DNA of 64,000 nt from Pseudarthrobacter equi (GTDB lineage: Bacteria; Actinomycetota; Actinomycetes; Actinomycetales; Micrococcaceae), in NCBI RefSeq assembly GCF_900105535.1, contig NZ_LT629779.1, forward strand, positions 4,395,079-4,459,078. Direction: 5' to 3'. The notes below the pieces were generated by a model. That model was not told the DNA's origin, did no database searches, and worked only from the letters and a program-made list of their open reading frames with translations. A program made the position numbers and the translations under genes. Of the stretch, positions 1 to 64,000 are shown in pieces (position 1 is the first letter of the stretch; every line of letters starts with the position of its first letter).

Positions 1-533
1 CTTACGCCGCGTGGATGCACCGCAAGCAGACCGTCCACGACACCGCACTGACCGGCGGCAACGGCCCACGCATGCACCACGTCGCCTTTGCCACGCACGA
101 GAAGCACAACATCATCCAGATCTGCGACAAGATGGGCGCCCTGCGCATCAGCGACCGGATCGAGCGAGGCCCCGGCCGGCACGGCGTCTCCAACGCCTTC
201 TACCTCTACATCCTGGACCCGGACGGGCACCGCATCGAGATCTACACCCAGGACTACTACACCGGCGACCCGGACAACCCCACCATCACCTGGGACGTCC
301 ACGACAACCAGCGCCGCGACTGGTGGGGCAACCCCGTGGTCCCGTCCTGGTACACCGAGGCCTCCCTGGTCCTGGACCTCGACGGCAACACCCAACCCGT
401 CATCGAACGCGAGGAAAAATCCGAAATGGCGGTCACCGTAGGCGCCGACGGCTTCTCCTACACCCGCAAAACGGACGGTGACGCCGGGCCCGCCGGGGAA
501 GCCCAGGGTTTCAAGCTGGGAGCGCAGGTCTGA
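1..533 (+). CDS. hpaD: 3,4-dihydroxyphenylacetate (homoprotocatechuate) 2,3-dioxygenase, 3' part
   Basis: C-terminal part (about 177 residues) of an extradiol ring-cleavage dioxygenase; the start lies left of the window. The family is a vicinal-oxygen-chelate Fe(II) or Mn(II) enzyme that opens homoprotocatechuate. Visible motifs fit the Brevibacterium/Arthrobacter enzyme: MHHVAF carries a metal His, and HRIEIYTQDYY carries the metal Glu and nearby active-site Tyr. RHGVSNAF and the QRRDWW arginine pair resemble the substrate-binding part. The reading frame runs open from base 3 and stops at 531-533, four bases before hpaH, so the genes form one operon. Substrate assignment rests on these motifs and on the hpaH-hpaI neighbours. 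Confidence 0.88.
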   Translation, partial: YAAWMHRKQTVHDTALTGGNGPRMHHVAFATHEKHNIIQICDKMGALRISDRIERGPGRHGVSNAFYLYILDPDGHRIEIYTQDYYTGDPDNPTITWDVHDNQRRDWWGNPVVPSWYTEASLVLDLDGNTQPVIEREEKSEMAVTVGADGFSYTRKTDGDAGPAGEAQGFKLGAQV

Positions 534-536
534 CCG

Positions 537-1322
537 ATGCTGGAGCCAAAGACGATTGAGGCCATCGCGGACGAACTGCTGGAGGCCGCCCGGACCCGCA
601 CCCCTGTCCCCCGCCTGACCGCCCGCTACCCGGGCATGACGGTGGAGGACTCCTACGCCGTCCAGCAGTTGTGGCGGCGCCGCAACGAGGAAGCCGGCCG
701 GACCCTCGTGGGGCGGAAGATCGGCCTCACGTCCAAGGCCATGCAGGCCGCCACCGGCATCACCGAACCGGACTACGGCGCCATCTTCGACGACATGGTC
801 CTCGAAACCGGGTGCACAGTTGAATGGGACCAGTACACCCACCCGCGGGTAGAGGTGGAACTGGCCTTCGTGCTGAAGGACGGGCTCAAGGGCCCCGGCT
901 GCACCATCTTCGATGTCCTGAAAGCCACCGACTACGTGGTCCCGGCCCTCGAGATCCTGGACTCCAGGATCGAAATGGAAGGCCGGACCATCGTGGACAC
1001 CATCTCGGACAACGCCGCCATGGGCGCCATGGTCATCGGCGGACGCCCCGTCAAGCCCGACGCCGTGGACCTCCGCTGGGTCTCGGCCATCCTCTACAAA
1101 AACCAGACCGTGGAGGAAACCGGGGTGGCCGCCGGCGTCCTGGACCACCCCGCCAACGGCGTCCACTGGCTCGTCAACAAGATCGCAGCCCACGGCGACT
1201 CCCTGAAAGCCGGCGACATCATCCTCGCCGGTTCCTTCACCCGCCCCCTCTGGGCCTACAAGGGCGACACCGTCCACGCCGACTACGGACCACTCGGGAG
1301 CGTGACGTGCCGCTTCGAATAG
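537..1322 (+). CDS. hpaH: 2-oxo-hept-3-ene-1,7-dioate hydratase
   Basis: 261 residues, full length for the fumarylacetoacetase-like hydratase family (HpaH/MhpD type). The enzyme adds water to 2-oxohept-3-ene-1,7-dioate in the lower homoprotocatechuate pathway, using a divalent metal. GRKIGLTS near residue 60, then [10 protein letters not shown] (about 103-112) and EILDSRIE (about 139-146), are the typical family blocks and supply acidic metal ligands. It starts 3 bases after the hpaD stop and its 3' end overlaps hpaI by 16 bases, so translation is probably coupled. A role in another meta-cleavage pathway is possible from the fold alone, but the neighbours favour hpa. Confidence 0.9.
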
Positions 1323-2122
1323 ACCACACCTTCCGCGACACACTCGCCGCACAACAAGACGACGAAGGCCGCCCGCTGGCCGGGATGTGGGTTTGCTCCG
1401 GCAGCCCGCTGATCGCCGAACTCTGCGCCGGATCCGGCCTGGACTGGCTCCTGGTGGACGCCGAGCACAGCCCCAACGGCCTCGAATCCATCCTCGCCCA
1501 ACTCCAGGCCATCCACGGCTACCCCGTCCACACCCTGGTCCGGCCCCCGGTCAACGACACCGTGGTGATCAAGCAATACCTGGACCTCGGCGTCCAGAAC
1601 CTGCTGATCCCCATGGTCAATTCAGTGGCCGAAGCCGAAGCCGCCGTGGCCGCCACCCGCTACCCGCCCCACGGCGTCCGCGGCGTCGGCTCCGCGCTGG
1701 CCCGGGCAGCACGGTGGAACAGGGTCCCGGACTACCTGAACCGGGCCAACAGCACCATCAGCGTCACCGTCCAGATCGAATCCACCGCCGCCGTCGAAGC
1801 GGTCGCAGACATCCTCAAAGTGGACGGCGTCGACGCCGTCTTCATCGGGCCCTCCGACCTCGCGGCCTCCATGGGCCTGCTGGGACAGCAGGAACACCCC
1901 GAGGTGCGCGCCGCCGTCGAGCACTGCCTCGCCGCCGCAAAGGCCGCCGGGAAACCTGCAGGGGTCAACGCCTTCAACCCGGACACCGCACAGCACTACC
2001 TCAACAACGGAGCCGACTTTATCCTGGTGGGCGCCGACGTCGCCCTCCTCGCACGGGGCTCCGAAGCCCTCGCCGCGAAGTATGTAAAGCAGCCCAACGG
2101 CGAAACCCAGGCCAGCTACTGA
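1307..2122 (+). CDS. hpaI: 4-hydroxy-2-oxoheptanedioate aldolase
   Basis: 271 residues, class II (metal-dependent) HpcH/HpaI aldolase. It splits 4-hydroxy-2-oxoheptane-1,7-dioate into pyruvate and succinic semialdehyde, the last step of the hpa branch. The open frame extends far upstream, but the GTG at 1307 is chosen because GGGAG lies six bases before it and the product then begins MPLRIDHTF, as in HpaI proteins. VDAEHSPN, LVRPPVND and VQIESTAAVE are family blocks; the Glu of the last and the Asp of FIGPSDLAAS would bind the metal. It is the last gene of the hpa group before a convergent gene. The aldehyde dehydrogenase at 5502 could in principle use the semialdehyde, but it is not adjacent. 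Confidence 0.9.
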   Translation: MPLRIDHTFRDTLAAQQDDEGRPLAGMWVCSGSPLIAELCAGSGLDWLLVDAEHSPNGLESILAQLQAIHGYPVHTLVRPPVNDTVVIKQYLDLGVQNLLIPMVNSVAEAEAAVAATRYPPHGVRGVGSALARAARWNRVPDYLNRANSTISVTVQIESTAAVEAVADILKVDGVDAVFIGPSDLAASMGLLGQQEHPEVRAAVEHCLAAAKAAGKPAGVNAFNPDTAQHYLNNGADFILVGADVALLARGSEALAAKYVKQPNGETQASY

Positions 2123-2162
2123 TCAGCTGCTTGCCGGCGTGTTAGGGCAAAACGCCCGGGCG

Positions 2163-2399
2163 TCAGCCGACGCGCGTGTAGCTGATCTCCGTTTCCCCTA
2201 ACGCACCGCCGGGGAGGGTCACATACGTGCCCTGCGCCTTGCTGGCAGTTTCAGGAAAGTCTTCCGGGTGTGAGACGTAGCTGCCCTCGGGGCGCGGCGA
2301 CACTTCCTGCCCGGCGGGCAAGGTGACGTAGCTGCCGCCGCGGGGGACGGCGGTGGCGTCGATTGCGCCGGCTTCAATGAGGTAGGACTGCAAAGCCAT
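2163..2399 (-). CDS. Small protein with three GSYVTLP-like repeats
   Basis: 78 residues starting MALQSYLIEAG; the ATG follows AGGAG by about seven bases. The frame stays open upstream, but that extension has no start with a ribosome site. The body holds three spaced copies of one unit: GGSYVTLPAG, EGSYVSHPED and QGTYVTLPGG, followed by a looser EISYTRVG end. There is no signal peptide, transmembrane segment or cysteine. I do not recognise a family. The pattern of a conserved head followed by short repeated cores recalls some multi-core peptide precursors, but no clear maturation enzyme sits beside it. It may equally be a small structural or stress protein. Confidence 0.75.
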   Translation of the reverse strand: MALQSYLIEAGAIDATAVPRGGSYVTLPAGQEVSPRPEGSYVSHPEDFPETASKAQGTYVTLPGGALGETEISYTRVG

Positions 2400-2583
2400 G
2401 GTGTTCTCCTGCGTTTCTGGGGGCGCCCAATACCCACTTCGCCTGCGGCATGGCGGCAGGAGGAAGCGTGATTTTCTCTGGTGGGTATGCGGTGCGTTTG
2501 CCTGGATCCGGGGAGGAATCACCCGGCAGTCCTGTCAGGACTTCACCGGCCTGCCGTTGATTCTAGGGCTTAATATGACCAGT

Positions 2584-5292
2584 TCACAATAACTTTTTTG
2601 TTGATGACGCGGAATCATCGATTGTGGCCTGGGCTGCGGGCAGGACAGTGACCGTGCCGGCGTCCCCGTCCACCAGGACCTGCTGCCCGGTGGTGAGCCG
2701 CTGCGTGGCCACCCCGGTGCCGAGGACAGCGGGGATGCCGTACTCGCGGGCCACGATGGAACTGTGGCTCAGCGGGCCGCCCACATCCGTCACCACGGCC
2801 GAGGCCATGGCGAACAGCGATGTCCAGGCCGGCGTGGTAATCCGTGCCACCAGGACATCGCCCGGCCGCATTTGGCCGAAATCCTGGGGCCCGGACAGCA
2901 CGCGGGCAGGAGCGCTGACCCGGCCCGAGCTCGCACCGACGCCCCTGATGACGTCACCGCTCTGGTGCTGCGATCCGGCCGGCATCCACGAGCCGAAGGA
3001 CCGTTCCATCCACCGGCTCTCCGGAAGCATCTGCGGGGCAGCGGCCTTCGCCTGGCCCCGCCACAGCATCCGCCGCTCCTCGACGGCGTCGGCACGGACA
3101 GGGCGGGCCGTTCCGGTGATGGCCACGGCCGCAGCACCGGCCGCCTGCGTGCCGGGTGCGGCGAGCCCAAACTCGACGGCGCTCCGCAACTCCTGGAACC
3201 GCAGCCAGAACACATCCTCCGGGGCGGCGATTACGGAGGACGCCACCAGCCGACGCCCGAGTTCGAGCAGTGTCCGCCGCAGCAGCGGCCAGGCGAGCCC
3301 GACGTCGGCGAGGGCATCCTCCCGGATCGGCGCCGTGGCCTGCGCCCACCGCAGCAGGCGGAAGAACACGGCGCGCCGGCGGGGTCCCAGCCGGGCCGCC
3401 GCAGCACGGGTCAGTTCTTCCCGGCGCTCGGTCAGGAGCCTTTGGCGCTCATGCGGATCGGTGCCCTGGCCGCGCAGGTAGAACTTCACCGTCTCCAGCA
3501 GGGTGGCGGGGTCATCAGCCGGCACCGGGGTGGCGAAGTCCAGGTTGTAGACGGCGTGGCCGTAGAGATCCAGATGCTCCTGGAACGTGAACCGCCACTC
3601 CTGCCACAGGACGTCGTCCACCCCTGCCGGCGGCGAACCGGTGCGCTGGCACTCGGCGAGTTCCGTCGTCGGCCGTTCCAGCAATACCGCTGTGAGCCCG
3701 GGGTCGCTGCGCGCCCACCCGGCCAGGTCGTAGAGCGACTTCTCGGCGCGGATAGGCTCGCTGTCGAAGCCGAGGAGCAGTGCCTGCGCCGGAGGATCCC
3801 CGTCCCGCCGGACCAGCTTGTCGTAGAACGCCCGGAAGGACAGCTCGCTGGTGGCGGCGAGCGGGATGATGGACTGCACGGCGGTGTAGTAGACGGTCCC
3901 GGCATCCAGCAGCGATTGCGCGCCGGCCAGCAACTCCCCGCCGGGCAGCTCCTGCAGTGGCTTCGCGGCCCAGTCCTTGACCACCCGCTGGTACTTGGGG
4001 TGCGAGTATTCGCGCCAGCCGGCTACGCCCATATGTGCCTCGCCGCGGAACAGGGCGCGGAAGGCCGCCGGCGATTTGGCCATCATCCGCCACATGCCGG
4101 AGTTGCGGTAGTAGTAATAGGCGTAGCCGTTGACGGTGGGCAGCCGGACGTCACCGTCTCGGACGGCGCTCTTGCCCACCGCCGTGGCCAGCAGGGCCTG
4201 CAGCGACCTCGCCACGGAGCCGTCAATGAGGTCGGCGAAAAGTGGCGTCAACGGGTCCGGCAACTGCTCCACGATGCTGGCCCGGAAGTACATGCCCTTT
4301 GGGTAGGGCAGGGGCCAGGTGTCCGGGATGTCGGCCGCCGGCTCCGGCAGGGCGGTGATGGGACGGGACTGCAGGATGAAGAAAGTGCCGTCGGCACGCG
4401 CCCATTCGATGTCCTGCGGCGCCCCGAAGTGCTCCGCAATCCGCCGGCCAAGAGACGCCAGTTCGGCAGCTGCGGGGTCGTCCAGGACGGGCGCACGACG
4501 GCGGGCTGCCGCCACCGGCTGCTCCCGGGTCCCGCCCTCCGCGTACACGGTCATGACGGTTTTATCGGCGGTCTGGCGCGAGAGCACCTTTCCCGTGGCT
4601 GCCTCCACCACCAGGTCATCGGTGCTGACGGTGCCGCTGACCACCGATTCGCCGAGCCCCCAGGCGGCACTGATGACTGCCTGGTCGCGCCGGCCGTTCG
4701 CGGGGTTGGCAGTGAACATCACCCCGGCTGCCTCGGCTTCCACCATCTGCTGGACCACGACGGCGAGCCGCACCTGGCCGGGCAGCACGCCTTCGCGGGC
4801 CCGGTAGGCCATGGCTCGCGCCGTCCAGAGCGAGGCCCAGCAGCCGATGACCGCTTTCGTCAGGGCCTCGAATCCACGGACGTTCAGGTAGGTGTCCTGC
4901 TGCCCGGCGAAGCTGGCCGAGGCCAGGTCCTCCGCGGTGGCTGACGACCGGACCGCCACCGGGACGTCCGCTCCGCCGAGGAGCCCATAGGCGCCTGCAA
5001 GCTCGTCCCGCATCCCGCCAGGCAGGGCGCCGCCCGTGAACAGGGCACGGATCCGGTCCGAGGCAGCCGCATAGTCCCCGGGCGCAGCATCAGGGGACAC
5101 CGCGGCCAGACGCTGGATTTCGTCGCCCAAGCCGTTGGCGTTGACGAATTCGGCGTAGGCATCGGTGCCCAGTACGAATCCCGGCGGAACCGGCAGCCCG
5201 GCATGGATGAGCCCGGCCAGGCCCAGGGCCTTGCCGCCGGCAGCGGCCAGATCGCCGTTTCCCACGTCGTTGAGACCGTTGATATATGGCAT
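2584..5292 (-). CDS. Rifampin phosphotransferase / PEP synthase-like enzyme
   Basis: 902 residues from the MPYINGLND start. The order is an N-terminal PPDK-type ATP-grasp domain (about 1-320, with GGKALGLAGL and VPVAVRSSATAEDLA), a long middle domain, and a C-terminal swivelling His domain with GGPLSHSSIVAREYG. His 843 of that motif is the predicted phosphate carrier. This order and length match rifampin phosphotransferase (ATP, rifampin, His domains) better than true PEP synthase, which ends in a PEP-binding barrel absent here. The middle segment IVEQLPDPLTPLFAD is also like that of Rph proteins. Many environmental members have unknown substrates, so resistance is not proven. The gene stands alone; its promoter must lie in 5293-5501. 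Confidence 0.8.
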   Translation of the reverse strand: MPYINGLNDVGNGDLAAAGGKALGLAGLIHAGLPVPPGFVLGTDAYAEFVNANGLGDEIQRLAAVSPDAAPGDYAAASDRIRALFTGGALPGGMRDELAGAYGLLGGADVPVAVRSSATAEDLASASFAGQQDTYLNVRGFEALTKAVIGCWASLWTARAMAYRAREGVLPGQVRLAVVVQQMVEAEAAGVMFTANPANGRRDQAVISAAWGLGESVVSGTVSTDDLVVEAATGKVLSRQTADKTVMTVYAEGGTREQPVAAARRRAPVLDDPAAAELASLGRRIAEHFGAPQDIEWARADGTFFILQSRPITALPEPAADIPDTWPLPYPKGMYFRASIVEQLPDPLTPLFADLIDGSVARSLQALLATAVGKSAVRDGDVRLPTVNGYAYYYYRNSGMWRMMAKSPAAFRALFRGEAHMGVAGWREYSHPKYQRVVKDWAAKPLQELPGGELLAGAQSLLDAGTVYYTAVQSIIPLAATSELSFRAFYDKLVRRDGDPPAQALLLGFDSEPIRAEKSLYDLAGWARSDPGLTAVLLERPTTELAECQRTGSPPAGVDDVLWQEWRFTFQEHLDLYGHAVYNLDFATPVPADDPATLLETVKFYLRGQGTDPHERQRLLTERREELTRAAAARLGPRRRAVFFRLLRWAQATAPIREDALADVGLAWPLLRRTLLELGRRLVASSVIAAPEDVFWLRFQELRSAVEFGLAAPGTQAAGAAAVAITGTARPVRADAVEERRMLWRGQAKAAAPQMLPESRWMERSFGSWMPAGSQHQSGDVIRGVGASSGRVSAPARVLSGPQDFGQMRPGDVLVARITTPAWTSLFAMASAVVTDVGGPLSHSSIVAREYGIPAVLGTGVATQRLTTGQQVLVDGDAGTVTVLPAAQATIDDSASSTKKLL

Positions 5293-5501
5293 GACCGCAC
5301 GTCCTTGCTGCCCGGCGGGGGGCGGTGCCGTGAACCTGATCCTCAACATCATGGCACCGCGTCGCGGGACTGGCCACTGTTCCCTCCGGGTCAACAGTCC
5401 TGCGCCACAACACAAGGGACGCGCCCCGTGCTCAACCACACTGGGAAGCAGCCCGCCCAGCCGCCCGGCTGGCGTCCTTGCCTACTCGAAGTGGAGTACC
5501 C

Positions 5502-6911
5502 GTGGAAACCTATGATGCGCTTCTGGCCGCCATCTCGCCCGCCCCCGGCACCGGCCGGACCATCCTGGACCCAGCGACCGGCGCGGCCGTGGGAGAGGCT
5601 CCGGTGCACGGAGTGGCGGACCTGGAAGCGGCCATCACCGCTGCCGCCGCCGCGCAGCCCGCGTGGGCTGCCCTGGGCCACGAGGCACGGTCCGCCGTCC
5701 TCCTCAAGGCGGCCGACGCCGTCGAACGCTCAGCGGAGGAGCTCGCCCAGCTGCTCTCCCGCGAGCAGGGCAAGCCCCTCAACGGGCCCAACGCCCGGTT
5801 CGAGGTGGGCGCCTGCGCGGCCTGGCTCCGCGCCGCGGCCGGCACTCCCCTGGAAACCGAAACCCTGGTGGACGACGGCGAAACGCGCGCCGAACTGCAC
5901 TACCGGCCCATCGGCGTCGTGGGCGCGATCGGGCCGTGGAACTGGCCCATGATGATCACCACCTGGCAGATCGCCCCCGCCCTCCGCATGGGCAATACCG
6001 TGGTGGTCAAGCCGTCCGAGTACACGCCGCTTTCGGTCCTGGCGCTGGCCAAGGTGCTCAACGAGGAACTTCCCGAGGGGCTGCTGACCGTGGTGTCCGG
6101 CGGGCGGGAAGTAGGCGAAGCGCTGGCCTCGCACGGGGCGGTGGGCAAGGTCATGTTCACCGGGTCCACCGCCACAGGCAAGGCGATCATCCGGTCGTCC
6201 GCGGACACCGTCAAACGCCTCACGCTCGAGCTCGGCGGCAACGACGCCGGCATCGTCCTGCCCGGCACCGATCCCCGGGCGATCGCCCAGGACCTCTTCT
6301 GGGGCGCCTTCATAAACACCGGCCAGACCTGCGCCGCGCTCAAGCGCCTCTACGTACATGACTCCATCTACGACGCCGTCTGCGAGGCACTCACCGATGT
6401 CGCGAAGGCCATGCCGATGGGGAACGGCCTGGACGAAAACAACGTCCTGGGGCCGCTGCAGAACAAGGCGCAGTACGACGTCGTCGCGAACCTCGTAGAG
6501 GCGGCCAGGGCTTCCGGAGCGCGCATCATCGTCGGCGGAAACCCGGAAGCCAGCCAGCCCGGCTACTTCTACCCCGCGACGCTGGTGGCGGACATCGACA
6601 ACGGCAACCCGCTGGTGGCCGAGGAACAGTTCGGCCCCGCGCTGCCGATCGTCCGCTACGGCAGCATCGACGAAGCGGTGGAGATGGCGAACGCCCTCGA
6701 CGTCGGCCTGGGCGCCTCGGTATGGTCCTCCGATCCCGCGGCGGCCCGTGCGGTAGCTGCCCGGCTCGAAGCGGGCACCGTCTGGATCAACCGGCACGGC
6801 GCCGTCGACCCGCGGATTCCGTTCGGCGGGGCCAAACAGTCCGGCTACGGCCTGGAATTCGGCGCCGAAGGCCTCAAGGCCCTGGGCGTACCGCAGGTCA
6901 TTAACGGCTAA
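5502..6911 (+). CDS. NAD(P)-dependent aldehyde dehydrogenase
   Basis: 469 residues, full length for the aldehyde dehydrogenase superfamily. The GTG at 5502 is preferred over an in-frame TTG at 5478 because GTGGAG lies just upstream. GPWNWPMM is the cofactor-site block, LELGGN carries the general base (Glu 243), and GQTCAALKR carries the nucleophile Cys 277. The substrate cannot be told from sequence. It is divergent from the Rph-like gene and not in an operon. The last codons (VING, stop) are the first unit of a 15-bp tandem repeat that continues past the stop codon. Confidence 0.88.
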   Translation: METYDALLAAISPAPGTGRTILDPATGAAVGEAPVHGVADLEAAITAAAAAQPAWAALGHEARSAVLLKAADAVERSAEELAQLLSREQGKPLNGPNARFEVGACAAWLRAAAGTPLETETLVDDGETRAELHYRPIGVVGAIGPWNWPMMITTWQIAPALRMGNTVVVKPSEYTPLSVLALAKVLNEELPEGLLTVVSGGREVGEALASHGAVGKVMFTGSTATGKAIIRSSADTVKRLTLELGGNDAGIVLPGTDPRAIAQDLFWGAFINTGQTCAALKRLYVHDSIYDAVCEALTDVAKAMPMGNGLDENNVLGPLQNKAQYDVVANLVEAARASGARIIVGGNPEASQPGYFYPATLVADIDNGNPLVAEEQFGPALPIVRYGSIDEAVEMANALDVGLGASVWSSDPAAARAVAARLEAGTVWINRHGAVDPRIPFGGAKQSGYGLEFGAEGLKALGVPQVING

Positions 6912-6958
6912 ATCATCAACGGCCGGTTCATCAACGGCTGGTTCATCAACGGCCGGGG
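6899..6958 (+). repeat. 15-bp tandem repeat, four copies, across the aldehyde dehydrogenase stop
   Basis: Four head-to-tail 15-bp units: cattaacggctaaat, catcaacggccggtt, catcaacggctggtt and catcaacggccgggg. The first unit contains the last codons and the TAA stop of the aldehyde dehydrogenase. Because the period is a multiple of three, the units after the stop would still encode INGRF/INGWF/INGRG in the same frame. It looks like slippage expansion at a gene end. Confidence 0.9.
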
Positions 6959-6966
6959 GCTCCGGC

Positions 6967-7365
6967 TCACCCCATGGCAGGAGCCACCGAGGTGCGGGCG
7001 GACAGGTGGCGGCGGGCCCAACGGGCGAGCTTTTTGCCCTTGCCCTGCCACCAGTTGTCCTCGTCCTTGCCGTAGTGGAACCGGAAGATGATGGCGGTCA
7101 GCACGAACATGCCCATCACCACATCGATCCACGACGACACCACGATGGCCACCAGGACCGTCAGGGCATCGGCGATGACCGCCGGGATGGCCAGGGTCCG
7201 GAAGACGGTGCTGGCCACGTAGCGCCGGTGCGACCGCGGAACGGACGTTGCCCGGACCATGTCGAAGCAGACGCACACCACCACGACTGTTTGCCCGATG
7301 GCCAGCAGGGTCTGTCCGGGCACCGAAGCGCTGAAGGACGACACTGCTTCCATTCCCGGGCTCAT
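6967..7365 (-). CDS. Small integral membrane protein of unknown function
   Basis: 132 residues. Hydrophobic stretches near residues 17-36, 55-78 and 80-95 suggest three to four membrane segments. The C-terminal end is basic and aromatic (YGKDEDNWWQGKGKKLARWARR), likely cytosolic. I do not recognise a named family. A longer reading in a different frame covers the same span but is arginine- and proline-rich and is a shadow. It lies downstream of the heat-shock operon on the same strand, separated by a strong hairpin, so it is probably expressed on its own. Confidence 0.65.
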   Translation of the reverse strand: MSPGMEAVSSFSASVPGQTLLAIGQTVVVVCVCFDMVRATSVPRSHRRYVASTVFRTLAIPAVIADALTVLVAIVVSSWIDVVMGMFVLTAIIFRFHYGKDEDNWWQGKGKKLARWARRHLSARTSVAPAMG

Positions 7366-7413
7366 GACCGGGCCAAGAAAAGAGAACCAAACATGGAATA
7401 ACCCCCAGAAACG

Positions 7414-7448
7414 AATGGAACCACTGCTGCAACAGCAGTGGTTCCATT
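7414..7448 (-). terminator. Perfect 16-bp hairpin after the heat-shock operon
   Basis: Arms 7414-7429 and 7433-7448 are exact inverted repeats with a three-base loop. A further GAAAC/GTTTC pair outside extends the stem with a small internal bulge. It lies downstream of hspR on the minus strand. The base of the stem is followed by only a loosely T-rich tract, so it may act as a terminator or as an RNA 3'-end stabiliser. Confidence 0.65.
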
Positions 7449-7540
7449 GAAGGTTTCCTTGGGCGGGGCTGCACGAGTAGTGGGTACTCTATTTTCGCCA
7501 AGCGGCCAGGCGCCGGTTACTCACCGGCCGGCTGCTGCCG

Positions 7541-7966
7541 CTACTGCCCGATGGCGCGGGGCCGCCACAGCACCACGGCCTGCGACCGCGGACGGGGGCG
7601 CTGGCCGCGGGCCAGGCTCACGACGTCGCCGGCCGCGCCCGCGGCAAAGATGCGGGAGTCGAACGCCTGCGGGCGCCGCCCCAGTTCCTCGGTCAGTTCC
7701 AGCACGCGCCGCTGCAGGGCAGACACCTGGTTTTCGAGTTCCAGGATGCGTTTGATCCCTTCGAGGGAGACGCCTTCCTGGGACAGCCGCTGCACTTCGC
7801 GGAGCATGTTGACGTCGCGCTGCGAGTACCGCCGGGATTTCCCGGGGGCACGGCTGGGTTTGACGATGCCCAGGCGGTCGTACTGGCGGAGCGTCTGGGG
7901 GTGCATGTCAGCCAGCTCAGCCGCCACGGAAATCACGAAGATGGGCTGGTCAGCGTTGATGTCCAC
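7541..7966 (-). CDS. hspR: MerR-family heat-shock repressor HspR
   Basis: 141 residues. A winged-helix MerR DNA-binding domain fills residues 10-85 (MHPQTLRQYDRLG is the recognition part; SRRYSQRDV the wing), followed by a leucine-rich helix at about 78-100 and a basic tail. HspR represses the dnaK operon by binding HAIR repeats, with DnaK as co-repressor in studied actinobacteria. The GTG start at 7966 follows GGAGGAGG, which overlaps the dnaJ 3' end region. It is the last gene of dnaK-grpE-dnaJ-hspR, giving direct autoregulation. HAIR operators are present at the operon promoter. Confidence 0.95.
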   Translation of the reverse strand: MDINADQPIFVISVAAELADMHPQTLRQYDRLGIVKPSRAPGKSRRYSQRDVNMLREVQRLSQEGVSLEGIKRILELENQVSALQRRVLELTEELGRRPQAFDSRIFAAGAAGDVVSLARGQRPRPRSQAVVLWRPRAIGQ

Positions 7967-7981
7967 GGCACACCTCCTCCG

Positions 7982-8962
7982 CTACAGCCGGGCCTTGGCG
8001 GCCAGGCCCTCTCGGACGTCAGCGCCGGCCGTGGCCTCGGCGAAAGCCTTCACGGCGGCCTCGGCCTCCTTGTTCAGGTTCTTGGGAACCGCGACGTCGA
8101 TGGTCACCAGGAGGTCACCCGTCGCCTTGGAGGTCTTCACACCTTTGCCCTTCACCCGCAGGGTACGGCCCGACGGCGTGCCGGCCGGAACACGGACCCG
8201 AACCTTCTCACCGTCGATGGTGGGCACCTCGATGTCACCGCCCAGGGCAGCCTCGGGGAAGGTGACCGGGACGTGGATGCGGAGGTTGTCGCCGTCGCGC
8301 GTGTAGAACTCGTGCGGCTTAACCGAGACGGCAACCACCAGGTCGCCATTGCCGGCCTGGCCGGGCTGGCCCTTACCGCGCACACGGACCTTCTGGCCGT
8401 CCTTGATGCCGGCGGGGACGCGAACATCGATGACTTCGCCATTGGGTTCGCGCAGGCCGATGGTGGTGCCGCGGATGGCACCGGAGAACGAGATGCTGGT
8501 GGATGCGGTGCGGTCCGCGCCCTTCTGGGGTGTCCGCTGGAACCCGGGCGAGCCGCCGAAGCCGCCGCCGAACAGGTCCGCGAACTCGGGCGGGATATTG
8601 CCGGAGGACGGGTTGAAGCCGCCGGCGTGCCGTCCCGTGTTGCCGGTGAACAGGCCGCCGAACAGGTCCTCGAACCCGCCGTTGCCGCCCGCGGCACCGC
8701 CACCGCCGGGAGCGAACCGGGCGCCACCGCCCATGGCGCGGATGGCATCGTACTGCTGGCGCTCATCAGCATCGGAGAGCACCGAGTAGGCCTCGGAGAC
8801 GTCCTTGAATTTCTTCTCGGCAGTTGCATCGCCGGAGTTGGTGTCCGGATGGAACTGCCGTGCCAGCTTCCGGTAAGCCTTCTTGATATCGGCGTCGGAA
8901 GCGTCCTTGGCAACACCAAGGATCTTGTAAAAGTCCTTGTCCACCCAATCCTGGCTAGCCAA
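7982..8962 (-). CDS. dnaJ: Co-chaperone DnaJ (type lacking the zinc finger)
   Basis: 326 residues. The J domain (about 8-75) contains the essential HPD in FHPDTNS. A Gly/Phe-rich linker (about 85-160) follows, then two beta-sandwich substrate-binding domains. No CxxCxGxG repeats are present, so it is a CbpA/DnaJ type II-like protein, as is usual for the DnaJ in HspR operons. It stimulates DnaK ATPase and delivers clients. The start is TTG with GAAAGGAAA upstream. The 170-bp gap to grpE holds a large nested inverted repeat that could lower dnaJ expression. Confidence 0.94.
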
Positions 8963-9020
8963 TGGCGTTTCCTTTCAAAAGTACAAAAAGCGTTAAGGCG
9001 AGGTTACCGCCAAGCGACGG

Positions 9021-9121
9021 ACGGATAAGGGGCCCGGGAGTGGCATCGGGCCTGCCGAAGCGTGGCGGCTTGGTCCGTTAGGACCGAGCCGCCACGCGTA
9101 GGGGCGGGGCCCCTTATCCGT
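9021..9121 (-). repeat. Nested inverted repeat between grpE and dnaJ
   Basis: Outer arms 9021-9035 and 9107-9121 are a perfect 15-bp inverted repeat (acggataaggggccc and its complement). Inside, 9061-9076 and 9081-9096 form a second 16-bp hairpin with a four-base loop and one G-U type mismatch. In the operon transcript this folds as a long cruciform-like structure upstream of dnaJ. Likely roles are partial termination, RNA processing or mRNA stabilisation. Confidence 0.8.
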
Positions 9122-9132
9122 TCGTGAGCGAA

Positions 9133-9807
9133 CTAAGCCGGAACAGCCACAATCACCTGTGCTGCGCGGAGCACGCGGTCGCCTGATTTGTAGCCGGAGC
9201 GGAGCACCTGGCTGACGGTGTCAACCTCGATGTCTTCGCCGGGCTGCTGGATCAGGGCCTCGTGGACCGTGGGGTCGAACTCCACGCCGGTTTCGTCGAT
9301 GCGGACCAGTCCGTAGGTCTTCAGCGCGTTCTCCAGCTTGGCGGCGATCGCGGCGAAGGGGCCGTCGGTGAGGTCGCCGTGCTGCCGTGCGGCGTCGACG
9401 TCGTCCAGGACCGGGAGCAGGGAGTTCAGGACGCCGATGACGGCCATTTCCCCTGCCACGGCGCGGTCGCGTTCAACGCGCTTGCGGTAGTTGACGTACT
9501 CGGCCTGCAGGCGAAGGAGGTCGTTCTTCAGCTCGGCTGCCTCAGCGTTGGCGGACCCGGCGGGAACACCCTGGGCCACGGATTCCCCTGCGGGCACCTC
9601 GACGCCGTTAAGGATCTCCTCGGCCTGGGCCAGCGCGTCGCCGTCGGAATCCTGTGCGGAACCGGGCTGCCCGCCTTCAGGGTGCCGGGCCTGGCCGGTC
9701 ACCGGGTCAACCTTGCGGTTGTCCCGGATGACCGGTTCCTGGCTGTTGCCCTTGCCCTCCTGGTTCGCGGATGAAGAGTGCTCTTCCTCGTTACCGTGAT
9801 GGGGCAT
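9133..9807 (-). CDS. grpE: Nucleotide exchange factor GrpE
   Basis: 224 residues. A long acidic, disordered N-terminus (1-85) precedes the coiled-coil dimerisation helix (LQAEYVNYRKRVERD at about 100-115) and a C-terminal beta domain (VDTVSQVLRSGYKSGDRVLR). GrpE releases ADP from DnaK. It starts three bases after the dnaK stop, in the same operon. Length is at the upper end for actinobacteria because of the tail. Confidence 0.95.
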   Translation of the reverse strand: MPHHGNEEEHSSSANQEGKGNSQEPVIRDNRKVDPVTGQARHPEGGQPGSAQDSDGDALAQAEEILNGVEVPAGESVAQGVPAGSANAEAAELKNDLLRLQAEYVNYRKRVERDRAVAGEMAVIGVLNSLLPVLDDVDAARQHGDLTDGPFAAIAAKLENALKTYGLVRIDETGVEFDPTVHEALIQQPGEDIEVDTVSQVLRSGYKSGDRVLRAAQVIVAVPA

Positions 9808-9810
9808 GGC

Positions 9811-11745
<1,935 letters not shown>

Positions 11746-11747
<2 letters not shown>

Positions 11748-11773
11748 TTTACTCAGGACTCACATGATGTCAA
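11746..11773 (-). promoter_or_regulatory. dnaK operon promoter
   Basis: On the minus strand a perfect TTGACA (complement of 11768-11773) is followed after 16 bases by TAAAGT (complement of 11746-11751). The box pair lies between the two HAIR sites and points at dnaK. Confidence 0.75.
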
Positions 11774-11778
11774 CTGAA

Positions 11779-11799
11779 GTTGAGCGTACTCCACTCAAC
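11779..11799 (-). promoter_or_regulatory. HAIR operator 2 (HspR-binding inverted repeat)
   Basis: gttgagc-N7-actcaac is an exact inverted repeat in its seven-base arms except one base and fits the HAIR consensus. It lies just upstream of the -35 box, 52 bp (about five helical turns) from HAIR 1, so both can be occupied on one DNA face. Confidence 0.9.
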
Positions 11800-11945
11800 T
11801 CTGGTCGCCTATGGACACGGATCACGACGGCGGCAATCACCTGAGGCCCCCAATGGCGGCGAATTCAGGGGGTACTAAAGGCCGGTTCCGCTCTGGGAGA
11901 ACGTGCACCAACCGCAACGGAACGGCACTCAGGGAGTGGGCGGCG

Positions 11946-12266
11946 TTACTGCACCGGTGCGTCGAGGACTGCGGGGAGCAGTCCGGGGAAGCGGGCCTCC
12001 AGGTCCTCGGACCGGAGGGTCAGGCGGCGGCCCCGGCCGTTGGCCTCATTGCGGATGACTCCGGCCTCGCGGAGGACCTTCATGAGGTGTGATTTGGTGG
12101 ACTTCGGCATGTCCGGAACCCTGAGCGAGCAGTCAGCCATGTCGAGCGGGCCGGAGCGGAGCTGGCGCACGACGTCCAGCCGCTCAGGATCGCTCAATGC
12201 GAAGAGCACGCTGGGCAGATCGAGATCCGCGCGGGTGGGGTGGGGGAGGTTCGCCGGCGTAGCCAC
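11946..12266 (-). CDS. ArsR-family winged-helix regulator
   Basis: 106 residues. The winged HTH includes LSDPERLDVVRQL (helix 1-2), KSTKSHLMKVLREAGVI (recognition helix) and a GRGRRLTLR wing. No cysteine metal site of the ArsR/SmtB type is seen, so it may sense an organic ligand. The GTG start follows TAATAT by exactly six bases and lacks a ribosome site, which indicates a leaderless transcript. It is divergent from the MFS gene at 12361, and two near-identical operators lie between them, so it probably represses both itself and the exporter. Confidence 0.85.
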   Translation of the reverse strand: MATPANLPHPTRADLDLPSVLFALSDPERLDVVRQLRSGPLDMADCSLRVPDMPKSTKSHLMKVLREAGVIRNEANGRGRRLTLRSEDLEARFPGLLPAVLDAPVQ

Positions 12267-12286
12267 GGTTCGATATTAGTTGAACC
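12267..12286. promoter_or_regulatory. Operator 1 for the ArsR-type regulator
   Basis: ggttcgatattagttgaacc is an imperfect palindrome that contains the regulator's own -10 box (TAATAT on the minus strand) and abuts its GTG start. It shares TTCGATATT-N2-T(T/C)GAACCA with the second site, in the same orientation 46 bp away. Confidence 0.75.
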
Positions 12287-12312
12287 ATTGGGCCTGGTGC
12301 CAGTAGGCTAAT

Positions 12313-12332
12313 GATTCGATATTTTTCGAACC
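12313..12332. promoter_or_regulatory. Operator 2 for the ArsR-type regulator
   Basis: gattcgatatttttcgaacc is the second copy of the operator, placed over the likely -10 region (TATTTT) of the MFS transporter promoter. The shared sequence with operator 1 supports coordinated control of the divergent pair. Confidence 0.75.
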
Positions 12333-12360
12333 AATGCCCAAACCCGGAAGGTGGCACGTT

Positions 12361-13656
12361 GTGACGCACTCCCCCGCAGCCCGGCCCCATGAAGCACGCC
12401 GGCGGCTGGGCTTTGTCCTCGTCGCTGCTGCCACGGCAGCAATGATGGCCGGCGCCAGCGCCCCATCCCCCTTCTACCCCACCCTGCAGGAGCAGTTGCA
12501 TCTGCTGCCGGTGGCTACCACGGGGATTTTTGCCGTCTACGCCGTTGCGCTGCTGGCGGCACTGCTGGTGTTCGGATCCCTTTCGGACCACCTGGGACGC
12601 AGGCCGGTCATCAGCGGCGCTTTCATCCTGCTCGCCGGCAGCGTCACGGCATTCCTCCTCGCGGACTCGCTGCCAATGCTCCTGGTGGCACGCGTCCTGC
12701 AGGGCATCGCCAGCGGCCTCCTGCTGACCACGCTTTCTGCGGCCATTGCGGATCTCGAAGCTGAGGACGACCCCGGCTCGAGCGCGGCCTGGAACACGGT
12801 GGCGCCACTGGGCGGCCTGGCGCTGGGCGCCCTGGCGTCCGGGCTGCTGCTGGATCTGATGGCTGAGCCGCGCACCCTGGTGTTCGTCTCGCTGTCGGTC
12901 ATTTACATCGCTTTTGCCGCGCTGGTGTGGGCAGCACCGGAAACCTCGCCCCGCGCGCCAGGCCTGGCAGCATCACTGAAGCCGCACCTGACCCTGCCGC
13001 CGGCAGCCCGCAGCGGATTCGTCAGTGGTGCGCCGGCCGTGTTTGCCGGCTGGGCCACGGGCGGGCTGTACCTCTCGCTCGGCGCCGCGATTGTCCACAC
13101 AACGTTCGGCATCCGGGAGCACCTGTGGCAGGGCATGGTGATCACCATCCTGGCCGGCGTCGGAGCCGCAGCGGCCGCAGTCCTGCACCGGTTCGGCGCC
13201 CGCACCATCACCATTTTCGGTACCACGGCCCTGGCGCTGGGGACCGCCCTGTCACTGCTGGCCATCGGGCTGGGCTCATTCGGCCTGTTCCTGGCCGCCG
13301 TAGTGGTGGCCGGAGCGGGATTCGGGACAGCCTTCATGGGCGTCATCCGGTCCATCAGCCCCCTGGTTGAGGACCACGAACGTGCCGGCACCTTCGCGTC
13401 GCTCTTCGTGGTGCCCTACACGGCTTTCGGTATTCCCGCCGTGCTGGCCGGCCTGCTGGCACCTGTCCTGTCACTCCCGGTGACCACCTACGCCTACGGT
13501 GGCCTGGTAACGGTGCTGGCCACTGTGGCAGCGATCAGCCGGGCCCGCAGCAAGGACGCTGGACAGCCCGGCGAAGCGGGAGGCGGCAACGCCGGAGAGG
13601 CCCGGAACGAGGCAGAGCGCATCGGCGCCGGAGCGGCTTCGGACGCCGGGCATTAG
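12361..13656 (+). CDS. MFS transporter (drug-efflux type)
   Basis: 431 residues from the GTG at 12361, chosen because GGAAGG lies nine bases upstream. An in-frame ATG at 12334 would add nine residues and could serve a leaderless message. About twelve hydrophobic segments are present. SDHLGRRPVISGA (about 70-82) is the MFS loop 2-3 motif. The C-terminal 40 residues are polar and disordered. The substrate is unknown; control by the divergent ArsR-type regulator suggests an inducible exporter. Confidence 0.88.
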   Translation: MTHSPAARPHEARRRLGFVLVAAATAAMMAGASAPSPFYPTLQEQLHLLPVATTGIFAVYAVALLAALLVFGSLSDHLGRRPVISGAFILLAGSVTAFLLADSLPMLLVARVLQGIASGLLLTTLSAAIADLEAEDDPGSSAAWNTVAPLGGLALGALASGLLLDLMAEPRTLVFVSLSVIYIAFAALVWAAPETSPRAPGLAASLKPHLTLPPAARSGFVSGAPAVFAGWATGGLYLSLGAAIVHTTFGIREHLWQGMVITILAGVGAAAAAVLHRFGARTITIFGTTALALGTALSLLAIGLGSFGLFLAAVVVAGAGFGTAFMGVIRSISPLVEDHERAGTFASLFVVPYTAFGIPAVLAGLLAPVLSLPVTTYAYGGLVTVLATVAAISRARSKDAGQPGEAGGGNAGEARNEAERIGAGAASDAGH

Positions 13657-13677
13657 GCTCGCCCGGGCACAACGACG

Positions 13678-13702
13678 GCGGCCGGCCGATTCGGCTGGCC
13701 GC
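13678..13702. terminator. GC-rich hairpin between convergent genes
   Basis: Arms 13678-13687 and 13693-13702 pair over ten bases with one G-U, with a five-base loop. It lies between the MFS stop and the convergent small gene. There is no U tract, so it may be a bidirectional 3'-end structure. Confidence 0.5.
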
Positions 13703-13731
13703 CCGCTTGGCCGGATCAAACGGCGGGGCTC

Positions 13732-14022
13732 CTACCGATCGGACTCCGGACGCCCGTGCAGCGGCCCGCGCTCATCCTCCGTGGCCTGGACCTGCCCGTC
13801 GGTCAACCCCTCCCGGACGGCCTCTTCCCCGCGATCACTCCCGCTGGTGCCGGCGTCGCCGTAGTCGCCGTCGGGATACTGGCCGTCCTCAAGGTTTTCG
13901 GAGGGAACTTCGACCGCGCCGGCCTCGCCGTAGTCGCCGTCCATGTACTGCCCGCCCTCGCCTTCCATGCCGGGGGCAGCTCCGCCCTTGCGGGGTTCCT
14001 CATCAGCGCGGTTTTCACTCAT
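13732..14022 (-). CDS. Small acidic protein with GQYxDGDYG repeats
   Basis: 96 residues, strongly acidic, without hydrophobic segments, so probably disordered and cytosolic. Two copies of one unit, GQYMDGDYGEAG (about 24-35) and GQYPDGDYGDAG (about 47-58), are separated by 11 residues. The ATG follows AAGGAGAG. I recognise no family. It stands alone between a hairpin and the MMPL gene. Confidence 0.75.
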   Translation of the reverse strand: MSENRADEEPRKGGAAPGMEGEGGQYMDGDYGEAGAVEVPSENLEDGQYPDGDYGDAGTSGSDRGEEAVREGLTDGQVQATEDERGPLHGRPESDR

Positions 14023-14155
14023 GCGTCATCTCTCCTTCGAGTTCCGCGTCCAAGCGGGCGCATTGGCAGTTTATCGAGCCATGGAGCCCGCCAACAGGGT
14101 GCTGAAACGGGTCTTTTCAGCACCCAATGCGGGCCACGGTGCCACCCGGATACGG

Positions 14156-14190
14156 CTGCTGCCGCCACCGTGGAGCGGTGGCGGCAGCAG
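14156..14190 (-). terminator. Perfect 15-bp hairpin downstream of the MMPL gene
   Basis: Arms 14156-14170 and 14176-14190 are exact complements with a five-base loop. It lies 37 bases past the MMPL stop on the minus strand. No clear U run follows, as is common for GC-rich actinobacterial 3' ends. Confidence 0.6.
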
Positions 14191-14226
14191 GGCCGTACGG
14201 ACTGATGACTGGCGGAGCGCCGGCCG

Positions 14227-16428
14227 TCAGCGGCTGGAGACCTCCTCGAGGGGTTCGACGCCGGGCTCCCGCGGCTTGTCCTCAGCAGAGGCGCCGGCCC
14301 GGGCGAGCTTGCCGGGCCACCAGATCTTCGGGCCGAGGTCGTACGCCAGGGCTGGCACCAGCAGCGAGCGCACCAGCACGGTATCCAGCAGCACACCGAA
14401 GGCCACGATGAAGGCCAGTTGCACCAGGAACATGATGGGGATGACGCCCAGGGCAGCGAAGGTTGCCGCCAGGACCACGCCGGCGGAGGTGATGACGCCG
14501 CCGGTGACGCCGAGGCCGCGGAGGATGCCGGGCCGTGTTCCGTGCTTGATGGATTCTTCCCGGACCCGGCTCATCAGGAAGATGTTGTAGTCCACGCCCA
14601 GGGCCACCAGGAAGACGAACCCGAACAGCGGGACGGTGGCATCTGCGCCCGGGAAGCCCAGGAGGTTGTTGAACACCAGCGCGGAGACACCCATGGCGGC
14701 GGCGTAGGACAGCACCACGGAGAGCACCAGCAGGACCGGCGCCACGATGGAGCGCAGCAGCAGCATCAGGATGAAGAGGATGACCACCAGGACCACGGGG
14801 ATGATGATCACCAGGTCACGCTGGGCGGTGGTGTTGGTGTCCAGCGCAGTGGCCGTCACGCCACCCACCAGGGCACCGGAGTCAACAGCCTTCACGTCAG
14901 TCCGGAGCGCTTTGACGGCTTCTTCTGCCTCGAGGGAGTCCGCGGCGGAGTTCAGGGTGGCGTTGATGAGGACCTTGCCCTCGCGGACGTCCGGCTCGCT
15001 GGGCGCGCCGGGGGCTCCGGTGATGGGAACACTGCCCTGGGCCAACAGATAGGCGTCGCCCACGCCGCCGGCCGCCTTGACCGCGTCCAGGACTTCCTGC
15101 GCCTTGGACTGGTCCGCAACCACGACGGCGGGGCTGCCGCTGCCGGCGTCGAAGTGGCGCGACAGCGCATCCTGGCCGTCCACGGCGTTGGAGGCCGTGA
15201 GGATCACGTCGGTCTGGGGCACCCCATTGGCCTTCAGCTGCAGGACGCCGGCAGAGGCGACCAGCAGGAGCAGGACGGAGCCAATCCAGATAGTCCGCGG
15301 GCGGCGGGACACCACCGAACCGGTGGCGCGCCACAGCCCCTTCTGGCCCTCGAGCCCGGTCACCAGCTCGGGCTCGCGCTCCTCGGCGGGCACCAGCTTG
15401 GGCCGGAAAGGCCAGAACGCGGCACGGCCCAGCAGAGCCATGAGGGCGGGCAGGAGGGTCAGCGCGGCGAACAGCGAGCAGAGGATGCCCGCCGCGGCCA
15501 CCGGGCCGAGGGCCTTGTTGGAGTTGAGGTCGGAGAACAGCAGGCACAGCAGCGCGATGATTACCGTGGCGCCGGAGGCCAGGATGGGCTCGAAGGAGGC
15601 CTTCCACGCAGTGATCACCGCCTTGGTCCGGTTGGTGGTGTGGGTGAGCGCCTCACGGAAGCGGGCCACGAACAGCAGGGCATAGTCCGTTGCCGCGCCG
15701 ATCACCAGGATGGACAGGATGCCCTGGCTTTGGCCGTTCAGCTGGATCCAGCCCGCTTTTGCCATGCCGAACACCAGCAGGATGGCTGCGCAGAGGGCAA
15801 AGACGGATGTCAGCAGGACCATGATGGGCAGCAGCAGGGACCGGTACACGATCAGCAGGATCACGAACACGGCGGACAGGGCCACCAGCAGGAGGATGCC
15901 GTCGATCCCGCCGAACGCCGCCGTCAGGTCCGCTGCCAGGCCCGCAGGACCGGTGACGTAGGTCTGCATGCCCTGGGGCGCCGCCTCCGCCACGGTGTCC
16001 CGCAACTCCTTGACGGCCTCCTTGACCTCCACGGAGCCACCTATGGGGGCGATGAACTGCACGGCCTTGCCATCCGCGGACGGGATGGGGCCAATCACTG
16101 CGCTGCCCAGTTTCAGTTCCTCCAGGGTTGTCCGGAGCCCGGCAACTTCGCCGAGCTGGGCGGGAGTGAAGGCCTCGGTGTTCTCGATGACGATCACCCC
16201 GGGAACCTCGTCCGAGTCACGGAATTTCGCCTGCCAGTCCTGGGCCTCCGTGGCCTCGGCGCTGGCCGGGAGGAACGACGCCTGGTCGTTGGAGGAGACT
16301 TCCTCCAACCGGCCGAAAGTGGGGCCGCCGATGCCGGCAAGGCCAAGCCAGGTCAGCACCAGGATGACGGGGATGAGCCAGCGGAGCCAGAACGGGACAC
16401 GTTCTTTGGCTGCAGTCTGATGTTTCAT
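14227..16428 (-). CDS. MMPL/RND-family membrane transporter
   Basis: 733 residues. One N-terminal membrane helix (about 12-32) precedes an extracytoplasmic domain (about 40-195), then five helices (about 196-340). A second helix near 385, a second outer domain and a final block of five helices follow. This duplicated layout is the MMPL family. VIGAATDYALLFVARFRE and LGVDYNIFLMSRVREE are the two conserved helix-4 style segments with the Asp-Tyr pair used for proton relay. Members export lipids or drugs. It is divergent from a MarR regulator with a palindrome between, which suggests repression relieved by a small molecule. Confidence 0.9.
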   Translation of the reverse strand: MKHQTAAKERVPFWLRWLIPVILVLTWLGLAGIGGPTFGRLEEVSSNDQASFLPASAEATEAQDWQAKFRDSDEVPGVIVIENTEAFTPAQLGEVAGLRTTLEELKLGSAVIGPIPSADGKAVQFIAPIGGSVEVKEAVKELRDTVAEAAPQGMQTYVTGPAGLAADLTAAFGGIDGILLLVALSAVFVILLIVYRSLLLPIMVLLTSVFALCAAILLVFGMAKAGWIQLNGQSQGILSILVIGAATDYALLFVARFREALTHTTNRTKAVITAWKASFEPILASGATVIIALLCLLFSDLNSNKALGPVAAAGILCSLFAALTLLPALMALLGRAAFWPFRPKLVPAEEREPELVTGLEGQKGLWRATGSVVSRRPRTIWIGSVLLLLVASAGVLQLKANGVPQTDVILTASNAVDGQDALSRHFDAGSGSPAVVVADQSKAQEVLDAVKAAGGVGDAYLLAQGSVPITGAPGAPSEPDVREGKVLINATLNSAADSLEAEEAVKALRTDVKAVDSGALVGGVTATALDTNTTAQRDLVIIIPVVLVVILFILMLLLRSIVAPVLLVLSVVLSYAAAMGVSALVFNNLLGFPGADATVPLFGFVFLVALGVDYNIFLMSRVREESIKHGTRPGILRGLGVTGGVITSAGVVLAATFAALGVIPIMFLVQLAFIVAFGVLLDTVLVRSLLVPALAYDLGPKIWWPGKLARAGASAEDKPREPGVEPLEEVSSR

Positions 16429-16491
16429 GATGCCTTCCGTGCGGAGGGTCCTCGCGGGACAAAGCGGAGTAGGATTGATTCCACCTTAGAC

Positions 16492-16510
16492 TATCTCCAT
16501 GATAGAGATA
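16492..16510. promoter_or_regulatory. Palindromic operator between the MMPL and MarR genes
   Basis: tatctc-N7-gagata is an exact inverted repeat; an overlapping ctatc-N5-gatag pair is also present. It sits in the divergent intergenic region 64 bases from the MMPL start, a typical place for a MarR-type binding site. Confidence 0.6.
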
Positions 16511-16641
16511 AGTGCCAGTCAAGCTTTTTCGCCTCGAAGTCTGCTGCGGGCCCCTGCCACGCAATACCAAGGCAGCTGAAGTAATATCCCTCAGGGCCAG
16601 TGCGCGCAGACGGACGGCCCCGCGAACTCCAGGAGGTGACG

Positions 16642-17172
16642 ATGAACGGCAGCAACCCCTTCAACACCGGCCCAGCCGCGCCTGAAACACCTCGTACCGG
16701 CGGACCCCACCCCTTGGTCCGGCTGCTGCAGGACTTCACGCTGGAGGCCAACCGTTACGTGGACGCCGCCGGTGGCCGCAAGGACATGCACCGGACGGAC
16801 CTGAACGCCCTGGCCGTCATCATGCGCCACACGGCGAAGGGCAACGTGGTCACACCGGGACTCCTCCGCAAGGAACTGAACCTGAGCTCGCCCGCCACCA
16901 CGGCCCTGATCGACAGGCTGGACAACTCCGGCCACGTGGTCCGCGAGCGCCACAGCTCGGACCGCCGCCAGGTCCAGCTGAAAATGACCCCCAAGGCCTT
17001 CACCGAGGGCGGTGCCATCTTTGCGCCACTCTCACGCCACATGGGACAGGCCATGGCGGAGTTCACCGACGCTGAGCTGGAGACCGTTTCGCGCTTCATG
17101 GCCGCCATGGTGGACGCCACCATTGCCGCCCGCGAGGATTCCCCCGAGCCCTCCGGCCCTGCCGCCACCTAG
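16642..17172 (+). CDS. MarR-family regulator
   Basis: 176 residues from the ATG at 16642, which follows AGGAGGTGA; an upstream in-frame ATG lacks a ribosome site. The winged HTH covers about 40-120: TPGLLRKELNLSSPATTALIDR is the helix-turn-helix region and HSSDRRQVQLKMT the wing with the conserved Asp-Arg-Arg. The C-terminal helices form the dimer interface. It is divergent from the MMPL transporter and probably controls it. Confidence 0.88.
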   Translation: MNGSNPFNTGPAAPETPRTGGPHPLVRLLQDFTLEANRYVDAAGGRKDMHRTDLNALAVIMRHTAKGNVVTPGLLRKELNLSSPATTALIDRLDNSGHVVRERHSSDRRQVQLKMTPKAFTEGGAIFAPLSRHMGQAMAEFTDAELETVSRFMAAMVDATIAAREDSPEPSGPAAT

Positions 17173-17238
17173 CAGACGCTGCCGTTTTGACGGCCCCAAC
17201 ACCAGTCCCTGCCGCCTGGTTGGGAGTAGCGTTTGTCC

Positions 17239-18057
17239 ATGAGCCACCAACAGCCTGAAGACGACGTCTACACGCACGGCCACCATGAGTCCGTAGTCCG
17301 GGCCCATGCCGCCAGGACCGCCGAGAATTCAGCGGCATTCGTCCTGCCGCACCTCACCCGGGGAACGGACGTGCTCGACGTCGGATGCGGGCCGGGCAGC
17401 ATCACGTGCGATTTTGCCGCCGTCGTCAGCCCGGGCAAGGTCACCGGCCTGGACCGCTCACCGGACATCATCGCCCAGGCCCAGGCGCTCGCCGTCGAAC
17501 GCGAAGTGCCCAACGTGGAATTCGTGGCCGGCAACATCTACGACCTCGACTTCGCGGACGGGACGTTCGACGTGGTCCACGCCCATCAGGTGCTGCAGCA
17601 CCTGACCGACCCCGTCGAGGCACTGCGGGAAATGCGCCGGGTGGCCAAGCCGGGCGGCATTGTTGCCGTGCGGGACGCCGACTTCCACGGGATGAGCTGG
17701 TACCCCGCCATCCCGGAGCTGGATGAATGGATGGACCTCTACCAGCTCATTGCGCGGCGGAACGGAGCCGAGCCCGACGCCGGGCGGCGCCTGGTCAGCT
17801 GGGCCCAGTCCGCGGGCTTTCACGACGTCGCCCCCACCAGCAGCAACTGGCTCTACGCCACGGGCCAGCAGCGCCGCTGGCAGGCCCGCGTCTGGGGTGA
17901 ACGGGTGCTGCATTCGGCGTTCGCTGAGCAGGCCCTGGAGTACGGTTTCGCCAACCCGGCGGACCTGGCGCGGATCTCAGCCGGCTGGCACCGCTGGGGT
18001 TCCACTGACGACGGCTGGTTCCTGATCCCGAACGGGGAAGTCATCGCCCGCGCGTAG
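17239..18057 (+). CDS. SAM-dependent class I methyltransferase
   Basis: 272 residues. VLDVGCGPGSIT (about 47-58) is motif I for SAM binding, TGLDRSPDII is motif II, and FDVVHAHQVLQHLTDP (about 112-127) fits the Methyltransf_11/25 post-motif region. It resembles UbiE/MenG-like enzymes without showing which acceptor is used. The ATG at 17239 lies six bases after TAGCGT, so translation may be leaderless; a TTG six bases earlier has GGGAG at proper spacing and is an alternative. Confidence 0.85.
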   Translation: MSHQQPEDDVYTHGHHESVVRAHAARTAENSAAFVLPHLTRGTDVLDVGCGPGSITCDFAAVVSPGKVTGLDRSPDIIAQAQALAVEREVPNVEFVAGNIYDLDFADGTFDVVHAHQVLQHLTDPVEALREMRRVAKPGGIVAVRDADFHGMSWYPAIPELDEWMDLYQLIARRNGAEPDAGRRLVSWAQSAGFHDVAPTSSNWLYATGQQRRWQARVWGERVLHSAFAEQALEYGFANPADLARISAGWHRWGSTDDGWFLIPNGEVIARA

Positions 18058-18178
18058 GTTGGGCCGGCTTTCCACATGGACCCAAGGTTCCCTGCCGCGC
18101 ATGCGCCGGCAGGCATAGCGTCGGGTCATGACCCATTACGGAGACCACGAATATTGGGCTGAACCTTATGCCGTGGAG

Positions 18179-18202
18179 GTTGACCAACTAGACTTGGTCA
18201 AC
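18179..18202 (+). promoter_or_regulatory. Perfect operator palindrome at the antitoxin start
   Basis: gttgaccaa-N6-ttggtcaac has exact nine-base arms and ends one base before the antitoxin ATG. TAGACT inside it could be the -10 box. Binding by the Phd-type antitoxin would give the usual autorepression. Confidence 0.75.
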
Positions 18203-18430
18203 ATGGGACAGTACAACGTCCAGGAAGCCAAAACCCGGCTTTCCGAACTGCTGAACCTCGTGGAACGCGGCGAGGACGTGGTCATCGCGAAAGCCGGACG
18301 CCCCGTTGCCCGGTTGGTGAGGATCGAGCCTCCCACCAAGCGGGAACTTGGGTTCCTGGGTCCGCTCCACATCCCGGACGGGTTTTATGAGCCGTGGACA
18401 GAGGAGGAAATGGGAGTTGCCGAAGAATGA
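18203..18430 (+). CDS. Phd/YefM-type antitoxin
   Basis: 75 residues beginning MGQYNVQEAKTRLSEL, the normal N-terminus of the Phd/YefM family, whose N-terminal domain binds DNA and whose C-terminal tail masks the toxin (GPLHIPDGFYEPW is a typical C-terminal block). An in-frame ATG at 18128, six bases after TAGCGT, would add 25 unusual residues; it may mark a second leaderless start or promoter. The stop overlaps the toxin ATG (ATGA), so the pair is translationally coupled. Confidence 0.88.
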   Translation: MGQYNVQEAKTRLSELLNLVERGEDVVIAKAGRPVARLVRIEPPTKRELGFLGPLHIPDGFYEPWTEEEMGVAEE

Positions 18431-18816
18431 AGCTGCTCCTGGATACTCACGTCTTCCTCTGGGCAATCGCCGAGCCGCGGAGGCTCTCCACCAAAGCCCG
18501 GAACGCCATCACCAAACTGGACAACCAGGTGTTCGTTTCGCCGGTGACCGCCTATGAGCTGTCCTACAAGCACAGGCTCGGAAAGCTTCCCGCCGGGTCT
18601 GCGATAGTCGCGAGCTTTGGGCGCCAACTCGCCCACCTCTATGCGTCCGAGCTGCCGGTCAGCGCATCCCACGGGCTTGCTGCCGGACAACTCGACTGGG
18701 ACCACAAGGATCCCTTTGACCGCATGCTGGCAGCGCAGGCCATGGTGGAGGGTTTTACCCTGGTCACGGCGGACGGGAGTTTGCAGGCCTTCGAACCGGT
18801 GGCCACATTGTGGTGA
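18427..18816 (+). CDS. vapC: PIN-domain ribonuclease toxin (VapC type)
   Basis: 129 residues, the usual PIN toxin size. Acidic active-site residues are visible: Asp 6 in LLLDTHVFLW, Glu 44 in SPVTAYELSYK, Asp 95/98 in HKDPFDRMLAAQA and Asp 116 in LVTADGSL. These bind Mg2+ or Mn2+ for RNA cleavage. The WDHKDPFDRMLAAQA block is typical of PIN toxins paired with Phd-type antitoxins. It overlaps the antitoxin gene by four bases. Confidence 0.9.
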   Translation: MKLLLDTHVFLWAIAEPRRLSTKARNAITKLDNQVFVSPVTAYELSYKHRLGKLPAGSAIVASFGRQLAHLYASELPVSASHGLAAGQLDWDHKDPFDRMLAAQAMVEGFTLVTADGSLQAFEPVATLW

Positions 18817-18850
18817 AGGGCCAACCTGCCGGCCCCCGTAAGATTGGTTA

Positions 18851-19474
18851 GTGCAATTTTCCCTGTGGCTGGCCCTGGCAGGCGCCGGCGCCCTCATCAG
18901 TTTCACCCCCGGTGCCGGCGCTATCAACACCATGAGCAATTCCCTGAACGCCGGCTTCCGCCGCTCCATCTGGGGAATCCTGGGCCAGCAGGCAGCGCTC
19001 GTTGTCCACGTGCTCATCGTGGCGCTGGGCGTTGGGGTTTTGGTTTCCGGTTCTCCGCTGGCCTTCAACATCATCCGGTACGCCGGTGCCGCCTACCTGG
19101 TGTACCTGGGCATCCGGCAGTTCCTCAGCAAGCCCGCCGTCCAGGAGGAGCAGGCGGCCGCGTCCACGTTCGAGCCCGCAGTGTCAATTTTCCGGCGGGG
19201 TTTCTGGGTCAACCTCCTGAACCCCAAAGCGATTGTTTTCTTCCTGGCCTTCACGCCGCAGTTCATCCGGCCCGAAGAATCGCTGATCACCCAGTACGCC
19301 ATCCTGACGGCCACCATCGTGGCCATCGACATCCTGGTCATGTGGTTCTTCTTCGCCGCGGCCGCGCGCTCATTCCAGCGCTTTACGCAGACCGAACGGG
19401 GCCAACTGGTCCTCAGCAAGGTGTTCGGCGTGCTGTTCGTCGGCGTCGGAATCCTGCTGGCTTTCATCCACTGA
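18851..19474 (+). CDS. LysE/RhtB-family amino-acid exporter
   Basis: 207 residues with six hydrophobic segments. SFTPGAGAINTMSNSLNAG at about 17-35 is the family's first-loop signature, and FWVNLLNPKAIVFFLAF (about 120-136) the second conserved block. The family exports amino acids such as lysine, homoserine or threonine; the substrate here is unknown. The GTG at 18851 follows TAAGAT by six bases with no ribosome site, so the message is probably leaderless. A perfect 18-bp palindrome covers its stop codon. Confidence 0.88.
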   Translation: MQFSLWLALAGAGALISFTPGAGAINTMSNSLNAGFRRSIWGILGQQAALVVHVLIVALGVGVLVSGSPLAFNIIRYAGAAYLVYLGIRQFLSKPAVQEEQAAASTFEPAVSIFRRGFWVNLLNPKAIVFFLAFTPQFIRPEESLITQYAILTATIVAIDILVMWFFFAAAARSFQRFTQTERGQLVLSKVFGVLFVGVGILLAFIH

Positions 19475-19483
19475 TCAGTGGAT
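19466..19483. repeat. Perfect 18-bp palindrome over the exporter stop codon
   Basis: atccactgatcagtggat is an exact palindrome without a loop and includes the TGA stop of the LysE-type gene. A GC-rich hairpin (ggccgcc/ggcggcc) follows at about 19486-19503 and may serve as the terminator. Confidence 0.7.
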
Positions 19484-19635
19484 CCGGCCGCCGGACGGGC
19501 GGCCCGCCGGGCGAACCGGCGCCCTCAACCCTGCTCCTTACCCATTTCCACCAGCCGTCATGCATCTTTACAAATCCGTCAAATATTGTGAATCGCCGCT
19601 GGCCAACAGTGGCCATAAAGCGCATGCTTAGACAC

Positions 19636-20175
19636 ATGAACTCAACGTCGAGCCCATACCGCGTCATTGCCGTCTGCACGGGCAATATCTGCCGCTCCCC
19701 CATGGCTGAACACATGCTCCGGGCGGCACTCGAACGCGAGGGGCTGGACGACCTGGTAATGGTGGACTCAGCCGGCACCACCGGGTACGAGGCGGGGCGG
19801 CCCATCGATCCGCGCGCGGCCCGCCGGCTGGCCATCACGCAACTCACCACGGACTTCCATGTGGCCAGGGAGTGGGACCACGGCTGGTTCCGCGACCGGG
19901 ACCTGATTCTTGCGCTGGACATCGACCACTATGCGTGGCTGAGCCAGGCGGCTCCGGACAGGGAGTCGCTGGAGAAGATCCGGATGCTCCGCAGCTTCGA
20001 CCCCGCCATGACCGGCCGCGACCTCCTGGACCAGGGCATCGAGGATCCCTGGTACGGCGGGCACGCCGATTTCGACGCCGTCTGGCATCAGATCCACACC
20101 GCGATGCCCGGCCTCGTTGACCACATCCGGGCAGCGGTTGCAAGCAATGCACGCCTGGCGCGGCAGGCGCACTGA
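19636..20175 (+). CDS. Low-molecular-weight protein-tyrosine phosphatase
   Basis: 179 residues. VCTGNICRSPMAE holds the C(X)5R phosphate loop (Cys 14, Arg 20) and EDPWYGG the general acid Asp 137, both diagnostic of LMW phosphatases. It dephosphorylates tyrosine, or arginine in some relatives, on cytosolic proteins. The start is the ATG before NSTSSPYRV; an ATG four codons earlier (MLRH) is possible. It is followed after 19 bases by the kinase-PabB fusion gene. Confidence 0.92.
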   Translation: MNSTSSPYRVIAVCTGNICRSPMAEHMLRAALEREGLDDLVMVDSAGTTGYEAGRPIDPRAARRLAITQLTTDFHVAREWDHGWFRDRDLILALDIDHYAWLSQAAPDRESLEKIRMLRSFDPAMTGRDLLDQGIEDPWYGGHADFDAVWHQIHTAMPGLVDHIRAAVASNARLARQAH

Positions 20176-20194
20176 AAACGGTACGCTCTACTCC

Positions 20195-22327
20195 ATGAGC
20201 CCAGCCCCCGTCATCATTGCCATTGACGGACGCTCGGGTGCAGGCAAGACCACCCTCGCCGTGGAACTGGCCGCGCGGCTGCGCGCCCGCCACAAGGTGT
20301 CGCTGTTCCACCTCGAGGACATCTACCCCGGCTGGAACGGCCTGGCCGCCGGCATCGAACGCTACGTCAGCACCGTCCTTGAGCCGCTCAGCCGCGGTAT
20401 GGCCGCCACCTGGACCAGCTGGGACTGGGAAAGGCATTACGACGGCGACCCCCGGGTCACCCTTCCCGCCGAGATTGTCATCGTGGAGGGAGTCGGCGCC
20501 GCGGCCGCCGCAGCTCGGCCCTTCCTGGGCGCGGTCATCTGGGCGGACTCACCGGAGGAAGTCCGCCGCACCCGCGCACTGCAGCGGGACGGCGAAACCT
20601 ACGAACCCTACTGGGACCAGTGGGCCGCCCAGGAGTCCGAATGGCTGGCCGGGGACGATGTTGCCGCTGCGGCGGACCTGCAGGTCCGGAACGTGGCGGA
20701 CGGCAGCGCCCCGGAGGACGTCCTGCAGCTCCTGCCCTACCTCCCAGTGCTGGCACAGGTCCTCGCCCCCGAGCTGTCCGCCCGCCGGGGCCTGAGCCTC
20801 CGTGCGGAACGGCTCGAGGCACGCCCGCAGGCCGCCGAACTGTTCCGTGCCCTGTACGGCGGATCCGCCAACGCCGTCTGGCTCGACTCGTCCAATGCCG
20901 GGGCATCGCTCAACACGGGGCCGGCGGCGGGCGGGGACCCCGCCGATCCAACCGTCCGGACGGCCGCCGAACGCAGCCGCTTCAGCATTTTGGCGGACGA
21001 CGGCGGCACGTTCGGCCAGTCCGTCACGCACCGGTCCGGGGCCAGCCACATCAGCGCTGGCTCGGTGACCGCCACAGTGGACGGACCGTTTTTCCGGTGG
21101 CTGGACTCCGTGTGGGGCCGCCGGGCGGTCCGCGCCCCGGAGGGCTACCCCGGAGAGTTCACCCTGGGATGGCTGGGCTACCTGGGCTACGAACTGAAAC
21201 GGGAGACCGGCGGCACCGACGTTTCCGCGGCCACACCGGACGCCGCGCTGATCTTCGCCGGACGGGCTGTGGTCTTGGACCACGCGGACGGCACGGCATG
21301 GCTCCTGGCCCTGGACGCCCCGGACGCCGCCGAATGGCTGGATACTGCACGGGCAGCCGTGCAGGCCGCAGCAGCTGCACCCACCGGGTCGGACACCCAG
21401 GACGCCGCCGAACTGGCCGGCGCTGCCATTGTTGGCGGCAGCACCGGCGTCGGCGGCTCCTCAGTGCCCGTGTTCGCGAGCCGGGACAGCGGCGTGGCCT
21501 ACCGGGCCAAAATCGCCGAGGCGCAGCGCGAAATCGCCGAGGGCAACACCTACGAAGTCTGCCTGACAACCACACTCGCGGCCCGTGTTCCGGCCGGTTC
21601 CCTGGACCCGTGGAACACGTACCTCGCCCTGCGCCGGCGGAACCCGGCACCCTTCGCCAGCTACCTGGCGTTCGACGGACTGGCGGTCGCCAGCACCTCG
21701 CCGGAGCGTTTCCTGCGGATAGCGGCCGACGGCGGGATGCGCGCCGAGCCGATTAAGGGCACCCGCCGCCGGGCTGCTGACGCCACCGAGGACGCCGCCC
21801 TGCGCACGGAGCTCGCCACCTCGCTGAAGGACCGGGCCGAGAACATCATGATTGTGGACCTGCTGCGGAACGACCTCAGCCATTTCGCAGTCCCCGGCTC
21901 CGTGACGGTGAGCCGGCTGTGCGCCATCGAAAGCTATGCCACGGTGCACCAGATGGTGAGCACCATCGACGCCACCCTGCCGCCGGGATCCCCGCGGGCC
22001 GAAGCCGTGGCCGCCTGCTTCCCGGCCGGTTCGATGACCGGGGCGCCGAAGATCAGCACCATGGCCATCCTCGACCACCTGGAAGCGGGCCCTCGCGGCA
22101 TCTATTCGGGTGCCATCGGATACTTTTCGCTGAACGGTGCCACGGACCTGGCAGTCGCCATCAGGACCCTGGTGATCAGCGCGGACAACGACGGCACGGC
22201 GGAACTGACCCTCGGCGTCGGCGGCGCCATCACGTCCGATTCCGTGCCGGACGAGGAATACGACGAAATCCGCACCAAGGCCTACGGGGTGCTCTCAACC
22301 CTCGGCGCGGAATTCCCTGACCCCTAA
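20195..22327 (+). CDS. pabB: P-loop kinase fused to aminodeoxychorismate synthase component I (PabB)
   Basis: 710 residues with two parts. Residues 1-200 are a uridine-kinase-like P-loop domain with Walker A GRSGAGKTT (12-20) and IVIVEGVGA as the likely Walker B. Residues about 205-710 are a chorismate-using PabB/TrpE-like enzyme: PIKGTRRR (about 518), DLLRNDLSHF, GSMTGAPK (about 611), RGIYSGAIGYF and PDEEYDEIRTKA. PabB makes 4-amino-4-deoxychorismate for folate when ammonia is supplied by PabA; no PabA domain or gene is seen here. PabC lies 1.6 kb downstream. TACGCT seven bases before the ATG suggests a leaderless message. The kinase part has no obvious role in folate synthesis. Confidence 0.88.
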   Translation: MSPAPVIIAIDGRSGAGKTTLAVELAARLRARHKVSLFHLEDIYPGWNGLAAGIERYVSTVLEPLSRGMAATWTSWDWERHYDGDPRVTLPAEIVIVEGVGAAAAAARPFLGAVIWADSPEEVRRTRALQRDGETYEPYWDQWAAQESEWLAGDDVAAAADLQVRNVADGSAPEDVLQLLPYLPVLAQVLAPELSARRGLSLRAERLEARPQAAELFRALYGGSANAVWLDSSNAGASLNTGPAAGGDPADPTVRTAAERSRFSILADDGGTFGQSVTHRSGASHISAGSVTATVDGPFFRWLDSVWGRRAVRAPEGYPGEFTLGWLGYLGYELKRETGGTDVSAATPDAALIFAGRAVVLDHADGTAWLLALDAPDAAEWLDTARAAVQAAAAAPTGSDTQDAAELAGAAIVGGSTGVGGSSVPVFASRDSGVAYRAKIAEAQREIAEGNTYEVCLTTTLAARVPAGSLDPWNTYLALRRRNPAPFASYLAFDGLAVASTSPERFLRIAADGGMRAEPIKGTRRRAADATEDAALRTELATSLKDRAENIMIVDLLRNDLSHFAVPGSVTVSRLCAIESYATVHQMVSTIDATLPPGSPRAEAVAACFPAGSMTGAPKISTMAILDHLEAGPRGIYSGAIGYFSLNGATDLAVAIRTLVISADNDGTAELTLGVGGAITSDSVPDEEYDEIRTKAYGVLSTLGAEFPDP

Positions 22328-22355
22328 AGCACCGGGCGGAGCTGGCTGGCCGGCT

Positions 22356-23831
22356 TTATTGGACGGTTGCCGTCAGCCGCGCCACGTTGTCCACATAGCG
22401 TGCGGCGAGCGGCCGGTTCAGCCAGTCTGACAGCCGCAGCTCATGGGAGATGTCCCGGTACGTGTTCTCCACCGCGCGCATCTTGGTCACGATGTCCGCG
22501 CCGAGCAGCATGACGGACACCTCAAGGTTCAGGGAGAACGAGCGCATGTCCATGTTGCTCGAGCCAAGGACTGCCACCTCGTCGTCGATGGTGAAGTGCT
22601 TGGCGTGCAGCACGAACGGCGCCTTGTACAGGAAGATCCGTACGCCGGCCTCGAGCAGCGCCTCGTAGTAGGACTGCTGGGCGTGGTGGACCAGGAACTG
22701 GTCGCCCTTTTCGGAAACGAACAGTTCAACGTCCACGCCGCGCTGGGCTGCCGTAGTGATGGCGTACAGCAGGGAATCATCCGGGACGAAGTACGGGCTG
22801 CAAATGGAAATCCGGTGCTGGGCCGAATAGATGAGGGTGTTGAAGAGCCGCAGGTTGTTCTCCGTGATGAATCCCGGGCCGCTGGGCACCACCTGGGCGG
22901 TGACGTTCCCCGGAGCCGTGTCCACCGGAAGCTGCAGCTGGTGCTCCAGCGACTCGTCGGTTTCGCTGAGCCAGTCGGTGGCGAAGACGACGTTCAGGGT
23001 GGTCACGATCGGTCCGCGGAGGCAGGCCATCAGCTCAACCCATTCGCGGCCGGCCTTGCGGTGGCGGGGGTTGTTGTAGGAGGGCTCAATGAGGTTCTGC
23101 GACCCGGTGAAGGCCAGCTCACCGTCCACCACCATGATCTTGCGGTGGTTCCGGAGGTCCGGCCTGCGCCACTGCCCGTGGATGGGCAGCAGCGGCAGCA
23201 TGCGCTTCCACTGGATCTTGCCGGCTTTGAGGCGCTTGAGGAGGTTTTTGTAGCCCTTGACCCGCAGGGTGCCGATGTGGTCAAAGAGAACCCGCACTTC
23301 GACGCCGCGTTCGGCGGCTTCCTCGAGGGCGGTGAGAAGGTCATCGGTGATGTGGTCGGTGCTCATGATGTAGAACTCGGCGTTGACGAACTTCTTCGCC
23401 TTCCGCACCGCCTCGGTCATGGCAAAGATGGAGTCCGGGTAACCGGGGATGAGGTCCACCGTGTTGCCGTCCACCATGGGCAGCGAACCCAGCCGGCGGT
23501 TCAGTTCCCCGGCCGACTTCACCCACTCGGGGCCCTGGTAGTCGCTCTCAGCGTCCGAGAGGGCCGTGATGCCCGCCTGGACCCTCTCGTTGACTTGCTG
23601 CTGCTGCTCCCGGCGCCGGCTGGACAGCCGGAAGTTGCCGAAAAGCAGGAAGAGGACGATGCCCACGAATGGCACGAAGAAGATGCCCAGCAGCCAGGCC
23701 ATGGCCGTGGTGGGGCGCCGGTTGCCCGGGATGATTCCCAACGCCAGGATCCTGATGGCGAGGTCTGCAACGCCCAGGATCACCACTACCCACATCGGCG
23801 CAGTGCCGGCAAGCGAAAATGGCCACAACAC
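22356..23831 (-). CDS. cls: Cardiolipin synthase (phospholipase D family)
   Basis: 491 residues from a GTG at 23831 preceded by GGGGG; an ATG at 23795 is the alternative. A much longer open frame upstream is a shadow over pabC. Two N-terminal membrane helices (about 5-30 and 38-62) precede two PLD domains with HKD motifs: NHRKIMVVDG near residue 227 and LHAKHFTIDD near 407. It joins two phosphatidylglycerols, or PG and CDP-DAG, into cardiolipin at the membrane. It sits convergent to the kinase-PabB gene and divergent from pabC. Confidence 0.93.
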   Translation of the reverse strand: MLWPFSLAGTAPMWVVVILGVADLAIRILALGIIPGNRRPTTAMAWLLGIFFVPFVGIVLFLLFGNFRLSSRRREQQQQVNERVQAGITALSDAESDYQGPEWVKSAGELNRRLGSLPMVDGNTVDLIPGYPDSIFAMTEAVRKAKKFVNAEFYIMSTDHITDDLLTALEEAAERGVEVRVLFDHIGTLRVKGYKNLLKRLKAGKIQWKRMLPLLPIHGQWRRPDLRNHRKIMVVDGELAFTGSQNLIEPSYNNPRHRKAGREWVELMACLRGPIVTTLNVVFATDWLSETDESLEHQLQLPVDTAPGNVTAQVVPSGPGFITENNLRLFNTLIYSAQHRISICSPYFVPDDSLLYAITTAAQRGVDVELFVSEKGDQFLVHHAQQSYYEALLEAGVRIFLYKAPFVLHAKHFTIDDEVAVLGSSNMDMRSFSLNLEVSVMLLGADIVTKMRAVENTYRDISHELRLSDWLNRPLAARYVDNVARLTATVQ

Positions 23832-23924
23832 GAGATAACCCCCGGAAGATGAGCTCCCGGCGGACGGATTCCGTCCGGGCACTCCGCCCAGCTTATCCGC
23901 GCGGTACCGCACTAAGCTGGAGCC

Positions 23925-24854
23925 ATGACCTCTCCCGCCCCCGTGGTACTCGTTTTCCTTGATCCCGCCTACCCCGATGGCCGGCCGGCCGACGCCTCCC
24001 AGCCGCAGCTGATGGTCACGGACCAGGGGGCCACCCGGGGGGATGGCATCTTCGAAACGATGCTCGCCGTGCGGGGGGCAGTCCGGAAGATCCAAGCCCA
24101 CCTGGACCGCCTGGGCGGCTCCGCCGAAGCACTGGACCTCAACATCCCGGGGCAGGATGAGTGGCGGCGGGCCATCGCTGCCGCCATTGCCGAGCACCAC
24201 GCACAGTACCCGGCCCCCACTCCGGGCGACGACGAACTGGTGGTCAAACTGGTGGTCACCCGCGGCGTAGAAGGCGCGGCCTCCCCCACCGCCTGGGTGC
24301 AGGTCTCCGCCGCGCCGGCCACCGGCCGCCGCCAGCGCGAAACGGGCATCGATGTCATCCTCCTTGACCGCGGCTACGACAGTGACGTTGCCGAGCGCGC
24401 ACCGTGGCTGCTCATGGGTGCCAAGACGCTCTCCTACGCCGTCAACATGGCCGCACTGCGCCATGCCCGCAGACAGGGCGCCGACGACGTCATCTTCCTG
24501 TCCTCCGATGGCCGCGTGCTGGAAGGCCCCACGTCCACGGTGCTGCTGGCCCATGTGGAAAAATCCGGCGACGGCACCACCCTCAAGCGCCTCATCACCC
24601 CCCAGCTGGACAGCGGCATCCTCCCCGGAACATCCCAGGGCGCCCTGTTCACCGCAGCCAAGGCAGCCGGCTGGGAACTGGGCTACGGACCACTGGAACC
24701 GCAGGACCTGCTGGATGCCGACGCGGTCTGGCTGATCTCCAGCGTCCGCCTGCTCGCCCCCGTCAACACCATCGACGGCAAGCAGATCGGCACCCCGTCG
24801 CTGCAGAAGGAACTGACGGCCGAGCTCACCGGGCTTTACGCCGGAATCGAATAG
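23925..24854 (+). CDS. pabC: Aminodeoxychorismate lyase (class IV aminotransferase)
   Basis: 309 residues, fold-type IV PLP enzyme. MGAKTLSYAVNM carries the likely PLP lysine (Lys 167). DDVIFLSSDGRVLEGPTSTV and the TPQLDSGILPGTSQG block are standard for this fold. It would release pyruvate from aminodeoxychorismate to give p-aminobenzoate. Branched-chain or D-amino-acid aminotransferases share the fold, but the nearby pabB favours PabC. The ATG lies six bases after TAAGCT, again without a leader. A small terminator follows at 24864. Confidence 0.85.
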   Translation: MTSPAPVVLVFLDPAYPDGRPADASQPQLMVTDQGATRGDGIFETMLAVRGAVRKIQAHLDRLGGSAEALDLNIPGQDEWRRAIAAAIAEHHAQYPAPTPGDDELVVKLVVTRGVEGAASPTAWVQVSAAPATGRRQRETGIDVILLDRGYDSDVAERAPWLLMGAKTLSYAVNMAALRHARRQGADDVIFLSSDGRVLEGPTSTVLLAHVEKSGDGTTLKRLITPQLDSGILPGTSQGALFTAAKAAGWELGYGPLEPQDLLDADAVWLISSVRLLAPVNTIDGKQIGTPSLQKELTAELTGLYAGIE

Positions 24855-24863
24855 CACTGAAAC

Positions 24864-24882
24864 AAGGGGTGAAGTCCCTTTT
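24864..24882 (+). terminator. Rho-independent-like terminator after pabC
   Basis: AAGGG (24864-24868) pairs with CCCTT (24876-24880) across a seven-base loop and is followed by further T residues. The stem is short, so termination may be weak. Confidence 0.5.
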
Positions 24883-24914
24883 CCGTGTCAGGCTTCGCCC
24901 GTAAGGTGTGGACC

Positions 24915-25379
24915 ATGGACTCGCTCAAGCTGCCAATCGAAAACCTTTCCTTTGACGACTGCTGGGAACTTCTTTCAGGCGACACGCTGGGCAGGCTCGC
25001 CATCGTCGTCGACGGCCACCCCGAGGTCTTCCCCGTTAATTTCGTTGTCCACCGCCGGAGCATCGCCTTCCGCACGGCGGCCGGTTCCAAGCTGTGGGGC
25101 GCCATGATGGAACGCCCGGCGGCGCTGGAGATCGACGGCTACGACCCCGCCACGGAGCTTGCGTGGAGCGTGGTGGTGCGCGGCGATACCCAGGTCATTG
25201 AGGACCAGTCCGAAATAGACGCCGTGGACGGCCTGGGACTGGAGCCTTGGCAGCCTGGCGAAAAATCGAACTACATCCGGCTCAACGCCAAGGCCCTGAC
25301 GGGCCGCAGGTTCCAGGTGAACCGGCCGGACGTCTGGAACACCCGGCTGCAGGACCGGCGGCGCGCCTCCTTCGAGTAG
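24915..25379 (+). CDS. Pyridoxamine 5'-phosphate oxidase-fold protein
   Basis: 154 residues from the ATG at 24915; TAAGGT lies seven bases upstream, so the message is probably leaderless and the in-frame ATG at 24885 is too early. GRLAIVVDGHPEVFPVNFVV (about 26-45) is the typical split-barrel strand pair, and FRTAAGSKLWGA fits the flavin- or F420-binding part. Many actinobacterial members of this fold bind FMN, heme or F420. The exact substrate is unknown. Confidence 0.8.
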   Translation: MDSLKLPIENLSFDDCWELLSGDTLGRLAIVVDGHPEVFPVNFVVHRRSIAFRTAAGSKLWGAMMERPAALEIDGYDPATELAWSVVVRGDTQVIEDQSEIDAVDGLGLEPWQPGEKSNYIRLNAKALTGRRFQVNRPDVWNTRLQDRRRASFE

Positions 25380-25396
25380 CCTTCGCCGGCCAGCAG

Positions 25397-26101
25397 TCAG
25401 GCCGTAGGCTGTACCGACAGTTCTGCTTCCAGACCGGTCAAAAGGATGGTGAGTCCCCTGTCCAGTTCCTCGGAGCCGTCGTAGTCTGCCAATGCAGGGG
25501 CCAGGGCGCGGAGCCGGGGAAAATCCTTGGCCGGAAGGCGGTGCAATCCAAGTCGGAGCAACACCTCGTTCTCCTCCGGATCCACCACGAATTCCTGTAG
25601 CTCATTGAGGATGTGTCCGTAAAGGAAGCCATAGTAGGCCCTGTAAACGTGCAGGGCCCCGGCTGGCGCAAATCCCGCTGCGATCAGCAGCGAAAGGATT
25701 TGCTCCAGTGGCCGGAGCGTGCCCAAGGGCCGAAGGCCCAACGGCGTGGACAGCGGCCTGGTAACGAGAAGCGGCACCACGTTGGGGTGCTCAAGGGCAA
25801 GGCGGCGCAGGCTGTGCGCAATGTGGCGAAGCTGTGCCTTCCAATCGGGATCGTCCGGCTGGACGGGGAGTTCGTCAAGAACCCGTTCTGCCACTCCGTC
25901 AAGCAGGGCCGCACGGTTTTCCGCATACCGGTACAGGCTCATGGGATCCCGGTCCAGCGCCTGGCCCAGGCGCCGCATGGTGAGGGCGTCAACGCCCTCG
26001 GCATCCACCAATTCCAAGGCTTTTGCGAGCACCCTCTCCTTACTGAGTGGGGCCTTCCGCCTTACGGAGGTGCCTGGGCCCGCGGCATCTTTGGGAGTCA
26101 T
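25397..26101 (-). CDS. TetR-family regulator
   Basis: 234 residues. The N-terminal HTH (about 18-65) reads LSKERVLAKALELVDAEG, LTMRRLGQALDRDPMSLYRY, the signature of the TetR/AcrR family. The C-terminal helical region resembles the TetR_C tetracycline-repressor-like ligand domain (RAYYGFLYGHI). Palindromes in the 226-bp divergent region probably include its operator. Its regulated gene is unclear; the small gene at 26328 is the nearest candidate. Confidence 0.88.
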   Translation of the reverse strand: MTPKDAAGPGTSVRRKAPLSKERVLAKALELVDAEGVDALTMRRLGQALDRDPMSLYRYAENRAALLDGVAERVLDELPVQPDDPDWKAQLRHIAHSLRRLALEHPNVVPLLVTRPLSTPLGLRPLGTLRPLEQILSLLIAAGFAPAGALHVYRAYYGFLYGHILNELQEFVVDPEENEVLLRLGLHRLPAKDFPRLRALAPALADYDGSEELDRGLTILLTGLEAELSVQPTA

Positions 26102-26180
26102 GGTGTCCGTCCTTTAGCAGGCGCCGGCTTCCGGGAAAGGATAGTCCAGACGCTTGCTGTATTTGTAGTCTACGCGTAAA

Positions 26181-26195
26181 GTCTACAACGTAGAC
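26181..26195. promoter_or_regulatory. Putative TetR operator palindrome
   Basis: gtctac-aac-gtagac has exact six-base arms. A related tgtagtctacg lies about 15 bp upstream, so two half-overlapping sites may exist. The region is divergent and next to the TetR-type gene. Confidence 0.6.
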
Positions 26196-26327
26196 ATGCG
26201 GCTGCGCGGCCCTTAGGCCAGATTGTAAGTGCCCCACCGTCACACTCCATCGCCCCGTGCAGGGCGCCGGAGGTTCGCCGCTATAGCCGAATGGCGACAC
26301 CATTGCACTTAGCGAAGGGAAGCCGTC

Positions 26328-26582
26328 GTGGCCAATTCGCAGTTTGATCAGTTCCTCCAGGAAGCCACCTACCTCGACGAATCCACCGAACATGGCCTCA
26401 ACCGTGACCGCCTGTTCGGGCTCTACACCAGCTGGTGCTTCATCAACCAGCACTCCCCGGGCGCTGAACCGCAGTTCTGGTCAGCCATGAAGCACCGGAT
26501 CAACCCGCGGCACAACCGCCTGCGGATGAAAGGCCCGGCCGCTGCCGACTACATCGTCGCCAGCTATCCCGGCCTCGTATAA
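26328..26582 (+). CDS. Small soluble protein of unknown function
   Basis: 84 residues starting at GTG (26328) behind GAAGGGAAG. The sequence is polar with aromatic residues (LFGLYTSWCFIN, EPQFWSAMKHRI) and no membrane segment, so it looks like a compact helical protein. I recognise no family; the FWSAMKHRINPRHNRLRMKG part could bind nucleic acid by charge only. A strong terminator follows directly, so it is a single-gene unit. Confidence 0.75.
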   Translation: MANSQFDQFLQEATYLDESTEHGLNRDRLFGLYTSWCFINQHSPGAEPQFWSAMKHRINPRHNRLRMKGPAAADYIVASYPGLV

Positions 26583-26590
26583 GACGAAAC

Positions 26591-26624
26591 AAATGCTGTG
26601 GCACCAGGGTGCCACAGCATTTTT
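26591..26624 (+). terminator. Strong Rho-independent terminator
   Basis: A perfect 15-base stem (26591-26605 with 26608-26622) ends in a run of five T from 26620. It lies nine bases after the stop of the small gene. Confidence 0.9.
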
Positions 26625-26674
26625 CGTGCGGTGCGGGCGGCAGGTATTGCCGGGCTGCACGGCACAATCGAAGG

Positions 26675-27268
26675 ATGAACAATCCACACCCCACGCCCGT
26701 AGCCGAGCCAGAACAACTGCTCCACGGGGTTGGCATCCGGCTGCTCCACGCCGATGACGGGCACTCCCTCGCAGGGGCGTACGTCCGAAACCGACGGCAC
26801 CTGGCCCCGTGGGAACCCCACCGGCCGGAGGCGTTCTACAGCGCCGAACGGCAGCGGGAGCTGATCCGGGCCAAGTGTGAGCAGCTGGAGTCAGGCACGG
26901 AGGTTCCCTGGGTCCTCCTCGAGGGTTCCGGTGGCTCAATGGCGGGCCAGCGCATCGTCGGAACCATCACCCTCACCGGAATCGTGCGGGGTCCGTTCCT
27001 CAGCGCCAACCTCGGTTACTGGGTGGACCACAGCCTCCTGGGGCGGGGCGTCGGCACGGCCGCTGTACGGTTCGCGGCCGGCTACGCGCAGAGAGAGCTT
27101 GGCCTGCACCGGATCCAGGCCGCCACCCTGCTGCATAACGCGGCATCGCGGCGGATCCTGGGCCGGGCAGGGTTCCGTGAAATCGGAGTCGCCCCGGAGT
27201 ACCTGCAGATTGCCGGAATATGGCAGGACCACCTGCTGCACCAGCTCATCCTGCCGCACGGACAGTAA
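26675..27268 (+). CDS. GNAT-family N-acetyltransferase (RimJ/RimL-like)
   Basis: 197 residues from the ATG at 26675. GYWVDHSLLGRGVGTAAVRFA (about 111-131) spans the acetyl-CoA-binding motif A with the R/GxGxA pattern, and NAASRRILGRAGFREIG (about 150-166) is the family's C-terminal block. RimJ-like enzymes acetylate N-termini of ribosomal proteins, but relatives modify many small substrates. CACAAT lies six bases before the ATG; GAAGG is too close to be a good ribosome site. Confidence 0.87.
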   Translation: MNNPHPTPVAEPEQLLHGVGIRLLHADDGHSLAGAYVRNRRHLAPWEPHRPEAFYSAERQRELIRAKCEQLESGTEVPWVLLEGSGGSMAGQRIVGTITLTGIVRGPFLSANLGYWVDHSLLGRGVGTAAVRFAAGYAQRELGLHRIQAATLLHNAASRRILGRAGFREIGVAPEYLQIAGIWQDHLLHQLILPHGQ

Positions 27269-27302
27269 CCGCGGGCGGCCACGCCGGGCTCCCGAACAGG
27301 TC

Positions 27303-29783
27303 CTAGGTGGGAATGATCCTGAAGAGGAACTTCGTCCGGACCATCGCCCACAGGAGCCCGAGGACCACGGCGTAGGCTGCGGTGTTGAGCAGCACGTTCT
27401 CCTGCTGCAGTGGGGGAATATTGGCCACCACGGCGATCAGCACCACATGCATGATGAACACGTAGAGCGTGGCGCGCCCCAGGGGGATCAGGAACCAGCC
27501 CAGCACCCACTCGATGGGTTTCCAGTACGCCGTCAGCAGCGCGTAGGCGGCCACCACCAGGATCAGTACGTTGAGCAGCCGGCCCGGAGCCAGGTAGGTG
27601 CGGGCGAACAGTGCGTCGTACATGGCCCGGTACGTCGTGTCCGGAATAAGGGCCAGGCGGACGTCGAAGCCGTTGGCCAGGTAGGGGTTGCCCCAGGACA
27701 GGAACGCGAACAGCAGCGCGACGGCGGTGCAAGCCACTACCAGCCACGTCCTCGCAGACAGCCACGCCACGATGGTCCGCCGGTGGTAGCCCGCCACGAG
27801 CCCGATAACGAACAGCACCTGCCAGACAAGCAGCGGGAACGAATCCTCGAACTGCGACGGCAGGAGCCGGAAGCGGGTGATGGAGCCGACCGCGTAGAGC
27901 CCCAGCGTTGCGGCCAGCACCCAGACGGCCTTGCCGCGGCTGAGCGCTGCGAGGATCAGCGGGCTGACCAGCAGCAGCACCACGTACAGGCCCATGACGT
28001 TGAACTGCCACGGCCCGAACTGCAGCAGGAGGACGGCAGGAAGAATCTGTGGCGGCACCGGGAACTGGAAGAGGGATTCCATCCCCGCATACAGGTCGTA
28101 GGTGCGGCCGGCGCCCTGGTGGCCGGCCCCGCCGGTCCCCTGGTCCACGAAAGTGGTGAGCGCCTCGGTCCGGAAAATGGGGAGGAGCGAAACCAGGAAG
28201 ACGCCGATCAGGACCACCAGCGCCGTCAGGTACAGCTTGCCGGCGCGGCGGGACGTCAGGTCCAGCACGGTGCCGAAGTCCTCGCGCACCCGGGGGCCGT
28301 AGACCATGCCCACCACCAGCCCGGAGAACAGCACGAACAGTTCTGCGCCGCTGACGAAGCCAACTGCCTCCTGGGTCAGCAGCTGGAACAGCGATGTCAT
28401 GCCCAAGTGGTTGACCACCACGAAGACGATGGCCATGCCGCGGAGCAGGTCCACCCGGGAATCCCGCTTGGAGGGGTCGGCGTAGCCCCAGGCGGTAGCG
28501 GCGTTCACCCTGCGGGGAACCTGCCACAGTGCCACCAGCAGGAGGATCAGCGCCGCGCCCACTGTCCAGGCTGCGGCGCCCGTCAGGGTGTTGGCCCGGA
28601 CATAGCTGCCGCCTGTGCCTACTTCCGTGACGGGTCCGGTGACCATTGACGAATCCTTCAGCCGCGCGTGGGCAGCCTCGGCCACGGCAGAGTTGCCGGT
28701 CAGCAGCCAACTGATGCTCGCCACTCCAGTGTCCCGGGTGCTGGTCCGTTCGTCCCACACCACCAGCGCAGTCTTCTGGAACTCGGCGGACGTGGCGGCC
28801 CCCACCACCTGGTCGAACCAGCCGGCCTTGACGTCCACTTCGGAGGCGCCTCCGGAGGACGGGCTGTAGAACGCGGCGGTCTGCAGCACGAACGGCTTGC
28901 CGCGCCCGGCTGAATAGTCCCTGTAGAAGTTTTCCCCGCCGGAGGCTGTGAGCATCTCCCGCAGCTCGCCCGCCCTGGGTACCGTGTTCACCGCCGCCCC
29001 GCCGGCCGTATCGTCGTGGAAGGCGGTCAGGCCCACCCAGTCCACGGCGTCGTCGCCGGGGTAGTACGGTCCGTAGGCGCTGTCCGCCCCGTCCCAGGTT
29101 CCGTCACCGTTGGTGTCGAGCAATGCGAAACCCCCGCTGCCGGGTGCTGCCGCGTTCCGGCTCCGGGCGAAGGGATAGTCCTTGCCAAGGTACGGCTCCC
29201 ACACCATCAGCGGACCGCCGTCGGACTTCTTGAACGCCGCGGACACCGCACGGAAGGCGTCCCGGTACGCGCCGGGTTGCTGGCCCCATTCCACCCAGCT
29301 GGCATTCATATCCGGGGCAAAACGGATCAGCACCTGCCCGGTGAAACCCGATGTCAGCCGCCGCACTTCCGCGGCAAAGGACGCTGCGGCAGCGTCATCA
29401 ATCTGGTCGAGCGGCACAGTGGGCTTCACAGTGAACATCGCATGCGAACCCTGGAGTGACGCCTGCTCCAGGAAGCCCCGGAGGTTGTTCTGCTCCGAGG
29501 GGCGGTACGGCAGGGCGAGGTCGTGGCCGTAGGCGGCGGGAGATGCTCCAAGCCGTTCGGCGAAACCGGCAGCGGAATCTTCACCCCACTCCAGCACCGC
29601 GCCCAGCAGGGGTTTTCCCTCGTCCGGGTTAAGGTCGGCGGCGCTGGCGGCGCCTGCGGGCAGCACCACGGCACACGCTGCCAGAAGCACAACGGCAAGG
29701 AATGTCCACACCCTCGACGCGCCCGCGCGGAACGATTGGACCGAAGGTTTGGTGCGTCGTCGCGCGGATGTACGCATGCTCAT
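27303..29783 (-). CDS. GH26-like extracellular domain fused to an OpgC-type acyltransferase
   Basis: 826 residues. A signal or membrane helix (about 25-47) leads to an outer domain (50-385) related to beta-mannanase GH26, with RFAPDMNASWVEWG where GH26 has its acid/base, and DTNGDGTWDGAD, a calcium-loop-like motif. The expected catalytic Glu is Asp in the first motif, and FVLQTAAF lacks the usual nucleophile Glu. After a membrane helix (about 405-420) comes a roughly ten-helix OpgC/acyltransferase-3-like domain with DLLRGMAIVFVVVNH (447-461). It may acylate or move cell-envelope glycans that the outer domain binds. Confidence 0.82.
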   Translation of the reverse strand: MSMRTSARRRTKPSVQSFRAGASRVWTFLAVVLLAACAVVLPAGAASAADLNPDEGKPLLGAVLEWGEDSAAGFAERLGASPAAYGHDLALPYRPSEQNNLRGFLEQASLQGSHAMFTVKPTVPLDQIDDAAAASFAAEVRRLTSGFTGQVLIRFAPDMNASWVEWGQQPGAYRDAFRAVSAAFKKSDGGPLMVWEPYLGKDYPFARSRNAAAPGSGGFALLDTNGDGTWDGADSAYGPYYPGDDAVDWVGLTAFHDDTAGGAAVNTVPRAGELREMLTASGGENFYRDYSAGRGKPFVLQTAAFYSPSSGGASEVDVKAGWFDQVVGAATSAEFQKTALVVWDERTSTRDTGVASISWLLTGNSAVAEAAHARLKDSSMVTGPVTEVGTGGSYVRANTLTGAAAWTVGAALILLLVALWQVPRRVNAATAWGYADPSKRDSRVDLLRGMAIVFVVVNHLGMTSLFQLLTQEAVGFVSGAELFVLFSGLVVGMVYGPRVREDFGTVLDLTSRRAGKLYLTALVVLIGVFLVSLLPIFRTEALTTFVDQGTGGAGHQGAGRTYDLYAGMESLFQFPVPPQILPAVLLLQFGPWQFNVMGLYVVLLLVSPLILAALSRGKAVWVLAATLGLYAVGSITRFRLLPSQFEDSFPLLVWQVLFVIGLVAGYHRRTIVAWLSARTWLVVACTAVALLFAFLSWGNPYLANGFDVRLALIPDTTYRAMYDALFARTYLAPGRLLNVLILVVAAYALLTAYWKPIEWVLGWFLIPLGRATLYVFIMHVVLIAVVANIPPLQQENVLLNTAAYAVVLGLLWAMVRTKFLFRIIPT

Positions 29784-30020
29784 GGAACCCCCCGGTGCCG
29801 AAGACCTGATGGGGCAGCGGCCCCACCTGTACTTTATCGGTCGAAGCCCGCCGGGAATGCATGCAGGAAGCAGCGTAAAACCCGCCCACCTGCGGCAATG
29901 CCGCCGTCGGGCGCTGCCCGGAAAGCGCCCGGCACGCCTGTGACCCTGTGTTTCCGGTTCAGTTACGGAAGATGACGACGGCGGCGGTGCGGCTCCCGGC
30001 GGCAGGTGTTACGTTTTTGG
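29784..30020. other. Intergenic region upstream of the riboswitch
   Basis: This non-coding stretch lies between the divergent OpgC fusion gene and the metZ operon leader. It must hold both promoters. A TTACGTTTTT stretch at about 30009-30018 is a plausible -10 region for the riboswitch transcript. Open frames here are short and poorly composed, and no other structure is evident. Confidence 0.5.
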
Positions 30021-30115
30021 GGAGTAATGAGTACCGGCGCCAAGCCCTGACTGGCCGGTCGGCAACCCTCCTTCCACGGCGGGGTGCCTCAGGTGAATAC
30101 TCGGCATATCGACCG
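30021..30115 (+). ncRNA. SAM-IV-type riboswitch
   Basis: The conserved core matches the actinobacterial SAM-I/SAM-IV family: CGCCAAGCCCTGACTGGC, GGCAACCCTCC and CGGGGTGCC-TCAGGTGA in order. GAGTA near 30029 pairs with TACTC at 30098-30102 to close P1. It lies 36 bases before the DUF1737-rhodanese-metZ operon. SAM binding would reduce expression of sulfhydrylation and methionine synthesis. SAM-IV rather than SAM-I is favoured by the short P1-P2 layout and the phylum. Confidence 0.85.
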
Positions 30116-30150
30116 ATTCGAGCTGCAAGCGTGAGAGAAGGAGATCCGTC

Positions 30151-30429
30151 ATGTCTGACGCACCTGTCCCTGAAGAGAAATTGTCCTACCGCCTGATCAG
30201 CGGCCCGGACGACCGCGCCTTTTGCGAGCGGATCTCGGCTGCCCTGGCGGAAGGGTACGTGCTGCACGGCAGCCCGGCAGTGACCTTCAACGGCAGCAGC
30301 GTCATCGTGGCCCAGGCCGTGGTGCTCCCGGCAGCCATCGCCTCCGCGGACGCCGCCGTCGCCACCGCTGTGGACCACCTGGAATCCGCCACTGAAGAAC
30401 CCGAATTCGACGGCGAGGGCCACGCATGA
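30151..30429 (+). CDS. DUF1737 domain protein
   Basis: 92 residues behind GAGAGAAGGAG. LSYRLISGPDDRAFCERI and EGYVLHGSPAVTFNG match the small DUF1737 domain (about 11-60), followed by an acidic tail. Its biochemical role is unknown. It is the first gene after the SAM riboswitch and overlaps the rhodanese gene by four bases, which ties it to sulfur or methionine metabolism. Confidence 0.82.
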   Translation: MSDAPVPEEKLSYRLISGPDDRAFCERISAALAEGYVLHGSPAVTFNGSSVIVAQAVVLPAAIASADAAVATAVDHLESATEEPEFDGEGHA

Positions 30430-30836
30430 GCTACGCAGGAGACCTGACACCCCAGGAGGCCTGGGCCAAACTGGAGCAGGGCGCCATCCTGGTGGATGTC
30501 CGCACTGAGGGCGAATGGGCGCACATTGGCATCCCGGACACCAAGGCCACGGACAACGATCCTCTGTTCATCCAGTGGACGTTTCCGGGCGGCATTCCCA
30601 ACCCGGAATTCATAACCGACCTTGAGCAGCAGGGCCCGGAGAACCGCGGCACCGAGCTGCTGTTCCTGTGCCGCTCCGGGCAGCGCTCCATTGCGGCGGC
30701 TACGGCGGCAACCCGGGCGGGCTTCATCTCCTACAACGTCCTGGAAGGCTTCGAAGGCGAACCGGACCGTTACGGCGAACGCACCGTCAACGGCTGGAAG
30801 AACCGCGGCCTGCCCACCAACCTCGGAAAGAACTAA
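30426..30836 (+). CDS. Rhodanese-like sulfurtransferase
   Basis: 136 residues, single rhodanese domain. LLFLCRSGQRSIAAA carries the catalytic Cys 82 and its loop; ILVDVRTEGEW is the CH2A-like start motif. The enzyme would carry sulfur as a persulfide. It overlaps the upstream gene by four bases and its stop adjoins the metZ GTG, so it may supply or guard sulfur for the sulfhydrylase. Confidence 0.9.
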   Translation: MSYAGDLTPQEAWAKLEQGAILVDVRTEGEWAHIGIPDTKATDNDPLFIQWTFPGGIPNPEFITDLEQQGPENRGTELLFLCRSGQRSIAAATAATRAGFISYNVLEGFEGEPDRYGERTVNGWKNRGLPTNLGKN

Positions 30837-32045
30837 GTGACCTTCAACGAAGATGCCGCCGGCTGGAGCCCTGACACCCAGGCCGTCCGCGGGGGGCTGG
30901 ACCGCACCAACTTCCAGGAAACGTCCGAGGCGATTTTCCTCAACTCCGGGTTCGTGTACGAGTCCGCCGCCGCTGCCGAACGCGCCTTCACCGGCGAAGA
31001 CGAACGCTTCGTCTACTCCCGCTACGGCAACCCCTCGGTGGCCACGTTCCAGGAACGCCTCCGCCTGCTGGAGGGCACCGAGGCATGCTTTGCGACGGCG
31101 TCCGGCATGTCCGCCGTCTTCACGGCCCTCGGCGCGCTGCTGGCTGCCGGGGACCGGGTGGTGGCTGCCCGCTCGCTGTTCGGCTCCTGCTTCGTGATCC
31201 TCAACGAAATCCTGCCGCGGTGGGGCGTGGAGACCGTGTTCGTCGACGGCCCTGACCTGGACCAGTGGCGGTCCGCCCTGTCCGAGCCCACCACCGCTGT
31301 CTTCTTCGAGTCTCCTTCCAATCCCATGCAGGAAATCGTGGACATCGCGGCGGTCAGCGAACTTGCGCACGCGGCGGGTGCCACGGTGGTGGTGGACAAC
31401 GTCTTCGCCACTCCGCTGCTGCAGCGCTGCGGCCAGCTGGGGGCGGACGTGATTGTGTACTCCGGCACCAAACACATCGATGGCCAGGGCCGGGTGCTGG
31501 GCGGGGCCATCCTGGGTACCAAGGAATTCATTGACGGTCCCGTGAAGCAACTGATGCGCCATACCGGGCCCGCCCTGTCCGCGTTCAACGCCTGGGTGCT
31601 CGCCAAGGGCCTGGAGACCATGGGACTGCGCGTCAGCCACTCCTCGGCCACGGCGCTGCGGCTCGCGGAATGGTTGGAGCAGCAGCCCGCCGTCAGCTGG
31701 GTGAAGTACCCGCTCCTGAAGTCCCACCCGCAGTACGGGCTCGCGGCCAAGCAGATGAAGGCCGGCGGCACGGTGCTGACGCTCGAACTGGCACCGTCCG
31801 GCGGCCGCACGGGCAAGGAGGCCGCGTTCGCACTGCTGGACGCGCTGCGGGTCATCGACATCTCCAACAACCTGGGCGACTCCAAGTCCCTCATCACCCA
31901 CCCGGCCACCACCACGCACCGGGCCATGGGCCCGGAGGGCAGGGCCGCGATCGGCCTGACCGACGGCGTGGTGCGCCTGTCCGTTGGGCTGGAGGACGCC
32001 GAAGACCTCATCGGAGACCTGGAACAGGCCCTCAAGCAGATCTAG
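30837..32045 (+). CDS. metZ: O-succinylhomoserine sulfhydrylase
   Basis: 402 residues, fold-type I PLP enzyme of the Cys/Met metabolism family. YSGTKHIDGQGRVLGG holds the PLP lysine (Lys 212); SRYGNPSVATFQERL is the N-terminal family block. It makes homocysteine from an activated homoserine and sulfide. The GTG start is directly after the rhodanese stop, and the whole unit is under the SAM riboswitch. MetZ rather than MetB or MetY is inferred from the GQGRVLGG context and the riboswitch; substrate choice is not proven. Confidence 0.9.
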   Translation: MTFNEDAAGWSPDTQAVRGGLDRTNFQETSEAIFLNSGFVYESAAAAERAFTGEDERFVYSRYGNPSVATFQERLRLLEGTEACFATASGMSAVFTALGALLAAGDRVVAARSLFGSCFVILNEILPRWGVETVFVDGPDLDQWRSALSEPTTAVFFESPSNPMQEIVDIAAVSELAHAAGATVVVDNVFATPLLQRCGQLGADVIVYSGTKHIDGQGRVLGGAILGTKEFIDGPVKQLMRHTGPALSAFNAWVLAKGLETMGLRVSHSSATALRLAEWLEQQPAVSWVKYPLLKSHPQYGLAAKQMKAGGTVLTLELAPSGGRTGKEAAFALLDALRVIDISNNLGDSKSLITHPATTTHRAMGPEGRAAIGLTDGVVRLSVGLEDAEDLIGDLEQALKQI

Positions 32046-32141
32046 GGTGCTCCCGCTGCGGCGGCGCTGATCCGGACACGGACGGCGTCGCCGGCGGCGG
32101 GCCCTGCCTGGTTGTGACGGCGACCCGCCCGGCAGTGCGGT

Positions 32142-33362
32142 CTAGGACTGCCGCACCCGCAGCAGTTCGGGAACGGTGTCCACTTCCGAAGGATCCAGGG
32201 CGTCGCGCATGGTCACCCTGACCGCGTGCTTCACCACTGCGCCGAAGCCGAAGTCCTCGGGCTGGCCGGCCAGTGCCTTTTCCCGCACCTGGCGCTGCTC
32301 AGCCGAGCCCGTGCCGCGGGCAATGATGTCCTCCACGCTTTGCCGGGCGAGTGTCAGCTCACCCTGTTCGTCCAGCACCGGGGCGAGGTAATCCACCAGC
32401 GACCGGACCACATCGGCGGCGCGTGCCGGACGGAAGTTGCCAAAGTCCAGCAGCTCGCCCGTGAGCCCGGAGTTGCTGGCCTGCCATGATGCCATCCGCA
32501 GCAGGACCGTGGGGACCGGAGCCGGGTCCACGCCGTCGCGCCACTCCCTGCTGGCCGACTCCACCAGCGCCCGCACCAGGCAGGCGATCAGTGCGGCGTC
32601 GTCGGCGCGCAGGCAGACGTCCGCTACCCGGACCTCAACCGTGGGGTGGTTCCGCGAGAGCCGCGCGTCAAAATACAACATGCCTTCGTCCAGCATCACG
32701 CCGCTGTCCAGGAGCCGCGTGACCACCCTGCGGTACGCAGGGTAGGTACCGTAGACGGCCGCTGGTCCGGAGGTGGGCCACCGGTTCCAGGCCTGGGTCC
32801 GGTAGCTTTCGAAGCCTGTGGGCAGCCCGTTCCAGAACGGAGAGTTGGCACTGAGTGCCGTCAGTACCGCCAGCTTGTCCCTGATCCGGTCCAGCACCGC
32901 CACGCCCTCATCCGGCGACTCGATGTACGTGTGGACGTGGAAGCCACAGGTCAGCTGCTCCTGCGCGGTGAGCCCGAAACGCTCCAGCATCTTGGCGTAC
33001 CGGGGATCGGGGGTGGTGTGGCTGGTGGATCCCAGCGGTGAGGTTGCCAGCGCCGCAACCCGGGCATGGTTCTTCTGCGCCGCCTGGTCGGCGAGGGACC
33101 GCCCGGCACGGATCTGGTCCAGCAGCGTTCCGTAGTCCAGGCACGGCCGGGTCTGCGTCTCAATCTGCTCAAGTTTCAGCTCGGCACTCAGGCCCATGCC
33201 GTCGTCGTCCGCTTTGTCTTTGGCGGCCGGTGCCTGCGGAAGCTGCGGCAAATCATCTGCCGCCACGTGCCGCCCGGACAGGAGCGCGTCAGCAAGGGCG
33301 AGCGGTTCGCCGGACTCCGGATCAACAATCAGAAGCTCTTCCTCAACGCCGAAGGTACGCAT
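32142..33362 (-). CDS. Carboxylate-amine ligase (GCS2 / YbdK family)
   Basis: 406 residues from [11 protein letters not shown]; in-frame starts further upstream lack a good ribosome site. [11 protein letters not shown] and [16 protein letters not shown] are the metal/ATP-binding blocks of glutamate-cysteine ligase type 2, and [17 protein letters not shown] the C-terminal one. YbdK-like members have weak glutamate-cysteine ligase activity; in actinobacteria related enzymes belong to mycothiol- or ergothioneine-like pathways, but no partner genes are adjacent. It is convergent with metZ. Confidence 0.85.
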
Positions 33363-33428
33363 AGTCACATTCTGCGGCAGGGACGGGACATTTGAAGTGC
33401 CCCGCCCCATCATGACGAAGAGTGAATG

Positions 33429-34952
33429 TCAGCCCTGGAAGTACTCAATCCTGGCGCCGATGGTGTTGAGCCGCTCTGCCAGGTCCTCGTACCCGCGCTC
33501 GATCACGTAGATGTTGCGGAGCTCGGACACGCCGCGTGCCGCCAGCATGGCCAGCAGCAGGCAGGCGGCCGGGCGCAGCGCCGGCGGGCAGCCCACTTCG
33601 GCAGCGCGCCATTTGGTGGGGCCGTTGATGTAGATCCGGTGGGGATCGAGGAGCTGGACCTGAGCGCCGAGCCGGTTCAGCTCCGTCAGGTAGATGGCGC
33701 GGTTCTCGTACACCCAGTCGTGGATCATCGTCTGGCCGGTGGCGTTGGCGGCGATGACGGCGAAAAACGGCAGGTTGTCGATGTTGAGGCCAGGGAACGG
33801 CATGGGGTGGATCTTATCCTCCGGCGCCTTCAGCTCCGAGGGCTTGGTGGTCACGTCCACCAGCCGGGTCCGGCCGTTCCGTGCCACGTATTCGCCGGAG
33901 ATTTCCAGCTGCTGGCCCATCTGCCCCAGCGTTGCCAGTTCGATCTCCATGAACTCGATGGGCACCCGGCGGACCGTGACCTCGGAGTTCGTCACGATGC
34001 CCGCGGTGATCAGGCTCATGGCCTCGATGGGGTCCTCGGACGGGAAGTACTCGATGTCGGCGTTGATGACGGGCTTGCCGGTGATCCTCAGGGTGGTGGT
34101 GCCCACGCCTTCGATGGTGACGCCCAGCATCTGCAGGTAGAAGCAGAGGTCCTGCACCATGTAGTTGGGGCTGGCGTTCCGGATGACCGTGGTGCCCTCA
34201 CGGTGGGTGGCCGCCATGATGGCGTTTTCCGTAACGGTATCGCCGCGCTCGGTGAGGACGAAGGAGCGGTCCCGTGAATCAGCCGACGGCGCCTGGACAG
34301 CGTAGAAACCGGCCGTGGCTTCCACGGACAGTCCAAACTGGCGCAGGGCCTGCATGTGCGGCTCAACGGTGCGGGTACCGAGGTCGCAGCCTCCGGCGTA
34401 GGGAAGCCTGTACTCGGCGGACTCGTCCAGCAGGGGACCCAGCAGCATGATGACGCTGCGGGTGCGGCGGGCAGCCTCCACGTCCATCGAGTCGAGGTCC
34501 AGGACGGCCGGCCGGCGCAGGCGGAGGTCGGTGGCGTTGAGCCAGGTGCATTCCACGCCGATGCTGGTGAGCACCTCCACGATGCGGTTAACCTCTTCAA
34601 TCCGGGCCAGGCGGCGCAAGACCGTGGTGCCGCGGTTGATGAGGCTGGCGCACAGCAGCGCAACGCCGGCGTTCTTGCTGCTGTTCACGTCAACCGAGCC
34701 GGACAGTGTGCGCCCGCCCTCCACCCGTAGGTGGGTCATCTGCGGTTTACCCACGTTGACGATGCTCCGGTCGAAGATGGTCTCGAGGCGCTGGATCATT
34801 TTCAGGCTCAGGTTCTGTTTGCCCTGCTCCATCCGGGCCACCGCACTCTGGCTGGTTCCCAGCTCGGCGGCCAGCTGGCCCTGGGTCCAGCCCTTCTCGC
34901 TCCGGGCGTTCCTGAGCATGACGGCTACGTGTTCAGCGGTTTCCTGGGTCAT
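33429..34952 (-). CDS. MurA-like enolpyruvyl transferase with N-terminal HTH domain
   Basis: 507 residues. Residues 1-60 are an XRE/Cro-type HTH (WTQGQLAAELGTSQSAVARMEQG). From about 72 the rest is a full MurA-like EPT fold: SSKNAG (Lys 93, like MurA Lys 22), GGCDLGTRTVEPH with Cys 189 in the place of the fosfomycin-target Cys, and FPGLNIDNLPFFAVIAANA near the end. MurA moves enolpyruvate to UDP-GlcNAc in peptidoglycan synthesis. The fusion suggests DNA binding linked to cell-wall precursors. The ATG overlaps the stop of a short upstream frame (ATGA). Confidence 0.9.
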   Translation of the reverse strand: MTQETAEHVAVMLRNARSEKGWTQGQLAAELGTSQSAVARMEQGKQNLSLKMIQRLETIFDRSIVNVGKPQMTHLRVEGGRTLSGSVDVNSSKNAGVALLCASLINRGTTVLRRLARIEEVNRIVEVLTSIGVECTWLNATDLRLRRPAVLDLDSMDVEAARRTRSVIMLLGPLLDESAEYRLPYAGGCDLGTRTVEPHMQALRQFGLSVEATAGFYAVQAPSADSRDRSFVLTERGDTVTENAIMAATHREGTTVIRNASPNYMVQDLCFYLQMLGVTIEGVGTTTLRITGKPVINADIEYFPSEDPIEAMSLITAGIVTNSEVTVRRVPIEFMEIELATLGQMGQQLEISGEYVARNGRTRLVDVTTKPSELKAPEDKIHPMPFPGLNIDNLPFFAVIAANATGQTMIHDWVYENRAIYLTELNRLGAQVQLLDPHRIYINGPTKWRAAEVGCPPALRPAACLLLAMLAARGVSELRNIYVIERGYEDLAERLNTIGARIEYFQG

Positions 34953-35116
34953 GCAGCGAATATATCATCTATGAGTTTTTGGTGGCCAATTAGGCGGGTT
35001 ACGGCTCCATCAAGCTCCTTCGATATCTTTTCTATGCGATAGAGCCGGCCCTCGGCGTTGCGCCTTGTCCTCTCCGTGATACCGCGGGAGACTGGAACAT
35101 AAGTTTCTTCAAGCAA
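34949..35116 (-). CDS. Short coupled open frame upstream of the HTH-MurA gene
   Basis: About 55 residues if it starts at the TTG at 35116; a GTG at 35131 is also possible. Its TGA overlaps the ATG of the HTH-MurA gene, a typical coupling arrangement. The product (GITERTRRNAEGRLYRIEKI, then HQKLIDDIFAA) is basic and helical, unlike random reading of GC-rich DNA. The local DNA is less GC-rich than its neighbours, no good ribosome site is seen, and no family is recognised, so it may be a regulatory leader or chance. Confidence 0.4.
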   Translation of the reverse strand: MLEETYVPVSRGITERTRRNAEGRLYRIEKISKELDGAVTRLIGHQKLIDDIFAA

Positions 35117-35131
35117 TAAACGGAGCCCCAC

Positions 35132-35980
35132 ATGCCCCGGACTCGAGCCCACCTGCCAGTGTTCAGGCTGGCATGGCTGCTGGTGGCAGCAGTACTTTTC
35201 ACCTGCGCCGGGCCCGCGTGGGCTGATCCCACCGATTCCCCGGCAGGGCCGCAGGGGGGCGGCAGCAGCCAGTCCTTCCTCGGCAACGACGTTTCCTGGC
35301 CCCAATGCAACGCAGAACTGCCCGGAGACCAGGCGTTCGCCATAGTGGGCGTCAATAACGGTTTGGCCAACAACACCAACCCGTGCCTGCAGGAACAGCT
35401 CGAATGGGCCGAATCGTCATCCGGGGCAGTAGCCTCGCAGCCCAAGGCGCAGCTCTACATCAATACTGCCAATCCCGGGCGGGCCGGTTCCTGGTGGCCT
35501 GTCAGCGACGAATACCCCACCGGCTCGAAGGTGCACAACCCATACGGATCCTGCAAGACCGGGGACTACGGCACGGCCTGCGCCTACATGTACGGCTACG
35601 CCAAGGCCTTTGACGCCGCCTACGTCCGCGGAGTGACGGACCCTGCGGACTACGTCTGGTGGCTGGATGTGGAAACCGAAAACACCTGGTCCAGCAGCAA
35701 GGATGCCAACCGCACCGTCCTGGAAGGCATGACGGATTTCTTCCACAGCATCGACGCAGCAGGTGTGGGGATCTACTCCACCGGCCAGCAGTGGCACAGG
35801 ATCGTGGGGAACGTCAGCACCTCCAGCAACCTCTACCCCTTGCCCAGCTGGCTGGCGGGATCCCGGAACGCAGCATCAGCGGCCACCGCATGTTCGAAGT
35901 CCCCGCTGACCGGCGGCGGGAAAGTTGTGCTGACGCAGTTCATCCACGCCGGACTGGATTACAACCACGCCTGCACCTAG
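35132..35980 (+). CDS. Secreted glycoside-hydrolase-like protein (DUF1906/GH25-like)
   Basis: 282 residues. A signal peptide (basic MPRTRAHLP, hydrophobic core 10-28, AWA cleavage near residue 32) is followed by a Ser/Gly/Pro linker. The folded part begins GNDVSWPQC and contains VWWLDVETENTW, an Asp/Glu pair in the place of lysozyme-like catalytic residues, with six cysteines that may form disulfides. Such proteins are thought to act on the cell wall, but activity is unproven. The ATG follows ACGGAG. Confidence 0.8.
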   Translation: MPRTRAHLPVFRLAWLLVAAVLFTCAGPAWADPTDSPAGPQGGGSSQSFLGNDVSWPQCNAELPGDQAFAIVGVNNGLANNTNPCLQEQLEWAESSSGAVASQPKAQLYINTANPGRAGSWWPVSDEYPTGSKVHNPYGSCKTGDYGTACAYMYGYAKAFDAAYVRGVTDPADYVWWLDVETENTWSSSKDANRTVLEGMTDFFHSIDAAGVGIYSTGQQWHRIVGNVSTSSNLYPLPSWLAGSRNAASAATACSKSPLTGGGKVVLTQFIHAGLDYNHACT

Positions 35981-35984
35981 CGGG

Positions 35985-36785
35985 TCAGTTCCCGGCCCAC
36001 ACCATGTTCCAGGTGCCGGCTGACACCGCCGCCGTGACGGCCAGGCCGGCCATTACCAGGCCGCCGGCCGGGACCCACACATCCAACAGCGTGTAGGTGG
36101 ATTCACGGGCCCACGTGCGTGGCCCGCCGCCGAAACCGCGCGCTTCCATGGTGACCGCGAGCCGCGACGCCCGCCTGATCGCCTGGACCAGCAGCCCGAA
36201 GCTCTGCCCCAGGGTGGCCTTCACCCGCTGCAGCACGCTGCCGCGTGAGCCAACTCCCCGGGCCCGCCGGGCCATGCCGATAGTCTGCCATTCCTCGGCC
36301 ATCAGCCCCACGAGGCGCATCGCCGCCAGGGTGCCCAGGACGAACCGGTGCGGGAGCCGGGCCTTTTGCGCCAGCGCATCAGCGAGGTCGGTGGGGTCCG
36401 TGCAGCTCACCAGGAGTATTGCGGGCAACGCGATGGCCAGGCCGCGCAGCAGGAAACCCACGCCGGTCTCCAGCGAGCCCTCACTCATGGTCCAGATGCC
36501 GGCGTCGATCAGTGTCCTGCCGCTGTCCGGCGCCAGGATGGAGGTGCTCCACCCGCCCACGGCGGCAGCGAGGATCAGAGGCCAGCCGCGTTGCCACAGC
36601 AGCCCCAGCGTGAGCCCGGCAAGCGGAAACAGCAGCAGTTCGAAAAACAGCGCCACGGACGCGGACACCCAGTCGATGGACAGCGCCAGGACCACCGTGA
36701 TGAGCACGACGGCGGCCAGCTTGCTCAGCGGGTTGGCGCGGGCCAGGAGCGCAGCGTTTCCGCGGAGGTTCAGTTCCTGCCTCAT
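35985..36785 (-). CDS. ykoC: ECF transporter T component (YkoC-like)
   Basis: 266 residues with about five to six hydrophobic segments. The cytosolic coupling region has MARRARGVGSRG and TMEARGFGGGPRTWA, the two A-R-G motifs by which EcfT proteins contact the ATPases. It overlaps the ATPase gene by four bases and is the last gene of the TPP-controlled operon. It would form the HMP/thiamine importer with YkoD and YkoE. Confidence 0.9.
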   Translation of the reverse strand: MRQELNLRGNAALLARANPLSKLAAVVLITVVLALSIDWVSASVALFFELLLFPLAGLTLGLLWQRGWPLILAAAVGGWSTSILAPDSGRTLIDAGIWTMSEGSLETGVGFLLRGLAIALPAILLVSCTDPTDLADALAQKARLPHRFVLGTLAAMRLVGLMAEEWQTIGMARRARGVGSRGSVLQRVKATLGQSFGLLVQAIRRASRLAVTMEARGFGGGPRTWARESTYTLLDVWVPAGGLVMAGLAVTAAVSAGTWNMVWAGN

Positions 36786-38335
36786 GGCGCCACCGCTTCC
36801 GCCGCCGCAAGTTTGAGTTCCGTGCCACCAAGGGCCGCGGTGAACTCGGCGTCATGGGTCACGAACACTACCGCCGTTCCGGCGTCCAGGAGTTCGGAGA
36901 GGAACGATGCCAGCTCGGCCCAGGTATTGGCATCCTGGCCGAATGTGGGCTCATCCAGGACCAGTACCTGAGGGCTGGCCGCCAGGACCGTGGCCACGGA
37001 AAGCCGCCGCTTCTCGCCGCCGGACAGGGTATACGGGTTGGCGTCCACCAGGTGGGTAAGCCGCAACCGTTCCAGCAGCTCATCCACCTTGTCTTCACCG
37101 TGCCCCAGGTGCCGGGGCCCGAAGACCAGTTCGTCCAGGACCTTGCCGGTGACGAACTGGTGCTCGGGTTCCTGGAAGACCGTGCCGATCCGCTCGATCA
37201 GCTGTTCCGCCTTCCACTGATACGGGGTGATTCCGGCGCCGCGGCTGAGGTCCGTCGTGGCGGATACCGTCCCGCTGACCGGGTTGAGGAGTCCGGCAAG
37301 GGTCAGCGCGAAGGTTGATTTCCCTGCGCCGTTGGGTCCAGTGACAGCGAGCGCCTGCCCGGCGCGGACCTGGGCAATGATGCCTTCCTGCACCGGCACC
37401 GGCGGAACTTTGCGGAAGCCTTTTCGGCGCGGGCGTTGCCGGGAGACGGCCAGGTCTTCGGCGGCCAGCAGGAGGCTTCCGGTTCCGTAGGCCTGTTCCG
37501 CGGCCCGCGCGCGGGTGGACGGAACGTATCCGGGCACCCAGACACCGGCGGCCGTCAGCATGGTCCGCGCTTCGGCCAGCACCCGGTCCGGCGGGCCGTC
37601 CAGGAGCACCGCGGGGTTGGCGCCGCTGCCGGGCTGCAGCACCACGATCCTGTCCACGAGGTCCTTCCACACGGACACCCGGTGCTCCACCACCACCAGC
37701 GTGGCGCCGGTCTTGTCCAGGCAGCGGGCCACGGCGTCCCGGACTTCGAGGACACCGGCCGGGTCCAGGTTGGCGGTGGGTTCATCGAGCAGGATCAGCC
37801 CGGGCCGCATCGCGAGGATGCCTGCAAGCGCCAGCCGCTGTTTCTGCCCGCCGGACAGAGCCGACGTCGGGTGGTCCAGCGGCAGGTGGGACAGCCCGAC
37901 GTCGGCCAGCGCCTCGTGCACGCGCGGCCAGATGGCGTCGCGGGGCACGGCGAGGTTTTCGGCGCCGAAGGCGACGTCGTCGCCTACCCGGGAGAGGACC
38001 ACCTGGGTCTCGGGATCCTGCTGCATGAGGCCCGCGCGGCCCCGCTGGCCGCGGGGCGAACCGCCGTCAACCAGCAACGAACCGGTCTCGTCCGACTCGC
38101 CTGCCTCGCCGTCGTCGTCCGCATCGCCCAGCACCCCGGCGAGCGCATGGAGGAGCGTCGACTTGCCTGCCCCGGACGGGCCAAGCAGGAGTACCCGCTC
38201 ACCCGGGCTGATGTCGAGGTCGAGGGCATGGACGGCCGGTGTGGTGCGGCCCGCGTGCCGCCAGCCCCAGCCGCGGGCGGTGACCGTGGCCGGCCGCACC
38301 GTTTGGGGTGCGGCCGCGTGGGAAGGTGCCGGCAT
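36782..38335 (-). CDS. ykoD: ECF transporter duplicated ATPase (YkoD-like)
   Basis: 517 residues with two ABC ATPase halves. The first has Walker A LGPSGAGKST (about 53-62), signature ALSGGQKQRLALAG and Walker B LILLDEPTANLD; the second has Walker A TGPNGAGKST, signature TLSGGEKRRLSVA and LVLDEPTFGQD. A fused pair replaces EcfA1/A2. It powers substrate entry through YkoC and YkoE. Four-base overlaps on both sides show a tight operon. Confidence 0.92.
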   Translation of the reverse strand: MPAPSHAAAPQTVRPATVTARGWGWRHAGRTTPAVHALDLDISPGERVLLLGPSGAGKSTLLHALAGVLGDADDDGEAGESDETGSLLVDGGSPRGQRGRAGLMQQDPETQVVLSRVGDDVAFGAENLAVPRDAIWPRVHEALADVGLSHLPLDHPTSALSGGQKQRLALAGILAMRPGLILLDEPTANLDPAGVLEVRDAVARCLDKTGATLVVVEHRVSVWKDLVDRIVVLQPGSGANPAVLLDGPPDRVLAEARTMLTAAGVWVPGYVPSTRARAAEQAYGTGSLLLAAEDLAVSRQRPRRKGFRKVPPVPVQEGIIAQVRAGQALAVTGPNGAGKSTFALTLAGLLNPVSGTVSATTDLSRGAGITPYQWKAEQLIERIGTVFQEPEHQFVTGKVLDELVFGPRHLGHGEDKVDELLERLRLTHLVDANPYTLSGGEKRRLSVATVLAASPQVLVLDEPTFGQDANTWAELASFLSELLDAGTAVVFVTHDAEFTAALGGTELKLAAAEAVAP

Positions 38336-38958
38336 CAGGAGAAGACGGGCTCCGTAGCGGCCTTCCGGGATGCAAAGGAGCTCAGCACGCCGGTCCGGGC
38401 AAGGCCACGGGTGGCGATCCAGGCGAGCGCGCCGGCGATGATGGCCCCGGAAACAACGGTGAAGGCGATGTACGCGAGCTTGTCACCGCCAGAGTAGGCG
38501 ATGTTCCAGCCCCACGGCGCGAAGGAGTCGTTCAGGCCGCAGAAGAGGCCCGCCGCGGCACCGGCCAGCAGGGAGACCGGGAGGTTGAATTTCCGGTAGA
38601 CGAAGATGGCGAAAATGATCTCGGCACCCAGGCCCTGGACGAACCCGGAGAACAGCACGGAGGCGCCGTACTGGGAGCCCATGAGCAGTTCGCCGGTGGC
38701 GGCGACCGTCTCGCAGAACAGGGCGGCGCCGGGCTTGCGGATGATGAGCATGCCCAGGACCGCAGGGATCATCCATCCCCCGGCCAGGAGGCCGGTGAGG
38801 GGCGGGTAGGCCGCGTTCATCGGCGCGGAAATTGCGGCGGTTCCCTGGGACCAGGCCCAGAAGATGACGCCGCCGGCGATGGCGATCAGGGCCGCCACCA
38901 CAATGTCCACGACGCGCCAGGACCTGCTGGCGGGCTTTTTGATTGCTGAAGTAGTCAT
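38335..38958 (-). CDS. ykoE: ECF transporter S component for HMP/thiamine (YkoE-like)
   Basis: 207 residues from the ATG behind CAGGAGGATC. About five to six membrane segments are present, with GMLIIRKPGAALFCETVAA and FSGFVQGLGAEIIFA typical of the YkoE thiamine-precursor binder. It is the first gene after a TPP riboswitch, which supports thiamine or hydroxymethylpyrimidine as substrate. Its stop overlaps the ykoD start. Confidence 0.9.
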   Translation of the reverse strand: MTTSAIKKPASRSWRVVDIVVAALIAIAGGVIFWAWSQGTAAISAPMNAAYPPLTGLLAGGWMIPAVLGMLIIRKPGAALFCETVAATGELLMGSQYGASVLFSGFVQGLGAEIIFAIFVYRKFNLPVSLLAGAAAGLFCGLNDSFAPWGWNIAYSGGDKLAYIAFTVVSGAIIAGALAWIATRGLARTGVLSSFASRKAATEPVFS

Positions 38959-39034
38959 GTGATCCTCCTGGAAACAGGAGGGGAAAGTGGACGCGGGTGC
39001 CGGCTGCTGCCGCCATTTCCCGCGCACTTCGAGA

Positions 39035-39156
39035 ACTCGACTCCCTTGCGCCGGTACTAACCGGATCAGGTTCGAGGGTCTGCGGCTGTCCGCACTCTCA
39101 GCGCCCACCTGCGTTTCCCGGCTGGTGCCGGGGCCGACGGCGGCGCTCCCCTGTCG
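39035..39156 (-). ncRNA. TPP riboswitch (THI element)
   Basis: On the minus strand the conserved parts appear in order: GGGCGCTGAGAGTG (complement near 39090-39107), ACCCTCGAACCTGATC, GGTTAGTACCGGCG and AAGGGAG (complement near 39041-39048). Between the GGCGC and GCGCT arms lies an enlarged GC-rich stem of about 35 bases. It sits 77 bases before ykoE. Thiamine pyrophosphate binding would switch off the importer operon. Confidence 0.93.
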
Positions 39157-39258
39157 TAAATGTGTTGTTGATGATGCTGTGGATGTCTTGCGTTTGAATG
39201 TTTCGCGCCCTTCCGGGCGTGCTCAAGTTTACACCTGGAGGGCGGTAGATTGTGGGCC

Positions 39259-39810
39259 ATGACTGCCAACCCGCCAGATGTGACTGACTACGATCCCGAC
39301 TCCGCCGACGCCCAGCCGGAAGGTTCCCTCCAGGCCCTCATCGGCCGGATTGAGGCGGAGATCAGGGAACTGCAGTTCCCCGGCTTTTCGCCGGATGACG
39401 CGCTTAACCTTGGCCTGCTCCTGGTGGAGCTCGGCAAAGAGCGGAATCTTCCCATCGCCATCGACATCACCAAAGGCGAGCAGGTCCTCTTCCACGCTGC
39501 GCTCCCCGGAGCCACCCCGGACAACGAACACTGGGTCCGCGCGAAGCAGCGCACGGCCGCCCGCTACGAGGTGCCGTCATTGCTTGTGGGCCTGCGCGGC
39601 CGGGCCGGTGGCGGGCGGATCGAGGACAATGCGTGGTTCGACCAGTCCCGCTACGCTGCGCACGGCGGTGCATTCCCGGTCTACGTCACGCGCGTGGGCG
39701 CGGTTGCCACGGTGACCGTGTCCGGGCTTCCTCAGGTAGCGGACCACCACCTGGTGGTGGAAGCGATGCGCGGGGTGCTGGGTACTTCGGGGTCGGCGGC
39801 CGAAGGCTAA
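39259..39810 (+). CDS. UPF0303 / heme-degrading-domain-like protein
   Basis: 183 residues from the ATG at 39259; TAGATT lies seven bases upstream, indicating a leaderless message. NLGLLLVELGKERNLPIAID and WVRAKQRTAARYEVPS, then FDQSRYAAHGGAFPV, match the small alpha/beta domain called Haem_degrading (HbpS/UPF0303). Some members bind heme or cobalamin; the role here is unknown. It is divergent from the thiamine transporter operon. Confidence 0.8.
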   Translation: MTANPPDVTDYDPDSADAQPEGSLQALIGRIEAEIRELQFPGFSPDDALNLGLLLVELGKERNLPIAIDITKGEQVLFHAALPGATPDNEHWVRAKQRTAARYEVPSLLVGLRGRAGGGRIEDNAWFDQSRYAAHGGAFPVYVTRVGAVATVTVSGLPQVADHHLVVEAMRGVLGTSGSAAEG

Positions 39811-39902
39811 ACAACCCTATTGCAGGGGCAGGGAAGCCGGGGTTCAACCACCGGGCATCCGGGCGACCCGGAGGCAAATATGGAAGCTTGCTTATTTTTT
39901 AT

Positions 39903-39920
39903 TAGTAACCATGCTTACTA
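39903..39920 (+). promoter_or_regulatory. AT-rich promoter/operator ahead of the DUF4383 gene
   Basis: tagtaa-ccatgc-ttacta is an exact inverted repeat with six-base arms in an unusually AT-rich stretch (39890-39930). TATATT just downstream could be the -10 box. Such a palindrome over a promoter suggests a repressor, but no regulator gene is adjacent. Confidence 0.45.
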
Positions 39921-39953
39921 TATTTGTTACCGGCAACCCCAGGAGTACAGGAC

Positions 39954-40433
39954 GTGGCAGCAAGTACCCTAACCCGGGCTGCCCGCTCAGGGCTGCAATG
40001 GGCCTCGCTTTCCGCAGGCATCCTGCTCCTGGCTGCGGGTGTGCTCGGGTTCATCCCGGGCGTCACCCACAATCTCCACCACCTCGGTTTTGCCGGGCCT
40101 GGCTCGGGCGCCGAACTCTTCGGCAAATTCCAGGTATCCGTGCTCCACAATCTGCTGCACGGGGCATTCGGAGCCTCAGGAATCCTGATGTGCCGGACCC
40201 ACCGGCACGCCCGCAGCTTCTTCATATACGGCGGCGTGGCCCACCTTGCCCTCTGGGTCTACGGACTGCTGGTGGCCGATGACACCCCGGCCAACTTCCT
40301 TCCGGCCAACCACCCGGACAACGTCCTGCACCTCAGCCTCGGACTGGGCATGGTTTTTCTTGCCGTCCTGCTGTCGCCGCGCACCCCGAAAGCCACCGCA
40401 CCCAATCGAGAGCACCATCAAGGAGCACCATGA
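39954..40433 (+). CDS. DUF4383 integral membrane protein
   Basis: 159 residues from the GTG at 39954 with AGGAG eight bases upstream. Four hydrophobic segments (about 16-36, 62-78, 88-105 and 125-142) and FQVSVLHNLLHGAFGASGI match the small DUF4383 membrane family. Function is unknown. Its stop overlaps the start of the next gene by four bases. Confidence 0.82.
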   Translation: MAASTLTRAARSGLQWASLSAGILLLAAGVLGFIPGVTHNLHHLGFAGPGSGAELFGKFQVSVLHNLLHGAFGASGILMCRTHRHARSFFIYGGVAHLALWVYGLLVADDTPANFLPANHPDNVLHLSLGLGMVFLAVLLSPRTPKATAPNREHHQGAP

Positions 40434-41485
40434 AATTCCCCTCCCCGAAAGGCCCCGTCAGCAGTGCCTTGCGCGCCGTCCTGTCCGGACGCCCGGAGGA
40501 CGCTGCCGAGGACCTGGATCTCCTCCACCGGCTCGCCGCCGCGCAGTTGGCGGAGACCACGGACATCATCAGCGATGACGACCTTCAGCTGACCCTCTTT
40601 TGCCTGTACGAATTGCACTACTCCGGCCTGGGTGGCGTGACTGACGAGTGGGAGTGGGAACCGGACCTCCTGCGGGTGCGGAGGCTGCTCGAAAAACCGT
40701 TCGAAGCCGCTCTGCGCTCCGCCGCCCACGAAACGGTGGCAGGCCTGGAATTCCAGCCGGCGGACAATCCGACGAGTGACCAGGTAGCCCAGGTGCTGTT
40801 CACCCTGGCGTCCTCCGATACCGGACCCAGCGTCTCCCGGTACGTCGCTCGCAAGGCCAGCCTGGACCAGCTCAAGGAATTCCTGATCCACAAGTCGATC
40901 TACCAGCTGAAGGAAGCCGACCCGCACACGTGGGCGATCCCGCGGCTGACAGGCCGGCCCAAGGCGGCCCTCGTCGAAATCCAGGCTGACGAGTACGGTG
41001 GCGGCCGTCCCGAGCGCATGCACAGCGTACTCTTTGCCCGCAGCATGCGCGGCCTGGGCCTGGACGACCGCTACGGGGCCTACATTGACACCATTCCCGC
41101 CATATCCCTGGCTGCGGTGAACCTGATGTCCATGTGCGGACTGAACCGGCGGTTGCGCGGTGCCATCACGGGGCACCTGGCCATTTACGAGATGACCTCG
41201 TCGCAGCCCAACCGTTTTGACGCCAACGGCTTCCGCCGGCATGGCTTCGGCACTGACGTCACCCACTATTTCGATGAACACGTCGAAGCCGACGCCGTGC
41301 ACGAGCAGATTGCCGGGCGGGACCTCGCCGGAGGCCTCGTCGAAGCCGAACCTGCGCTGTTGGACGATGTCCTTTTCGGCGCTGCAGCGGCAATGGCCGT
41401 CGATGCCAGGATGTCCGTCCACCTGTTGGCCGCCTGGGACAGCGGCCGGACCTCCCTGCGGGCATCAGAACCGGCCGCCGCATGA
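40430..41485 (+). CDS. Iron-containing redox enzyme (heme-oxygenase-like diiron fold)
   Basis: 351 residues. ALVEIQADEYGGGRPERMHS (about 182-201) and THYFDEHVEADAVHEQI (about 278-294) supply the Glu, Asp and His residues expected of a heme-oxygenase-like diiron oxidase. The family includes enzymes that cleave C-C or C-N bonds or install nitro groups; the substrate cannot be predicted. It is translationally coupled to the DUF4383 gene and followed by a CDGSH protein that could pass electrons or iron. Confidence 0.82.
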   Translation: MKFPSPKGPVSSALRAVLSGRPEDAAEDLDLLHRLAAAQLAETTDIISDDDLQLTLFCLYELHYSGLGGVTDEWEWEPDLLRVRRLLEKPFEAALRSAAHETVAGLEFQPADNPTSDQVAQVLFTLASSDTGPSVSRYVARKASLDQLKEFLIHKSIYQLKEADPHTWAIPRLTGRPKAALVEIQADEYGGGRPERMHSVLFARSMRGLGLDDRYGAYIDTIPAISLAAVNLMSMCGLNRRLRGAITGHLAIYEMTSSQPNRFDANGFRRHGFGTDVTHYFDEHVEADAVHEQIAGRDLAGGLVEAEPALLDDVLFGAAAAMAVDARMSVHLLAAWDSGRTSLRASEPAAA

Positions 41486-41531
41486 CCAAGTTCGGTTGCC
41501 GGCGGCCCGCCGAGCTGGAAGGGAAACGAAT

Positions 41532-41771
41532 ATGAAGCAGGACCAGCCAGAGAGCTCGATCGTGGTTTGCCCGGACGGTCCACTGATCGTCCGCGGTGAT
41601 TTCGAAATCGTCACGACATCCGGCGACCCCGTCCCCCGGGACCGCAGGACGGTTGCACTGTGCAGGTGCGGCGCATCGGCCATCAAGCCGTACTGCGACG
41701 GCACACACAAATTCATCAAGTTCCGCTCCGACCCCTCCCTCCCGGAGCCGCCCCTGCCGCCGAACAGTTGA
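41532..41771 (+). CDS. CDGSH-type [2Fe-2S] protein
   Basis: 79 residues. CRCGASAIKPYCDGTHK is the full CDGSH signature, with three Cys and one His as [2Fe-2S] ligands. The ATG follows GAAGGGAAACGA. Placed 46 bases after the diiron enzyme gene, it is a plausible redox or iron partner. No membrane anchor is present. Confidence 0.92.
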   Translation: MKQDQPESSIVVCPDGPLIVRGDFEIVTTSGDPVPRDRRTVALCRCGASAIKPYCDGTHKFIKFRSDPSLPEPPLPPNS

Positions 41772-41865
41772 CACCGCCGGGGGTGCGCACAAGGATTGGG
41801 CGGGAAAGCGTTTTCTGAGCTGCCTGCTGCCGGACCGGGCCCGGGCATGACCCAAGGAGTGCGGC

Positions 41866-44064
41866 GTGCACAGCCAGCCCACCGTGATCAACCGCGAAGC
41901 GCTGGTACGGCGCCACAACGTGGAACAGGACAGCCTCGACCCGAGGAGTCCCGCCTCGGTGGGCAACGGTGAGTTCTGCTTCACCATGGACCTGACCGGC
42001 ATGCAGTCCCTTCCCGGTGAGTATCCGGTGGCCGCCAGGGATGACCTGCCGCCCGGCACTTTGCTGGGCACGCAGGCGCAGTGGGGCTGGCACTCCATCC
42101 CGCCGGAACAGGAGTACACCCTTGCCGGTTCCACGGTCCTCTACGATTCACCGCGCGGCCCTGTCCCCTATGTGGACATGGTGGGCGCCATCGTGGATGG
42201 CCGCGAAACGCAGTCATCGCGGGCGGAAACCTGGCTCCGCGCCAACCCCCACCGGCTGGACCTGGGCCAGATCGGCTTTGCGCTCCCGGGAAGGGATGCC
42301 CCCGCACTCACCCGGGACGACATCACCGGCGCGCACCAGGTCCTGGACCTCTGGACCGGCACGGCCACCAGCATCTTCAGCCTGCACGGCAGTCCGGTCA
42401 ACGTCACCACGGCCTGCCGCCTGGACAGGGACGAGCTGGGCTTCCGCATCCTCTCCCCTGCCCTTACGGACGGCCTGGCCGTGTCCCTGACGTTCCCCTA
42501 CGGTTCCGAGGGCTGGCACAACGCAGCGGACTGGAACAGGCCCGCCGCACACACCACCACCGTTGAAGAACGTCACGCCGCCGGCCCGCGCCGCCACTGG
42601 CTGATTTCGCGCTGCCTGGACGGTTCCGGGTACCAGGTGGCCGTCAGCGGTGCAGGGCTGGAGCTCGAGCAGGCCGGCCCGCACGAAGTGCTCATCCGGG
42701 CCGCCAAAGGACAGGACAGCCTCGACTTCAGCGTGCACTTCATCAGCACGGGGCAGGGTGACTGCCTTCCGCGTGGCAACGGCGGCATCGGCGGGCGTTC
42801 AGTGCCGGGATCGGAACCGGCCCCCGAGTTGGCAGCCGCACCGGATGTGGCAGCGGCACCGGGCAGCGCCGCCATTGCCGCGTCCCGCACGGCGTGGCCG
42901 GAATTCTGGAAGTCGGGCGGCGCCGTCGACCTCTCCGGAACAGCCGATCCCCGCGCCGGTGAGATCGAACGCCGGACTGTACTCTCCCAGTACCTCACCG
43001 CCATCAACTGCTCCGGATCGCTGCCGCCGCAGGAGACGGGGCTGGTCTGCAACTCGTGGCGCGGCCGCTTCCACCTCGAGATGCACTGGTGGCATGCCGC
43101 CCATTTCGCCACGTGGAACCGGACGGAGCTCCTGCTGCCCGCCCTCCGCTGGTACGCCTCCGTCCTGGAACCCGCGCGGCAGACGGCCAAGGCCCAGGGG
43201 TTCGACGGCGTCCGCTGGCCCAAGCAGGTGGGTCCGGACGGGCGGGAAAGCCCCAGCCCCATCGGCACCTTCCTGATCTGGCAGCAGCCGCACCCCATCC
43301 ATCTGGCGGAACTGGCCTACCGGGCCGAACCATCACAGGAACTCCTGGAGGAATTCGCCGCGGTGGTTTTCGAAACCGCGGAGTTCATGGCCGCCTTCGC
43401 GCACCCCACGGACCGGGGCTTCGAACTGGGCCCGCCCCTGGTGCCGGCGCAGGAGAGCTACGAGTCGGTGCGCGGGACGGTCACCAACCCCACGTTCGAG
43501 CTTGCCTACTGGCAGTGGGCCCTCCGGGTGGCCAACACGTGGCGGGAACGGCTGGGCTTGCCTGCTGAGGGCACCTGGGCGGCGGTAGCGGACGGCATGG
43601 TCCCGCCCAGGGTGGTGGACGGCGTGTACGCGGCGATCGACGTCGAGCCCTTCACCATCCGCACGGACCACCCCTCGATGCTGTGCGCCCTGGGGGTGCT
43701 CCCGCGCACGGACCTGGTGGACCCGGAAACGATGCGTGCCACGCTGGCTGACGTACTGGCCGGCTGGGACTGGGACAGCACCTGGGGCTGGGACTACCCC
43801 GTGATGGCCATGACGGCCGCCCGGCTGGAAGCCCCTGAGGCCGCCGTGGACGCGCTGTTGATGGACGCGGCCAAGAACCTGGTCCTGCCCAACGGGCACA
43901 ACCGGCAGACGGATTCGCTCCCGCTGTACTTGCCCGGCAACGGCGGTCTGCTGGCGGCGGTGGCGCTCATGGCTGCGGGATGGGATGGCGGTCCGGCGCG
44001 GCACGCTCCAGGCTTCCCGGCGGACTGGACAGTGGCATGGGAGGGGCTCATCCCCGCGCCGTAG
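41866..44064 (+). CDS. Large glycoside-hydrolase-like protein, (alpha/alpha)6 type
   Basis: 732 residues from GTG behind AAGGAG. The N-terminal half (about 1-300, SVGNGEFCFTMDLTGMQS at about 31-48) looks like a beta-sandwich. An Ala/Pro-rich linker (about 305-335) leads to a helical catalytic-type domain with GRFHLEMHWWHAAHFATW and GTVTNPTFELAYWQWAL. This layout resembles glycosidase clans that include GH65 and GH95. Acidic residues in RFHLEMHWW and PAQESYESV are candidate catalysts. No signal peptide is seen, so it probably works on imported sugars. Confidence 0.65.
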   Translation: MHSQPTVINREALVRRHNVEQDSLDPRSPASVGNGEFCFTMDLTGMQSLPGEYPVAARDDLPPGTLLGTQAQWGWHSIPPEQEYTLAGSTVLYDSPRGPVPYVDMVGAIVDGRETQSSRAETWLRANPHRLDLGQIGFALPGRDAPALTRDDITGAHQVLDLWTGTATSIFSLHGSPVNVTTACRLDRDELGFRILSPALTDGLAVSLTFPYGSEGWHNAADWNRPAAHTTTVEERHAAGPRRHWLISRCLDGSGYQVAVSGAGLELEQAGPHEVLIRAAKGQDSLDFSVHFISTGQGDCLPRGNGGIGGRSVPGSEPAPELAAAPDVAAAPGSAAIAASRTAWPEFWKSGGAVDLSGTADPRAGEIERRTVLSQYLTAINCSGSLPPQETGLVCNSWRGRFHLEMHWWHAAHFATWNRTELLLPALRWYASVLEPARQTAKAQGFDGVRWPKQVGPDGRESPSPIGTFLIWQQPHPIHLAELAYRAEPSQELLEEFAAVVFETAEFMAAFAHPTDRGFELGPPLVPAQESYESVRGTVTNPTFELAYWQWALRVANTWRERLGLPAEGTWAAVADGMVPPRVVDGVYAAIDVEPFTIRTDHPSMLCALGVLPRTDLVDPETMRATLADVLAGWDWDSTWGWDYPVMAMTAARLEAPEAAVDALLMDAAKNLVLPNGHNRQTDSLPLYLPGNGGLLAAVALMAAGWDGGPARHAPGFPADWTVAWEGLIPAP

Positions 44065-44122
44065 GAACTTAGCCAGTAGGGTGGGGTGCAGACCGTTTTA
44101 CCGCCCGCAAGGAGTACCAGGA

Positions 44123-44386
44123 ATGAACCTTCTCATCAAGCTGCTCGGCACCGGCGTAAGCCTGGGTGCAGGATTTGCCGGCACCAAGCTGGTCAACACC
44201 ATCTGGGAAAAGACCACCGGCAACAAGCCGCCCACCGGCAAGGGCGAGGACGTCCCCACCAGCCTTCGCTCGGCCCTGACGTTCGCACTGATTTCTGCGT
44301 TCGTCAGCACCATCATCCAGGTCCTGGCCAACCGCGGCACGCAGCGCGCCATCACCCGTTTCGCCAAGACGCAGGACATCGTCTAA
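44123..44386 (+). CDS. DUF4235 membrane protein
   Basis: 87 residues behind AAGGAGTACCAGGA. Two membrane segments (about 5-25 and 49-70) flank a polar loop with KLVNTIWEKTTGNKPP, the DUF4235 pattern. Function is unknown. A TAGGGT box about 45 bases upstream gives a normal leader, unlike many genes nearby. Confidence 0.82.
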   Translation: MNLLIKLLGTGVSLGAGFAGTKLVNTIWEKTTGNKPPTGKGEDVPTSLRSALTFALISAFVSTIIQVLANRGTQRAITRFAKTQDIV

Positions 44387-44418
44387 ACACCCACGCTGTC
44401 CCCGCACGCCAGCTGGCT

Positions 44419-44832
44419 TCAGCGGGATGAGCCGTCGTCCTCGCCGTCCTCACGGGCGGCCTGGGCGGCGGCTTTCTGCACTACCGCGTCAAGCTCGTCC
44501 GAGGTGAGCAGTTCCCGGTGCAGGTGCTTGGTCCGGTACCCGGCGCGGCCCACCATGTGGGCGGACACGGGAACCGTCAGCAGCTGGAAGATCCAGGCAA
44601 CCACCAGGACCGGCCACACCCACCACGTGCGCATCTGCAGCCCAATGGAGGCCAGCAGCAGGAACAGTCCCAGCACCTGCGGCTTGGTGGCGGCGTGCAT
44701 GCGGCTCAGGAGGTCCGGGAAGCGCAGCAGGCCGATGGCGGCGCCCAGGGACATGATGGCTCCCACCACCATGAACACGGCAGATACCACGTCAATCCAG
44801 CCGTCCAGGCTGGTCAGGTCCGGGGTCATCAT
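44419..44832 (-). CDS. mrpG: Na+/H+ antiporter subunit G
   Basis: 137 residues starting MMTPDLTSL, two bases after the mrpF stop. Three membrane helices are seen, with GLLRFPDLLSRMHAATKPQVLG (the MnhG/PhaG signature region). An acidic, coiled C-terminal tail (about 100-137) extends beyond the family core. It is a small accessory subunit of the Mrp complex and the last gene of the operon. Confidence 0.93.
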   Translation of the reverse strand: MMTPDLTSLDGWIDVVSAVFMVVGAIMSLGAAIGLLRFPDLLSRMHAATKPQVLGLFLLLASIGLQMRTWWVWPVLVVAWIFQLLTVPVSAHMVGRAGYRTKHLHRELLTSDELDAVVQKAAAQAAREDGEDDGSSR

Positions 44833-44833
44833 G

Positions 44834-45112
44834 TCAGGGCTCACTGGGGTGCTCCCGCCGGTCGGCCACGAAGCGTGCAACGGTCACTGAGCCGATGAAG
44901 CCGATCACGGAGATGGCCACCACCAGCATCAGGTTGTTCAGGTGCCGGTTCACGGCCATGTCAATGCACAGCGCCGCGCCCAGGATGGCCAGCAGGACGT
45001 CCGAGGCAAGCACCCGGTCCAGCAGCGACGGGCCGCGGGCGATCCGGATGATTGCCCCGCCGGCGGCGAGCGAGAGGATGACGGCCGTGACGGCCAGGAC
45101 CACCTGCATCAT
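44834..45112 (-). CDS. mrpF: Na+/H+ antiporter subunit F
   Basis: 92 residues with three membrane helices. RIARGPSLLDRVLASDVLLA is the MnhF motif, including the conserved Arg and Asp. It overlaps mrpE by four bases. It belongs to the membrane core of the Mrp complex. Confidence 0.93.
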   Translation of the reverse strand: MMQVVLAVTAVILSLAAGGAIIRIARGPSLLDRVLASDVLLAILGAALCIDMAVNRHLNNLMLVVAISVIGFIGSVTVARFVADRREHPSEP

Positions 45113-45654
45113 GCTGCGGCCTCCGCCCGAACGATGGCGAGTTCTTCGTTGGTGCCCATGATCCGGATGAGTCTGGCTTCGATGTCACGCACTTCATTGC
45201 GCAGGTTTTCCACGTCCTCGGCGGAGCTGATGTTGATGGCGTGCAGGTACAGGGTGGAGGTTGACCGGTCCACTTCCACCACCAGCGAGCCCGGGATCAG
45301 CGAGATCACGTGCCCGGTGGCGGTGACGATGAGGTCCTGGTGGCTCCGCAGCGTCACGGCAACCACAGCGTTGTGCACTTTGGGTCCGCGGACGGCGGCG
45401 AGGTAGAGGATCTGGAAACTGGCCACCACCACCCGGCCCAGGAACATCAGCGCGAAGGGGATGGCGTGCCGGACGTTGAAGCGTCCGCTGAGCTCCACGG
45501 GCGGCAAGTAGAACAGCCGGGCGACGGCGATGGCCAGCAGCGCCCCGAACAGCAGGTTGCCGGGGCTGAAGTCCTGCCAGAGGGCGCCCCAGACGATGAC
45601 CAGCCAGACGAGGAGCGGAAGCTCCTGGCGCAGGGAGATACGGCGGCGGCTCAT
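45109..45654 (-). CDS. mrpE: Na+/H+ antiporter subunit E
   Basis: 181 residues. Two to three N-terminal membrane helices precede a cytosolic domain with SLIPGSLVVEVDRSTSTLYLH, the MnhE signature. It overlaps its neighbours by four bases on each side. The C-terminus is a short charged helix. Confidence 0.93.
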   Translation of the reverse strand: MSRRRISLRQELPLLVWLVIVWGALWQDFSPGNLLFGALLAIAVARLFYLPPVELSGRFNVRHAIPFALMFLGRVVVASFQILYLAAVRGPKVHNAVVAVTLRSHQDLIVTATGHVISLIPGSLVVEVDRSTSTLYLHAINISSAEDVENLRNEVRDIEARLIRIMGTNEELAIVRAEAAA

Positions 45655-47342
45655 TTTCCTCCTCCTGCTGGTGTCCCAACGGCCGGGACCGCTACGTCGT
45701 CACCCAGGACAGCGTGGATGTAGGGGCCGCGGTCCAGCATGTCTGCCGCTGCCCGGTCCGAGAGGCCGAACAGGGGTCCGGCGAAGACTGTCAGCGCCAT
45801 GCCGAGGACCACCAGGCCGGCGGTGGGGCCCACCATGGTGCGGGGCATCAGGGTGGAACGGACCAGCGTGCTGCTGCCACCGTTTCCCGCCCTGCTGAGG
45901 ACCGGCACTGCCTGGCCGGTCCTGCCGGTCCCGTCCGCTACGGGTTCGTCGTCCACGACTTCCTCCTCCACCGGCTGCCCGGGGGCGGCCAACAGGACGG
46001 GATCCGGGTGTTCGGCGTCGGCAGGACGCCGCCAGAAGGCACGGTTCCAGACCCTGGCCACGGCCAGCAGTGTCAGGAGGCTGGTCACCACGCCGCCGAT
46101 CACCAGGGCGTAGGCCAGCGGGGTTCCAAGTTCCACGCCGGCCTGCAGCAGGCCCACCTTGCCGAGGAACCCGGAGAAGGGCGGGATGCCCGCGAGGTTC
46201 ATGCCGGGGATGAAGAAGAGGAGCGCCAGCAGCGGCGAGATCTTGGCCAGCCCGCCCAGCCGGTCCACGGAGGAGCTGCCTCCGCGGCGTTCGATCAGGC
46301 CGGTGACCAGGAACAGGCTGGTCTGGATGGTGATGTGGTGGGCCACGTAGAAGATAGCGGCCGCGAGGCCTACAACCGAGGACATGGCCAGCCCGAACAC
46401 CATGTAGCCGATGTGGCTGACCAGGGTGAACGAGAGCAGACGTTTGATGTCGCTCTGCGCCAGGGCACCCAGGATTCCCACCACCATGGTCAGCAGCGCC
46501 GCGATCATCAGCGGCGTGTTCAGGGTGTCTCCGGGGAACAGCAGGGTCTCGGTGCGGACCATGGCGTAAACGCCCACCTTGGTGAGCAGGCCGGCGAACA
46601 CGGCGGTGACCGGGGCGGGGGCCGTGGGGTAGGAGTCAGGCAGCCAGAAGGACAGCGGGAAGACGGCGGCCTTGATGCCGAACGCCACCAGCAGCATGAC
46701 GTGGAGGAGGGTCTTGGTGCCCTGGTCCAGTTCGCCGAGCTTGATGGCCAGGTCCGCCATGTTCACGGTTCCGGTGGCCCCGTAGACCATGGCGATGGAT
46801 ATCAGGAACAGCACAGAGGACACCACGGACACCACCACGTAGGTGACGCCGGCGCGGATGCGGGGCCCGGTGCCGCCCAGCGTCATGAGGACGTAGCTTG
46901 CCGTCAGCAGGATCTCGAAGCCCACGTAGAGGTTGAAGAGGTCACCGGAGAGGAATGCGTTGGACACCCCGGCCACCAGGATCAGGTAGGTGGGGTGGAA
47001 GATGGATACCGGTGCGTCCTTGTCGCCGTCGGCCATGCCCTGGCCCGTGGCGTAGACGAGGACCGCGAGGCTCACGGCGGAGGAAACCACCAGCATCAGT
47101 GACGAGAACTGGTCCACCACCAGCACGATGCCCCATGGCGGAATCCATCCGCCGATGCTGACGGCCACGGTGCCGCCGTCCCACACCGCCGCCATCAGGA
47201 AGCATTCGAGCAGCAGGGTCAGGGACAGCAGTCCGATGCTGACGGCCCGCTGGGCGCGGGAGTGCCGGATCAGCAGGAAGGTCAGGGCGGCGCCCAGGAT
47301 GGGAAGTACGACGGCGAGCGGGGCCAGACTGGCGATGTTCAC
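45651..47342 (-). CDS. mrpD: Na+/H+ antiporter subunit D
   Basis: 563 residues, with about fourteen membrane helices of the complex I ND2/ND4/ND5 family. ILLTASYVLMTLGG, FPLSFWLPDSYPTAPAPV and IKRLLSFTLVSHIGYMVFG carry the key helix-break and Lys motifs for proton transfer. A polar insertion of about 60 residues lies near 450-510, before the last helix. It forms one of two channel-like antiporter subunits with MrpA. Confidence 0.94.
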   Translation of the reverse strand: MNIASLAPLAVVLPILGAALTFLLIRHSRAQRAVSIGLLSLTLLLECFLMAAVWDGGTVAVSIGGWIPPWGIVLVVDQFSSLMLVVSSAVSLAVLVYATGQGMADGDKDAPVSIFHPTYLILVAGVSNAFLSGDLFNLYVGFEILLTASYVLMTLGGTGPRIRAGVTYVVVSVVSSVLFLISIAMVYGATGTVNMADLAIKLGELDQGTKTLLHVMLLVAFGIKAAVFPLSFWLPDSYPTAPAPVTAVFAGLLTKVGVYAMVRTETLLFPGDTLNTPLMIAALLTMVVGILGALAQSDIKRLLSFTLVSHIGYMVFGLAMSSVVGLAAAIFYVAHHITIQTSLFLVTGLIERRGGSSSVDRLGGLAKISPLLALLFFIPGMNLAGIPPFSGFLGKVGLLQAGVELGTPLAYALVIGGVVTSLLTLLAVARVWNRAFWRRPADAEHPDPVLLAAPGQPVEEEVVDDEPVADGTGRTGQAVPVLSRAGNGGSSTLVRSTLMPRTMVGPTAGLVVLGMALTVFAGPLFGLSDRAAADMLDRGPYIHAVLGDDVAVPAVGTPAGGGK

Positions 47343-47965
47343 TGTCCGCCTCCTTCCGGGCTGGGCTTGACGTTGGGTGAGCCGGGTTTTTCTTCCTGGG
47401 CCGCGTTCTCGGTGGGTATTTCGCGGTCGCCCGCCACCACGGTGGCGGTACCGCCGTGCACCCGGGCGCCGGCCTCACGTCCGCCGGACGTGTCATCGCC
47501 TGACCCCGTTCGGTGGTCTGAGATGTCCTGCCCGTCGCCGCCCAGCATGGTGAGCGGGAATTCGGACGTTTCGGCGGGGATCTCGGCGTCGTCCTCGGCG
47601 TCGAAGCTGGGGGTTTCGGCGACGCGGAGGTCTTCCACGTCATCCTGGATTTCGTCCTCGCGCGCCAGCACCCAGGTCCGGTAGATGATGCCGAGCATGA
47701 AGGCGGTCACCGCGAACGAGATCACGATGGACGTCAGGATCAGCGCCTGCGGCAGCGGATCGTTGTAGTCCCCCGCAGCGGTTTCCTTGGAGAACAGCGG
47801 GGCCAGGCCGGAGTAGCCGCCGGTGGCCAGGATCAGCAGGTTGGTGGCATTGGCCAGGAGCATGAGCCCCAGCAGGACGCGGGTGAGGCTGCGTTCCAGG
47901 ATCAGGTAGATGCCGCAGGCATACAGGGCACCCATGACCAGGAGCAGGGCGAGGTTGATGCTCAT
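47339..47965 (-). CDS. mrpC: Na+/H+ antiporter subunit C with long C-terminal extension
   Basis: 208 residues. Three membrane helices and LLGLMLLANATNLLILATGG place it in the MnhC/NuoK-like family, whose usual length is about 110-130. The extra C-terminal part (about 120-208) is acidic and disordered, rich in Asp, Glu and Gly. It overlaps mrpA and mrpD by four bases. The tail may be a regulatory or docking element. Confidence 0.92.
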   Translation of the reverse strand: MSINLALLLVMGALYACGIYLILERSLTRVLLGLMLLANATNLLILATGGYSGLAPLFSKETAAGDYNDPLPQALILTSIVISFAVTAFMLGIIYRTWVLAREDEIQDDVEDLRVAETPSFDAEDDAEIPAETSEFPLTMLGGDGQDISDHRTGSGDDTSGGREAGARVHGGTATVVAGDREIPTENAAQEEKPGSPNVKPSPEGGGQ

Positions 47966-50900
47966 GCCTTGCCTCCTGAGATGGTTTCGGCTGGCATGTC
48001 TTCGGGTTCCTCGTACTCTGCGGGTTCGGAGCCCCGCTCCTCGATGTGTTCATCCACTTCAGCGCCGAGGCTGCGCAGCACGTCCAGCACCAGGCCCACC
48101 ACCACGATGTACACGCCGATGTCGAAAATGGTCGACGTGACGAACTTGATGTCCCCGAAGACGGGCAGCCAGAACTGGATGATGGCGCTCTGGAACACCT
48201 GGCCGCCCAGGAACAGCGGGGCAACACCGGAGCCCGCCGCCGTGGCCAGGCCGATGCCCAGCAGGCCACCGGCGCTGACGGGAGTGGCCTCGCTGAGTTC
48301 GAACCGCCCGCCGGCCAGGTAGCGGATGGTCAGGGCCAGGCCGGCCGTCAGGCCGCCGGCGAAGCCGCCGCCGGGCAGGTTGTGGCCGGCGAACAGAAGG
48401 TAGAGCGAGAAGATCACCAGCGAGTGGAAGACCAACCGGGTGACCACTTCGAAGATGATGGAGCGGCGTTCCGGGGCCAGCGTCCGGCCGGCCACCAGCC
48501 AGGCGTCCCGGGTGGCCGTGGCGAACTTCCTGCTGATGGCCAGGGCGGCGCCATCCCGGGAACCCGGGTCCACGCCATGGAAGCGGCCCACGGTTCCTTC
48601 CGCCACCGAGGCTGAGGCCCGCAGGCGGTCACCGCGGCCGCGGACGAAGATGAGGCTCGCAACACCCGTGGCGGCGAGTGCCAGCACCGTGATTTCACCG
48701 AAGGTGTCCCAGGCCCTGATGTCCACCAGCGTGACGTTGACGATGTTCAGTCCGCCGCCGCCCTCGTAGGTCAGTTGCGGGAACTGCAGCGAGATGGGCT
48801 GGGCCACGCGGGCGCCCATGGCGTAGATGGCCGCGAACACCATGGTGGCTCCGAAGGCTGCGCCGATGATGACACGGACCACACGGTATTTGCCGCCGGT
48901 ACGGTCCCGCAGTTCGGGAGGGAGGCGGCGCATGCCGAGGACGAAGGCCACCAGGATGATGGTTTCCACCAGCATCTGCGTCAGTGCCAGGTCGGGGGCC
49001 CCCTGGAGGGCGAACATCAGGGCGATGCCGTAGCCGGTAACCGACACCATAAGGACGGCGAGGAAGCGCTTGTTCGCCTTGACTGCCGCGAGGGCGCCGA
49101 TCACGATGCCGATTCCCGCGACGATCTGCAGCGGAGAGCCCGGATCCACCAGGTAGATATTGTCCGGAAGCGGCTTGCCGGCGAAGAGGATCGCGGTCAG
49201 GGGCAGGGCAAACGCCACTGTGAGGATGACGGCGAGGTAGAAGTAGAGCGAACCGCGCTGGGTCCGGCCGGTGATCCATACGGCGATGTCGTCCAGCGCA
49301 CCGATGGTCAGCTGGTAGCCGCGGTCGGCATCCACCCAGTCCGGCACCAGCGCCTGCGCCCGGGCCACGGCGTTGCGGCCGAAGTACATCGCAGCGCCGA
49401 GGACAAAGGTGAGCGTCGTCAGGCCAAGTGCGGGGGTGAGCCCGTGCCACAGCGCGAGGTGCCCGGCCTGCTCGGCCGGTGTTCCGGCGTCGGGCGCTGT
49501 GGACGCGAACAGCGCGGCGTACGGCTGGATCCAGGTGTCAACCGGTGCCGGCCACAGGCCGTAGGCGATGGTCAGGACGCTCAGGATGGCCGGTGCTGCG
49601 ATGAAGGAAGGCCGGACGGCCTTGAACTGGGTGGGCTCCACGCCGGGTTTGACGGCGAAGGCACCCCACATGAAGCGCGCGCTGTACGCGAAGGTGAGGA
49701 CTGAACCCACGACCAGCCCCACCAGGACCACCATGCCCCACGGTCCGGCGTCAGGGTCCCCGGCGTGGTGGACGAACGCTTCCAGCACGGATTCCTTGGC
49801 CACGAACCCGGCAAGGAAGGGAATGCCGGCCATGGACGCGGCACCGATACCGGCCACGATCCCCAGGGCGCGGGAGGACCTGAAGACGCCCGAAAGCTTC
49901 CGGACATCGCGCGTTCCGGACTGGTGGTCGATGATGCCGACCACCAGGAAGAGCGTCGCCTTGAAGAGGCCGTGGGCGAGCAGCATTGCCAGGCCGGCCA
50001 GCGCGGCGTCCGGCGTGCCGAGGCCCACCACCATGGTGAGGAAGCCCAGCTGGCTCACGGTGCCGTAGGCGAGGATGAGTTTGATGTCGGTCTGGCGCAG
50101 CGCACGGTAGCCGCCCACCAGCATGGTGGCCAGGCCCAGGCCCAGCACCACGGGTTGCCAGTAGGCCGTCTCCGCGAATCCGGGCGCCAGCCGTGCCACC
50201 AGGTAGATGCCGGCCTTCACCATGGCGGCGGCGTGCAGGTACGCGCTGACCGGGGTGGGGGCGGCCATGGCGCCGGGAAGCCAGAAGTGGAAGGGAACCA
50301 GCGCGGATTTGGTGATGGCGCCCACCAGGATGAGCACGACGGCGGCGCTCACCACGGCGCCGGACGGGCCCTCCGCGAGCACGTGGGCCTGTTCGAGGAT
50401 GGCAGAGATGCGGTAGGTTCCGGCCGTCTGGCCCAGCATGATGACTCCCACCAGCATGGCCAGGCCACCGGCGGTGGTGACCATCAGGGCCTGCAGCGCC
50501 GAGCGCCGGGCCGCCAGCCTTGTCCGGGCAAAGCCGATCAGCAGGTAGGACAGGATGGTGGTGAGTTCCCAGAAAATGAAGAGCAGCAGCAGGTCATCGG
50601 CCACCACCAGGCCGAACATGGCGCCCGCGAAGGCCAGGAGTTGCGCGCCGAACGCGCCGAGGTCCTGGTCTTTCCGTTTGAAGTACCGGGCGCAGTAAAG
50701 CAGCACCAGGGCACCAACACCCAGCACCAGCAGTGACATCACCCAGGCCAGCGGGTCCATGCGGAAGGCGAACTCGAGGTGGAGGCCGGGAATCCAGGGG
50801 ATGACCTCGGCCACCGCACCCTGTTGCGAATAGACGGGGCCGTACTGGAACAGGAGCCAGACGAACGAGGCAGCGGGTACGGCTGCCAAAGCGTAGAATG

Positions 50901-50976
50901 CGTTGCGGCCCCACTTCCTGAAGAACAACGGCGCCAGCACAGCCACCGAAAAGTGCACGGCAAGGACTGTGATCAC
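47962..50976 (-). CDS. mrpA: Na+/H+ antiporter subunit A (fused A/B)
   Basis: 1004 residues from the GTG at 50976 behind CGGAGA; 44 further codons upstream have no supported start. The N-terminal part (1-600) is an ND5-like channel with FIFWELTTILSYLLIGF, ALVPFHFWLPGAMAAPTPV and ILAYGTVSQLGFL. The C-terminal part contains the MnhB domain (FHSLVIFSLYLLFAGHNLPGGGFAGG), so no separate mrpB exists. The complex exchanges cytosolic Na+ for external protons and supports pH and salt tolerance. It heads mrpACDEFG. Confidence 0.95.
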   Translation of the reverse strand: MITVLAVHFSVAVLAPLFFRKWGRNAFYALAAVPAASFVWLLFQYGPVYSQQGAVAEVIPWIPGLHLEFAFRMDPLAWVMSLLVLGVGALVLLYCARYFKRKDQDLGAFGAQLLAFAGAMFGLVVADDLLLLFIFWELTTILSYLLIGFARTRLAARRSALQALMVTTAGGLAMLVGVIMLGQTAGTYRISAILEQAHVLAEGPSGAVVSAAVVLILVGAITKSALVPFHFWLPGAMAAPTPVSAYLHAAAMVKAGIYLVARLAPGFAETAYWQPVVLGLGLATMLVGGYRALRQTDIKLILAYGTVSQLGFLTMVVGLGTPDAALAGLAMLLAHGLFKATLFLVVGIIDHQSGTRDVRKLSGVFRSSRALGIVAGIGAASMAGIPFLAGFVAKESVLEAFVHHAGDPDAGPWGMVVLVGLVVGSVLTFAYSARFMWGAFAVKPGVEPTQFKAVRPSFIAAPAILSVLTIAYGLWPAPVDTWIQPYAALFASTAPDAGTPAEQAGHLALWHGLTPALGLTTLTFVLGAAMYFGRNAVARAQALVPDWVDADRGYQLTIGALDDIAVWITGRTQRGSLYFYLAVILTVAFALPLTAILFAGKPLPDNIYLVDPGSPLQIVAGIGIVIGALAAVKANKRFLAVLMVSVTGYGIALMFALQGAPDLALTQMLVETIILVAFVLGMRRLPPELRDRTGGKYRVVRVIIGAAFGATMVFAAIYAMGARVAQPISLQFPQLTYEGGGGLNIVNVTLVDIRAWDTFGEITVLALAATGVASLIFVRGRGDRLRASASVAEGTVGRFHGVDPGSRDGAALAISRKFATATRDAWLVAGRTLAPERRSIIFEVVTRLVFHSLVIFSLYLLFAGHNLPGGGFAGGLTAGLALTIRYLAGGRFELSEATPVSAGGLLGIGLATAAGSGVAPLFLGGQVFQSAIIQFWLPVFGDIKFVTSTIFDIGVYIVVVGLVLDVLRSLGAEVDEHIEERGSEPAEYEEPEDMPAETISGGKA

Positions 50977-51168
50977 TGGTATCTCCGCAACGTCAGGAAT
51001 TCGATTGTCAAAAGTTGGAGCAGGCGGCAAAATGTCGGGTTCGGGAATCCACAGTTTATCAAGCCCGGGCGCCTGACCCGTCGCGGTTTCCCGGCCGCCG
51101 CGCGTCATTCCGCGCCAGTCAGGGCTTCGGTCCGCATCCTGTTCGCCCTCGGCGGATACGATGCAGCT

Positions 51169-52572
51169 ATGAACAGCGCCAGCGCTCCCCGGGCCATGCA
51201 GCCGTCCTCGGAACTAGCATCCGGCAACCAGGTCTCCAGTAAGGGCCGGATCCTGGCCTGGGCGTCCTGGGACTGGGGTTCGGCGGCCTTCAACGCTGTG
51301 ATGACCACCTTCGTGTTCACCGTCTACCTGACGTCCAACGCTTTCGGCGGCAAGGACGAAGCCTCGGCTGTCCTCGGCGGCGCCCTCGCCGTGGCGGGCC
51401 TCGCCATCGCGCTGCTGGCCCCCGTGACCGGGCAGCGCTCCGACGCCGGCGGCCGGCGGAAGCTGTGGCTGGGAGTCAACACGGCCGCCGTCGCCGTCCT
51501 CACCGCGCTGTGCTTCTTCGTCTTCCCGCAGCCGGAATTCCTGCTGCTGGGCGTCACCCTGATCGCCCTGGGCAACGTGTTCTTCGAATTCGCCGGGGTC
51601 AACTACAACGCCATGCTGGCCCAGATTTCCACCCCCCGGAACATCGGAAAGGTCAGCGGCATCGGCTGGGGCGCCGGGTACCTGGGCGGCATCGTGGCAC
51701 TGCTGATCGTGCTGCAGCTGTTCGTCCAGCCCAGCTTCGACTGGTTCGGCGCGTCCACCCAGGACAGCCTGAACATCCGGCTGGTGGCCGTGTTCTCGGC
51801 CCTGTGGTTCTTCATTTTTGCCCTGCCGGTCCTGTTCGCCGTCCCGGAACTGCCCCGGGCCGGCCAGGCAGCCCGCCTCGGCATCGTGGCCAGCTACCGG
51901 CTGCTCTTCCGCCGGATCCGCGCCATCTATGCCACCAGCCCGCACACCATCTACTTCCTGCTGGCCAGCGCCGTGTTCCGTGACGGGCTGGCCGCAGTGT
52001 TCACCTTCGGCGGCATCATCGCCGCGGGCACCTTCGGGTTCGAGCTGTCACAGGTCATCTTCTTCGCCATCTTCGGCAATGTGGTGGCGGCAGTCGGAGC
52101 CATCCTCGGCGGATTCCTGGACGACAGGGTGGGCCCGAAGGCCGTCATCATCGGCTCACTCGCGGGCCTGCTGGTGGCAGGCACCGTGATCCTGGTACTG
52201 GGTAATGGCGACTATTCCTTCTTCGGCATGGAGTGGGCCGGAAGCACCACGTTCTGGGTGTTCGGCCTGTTCCTCTGCCTGTTCGTGGGCCCGGCGCAGT
52301 CGTCATCGCGCGCGTACCTCGCCCGGCTCGCACCGCACGGGGAGTCCGGCGAACTGTTCGGTCTCTACGCCACCACCGGCCGGGCCGTGAGCTTCCTGGC
52401 ACCGGCCCTCTTCACGCTGTGCATCACGGTGGCAACCCCTCTGGTAGCCGCCGGAGAGGCTCAGCGCTGGGGCATCCTGGGCATCATGGTGGTCCTGCTC
52501 GCCGGGCTGCTGGTCCTGCTGCCGGTGAAGTCGCCGGACAAGGCTCCCATCGCCGTCGTCCCCTCCGCCTGA
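51169..52572 (+). CDS. MFS transporter, UMF1/Atg22-like
   Basis: 467 residues with about twelve membrane segments. The start region RILAWASWDWGSAAFNAV and the loop TGQRSDAGGRRK are typical of the UMF1 (Atg22-like) group of the major facilitator family. GPAQSSSRAYLARLAP is the second conserved loop. Bacterial substrates are unknown; amino acids or peptides are guesses. TACGAT lies six bases before the ATG, so the message is probably leaderless. It is divergent from mrp. Confidence 0.87.
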   Translation: MNSASAPRAMQPSSELASGNQVSSKGRILAWASWDWGSAAFNAVMTTFVFTVYLTSNAFGGKDEASAVLGGALAVAGLAIALLAPVTGQRSDAGGRRKLWLGVNTAAVAVLTALCFFVFPQPEFLLLGVTLIALGNVFFEFAGVNYNAMLAQISTPRNIGKVSGIGWGAGYLGGIVALLIVLQLFVQPSFDWFGASTQDSLNIRLVAVFSALWFFIFALPVLFAVPELPRAGQAARLGIVASYRLLFRRIRAIYATSPHTIYFLLASAVFRDGLAAVFTFGGIIAAGTFGFELSQVIFFAIFGNVVAAVGAILGGFLDDRVGPKAVIIGSLAGLLVAGTVILVLGNGDYSFFGMEWAGSTTFWVFGLFLCLFVGPAQSSSRAYLARLAPHGESGELFGLYATTGRAVSFLAPALFTLCITVATPLVAAGEAQRWGILGIMVVLLAGLLVLLPVKSPDKAPIAVVPSA

Positions 52573-52611
52573 CCCCACCCACGCAACGCTCCGGAAGACT
52601 AGGCTTTAACC

Positions 52612-53094
52612 ATGAACGTGGACGAAACGAATCTTCCCGGCCTCGGCCGCCGGAAGGACTTCATGACAGCTTCCGGACGCCGGATCGGCGTGGTGGAGCT
52701 GAGGGAAGGCCAGACCGAGCTCATCGTCTCCACGTGGGACGATCCCGATACCTGCCAGGCTTCCATTCCGCTGACCAGCGATGAAGCCGCCACCCTGGGC
52801 AACCTGCTGGGCGGCCAGCACCTCGCCATGAAGCTGACGGAGGAGCACAAGGACGTCCCGGGCATCGTCACCCGGCAGTTCTCCATCGCCCCGGAGTCCC
52901 CGTTCCAGAACCAGCCCATGGGCAAGGCGTGCATCCGTACCCGGTGCGGCGTCTCCATCGTGGCCATCATGCGCGAAGGCGAGGTCCTGCCCTCGCCCGG
53001 ACCCGACGTGATCCTGCATACCGGTGACCTGCTGGTTGCTGTCGGAACCCTGAAAGGCCTCGATTCGGCGGCCGACATCCTGCGCCACGGCTGA
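52612..53094 (+). CDS. Cation/proton antiporter regulatory subunit (KhtT-like)
   Basis: 160 residues. The N-terminal half binds the channel partner in KhtT proteins; the C-terminal half (about 80-160) is a TrkA-C domain with IREGEVLPSPGP-like ligand loop and LHTGDLLVAVGTLKGLD. These domains sense nucleotides or pH. TAGGCT lies six bases before the ATG, indicating a leaderless start. It precedes the antiporter gene by five bases. Confidence 0.87.
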   Translation: MNVDETNLPGLGRRKDFMTASGRRIGVVELREGQTELIVSTWDDPDTCQASIPLTSDEAATLGNLLGGQHLAMKLTEEHKDVPGIVTRQFSIAPESPFQNQPMGKACIRTRCGVSIVAIMREGEVLPSPGPDVILHTGDLLVAVGTLKGLDSAADILRHG

Positions 53095-53099
53095 CCCCT

Positions 53100-54281
53100 A
53101 TGGACCCGCTGGCCCTGACCCTCATCGAACTGGGGGCCGTTGTGTTCTGCCTTGGCCTGTTGGCCAGGCTGGCCGGACGGATAGGAATGTCACCCATCCC
53201 GCTCTACCTGCTGGGCGGGCTCGCTTTCGGCGCCGGTGGCGTGGTGAAGCTCGAAGGCATGCACGAGTTCGCACACCTTTCCGGCGAGATCGGCGTCATT
53301 CTGCTCCTGCTCATGCTCGGACTGGAATATACGGCGGCGGAGCTGTTCACCGGCCTGCGGCGGTCGTGGCAGGCCGGCGTGCTGGACCTCGTGCTCAACT
53401 TCCTTCCGGGAGCGGCACTGGCCCTGCTCCTCGGCTGGGGCGGTGTGGGGGCCATGGTGATGGGCGGCGTCACCTACATTTCCTCGTCCGGAATCGCCGC
53501 AAAGGTCATCACGGACCTGGGCCGGCTGGGCAACCGTGAAACACCGGTGGTGCTGTCCATCCTGGTGTTCGAAGACCTGGCCATGGCCGTCTACCTGCCC
53601 ATCCTTACTGCCACCCTCGCGGGCGTCAGTTTCCTGGGCGGGCTGACTACCGTGGCCATTGCGTTGGCCGTGGTCACTGCGGTGCTCATGGTGGCGCTGC
53701 GGCACGGCCACCATGTGTCCAAGGCCGTGCACAGCGAAAACTCGGAGGTGTTCCTGCTCAACGTGCTGGGCGCTGCGCTGCTGGTGGCCGGCCTGGCTTC
53801 TGCCATGCAGGTCTCCGCAGCGGTGGGCGCCTTCATGCTCGGCATCGCCATCTCCGGCGCCACCGCCCACAACGCCACCCGCATCCTCGAACCGCTGCGG
53901 GACCTGTTCGCCGCCATCTTCTTCGTAGCCTTCGGGCTGAACACCGACCCCACATCCATTCCGCCGGTACTGGGCTGGGCCCTGGTGCTGGCGGTGCTCA
54001 CTGCCGGAACCAAGATGGCTACCGGAATCTGGGCAGCCAAACGCGAAGGGATTGCCAGGCCAGGACGCTTCCGTGCCGGTGCAACACTCATCGCCCGCGG
54101 CGAGTTCTCGATCGTGATCGCCGGGCTGGCCGTCGCCTCAGGCGCCGTACCGCCCAACCTCGCCGCCCTGGCCACCGCCTACGTCCTGCTGATGGCTGTC
54201 ATCGGCCCGCTGGCCGCGCGCTTCGTGGAACCCCTGGTCAAGGCATCGACGCGGAGGCGGCAGGTCCCGGCGCAGGCGTAG
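53100..54281 (+). CDS. CPA2-family K+(Na+)/H+ antiporter (KhtU-like)
   Basis: 393 residues with about twelve membrane helices. LLLLMLGLEYTAAELF, SSSGIAAKVITDLGRLG and LVFEDLAMAVYLP, plus AAVGAFMLGIAISG, are CPA2/Kef-type transport motifs with the expected acidic residues. No C-terminal RCK domain is attached; the regulatory subunit is the separate upstream gene. Together they would export K+ in exchange for H+ and complement the nearby Mrp system. Confidence 0.9.
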   Translation: MDPLALTLIELGAVVFCLGLLARLAGRIGMSPIPLYLLGGLAFGAGGVVKLEGMHEFAHLSGEIGVILLLLMLGLEYTAAELFTGLRRSWQAGVLDLVLNFLPGAALALLLGWGGVGAMVMGGVTYISSSGIAAKVITDLGRLGNRETPVVLSILVFEDLAMAVYLPILTATLAGVSFLGGLTTVAIALAVVTAVLMVALRHGHHVSKAVHSENSEVFLLNVLGAALLVAGLASAMQVSAAVGAFMLGIAISGATAHNATRILEPLRDLFAAIFFVAFGLNTDPTSIPPVLGWALVLAVLTAGTKMATGIWAAKREGIARPGRFRAGATLIARGEFSIVIAGLAVASGAVPPNLAALATAYVLLMAVIGPLAARFVEPLVKASTRRRQVPAQA

Positions 54282-54309
54282 GCGAAATCGGTACGGAGTG
54301 CCGGTTGCG

Positions 54310-54885
54310 CTAGATGCGGGTGCGGTGGAAGTTCAGGTGGCTCCGGCTGGCGGTCGGGCCGCGCTGGCCCTGGTAACGGTTGCCGTACTCACCCTGGCCG
54401 TAGGGGTACTCCGCCGCGGAGCTTAGGCGGAAGAAGCAGAGCTGGCCGATCTTCATACCGGGCCACAGCTTGATGGGCAGCGTGGCCATGTTGGACAGTT
54501 CCAGCGTGACGTGGCCTGAAAAGCCGGGGTCAATGAAGCCTGCGGTGGAGTGCGTCAGGAGCCCCAAGCGGCCCAGCGAGGACTTGCCTTCCAGCCGGGC
54601 GGCGATGTCATCCGGGAGGGTGACGGTCTCGTAGGTGGAGCCCAGGACGAACTCGCCCGGGTGCAGGATGAAGGCCTCGTCCTGCTCAACCTCCACCAGC
54701 CGCGTCAGCTCCGGCTGCTCCTGCGCAGGATCGATGTGGGCGTACTTGTGGTTGTCGAAAAGCCTGAAGAACTTATCGATCCGGACGTCCACCGACGACG
54801 GCTGCACCATCGCGGGCTCGAACGGTTCCAGCACGATCCGCTGGGAGTCTATTTCGGCACGAATATCGCGGTCTGAGATCAGCAC
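54310..54885 (-). CDS. dcd: dCTP deaminase
   Basis: 191 residues. [31 protein letters not shown] and [15 protein letters not shown] are the trimer and active-site motifs, including the Glu acting in deamination. The actinobacterial form is often bifunctional, producing dUMP directly from dCTP; the sequence fits but does not prove this. The start is GTG, six bases after TAATTT on the minus strand, again without a leader. Confidence 0.95.
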
Positions 54886-55018
54886 CGTCCCAAATTACCG
54901 TATGGGATATCCACAGCCACATTCTTTCGTTGTTGCTGTTGTCCAGTGGGGCTAATGTTGCCTCAGATACACAGGCGCCGGATGGTCTCCCGGATGGCCC
55001 AACAGAGCTGGGGATGTT

Positions 55019-56806
55019 GTGAATAAATTAGTCGCGCCCTCTTTTATTGGCGTGCTCTGCGCGCTGGTGCTCGCCTCCTCGACGGCGGGGCCAGCCCCGC
55101 TGCCATTGGATGCCGGCCAGCACGTGGCGGCCTCAGGACCGTCACGCGTGTCGCTGGGGGAGGCCACCGGGAACGGCGGCGGCTCCAGCACGGTGAACAG
55201 CACCACCGGCACCGCCCTCACCCCGGCTGTTGATCCGGACATCCGGGTGGCCTCGCCCACCGCGCCGCTGGACGTGGCACCGCCTACAGCTCCTGCGGCC
55301 GCCGCGGTGGGACCGGCGCTGGACATCAGGCCGGTCCAGGAACCGTCCCCCGCGCCATCAGCCGATCCCACCGGCGCTTCGGGTCCCGCCACTGCGCTGC
55401 CCGCTGCCGGGGTCCCGTCCATACCCCCGCTGTGGGCACCTGACGCCGATCTGGCCTCCCCGCCGCCGGCAACATCCGGGCCCACTACTTCCGGGCCGGC
55501 AACGTCCGAATCACTGGCAGCGCCCCCGGCCACGGAGGCACTGGTCAAGGACAACAACTCCGCAGCGATCCTCACCGTCTTCACCAAGATCAACGAGTAC
55601 CGGGCGTCCAAGGGCTTGAATCCGGTGAAATACAACCCCACTGTGGCCGGCCTCTCCCAGGAGTGGTCGGACAGCATTGCCTCCCGCGAGGTCATTGAGC
55701 ACCGCGCCAACTTCTGGACAGATCCGCGCGCCATGAACCCCAACAACGGCGCAGGCGAGGTCATCGCCATCCGGACAGACAGGGATGCCGCCCAGCTGGT
55801 GGAGTGGTGGAAGGGCTCCCCGGGGCACAACGCCATGCTCATTGACCCCCGGTTCAACGTCATGGGTGCAGGCATCTCGTACACCAACTCCACCTACCAG
55901 ATCTGGGGTGTGGTGAACTTCTTCGGCTACACCACACTCCCGGCCGGCACCGTGGACTCACCCGGCGGGTCCGGCGGGTCCTCAGGGGGAGGCTCCGCTT
56001 TCCCAGCACCGGCACCCACCTTGTGCGATGCCACGGGGCGGCACATGCCTCCCACGCTGGACCTGCGTGCCGCGGCCATCACGGGGCCCGGCGACCTTGT
56101 GTCCGTCAATTCTTCGGGCCAGCTGCTTAACAGGGCCTCAACAGGTGTCCGCACGTACGGCGCCGCCAAGGTCATCGGTTCAGGCTTCACCGGGGCGAAG
56201 GAAGTCTTCGTCACCGATTGGGACCGGGACGGCGCCTACGATCTCGTGACCCAGTGGACCAACGGGGACCTCACCCTGCACCGCGGCATCGCCACCGGAG
56301 GGTTCCAGGCAGCAATCACCCTGGGGTCCGGCGGCTGGCAGTCCCTCACCCTTGCGGTGGGCGGCTGGTGCGCCAACAACAGGATGCCGCAGATCCTGGC
56401 CCTGGACAGCAGCGGGAACCTATTCCTGTACCCCAACAAGGGCACCACAGACCTCTCGGCAAGGGCATTGATCACAAGCGGCGTTAACGCGTCCCGCCTC
56501 GCGATGGTGGACTACGACGCAGACGGCTTCCAGGATGTCCTCGCCCTCCGCGCTGATGGCGCGGTACAGCTCTACCGGGGCTGGGGAACCACCACCCTCC
56601 GTGCCGAGGCGCGGCCTACGGTGGCCACCGGCTGGCAGGATGTCACAGGCATCAGGGCACTGAAGAACGTCACCGGCCTGAACTCCACCGGTATCGCGCT
56701 CCGCAGGGCTTCCGATGTTGTGCAGTACTGGGACCTCTCGGGCGGAAGCCTGGCGTCGCCGTCGAACATTGCAGGGCCCTGGACCGGCCAGCGGCTGGCG
56801 CAGTAA
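55019..56806 (+). CDS. Secreted CAP-domain protein with FG-GAP/VCBS-like repeats
   Basis: 595 residues. A signal peptide (1-25, short, ending STA-GPA) is followed by a Pro/Ala/Ser-rich stretch to about 170. The CAP/SCP domain (about 178-310) has EWSDSIASREVIEHRANF and WWKGSPGHNAMLIDP. After a Gly/Ser linker come blade-like repeats (about 345-595) with VTDWDRDGAYDLVTQW and VDYDADGFQDVLALR, which hold calcium-binding DxDxDG loops. It probably acts on or near the cell surface; enzymatic activity is not predicted. The start is GTG behind GGGGATG. Confidence 0.85.
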   Translation: MNKLVAPSFIGVLCALVLASSTAGPAPLPLDAGQHVAASGPSRVSLGEATGNGGGSSTVNSTTGTALTPAVDPDIRVASPTAPLDVAPPTAPAAAAVGPALDIRPVQEPSPAPSADPTGASGPATALPAAGVPSIPPLWAPDADLASPPPATSGPTTSGPATSESLAAPPATEALVKDNNSAAILTVFTKINEYRASKGLNPVKYNPTVAGLSQEWSDSIASREVIEHRANFWTDPRAMNPNNGAGEVIAIRTDRDAAQLVEWWKGSPGHNAMLIDPRFNVMGAGISYTNSTYQIWGVVNFFGYTTLPAGTVDSPGGSGGSSGGGSAFPAPAPTLCDATGRHMPPTLDLRAAAITGPGDLVSVNSSGQLLNRASTGVRTYGAAKVIGSGFTGAKEVFVTDWDRDGAYDLVTQWTNGDLTLHRGIATGGFQAAITLGSGGWQSLTLAVGGWCANNRMPQILALDSSGNLFLYPNKGTTDLSARALITSGVNASRLAMVDYDADGFQDVLALRADGAVQLYRGWGTTTLRAEARPTVATGWQDVTGIRALKNVTGLNSTGIALRRASDVVQYWDLSGGSLASPSNIAGPWTGQRLAQ

Positions 56807-56891
56807 GCACCAAACCGTAAGTACCAGGGCAGAAGGCGGAGAACCCTCACTGGGCCGGCGGCGGAAGCTGGTGGGCCGGGACGTCGCCTGG

Positions 56892-57353
56892 CTAGCTGAC
56901 GGTCTGCAGCTCCAGTACGTCCTTGAGCCGGTCCAGCTGGGATACCTCGGCGCGGACCCGTCGCTGGGCGATCTTATTCAGGAGGCCGAACCGGTCAAGG
57001 AAGGAGAACGAGCCTTCCGGCCGGGCTTCGAGCGCGTAGCGGAGCCGGGTGCCGTCGTTCTCGGTGCTGAGGTAGTAGCCGCCCGAACGGTTCGACGGGC
57101 CGGAGGTCACCCGGAACTGGATTTCGGCGCCGGGCCTGGCCTGGGTGATTTCCAGCTCGGCCGGAATGCTGAGCCCGGACCGCCCCGCCACCATCTTGCG
57201 GTACACGGCGCCTTTGGTGCCGGCAGAGCCCTGCACCAGCTTCACGCTCCGGACAGCTTCGCGCCACGTGGGCAAGTTGGTGGCGTCCAGCAGGTACAGG
57301 TACACGGCCATGGCGTCACGCCGGATGAGGACCTCGTGTTCTGCGGATGCCAT
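56892..57353 (-). CDS. SRPBCC-fold protein
   Basis: 153 residues. DATNLPTWREAVRSVKLVQG and GTKGAVYRKMV then ITQARPGAEIQFRVTSGP fit the START/Bet v1-like SRPBCC fold (polyketide cyclase/dehydrase type). Such proteins bind hydrophobic ligands. It has no operon partner. It is the last gene with typical host codon use before the low-GC region. Confidence 0.8.
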   Translation of the reverse strand: MASAEHEVLIRRDAMAVYLYLLDATNLPTWREAVRSVKLVQGSAGTKGAVYRKMVAGRSGLSIPAELEITQARPGAEIQFRVTSGPSNRSGGYYLSTENDGTRLRYALEARPEGSFSFLDRFGLLNKIAQRRVRAEVSQLDRLKDVLELQTVS

Positions 57354-57639
57354 GGGGATCTTTCTGTGGTTGACGCCGGCATGCTGCCCGGACCGCCTCC
57401 CCCTGGCGCCACAGCATTCCGGTTCAGGTTAGCCAGCCCGCCGGGTGCCAACCTAGCCAGATGCGGCGACGTTATTGAAGAGTTACTGGATGACGTGCCG
57501 GACCTGGGACACGGCTGGAACTGCCGGCACCGTGGCCGGACCGCCGTTCCATCTGCGCTAAGCTAAGTTCTGCCCCGCAGATGCGGCGGCAACGCGGCTG
57601 GGACTGGTCAATAATCCCCACAGACGCTAGAAGACGCAG
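57354..57639. other. Intergenic region at the left edge of the low-GC island
   Basis: No gene, tRNA or clear terminator was found here. Base composition changes from typical host DNA to a less GC-rich sequence within this stretch. Confidence 0.5.
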
Positions 57640-57690
57640 TAGGCAAAATGCCCCAGAAACGCGTAATGCCCGTTTTGGGAACGCACTGCC
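57640..57690. repeat. Repeated AATGCCC element near the island edge
   Basis: AATGCCC occurs at 57647-57653 and again at 57665-57671, exactly 18 bp apart, followed by GTTTTGGGAACGCACTGCC. The flanking CAGAAACGCG between them joins the copies into one unit. It lies directly before the first island gene. It could be an attachment-site remnant, a regulatory repeat or part of a dispersed repeat; sequence alone does not decide. Confidence 0.45.
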
Positions 57691-57737
57691 AGACTCACAC
57701 AGAAAATCATGTCGGTGTTAGGCGCTATCTTTGAAAC

Positions 57738-58118
57738 ATGGCTAAGAAACCGAACCCCGAGGTATGCGATATATACGTCGCTGACCCCACGGAGATCAAC
57801 GTTCGGGACGATCACAAAGAGAAGATCACCCGTCGATACGGAATTGCGGAAGCTTCAAAGAAGTCCTTTACCGTGCAAGCTATTGGACGCACCACGGACG
57901 AACCACGGGCTGACGAGAAGATTGATCCCGTTCATTCCCCAAGAAATGATGACATTGGGTTGACTAAGGAAGGGTGGTGGATCGTTCGGTACCGCTGCAC
58001 GATCGGAAAGGCACTCTTCAAAGAGGATGTTCTGGACCACAGAGGTGAGCTTCTCGCTCCAGAGTCGGACGCATTCAATGACCTTTGGCACAAGAACTCT
58101 GTTCTCGGCTACTACTGA
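57738..58118 (+). CDS. Hypothetical island protein 1
   Basis: 126 residues, soluble, with mixed charge and no membrane segment. It begins MAKKPNPEVCDIYVADPTEI and contains TKEGWWIVRYRCTIGKALF, which looks like a beta-rich core. No family is recognised. TATCTT lies six bases before the ATG, so translation is probably leaderless. GC content is clearly lower than in the flanking host genes. It is the first gene of a three-gene group that ends with the metalloprotease. Confidence 0.75.
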   Translation: MAKKPNPEVCDIYVADPTEINVRDDHKEKITRRYGIAEASKKSFTVQAIGRTTDEPRADEKIDPVHSPRNDDIGLTKEGWWIVRYRCTIGKALFKEDVLDHRGELLAPESDAFNDLWHKNSVLGYY

Positions 58119-58160
58119 TACACTGATCTACTGCCCACTTCACAGATCGGCACGCCTGCA

Positions 58161-59051
58161 TTGAAACTCCTTGATCGCAGCCAGCTTCCCAGCGAGGCTG
58201 TCCGAATTATCGACGGCGGCACCCCCGCCGCACCAAAAGCTGGTGACGTGTGGGTGCTGGCAGATGAGATTCAAGACCTTGCTCTAGGTCTAATTACGCG
58301 TGTCCATGATTCCTTCGTGTCTATCCTTCCGATCACCTGCGATGCCGCCGAAGCTAGAGAGCCTGCTTCCATCGTTCGCGCCGCACAGTCGCCCATAAAT
58401 GCAGACATTGCAGTCTGGTCGCCTGCACCGACAGGGATCGGCATGCACCTTCTGGACCGTCGTATCGGGAACCTCTGCTCTGAAAGCGCAGCACTGAGAC
58501 TGGAACGATCAGCTTTCGACGACGACGTGGACAGCCCTTTTGAAATGGGCGCTGAAATGGAATCCGATGACACGACCCCATTCATCGACTTTTTGTTGAG
58601 CAGCTTTCGCAAGTTTTGCTTTGATTCGTGGCCGTCTGCCACGGCTGGAGAGGCGGTATTCAAGACAGAAGCTCTCATGGAAGCTGAAATGACCGCCAAG
58701 AAGATTCGTGAAAATTTGAACATTCCTGAACGCGGGGACGCTGCCGACCTCTTTCGCGGCGATGCGTTGCCGACTTCTGCACAGATATCCGTAATGCGCG
58801 AGATCACTGGTCTCACTGATTCCCAACTCCTTCGTCCGGTCAGCTCTGAAGTAGTAACCGAGTTGATGCAACCAACCCAGCGGGACAAAATCGTAAGCTT
58901 GGCAGAGCGCAGGGCGTTGAAGCAGCGTGATGCAAGAAACTTACTCATGCAGAATGCATTGATCGCAGCTCGCAGTTCCAAAGCTGGCGATGAACGACAA
59001 GCGGCGCAAAACCGCATCGACGAAGCGTATTCGCGTCTGATGCAGGAGTAG
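58161..59051 (+). CDS. Hypothetical island protein 2, partner of the metalloprotease
   Basis: 296 residues from a TTG; the next gene starts six bases after its stop. The N-terminal part (about 25-60, AGDVWVLADEIQDLALGLIT) looks like a small SH3-like beta barrel. The C-terminal part has short helices with LPTSAQISVMREITGLTDSQL, which could be a degenerate HTH, and a charged helical tail. ImmA/IrrE proteases often work on an HTH repressor encoded beside them, so this protein is a candidate target. No family is recognised with confidence. Confidence 0.72.
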   Translation: MKLLDRSQLPSEAVRIIDGGTPAAPKAGDVWVLADEIQDLALGLITRVHDSFVSILPITCDAAEAREPASIVRAAQSPINADIAVWSPAPTGIGMHLLDRRIGNLCSESAALRLERSAFDDDVDSPFEMGAEMESDDTTPFIDFLLSSFRKFCFDSWPSATAGEAVFKTEALMEAEMTAKKIRENLNIPERGDAADLFRGDALPTSAQISVMREITGLTDSQLLRPVSSEVVTELMQPTQRDKIVSLAERRALKQRDARNLLMQNALIAARSSKAGDERQAAQNRIDEAYSRLMQE

Positions 59052-59057
59052 CTGGCA

Positions 59058-60101
59058 ATGCTTACAACTCTTACTGATTACCGACTTTGGGCACTGCCCC
59101 GCAACTACGTGAAAATTGCCGACGCCATGATCCAAGAAATACTGGATTCCGGTGCGGTTTTTGAAGACATTGCGGACGCCCCTGTGGAGTATGTTGAATC
59201 GCGTGGCGACCTTGACGTTATCTTCCATGAGCTGCGGGGAACCAAGGGATGCAATGTTCAGGCGTGCTATGACCCCTACATCGATCCTCCGGCAATCTTC
59301 GTCCACCTAAGCGGAAACACCGGGCGCGACAACTTCAGCGTGTTGCATGAACTTGCCCACCATCAACAACGAGTTGGCGACGCTTGGTCCGATATCACTG
59401 AAGACATCACCGATCGAGCCTTCATAAAGGAACTTCGCGAGAAGGTCGCCAACAGTTTCGCGTCCAGACTTCTACTTCATGAGGATTTGATCGAGTCCGC
59501 GTTCGGTTCAGGACCTGTAACCGCCGCTGGGGTGAGATGGTTGTTCGATAACTCGGCAGCATCCATGCAGGCATGTCTCTATCGATCCCTTGAACTTGAA
59601 GGCAATAGGGTTGTCATGCAGACAGACTCTGACGGCAGGCTTTTCTTCAGCGCGGCAAATAGCGATGAACTATTCCCACCCCACAAGGATAAAACTCAGG
59701 AAGAGATTGCTCGCTCCTTCGAGCGTCTACAGGCTAGCGAGGACGGAAGCTTAGTTGTTCGTGGCGGGTACGGTATCCAGCACCTCAGCGGAAAGAGCTA
59801 CACCAACGTTGTACTCGACATGGTTCTGTGCGACGGGTGCGTTCTCGTGATTGCCACCAAGGGACGCAGCGAGTACTTCGCCTTCAGTGACGACGGCGAG
59901 TACTACCAAGGCTCCGTCTGCCATGACAGCTTCCTGATTAAGGACTCTCCCGGTAGGTGTTCTACCTGTAACGAGCCGAAATGCTCGAAGTGTAAAGCCT
60001 GTGGATGCCCTGACAAGCAGCCTCCGCCATGCACCCGATGCTTCATGCTTTTGTCCGTTAATGACGTGCGTGCAGGGCGGACCGCACACGAAGATTGTTG
60101 A
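59058..60101 (+). CDS. ImmA/IrrE-like metallopeptidase with C-terminal cysteine cluster
   Basis: 347 residues. SVLHELAHHQQ carries the HExxH zinc site (His 97, Glu 98, His 101), and a Glu downstream (about 114-126) can act as the third ligand, as in COG2856 ImmA/IrrE proteases. Such enzymes cleave repressors after a signal (phage ImmR, DdrO). Residues about 215-290 form a beta-rich middle part. Residues 301-328 hold eight cysteines in CxxC-type spacing (CSTCNEPKCSKCKACGC, CTRC), probably binding zinc or sensing redox state. That cluster is unusual for the family. Confidence 0.82.
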   Translation: MLTTLTDYRLWALPRNYVKIADAMIQEILDSGAVFEDIADAPVEYVESRGDLDVIFHELRGTKGCNVQACYDPYIDPPAIFVHLSGNTGRDNFSVLHELAHHQQRVGDAWSDITEDITDRAFIKELREKVANSFASRLLLHEDLIESAFGSGPVTAAGVRWLFDNSAASMQACLYRSLELEGNRVVMQTDSDGRLFFSAANSDELFPPHKDKTQEEIARSFERLQASEDGSLVVRGGYGIQHLSGKSYTNVVLDMVLCDGCVLVIATKGRSEYFAFSDDGEYYQGSVCHDSFLIKDSPGRCSTCNEPKCSKCKACGCPDKQPPPCTRCFMLLSVNDVRAGRTAHEDC

Positions 60102-60186
60102 GGCAACGAAAATTGCCGCTGATACCGTGGTTCCCCAGCCAGACAATCGACAGAGACGCCATTGGTATTAAGACCACGGGAAACGC

Positions 60187-60732
60187 TTAGTAAAGCGCCG
60201 TATCCCATTTCAAAGCGCCCGCTGCGTGCCGTACCCCTCCTTCGCTCATGCTGCTGCCGCTGAAGTAGGACGTATTCCACTGCGGGACTTCTTCAGTTTC
60301 GGAAAACTCGCGATACCAGAGAGACAAGAACGTTCCCACGTTAGTGGCAGGAATGTTCAGCACGATTCTGCTGCCTCTACGGAAGATCGCCACGGGCGCA
60401 CCTGCCGGGTTTTGAAACTCCACGGTGGAACCGCCGCAGTGAGGCGTAGCCTCCGCCATGACTACAACTGCCGGATCATAATGGTTACGCTCCAACAGCC
60501 AATAGTTCCCTTCCAGCTTCGTGAGGGACCAAGGCTCTTCACGCCCTACCTGTTTCCAGTCCTTGATCGCTACATCTAGAGCTTCAGTTGAGATTGCGTG
60601 GCTTGCCTCCGCTACCTTTTTGCTCTCTACTGCAACCTGTTTGCTTTCCTTCGAAACCTTGTAGGTGAGCCATGCGACGACGATCGTAAGAAGCGCGATT
60701 ACCGCCGTAGCGATCGTTATGACTTCAGTCAT
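60187..60732 (-). CDS. Membrane-anchored protein of unknown function
   Basis: 181 residues. One N-terminal membrane helix (about 5-24) is followed by a Lys/Glu-rich coiled helix (25-60, KVSKESKQVAVESKKVAEAS), then a folded beta-rich domain. I recognise no family. It follows the nuclease-like gene by 34 bases on the same strand and may be the last gene of the hsdR group. Codon use is island-like. Confidence 0.7.
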   Translation of the reverse strand: MTEVITIATAVIALLTIVVAWLTYKVSKESKQVAVESKKVAEASHAISTEALDVAIKDWKQVGREEPWSLTKLEGNYWLLERNHYDPAVVVMAEATPHCGGSTVEFQNPAGAPVAIFRRGSRIVLNIPATNVGTFLSLWYREFSETEEVPQWNTSYFSGSSMSEGGVRHAAGALKWDTALY

Positions 60733-60766
60733 ACACTGGTCCTGTTCTCATGTCATTGGATTCAAA

Positions 60767-61718
60767 CTATTTGATCGGAGATGAGAGGTCGAGATGACCC
60801 AATTGAGCGCCAGCAGGGAAATCTTCTGACGACGTTACCGTTAGCACTTCTGGGCACTTTTCCACTCGCGCGGCGATTTCTTCCCCTAGAGCAAAAAATC
60901 GTTCGTCTAGAAAAGAATCCAGATGTTTCGCCTGAACAACATCGATCCGCAATTGCAAATCCATCTTGTCCGTCTTGATGTGTCGCGTCACGTTCGACCA
61001 CGGCTTGCTGTGGGCTTCCAGTACATCAGCCTCTGTATCCACCTCGAATATGTCGTTTGAGGTAACGAGTATCGGAAGCGTCAAGCGGTTGAGCGAAAAG
61101 TTGGTATCTGGATTGAAGACGCCACGGGCTACCGTTCTTTTCGAGACGCTTTGCACTGCTTTAGCCATGGGCATGACGATTCCGTTGAACATATGGTCGT
61201 TATCAGCTATCCATTCCTTCTTTCGCTCCATGACTACGAGTTGATTGCCAATAAAGCTATCAGCGCTCGGACTGCCGGGAGCGGAAGCGAGGTCTAAAAC
61301 GCTCCAGACCGAGCGGCGGGTGGAGCCTCTACTCGCCGTGCTTGGAGGAACTGGCGGAATAGGTATGGAAATACCCTCGTGCGCATAAAACTTTGCACCG
61401 AAAGGGACCCGCGCCTTTTCGGTGTCCTTTGCAGCCCTTCCGACTATCACGTACGGCGACTTCGGATTCTTGCACTCAATCAGTAATTGGATGCCGAAAA
61501 CGATGCGTCGGCTCTCATGTGTATAGAACTGCTTATAACCCCACACATCGATCTCACGGGATTTTACCTTCGTCGGGGTCCTCATACGCACGAGACACCT
61601 CACACTGAATGTCGCGCTTCTCTAGCACCTTTCGAACGTCTTGTTCAAGGATGAAACCAGTCTGACGAAGGGCAGCGATTACGTCTTCTGATGATGGTCC
61701 GGAGTTGAGTTGGTTCAT
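60767..61718 (-). pseudogene. PD-(D/E)XK nuclease-like gene broken by a one-base insertion
   Basis: From the ATG at 61718 the frame reads MNQLNSGPSSEDVIAALRQ and continues to EDPDEGKIP, then stops. Dropping one base of the AAAA run (TTTT at 61562-61565 on the plus strand) joins it to SREIDVWGYKQF and a full downstream frame to 60767. The restored protein is about 316 residues. REIDVWG and, after about 20 residues, LLIECKN give the Asp and Glu-x-Lys of a PD-(D/E)XK nuclease core near the N-terminus. Its start overlaps the hsdR stop (ATGA). It is either a base-calling error or a real inactivation. Confidence 0.8.
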
Positions 61719-64000
61719 GCCGCTTCCTCATCCCGAAGCTTCTCGAAAAGCCCCATCTTCTTGAGCAACTCCACCATCTCGCCCACCTTGTCGGAGGACA
61801 GGACCCAGCCAATACCCTTGGCGTGCTGCTCCCCTGCCTCGATGACAGAATCCTCGACGGTAGTCAGAATCTTGGGTGACGAGTAGAAGTCCACCTTGCC
61901 GTTCGCCTGCGCCTGACCCCGCAGCGTTCGGTTCTCCAGTGCCTTGTTCAGCACGCTCTCTGCCACGGAGAGCTGGTCGGCATCGGTCAGTCCAGAACCC
62001 TCAAAGAAGGTGTTCATCTGGTCAATGATCTCCGCCCACTTTGCCTTCTTGACTTCGTGGGCTGAACCGGTTCCAGCAGCCGTCAGCGGGTCGAGAGGTA
62101 TGGACTCATCACCTGACAGCTTCAGGTCAGCCTTTTCCTGCTTCTTGAGCTTGTAGTGAGTCATCACTACCTCGGACAGGTCAACTGTCGTTCTGTCCTG
62201 ATTCTCCGAGCTGATTACACGCGCGAGCAGCTTGTAGAAAATCGACCGCTTCTCCAGATCGGTGTCTTGATAGTCGATGATTTGCGACAGGAAGTCGTAA
62301 GCGCGGATGAAGCTGCCAAGGTCCTTACGGAACAGGTCCAGCGCGTCCTGTGCAGTCTTGTCGCCGTCTTCCCGCGCCTTCTGGTAGCGAACCCGGAACC
62401 GTGACTGCGCAGGCGCTACAAAGCCCTTCAGCTTCTCATGAGTGGTCTTCCCAACCCACGCGGCAGCCGTCGCCTCGACCTCGCTGATCTCGTAGATACC
62501 AGCGCTATCCAGCTTCGCTTGGAGGTCATGCACGATGTCCGGATCAGTGACCGCAGAAAGTTCGGCTTCCTTGTGGTACTGCTGGAACGCGGCAAGGATT
62601 TCCGCCGGGTCATTCACAAAGTCGACGATGAACGTTTGGTCCTTGCCGGGAGTCACTCGGTTCAAGCGTGAGAGGGTCTGCACGGCAGTGATGCCAGACA
62701 GTTTCTTGTCCACGTACATCGCAACAAGCAACGGCTGATCAAAGCCAGTCTGGAACTTATTGGCAACCAGCATGATCTGGTACTCATCGGTGTTGAATGC
62801 CTTCGGAAGCTCACGCCCCTTGAGACCGGGGTTCATCGTGTGCTCATTTAGCTTGCCGATGCCGGATTCGTCGTCGATTATGTCGCCCGAGAATGCGACG
62901 AGCGTTGCCAAGTCCTTGTAGCCCTTGTCGGCAATGTACTTATCGATAGCCACCTTGTAGCGGACAGCTTCCTTCCGGGAGCCAGTAACAACCATGGACT
63001 TCGCACGCCCTGCGAGGTGGTGACGCACATTGGAGCGAAAATGCTCCACGACGACGGCAAACTTTTTGACTGATGTTATATGGGTGAAGTTTCACCCAGC
63101 GCATCAATTCCTTGACGGCTTCAGACTTCTCGATCGTCGTCTCGTCAGAGTCGTAGTCCACGCCGTTGTGCGCGAGCTTGAACGCCATCTTGTAAGGCGT
63201 GTAGTTCTTCAGCACATCGAGGATGAAGCCTTCCTCAATTGCCTGCTGCATCGAGTACAGGTGGAAGGGCGCGGGTAGTCCGGCTTCGTTGGGACGCCCG
63301 AACAGCTCCAGCGTCTTAGCCTTCGGCGTTGCGGTGAATGCGAAGAACGACAGGTTCTTGCTTTCCGCGCGCTTGTTCATTTCTTCTGCGAGCACGTCTT
63401 CTGTGGAAAGCTCAGCTTCCGGATCGACTTCAGCGTCGACGGCGGCTTCATTGCCGGAGGTCAGAACCTTCTTCAGGTTCTTCGCTGCGTCACCGGACTG
63501 TGAGCTATGCGCCTCGTCCGCGATGATGGCGTACGACTTGCCTTCAGTCCCTTGTTTTTTGGCGATCTCATCAAGAGCGAAGGGGAAGGTCTGGAGCGTC
63601 ACACCAATAATTTGGGTGCCACCAAGAAGTGCCTTGGAAAGTGCCTTCGACTTTGCGCCGCAGTGGAGGTAATGGCTTCAAATACCCATCCACCTTGTTG
63701 AGCTGCTTGACAGCATCCTGCAACTGCCCATCCAGTACCTTGCGGTCACTGATCACGATCACGGCATCGAACATCTTCTTGCCATCGGCATCGTGCAGGA
63801 GTTGAGCCGGTGAGCAGTCCATGCGATGGAGTTTGTTTTGCCAGAACCAGCAGAGTGCTGGATCAAGTACCGGTGTCCCGGTCCTTCGGCGGCAGCAGTT
63901 TCCGCCAGCTTGTTTACCGCTTCCCACTGGTGGTAGCGCGGAACAGCAATGATTCGTTCTTGGTCTTCTCGCCCGTGATCGGGTCCGTCTTCTCCTCAAC
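61715..64000 (-). pseudogene. hsdR: Type I restriction enzyme R subunit, frameshifted, partial
   Basis: The 3' two-thirds of HsdR; the start lies right of the window. Across several frames the product has QHSAGSGKTNSIAWTAH (Walker A), IIADEAHSSQSG (DEAH box), FFAFTATPKAKT (motif III), ANKFQTGFDQPLLVAMYVDK (motif V region) and a long helical C-terminus. HsdR translocates DNA and cuts it in complex with HsdM and HsdS, which are not in view. Apparent one-base errors occur near 63940, 63800, 63686, 63660 and 63060, each repaired by adding or dropping one base, mostly in a short run. The last 440 codons are intact. Confidence 0.88.

Follow-up and report, generated by a model that had tools for sequence, protein, structure and literature searches.

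A conserved operon encoding a predicted MazF-fold protein, an HTH protein and an M78 metalloprotease in Pseudarthrobacter equi: a candidate toxin-antitoxin-like alarm

Introduction

Toxin-antitoxin (TA) systems have long been suspected of acting as phage sensors, and the removal of their antitoxins is usually credited to an unspecific housekeeping protease. In higBA operons, the toxin gene comes first and is followed by the antitoxin gene, and in the CapH-CapP pair CapH is a protein of small size. According to parts of two reports (PMC13373217; PMC10904395), ssDNA activates CapP, which then cleaves CapH. Sections of Makarova et al. 2009 (PMC2701414) propose a three-component TA system in which a protease cuts an XRE repressor/antitoxin, and name RelE and PIN partners for such COG2856-XRE operons. 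The vapKSC operon, as described in part of an EMBO J 2026 paper (PMC13373217), is a CapKS-like TA system in which a regulator pair has been turned into a toxin lock.

Here we describe A-B-C, a three-gene operon found in the window, by which we mean the whole 64,000-nucleotide stretch of Pseudarthrobacter equi DNA that was analysed. It is a real, conserved and unannotated module, and no published description of it appeared in the titles and abstracts among the matches listed, which were mostly non-subscription papers. Like CapH-CapP, the module places a protein with an XRE HTH (B) directly upstream of a protease (C) whose sequence matches the PADLOC capP model (E 2e-14) and whose profile matches a CapP structure (7t5t, E 2e-6), and relatives of the B-C pair precede CBASS cyclases in five of six loci. 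Unlike CapH-CapP, it adds gene A with its predicted MazF fold, C ends in a Cys finger, and B has a long N-terminal part ahead of the HTH. With vapKSC it shares the three-gene layout and the apparent reuse of a defence-operon regulator pair for toxin control; vapKSC, however, comprises a GHKL kinase, a STAS antitoxin and a PIN/VapC toxin, in place of which A-B-C has a protease, an HTH protein and a MazF fold. With regard to membership of vapKSC, B gave no family match in Pfam, PADLOC or NCBIfam, and C matched M78 and no kinase. The module differs from the COG2856-XRE operons in that the protease and the HTH are encoded by separate genes and in that their partner has a predicted MazF fold and is covered by no family model, rather than belonging to the RelE and PIN proteins named in those sections of PMC2701414.

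The M78 domain of C and the DdrO-type HTH of B recall IrrE/PprI-DdrO of Deinococcus, but A-B-C is a local operon with a toxin-like gene as opposed to a repair-gene regulon, and the accessory domains differ. MazF/PemK toxins resemble A in its predicted fold, whereas A is partnered by an HTH protein and a protease instead of MazE, and does not match PF02452. Finally, the HTH of B matches HigA of HigBA, and B, a putative antitoxin, follows A.

Results and discussion

A compact operon in low-GC DNA

Genes A, B and C all lie on the + strand and are separated by 42 nt (A-B) and 6 nt (B-C) (Table 1). Their DNA has a GC content of 0.53-0.61 compared with about 0.66 in the genome, the drop, to 0.53-0.56, setting in after ~58 kb. 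A type I restriction locus lies beyond C, on the opposite strand and converging on C; its R fragment was identified in the window with PADLOC, and its M and S genes in the copy of Pseudarthrobacter sp. C4D7. An earlier sequence-only reading of this DNA had described three close-packed rightward genes with an HExxH motif (H97-E98-L-A-H101) and eight C-terminal Cys in the product of the third, adjoining a type I restriction locus in low-GC DNA, and we verified each of these features, including ORF coordinates, strand and gaps. The position of the candidate −10 element suggests that gene A has a leaderless start. A palindrome search upstream of A found no inverted-repeat operator.

Table 1. Positions of the operon, its sequence motifs and the left boundary of the surrounding element in the window
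Feature	Position	Strand	Description
Gene A	57738-58118	+	ATG start, 126 aa; predicted MazF-fold toxin-like protein
Gene B	58161-59051	+	TTG start, 296 aa; HTH protein, putative antitoxin/repressor and candidate substrate of C
Gene C	59058-60101	+	ATG start, 347 aa; M78 (ImmA/IrrE) metalloprotease with Cys-rich tail
Candidate −10 element TATCTT	57726-57731	+	6 nt before the ATG of A; also in C4D7
HTH region of B	58689-58832	+	about residues 177-224; profile matches
HExxH zinc-binding motif of C	59346-59360	+	residues 97-101
Cys cluster of C	59958-60041	+	residues 301-328; probable zinc finger
Left copy of the 9-nt direct repeat flanking the element	57591-57599		AACGCGGCT
Left end of the element	57600-57618		GGGACTGGTCAATAATCCC; C4D7 has the same left end

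A protease of the M78 family and its HTH neighbour

C scored 25.1 bits against Pfam Peptidase_M78 (PF06114), above the cut-off of 22, which bears out its earlier assignment as an ImmA/IrrE protease, and its profile matches IrrE (3dte, E 2.3e-13). The catalytic residues H97, E98 and H101 are kept in all 13 aligned rows, four of which are the window and its near-copies. Position 128 is E in eight of these rows and D in five, and we take it to be the acidic third ligand known from IrrE.

The profile of 15 B proteins has antitoxin chains as its first five matches, four of them named HigA (E 0.0014-0.0059), and other XRE proteins including DdrO (6rnz, E 0.021) come next. The HTH matches fall mostly in one stretch of the protein (Table 1), and nothing convincing matched the N-terminal half. 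Residues P57, W86, P238 and A269-A270-R271 of B are invariant in all 15 proteins. The window B has no family match in Pfam, PADLOC or NCBIfam. Two B proteins were scanned against PHROGs: that of genome G429 matched a phage repressor family (E 2.2e-6), and the window B gave no match. The sequence-only reading had cast the 296-residue protein as the substrate of the protease, and the HigA/DdrO-like HTH, together with the cousin pairs that precede CBASS cyclases, makes this role plausible.

A predicted MazF fold in protein A

The structure model of A (pLDDT 79.3, pTM 0.70) is predicted to have a MazF fold. It matches MazF structures in both Foldseek and VIA searches, and the entries among the matches listed are of the MazF, CcdB and Kid type; that RelE is missing from these does not speak against a RelE fold. 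The predicted fold, which would make a toxin the likely output of the module, had been overlooked in the sequence-only reading, and the toxin output with it. Conserved residues of A are R32, R51, T/S53 and R84; in the A alignment, from which P0052 was excluded, R32 is found in 44 of the 45 rows that have a letter there and T or S at position 53 in all 47. From what is known of MazF and from a weak profile alignment, R32 and T/S53 may correspond to the MazF catalytic Arg and Thr.

Since none of the 47 A proteins matched PF02452 (or any other Pfam model, at E 0.1), we term A a MazF-fold protein rather than a member of that family. PDB sequence-profile searches with A returned no MazF and nothing relevant. 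A profile-profile alignment with PemK, into which seven of 12 PemK loci entered after a motif filter had removed the other five, was in register but had a P value of 0.038, which is not significant alone, and an assignment to PemK/MazF on this basis was rejected. Likewise set aside was a kinship between A and the N-terminal domain of B, which look similar by eye: their profile-profile score of 13.7 is not distinctive, since 18 of 200 column shuffles reached it, as did one of nine windows of C. The putative toxicity of A is the weakest link of the whole reading.

Conservation and distribution of the module

The three genes occur in the same order in seven genomes (G000, G103, G399, G429, G526, G683, G921), at six loci when the window and C4D7 are counted once; C4D7 (L007) and G103:C33 are also counted once. 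In the two strains compared, the window and C4D7, dN is well under dS for each gene, and dN/dS is lowest in A (about 0.12), followed by B (about 0.16) and C (about 0.21). Considering the shared order and this constraint, the observation exceeds chance. The dS values are 0.39 for A (window gene against L007:6681-7061), 0.05 for B and 0.07 for C, so that the synonymous divergence of A is about six to seven times that of B and C, and A and B-C may therefore have separate histories. The excess dS in A hints at an exchange of A alone.

Profile searches with C matched three of 150 genomes of the genus (E 1e-5), seven of 245 of the family and 10 of 296 of the class (both E 1e-10). The C profiles total 16 distinct genomes, in 11 of which B adjoins C; no B was found by profile beside C in G163, G356, G668, G423 and G624. 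Searches with A matched six genomes, all with A-B-C in order, and G683 and G921 were not found through C. In G526, an A-like frame just before B (E 2.7e-7) emerged from a scan of the locus and was unreported by the whole-genome A searches, so lack of a match is no proof of absence. Overall, B-C is present in 13 genomes, seven with A and six without it (G083, G318, G320, G327, G383, G418), and in the latter a gene of 331-408 aa precedes B instead. B without C was not encountered, the B search having matched six of 246 genomes, all of them rows of its own profile. As loci used to build a profile match that profile by construction, the independent matches are L042 and L030 for A, L024, L025 and L042 for B, and L058 for all three. 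In a database of 5.8 billion proteins, two proteins match C and three match B, one of the latter being the window's own. The C profile gave 177 pattern stretches in viral contigs, none of which was confirmed; B was not found in plasmids, nor C in phages.

Trees were built from 15 rows of C and 14 of B, and in each one 100/100 branch parts the A-linked rows from the others; both are midpoint-rooted only, and for C the tree tool warned of long branches meeting at the split. Four database proteins are labelled A-linked in these trees, P0001 on the strength of an A relative, P0006, whose contig has the same length, and P0002, P0004 and P0005 by assumption, no A having been seen for them. The five C genomes without a recognisable B are not included. 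The linked three-gene system suggested by the sequence-only reading is supported, with A-B-C in order in seven genomes. That reading had also asked whether the protease occurs without the two upstream genes, and here the outcome is divided: A-B-C linkage is conserved, but the C family also occurs without A in the six other B-C genomes, all placed outside the A-linked group by the trees, and five of the 16 genomes have a more distant C with no recognisable B.

A proposed model of a protease-released toxin

We propose, with confidence that is evenly balanced, that A-B-C is a three-component TA-like alarm composed of a MazF-fold toxin, an HTH lock/repressor and a protease key. A would be the toxin, probably an RNase, and B would repress the operon and/or keep A inactive. 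C, an IrrE/CapP-type metalloprotease, would stay idle until a stress signal arrives, the likeliest signal being ssDNA from DNA damage caused by phage infection or restriction. Activated C would then cleave B, upon which A would be freed, the operon derepressed and growth stopped, and the module might thereby contribute to phage defence. By analogy with the CapH-CapP and IrrE-DdrO precedents, C should cleave B on DNA damage. Counting against the model are the failure of every sequence model to recognise A as MazF, the missing inverted repeat ahead of A, and the long-branch warning for the C tree together with the midpoint rooting. A dedicated protease, from a family with known DNA-damage sensors, is here built into the operon. 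If confirmed, the model would give a MazF-type toxin a trigger that can be tested directly, and would mean that one protease-HTH module feeds CBASS, multiubiquitin and toxin outputs.

A more specific form of the model, which we consider doubtful, is a suicide switch coupled to restriction: cutting of incoming phage DNA by the neighbouring restriction enzyme (type I here, type IIG at two other loci), or DNA damage by a phage, would yield ssDNA that activates C, and C would destroy B, whose N-terminal domain may be a pseudo-MazF that pairs with A and silences it. Were it true, A would represent an unrecognised family of MazF-fold toxins, and the same protease-HTH chassis would serve CBASS and ubiquitin-like immunity with A swapped for another gene.

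Defence genes around B-C pairs

The B-C pair is akin to a pair linked to CBASS and multiubiquitin genes. A CBASS cyclase lies directly after C in G083, G327, G320, G318 and G418 (PADLOC E 1.7e-140 to 2.6e-175), and in G383 a multiubiquitin protein is encoded directly after C, with an E1-type gene two genes on. We interpret the protease-HTH pair as a chassis that serves immune outputs, with one branch marked by A. The 331-408-aa gene that accompanies B-C at six loci (L008, L023, L024, L025, L029, L028) has no convincing match in Pfam or the PDB. A sigma factor was considered for it and rejected, there being no sigma match in Pfam (five of the six scanned) and none convincing in the PDB. Four more distant C relatives are found near shorter genes that match sigma-70 domains (L027, L033, L026, L034); the one in G356 lies before an E1-type gene. 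At L027 and L033, a gene of ~226 aa is situated in between, which suggests that the protease may turn on immunity genes there by cleaving an anti-sigma factor. A second set, made up of genes for a small M78-like protease, a membrane protein and an HTH protein, was noticed by eye near B-C in two different genomes (L008:10332-12375 and L031:5385-7596).

Around A-B-C, where neighbours were scanned at every locus but that of G399, restriction genes lie less than 2 kb away at three of the six loci, of type I in the window/C4D7 and of type IIG in G526 and G429. In G526 a DUF1883-TIR gene follows C, and a NACHT gene lies in the vicinity of the G683 locus, as does a HEPN match that stays below threshold. 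One of the two neighbours scanned in G921 gave a weak PADLOC match (PDC-M58A, E 1.2e-4). The loci of G429 and G921 have different neighbours despite their close relationship (73% identity in C). No CBASS gene was found near A-B-C among the subset of neighbouring genes scanned. The presence of defence genes beside A-B-C is suggestive only.

These neighbourhoods bear on an alternative in which the module is purely a transcription switch: C would cleave the repressor B and so derepress the operon and neighbouring defence genes, here the type I restriction locus, while A would be a non-toxic MazF-fold helper, e.g. an RNA- or protein-binding regulator. Such a switch would suit (i) the position of the other B-C pairs, five of which immediately precede a CBASS cyclase and the sixth a multiubiquitin gene, (ii) that of CapH-CapP, which in part of PMC13373217 likewise sits upstream of adjacent operons, (iii) the restriction genes near three of the six distinct A-B-C loci, and (iv) the lack of any toxin-family sequence signature in A. 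The restriction genes of the window, however, are encoded on the opposite strand and run towards C, which means that the A-B-C promoter is not upstream of them, and the other B-C group lacks A and has a different gene in its place. We regard this explanation as unlikely.

A 14.4-kb element at tRNA-Gly(CCC)

The window reaches the contig end, and the final ~17 kb (46962-64000) duplicate the contig start (G000:C1:4587-21604), the two copies differing by 82 gap openings, many of them small; window 47025-51597 also recurs in reverse at contig 1-4575. This duplication probably reflects a circular assembly that contains indels and was left unresolved. The hsdR gene is broken in the window and open in the contig-start copy (L003+L004 19316-22420), and because the contig end duplicates the contig start with many small gaps, assembly errors probably account for the hsdR frame breaks after ~61.7 kb. 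Both copies carry the same A-B-C sequence.

A-B-C is the first operon of a 14.4-kb element that extends from window 57600 to G000:C1:29622. The ends of the element are inverted repeats (GGGACTG...), of which the right one carries GGACAGTCCC in inverted orientation and immediately precedes tRNA-Gly(CCC). In four relatives examined the element is missing, and their flanks meet at the 5′ end of this tRNA gene; C4D7 (L007) carries an element at the same site with the same ends. Apart from A-B-C, the element contains two frames of 182 and 317 aa, the three genes of the type I restriction locus and two small frames, with integrase-like and transposase-like genes (both named by eye) in the right end region. 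Between the window and C4D7, identity is 94% in A-B-C, 79-81% in the restriction block and 66% in the recombinase block, so the parts of the element have different histories. A gene between C and hsdR is present in both strains (window 60767-61603; L007:9191-10129, 312 aa in C4D7); its C4D7 copy has no Pfam or PADLOC match, and its fold was judged by eye to be restriction-endonuclease-like.

The location of A-B-C at the opening of an inverted-repeat element, at the 5′ end of tRNA-Gly(CCC) and with an integrase-like gene near the other end, would be consistent with an ImmR-ImmA-like mobile-element switch, in which DNA damage prompts C to cleave B and the island is then excised or transferred. 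We find this distinctly improbable: about 9 kb, including the restriction genes, separate C from the integrase-like gene, the recombinase block falls far short of A-B-C in identity between the two elements, and a tRNA gene is present at none of the five other A-B-C loci (17-19 kb each, L058 included).

The Cys cluster of C

Cys 301, 304, 309, 315, 317, 325 and 328 are kept in all 13 rows of the C alignment, and Cys 312 in 10. Outside the cluster, C carries C347 and, ahead of the catalytic motif, C65, the latter in 13 of 13 rows. The cluster contains CxxC pairs and is shared by the CBASS-linked relatives, and the tail aligns weakly with FYVE double zinc fingers (E 0.02-0.85) and rubrerythrin (E 0.04-0.13). 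Because of the CxxC pairs and these weak alignments, we favour structural zinc sites over a free thiol sensor. The proposal of the sequence-only reading that the protease is gated by a cluster responsive to metal or redox state could draw on the conservation of the cluster Cys and of C65, but the putative zinc sites, the same cluster in CBASS-linked relatives and the response of CapP to ssDNA reported in part of PMC13373217 make it highly improbable.
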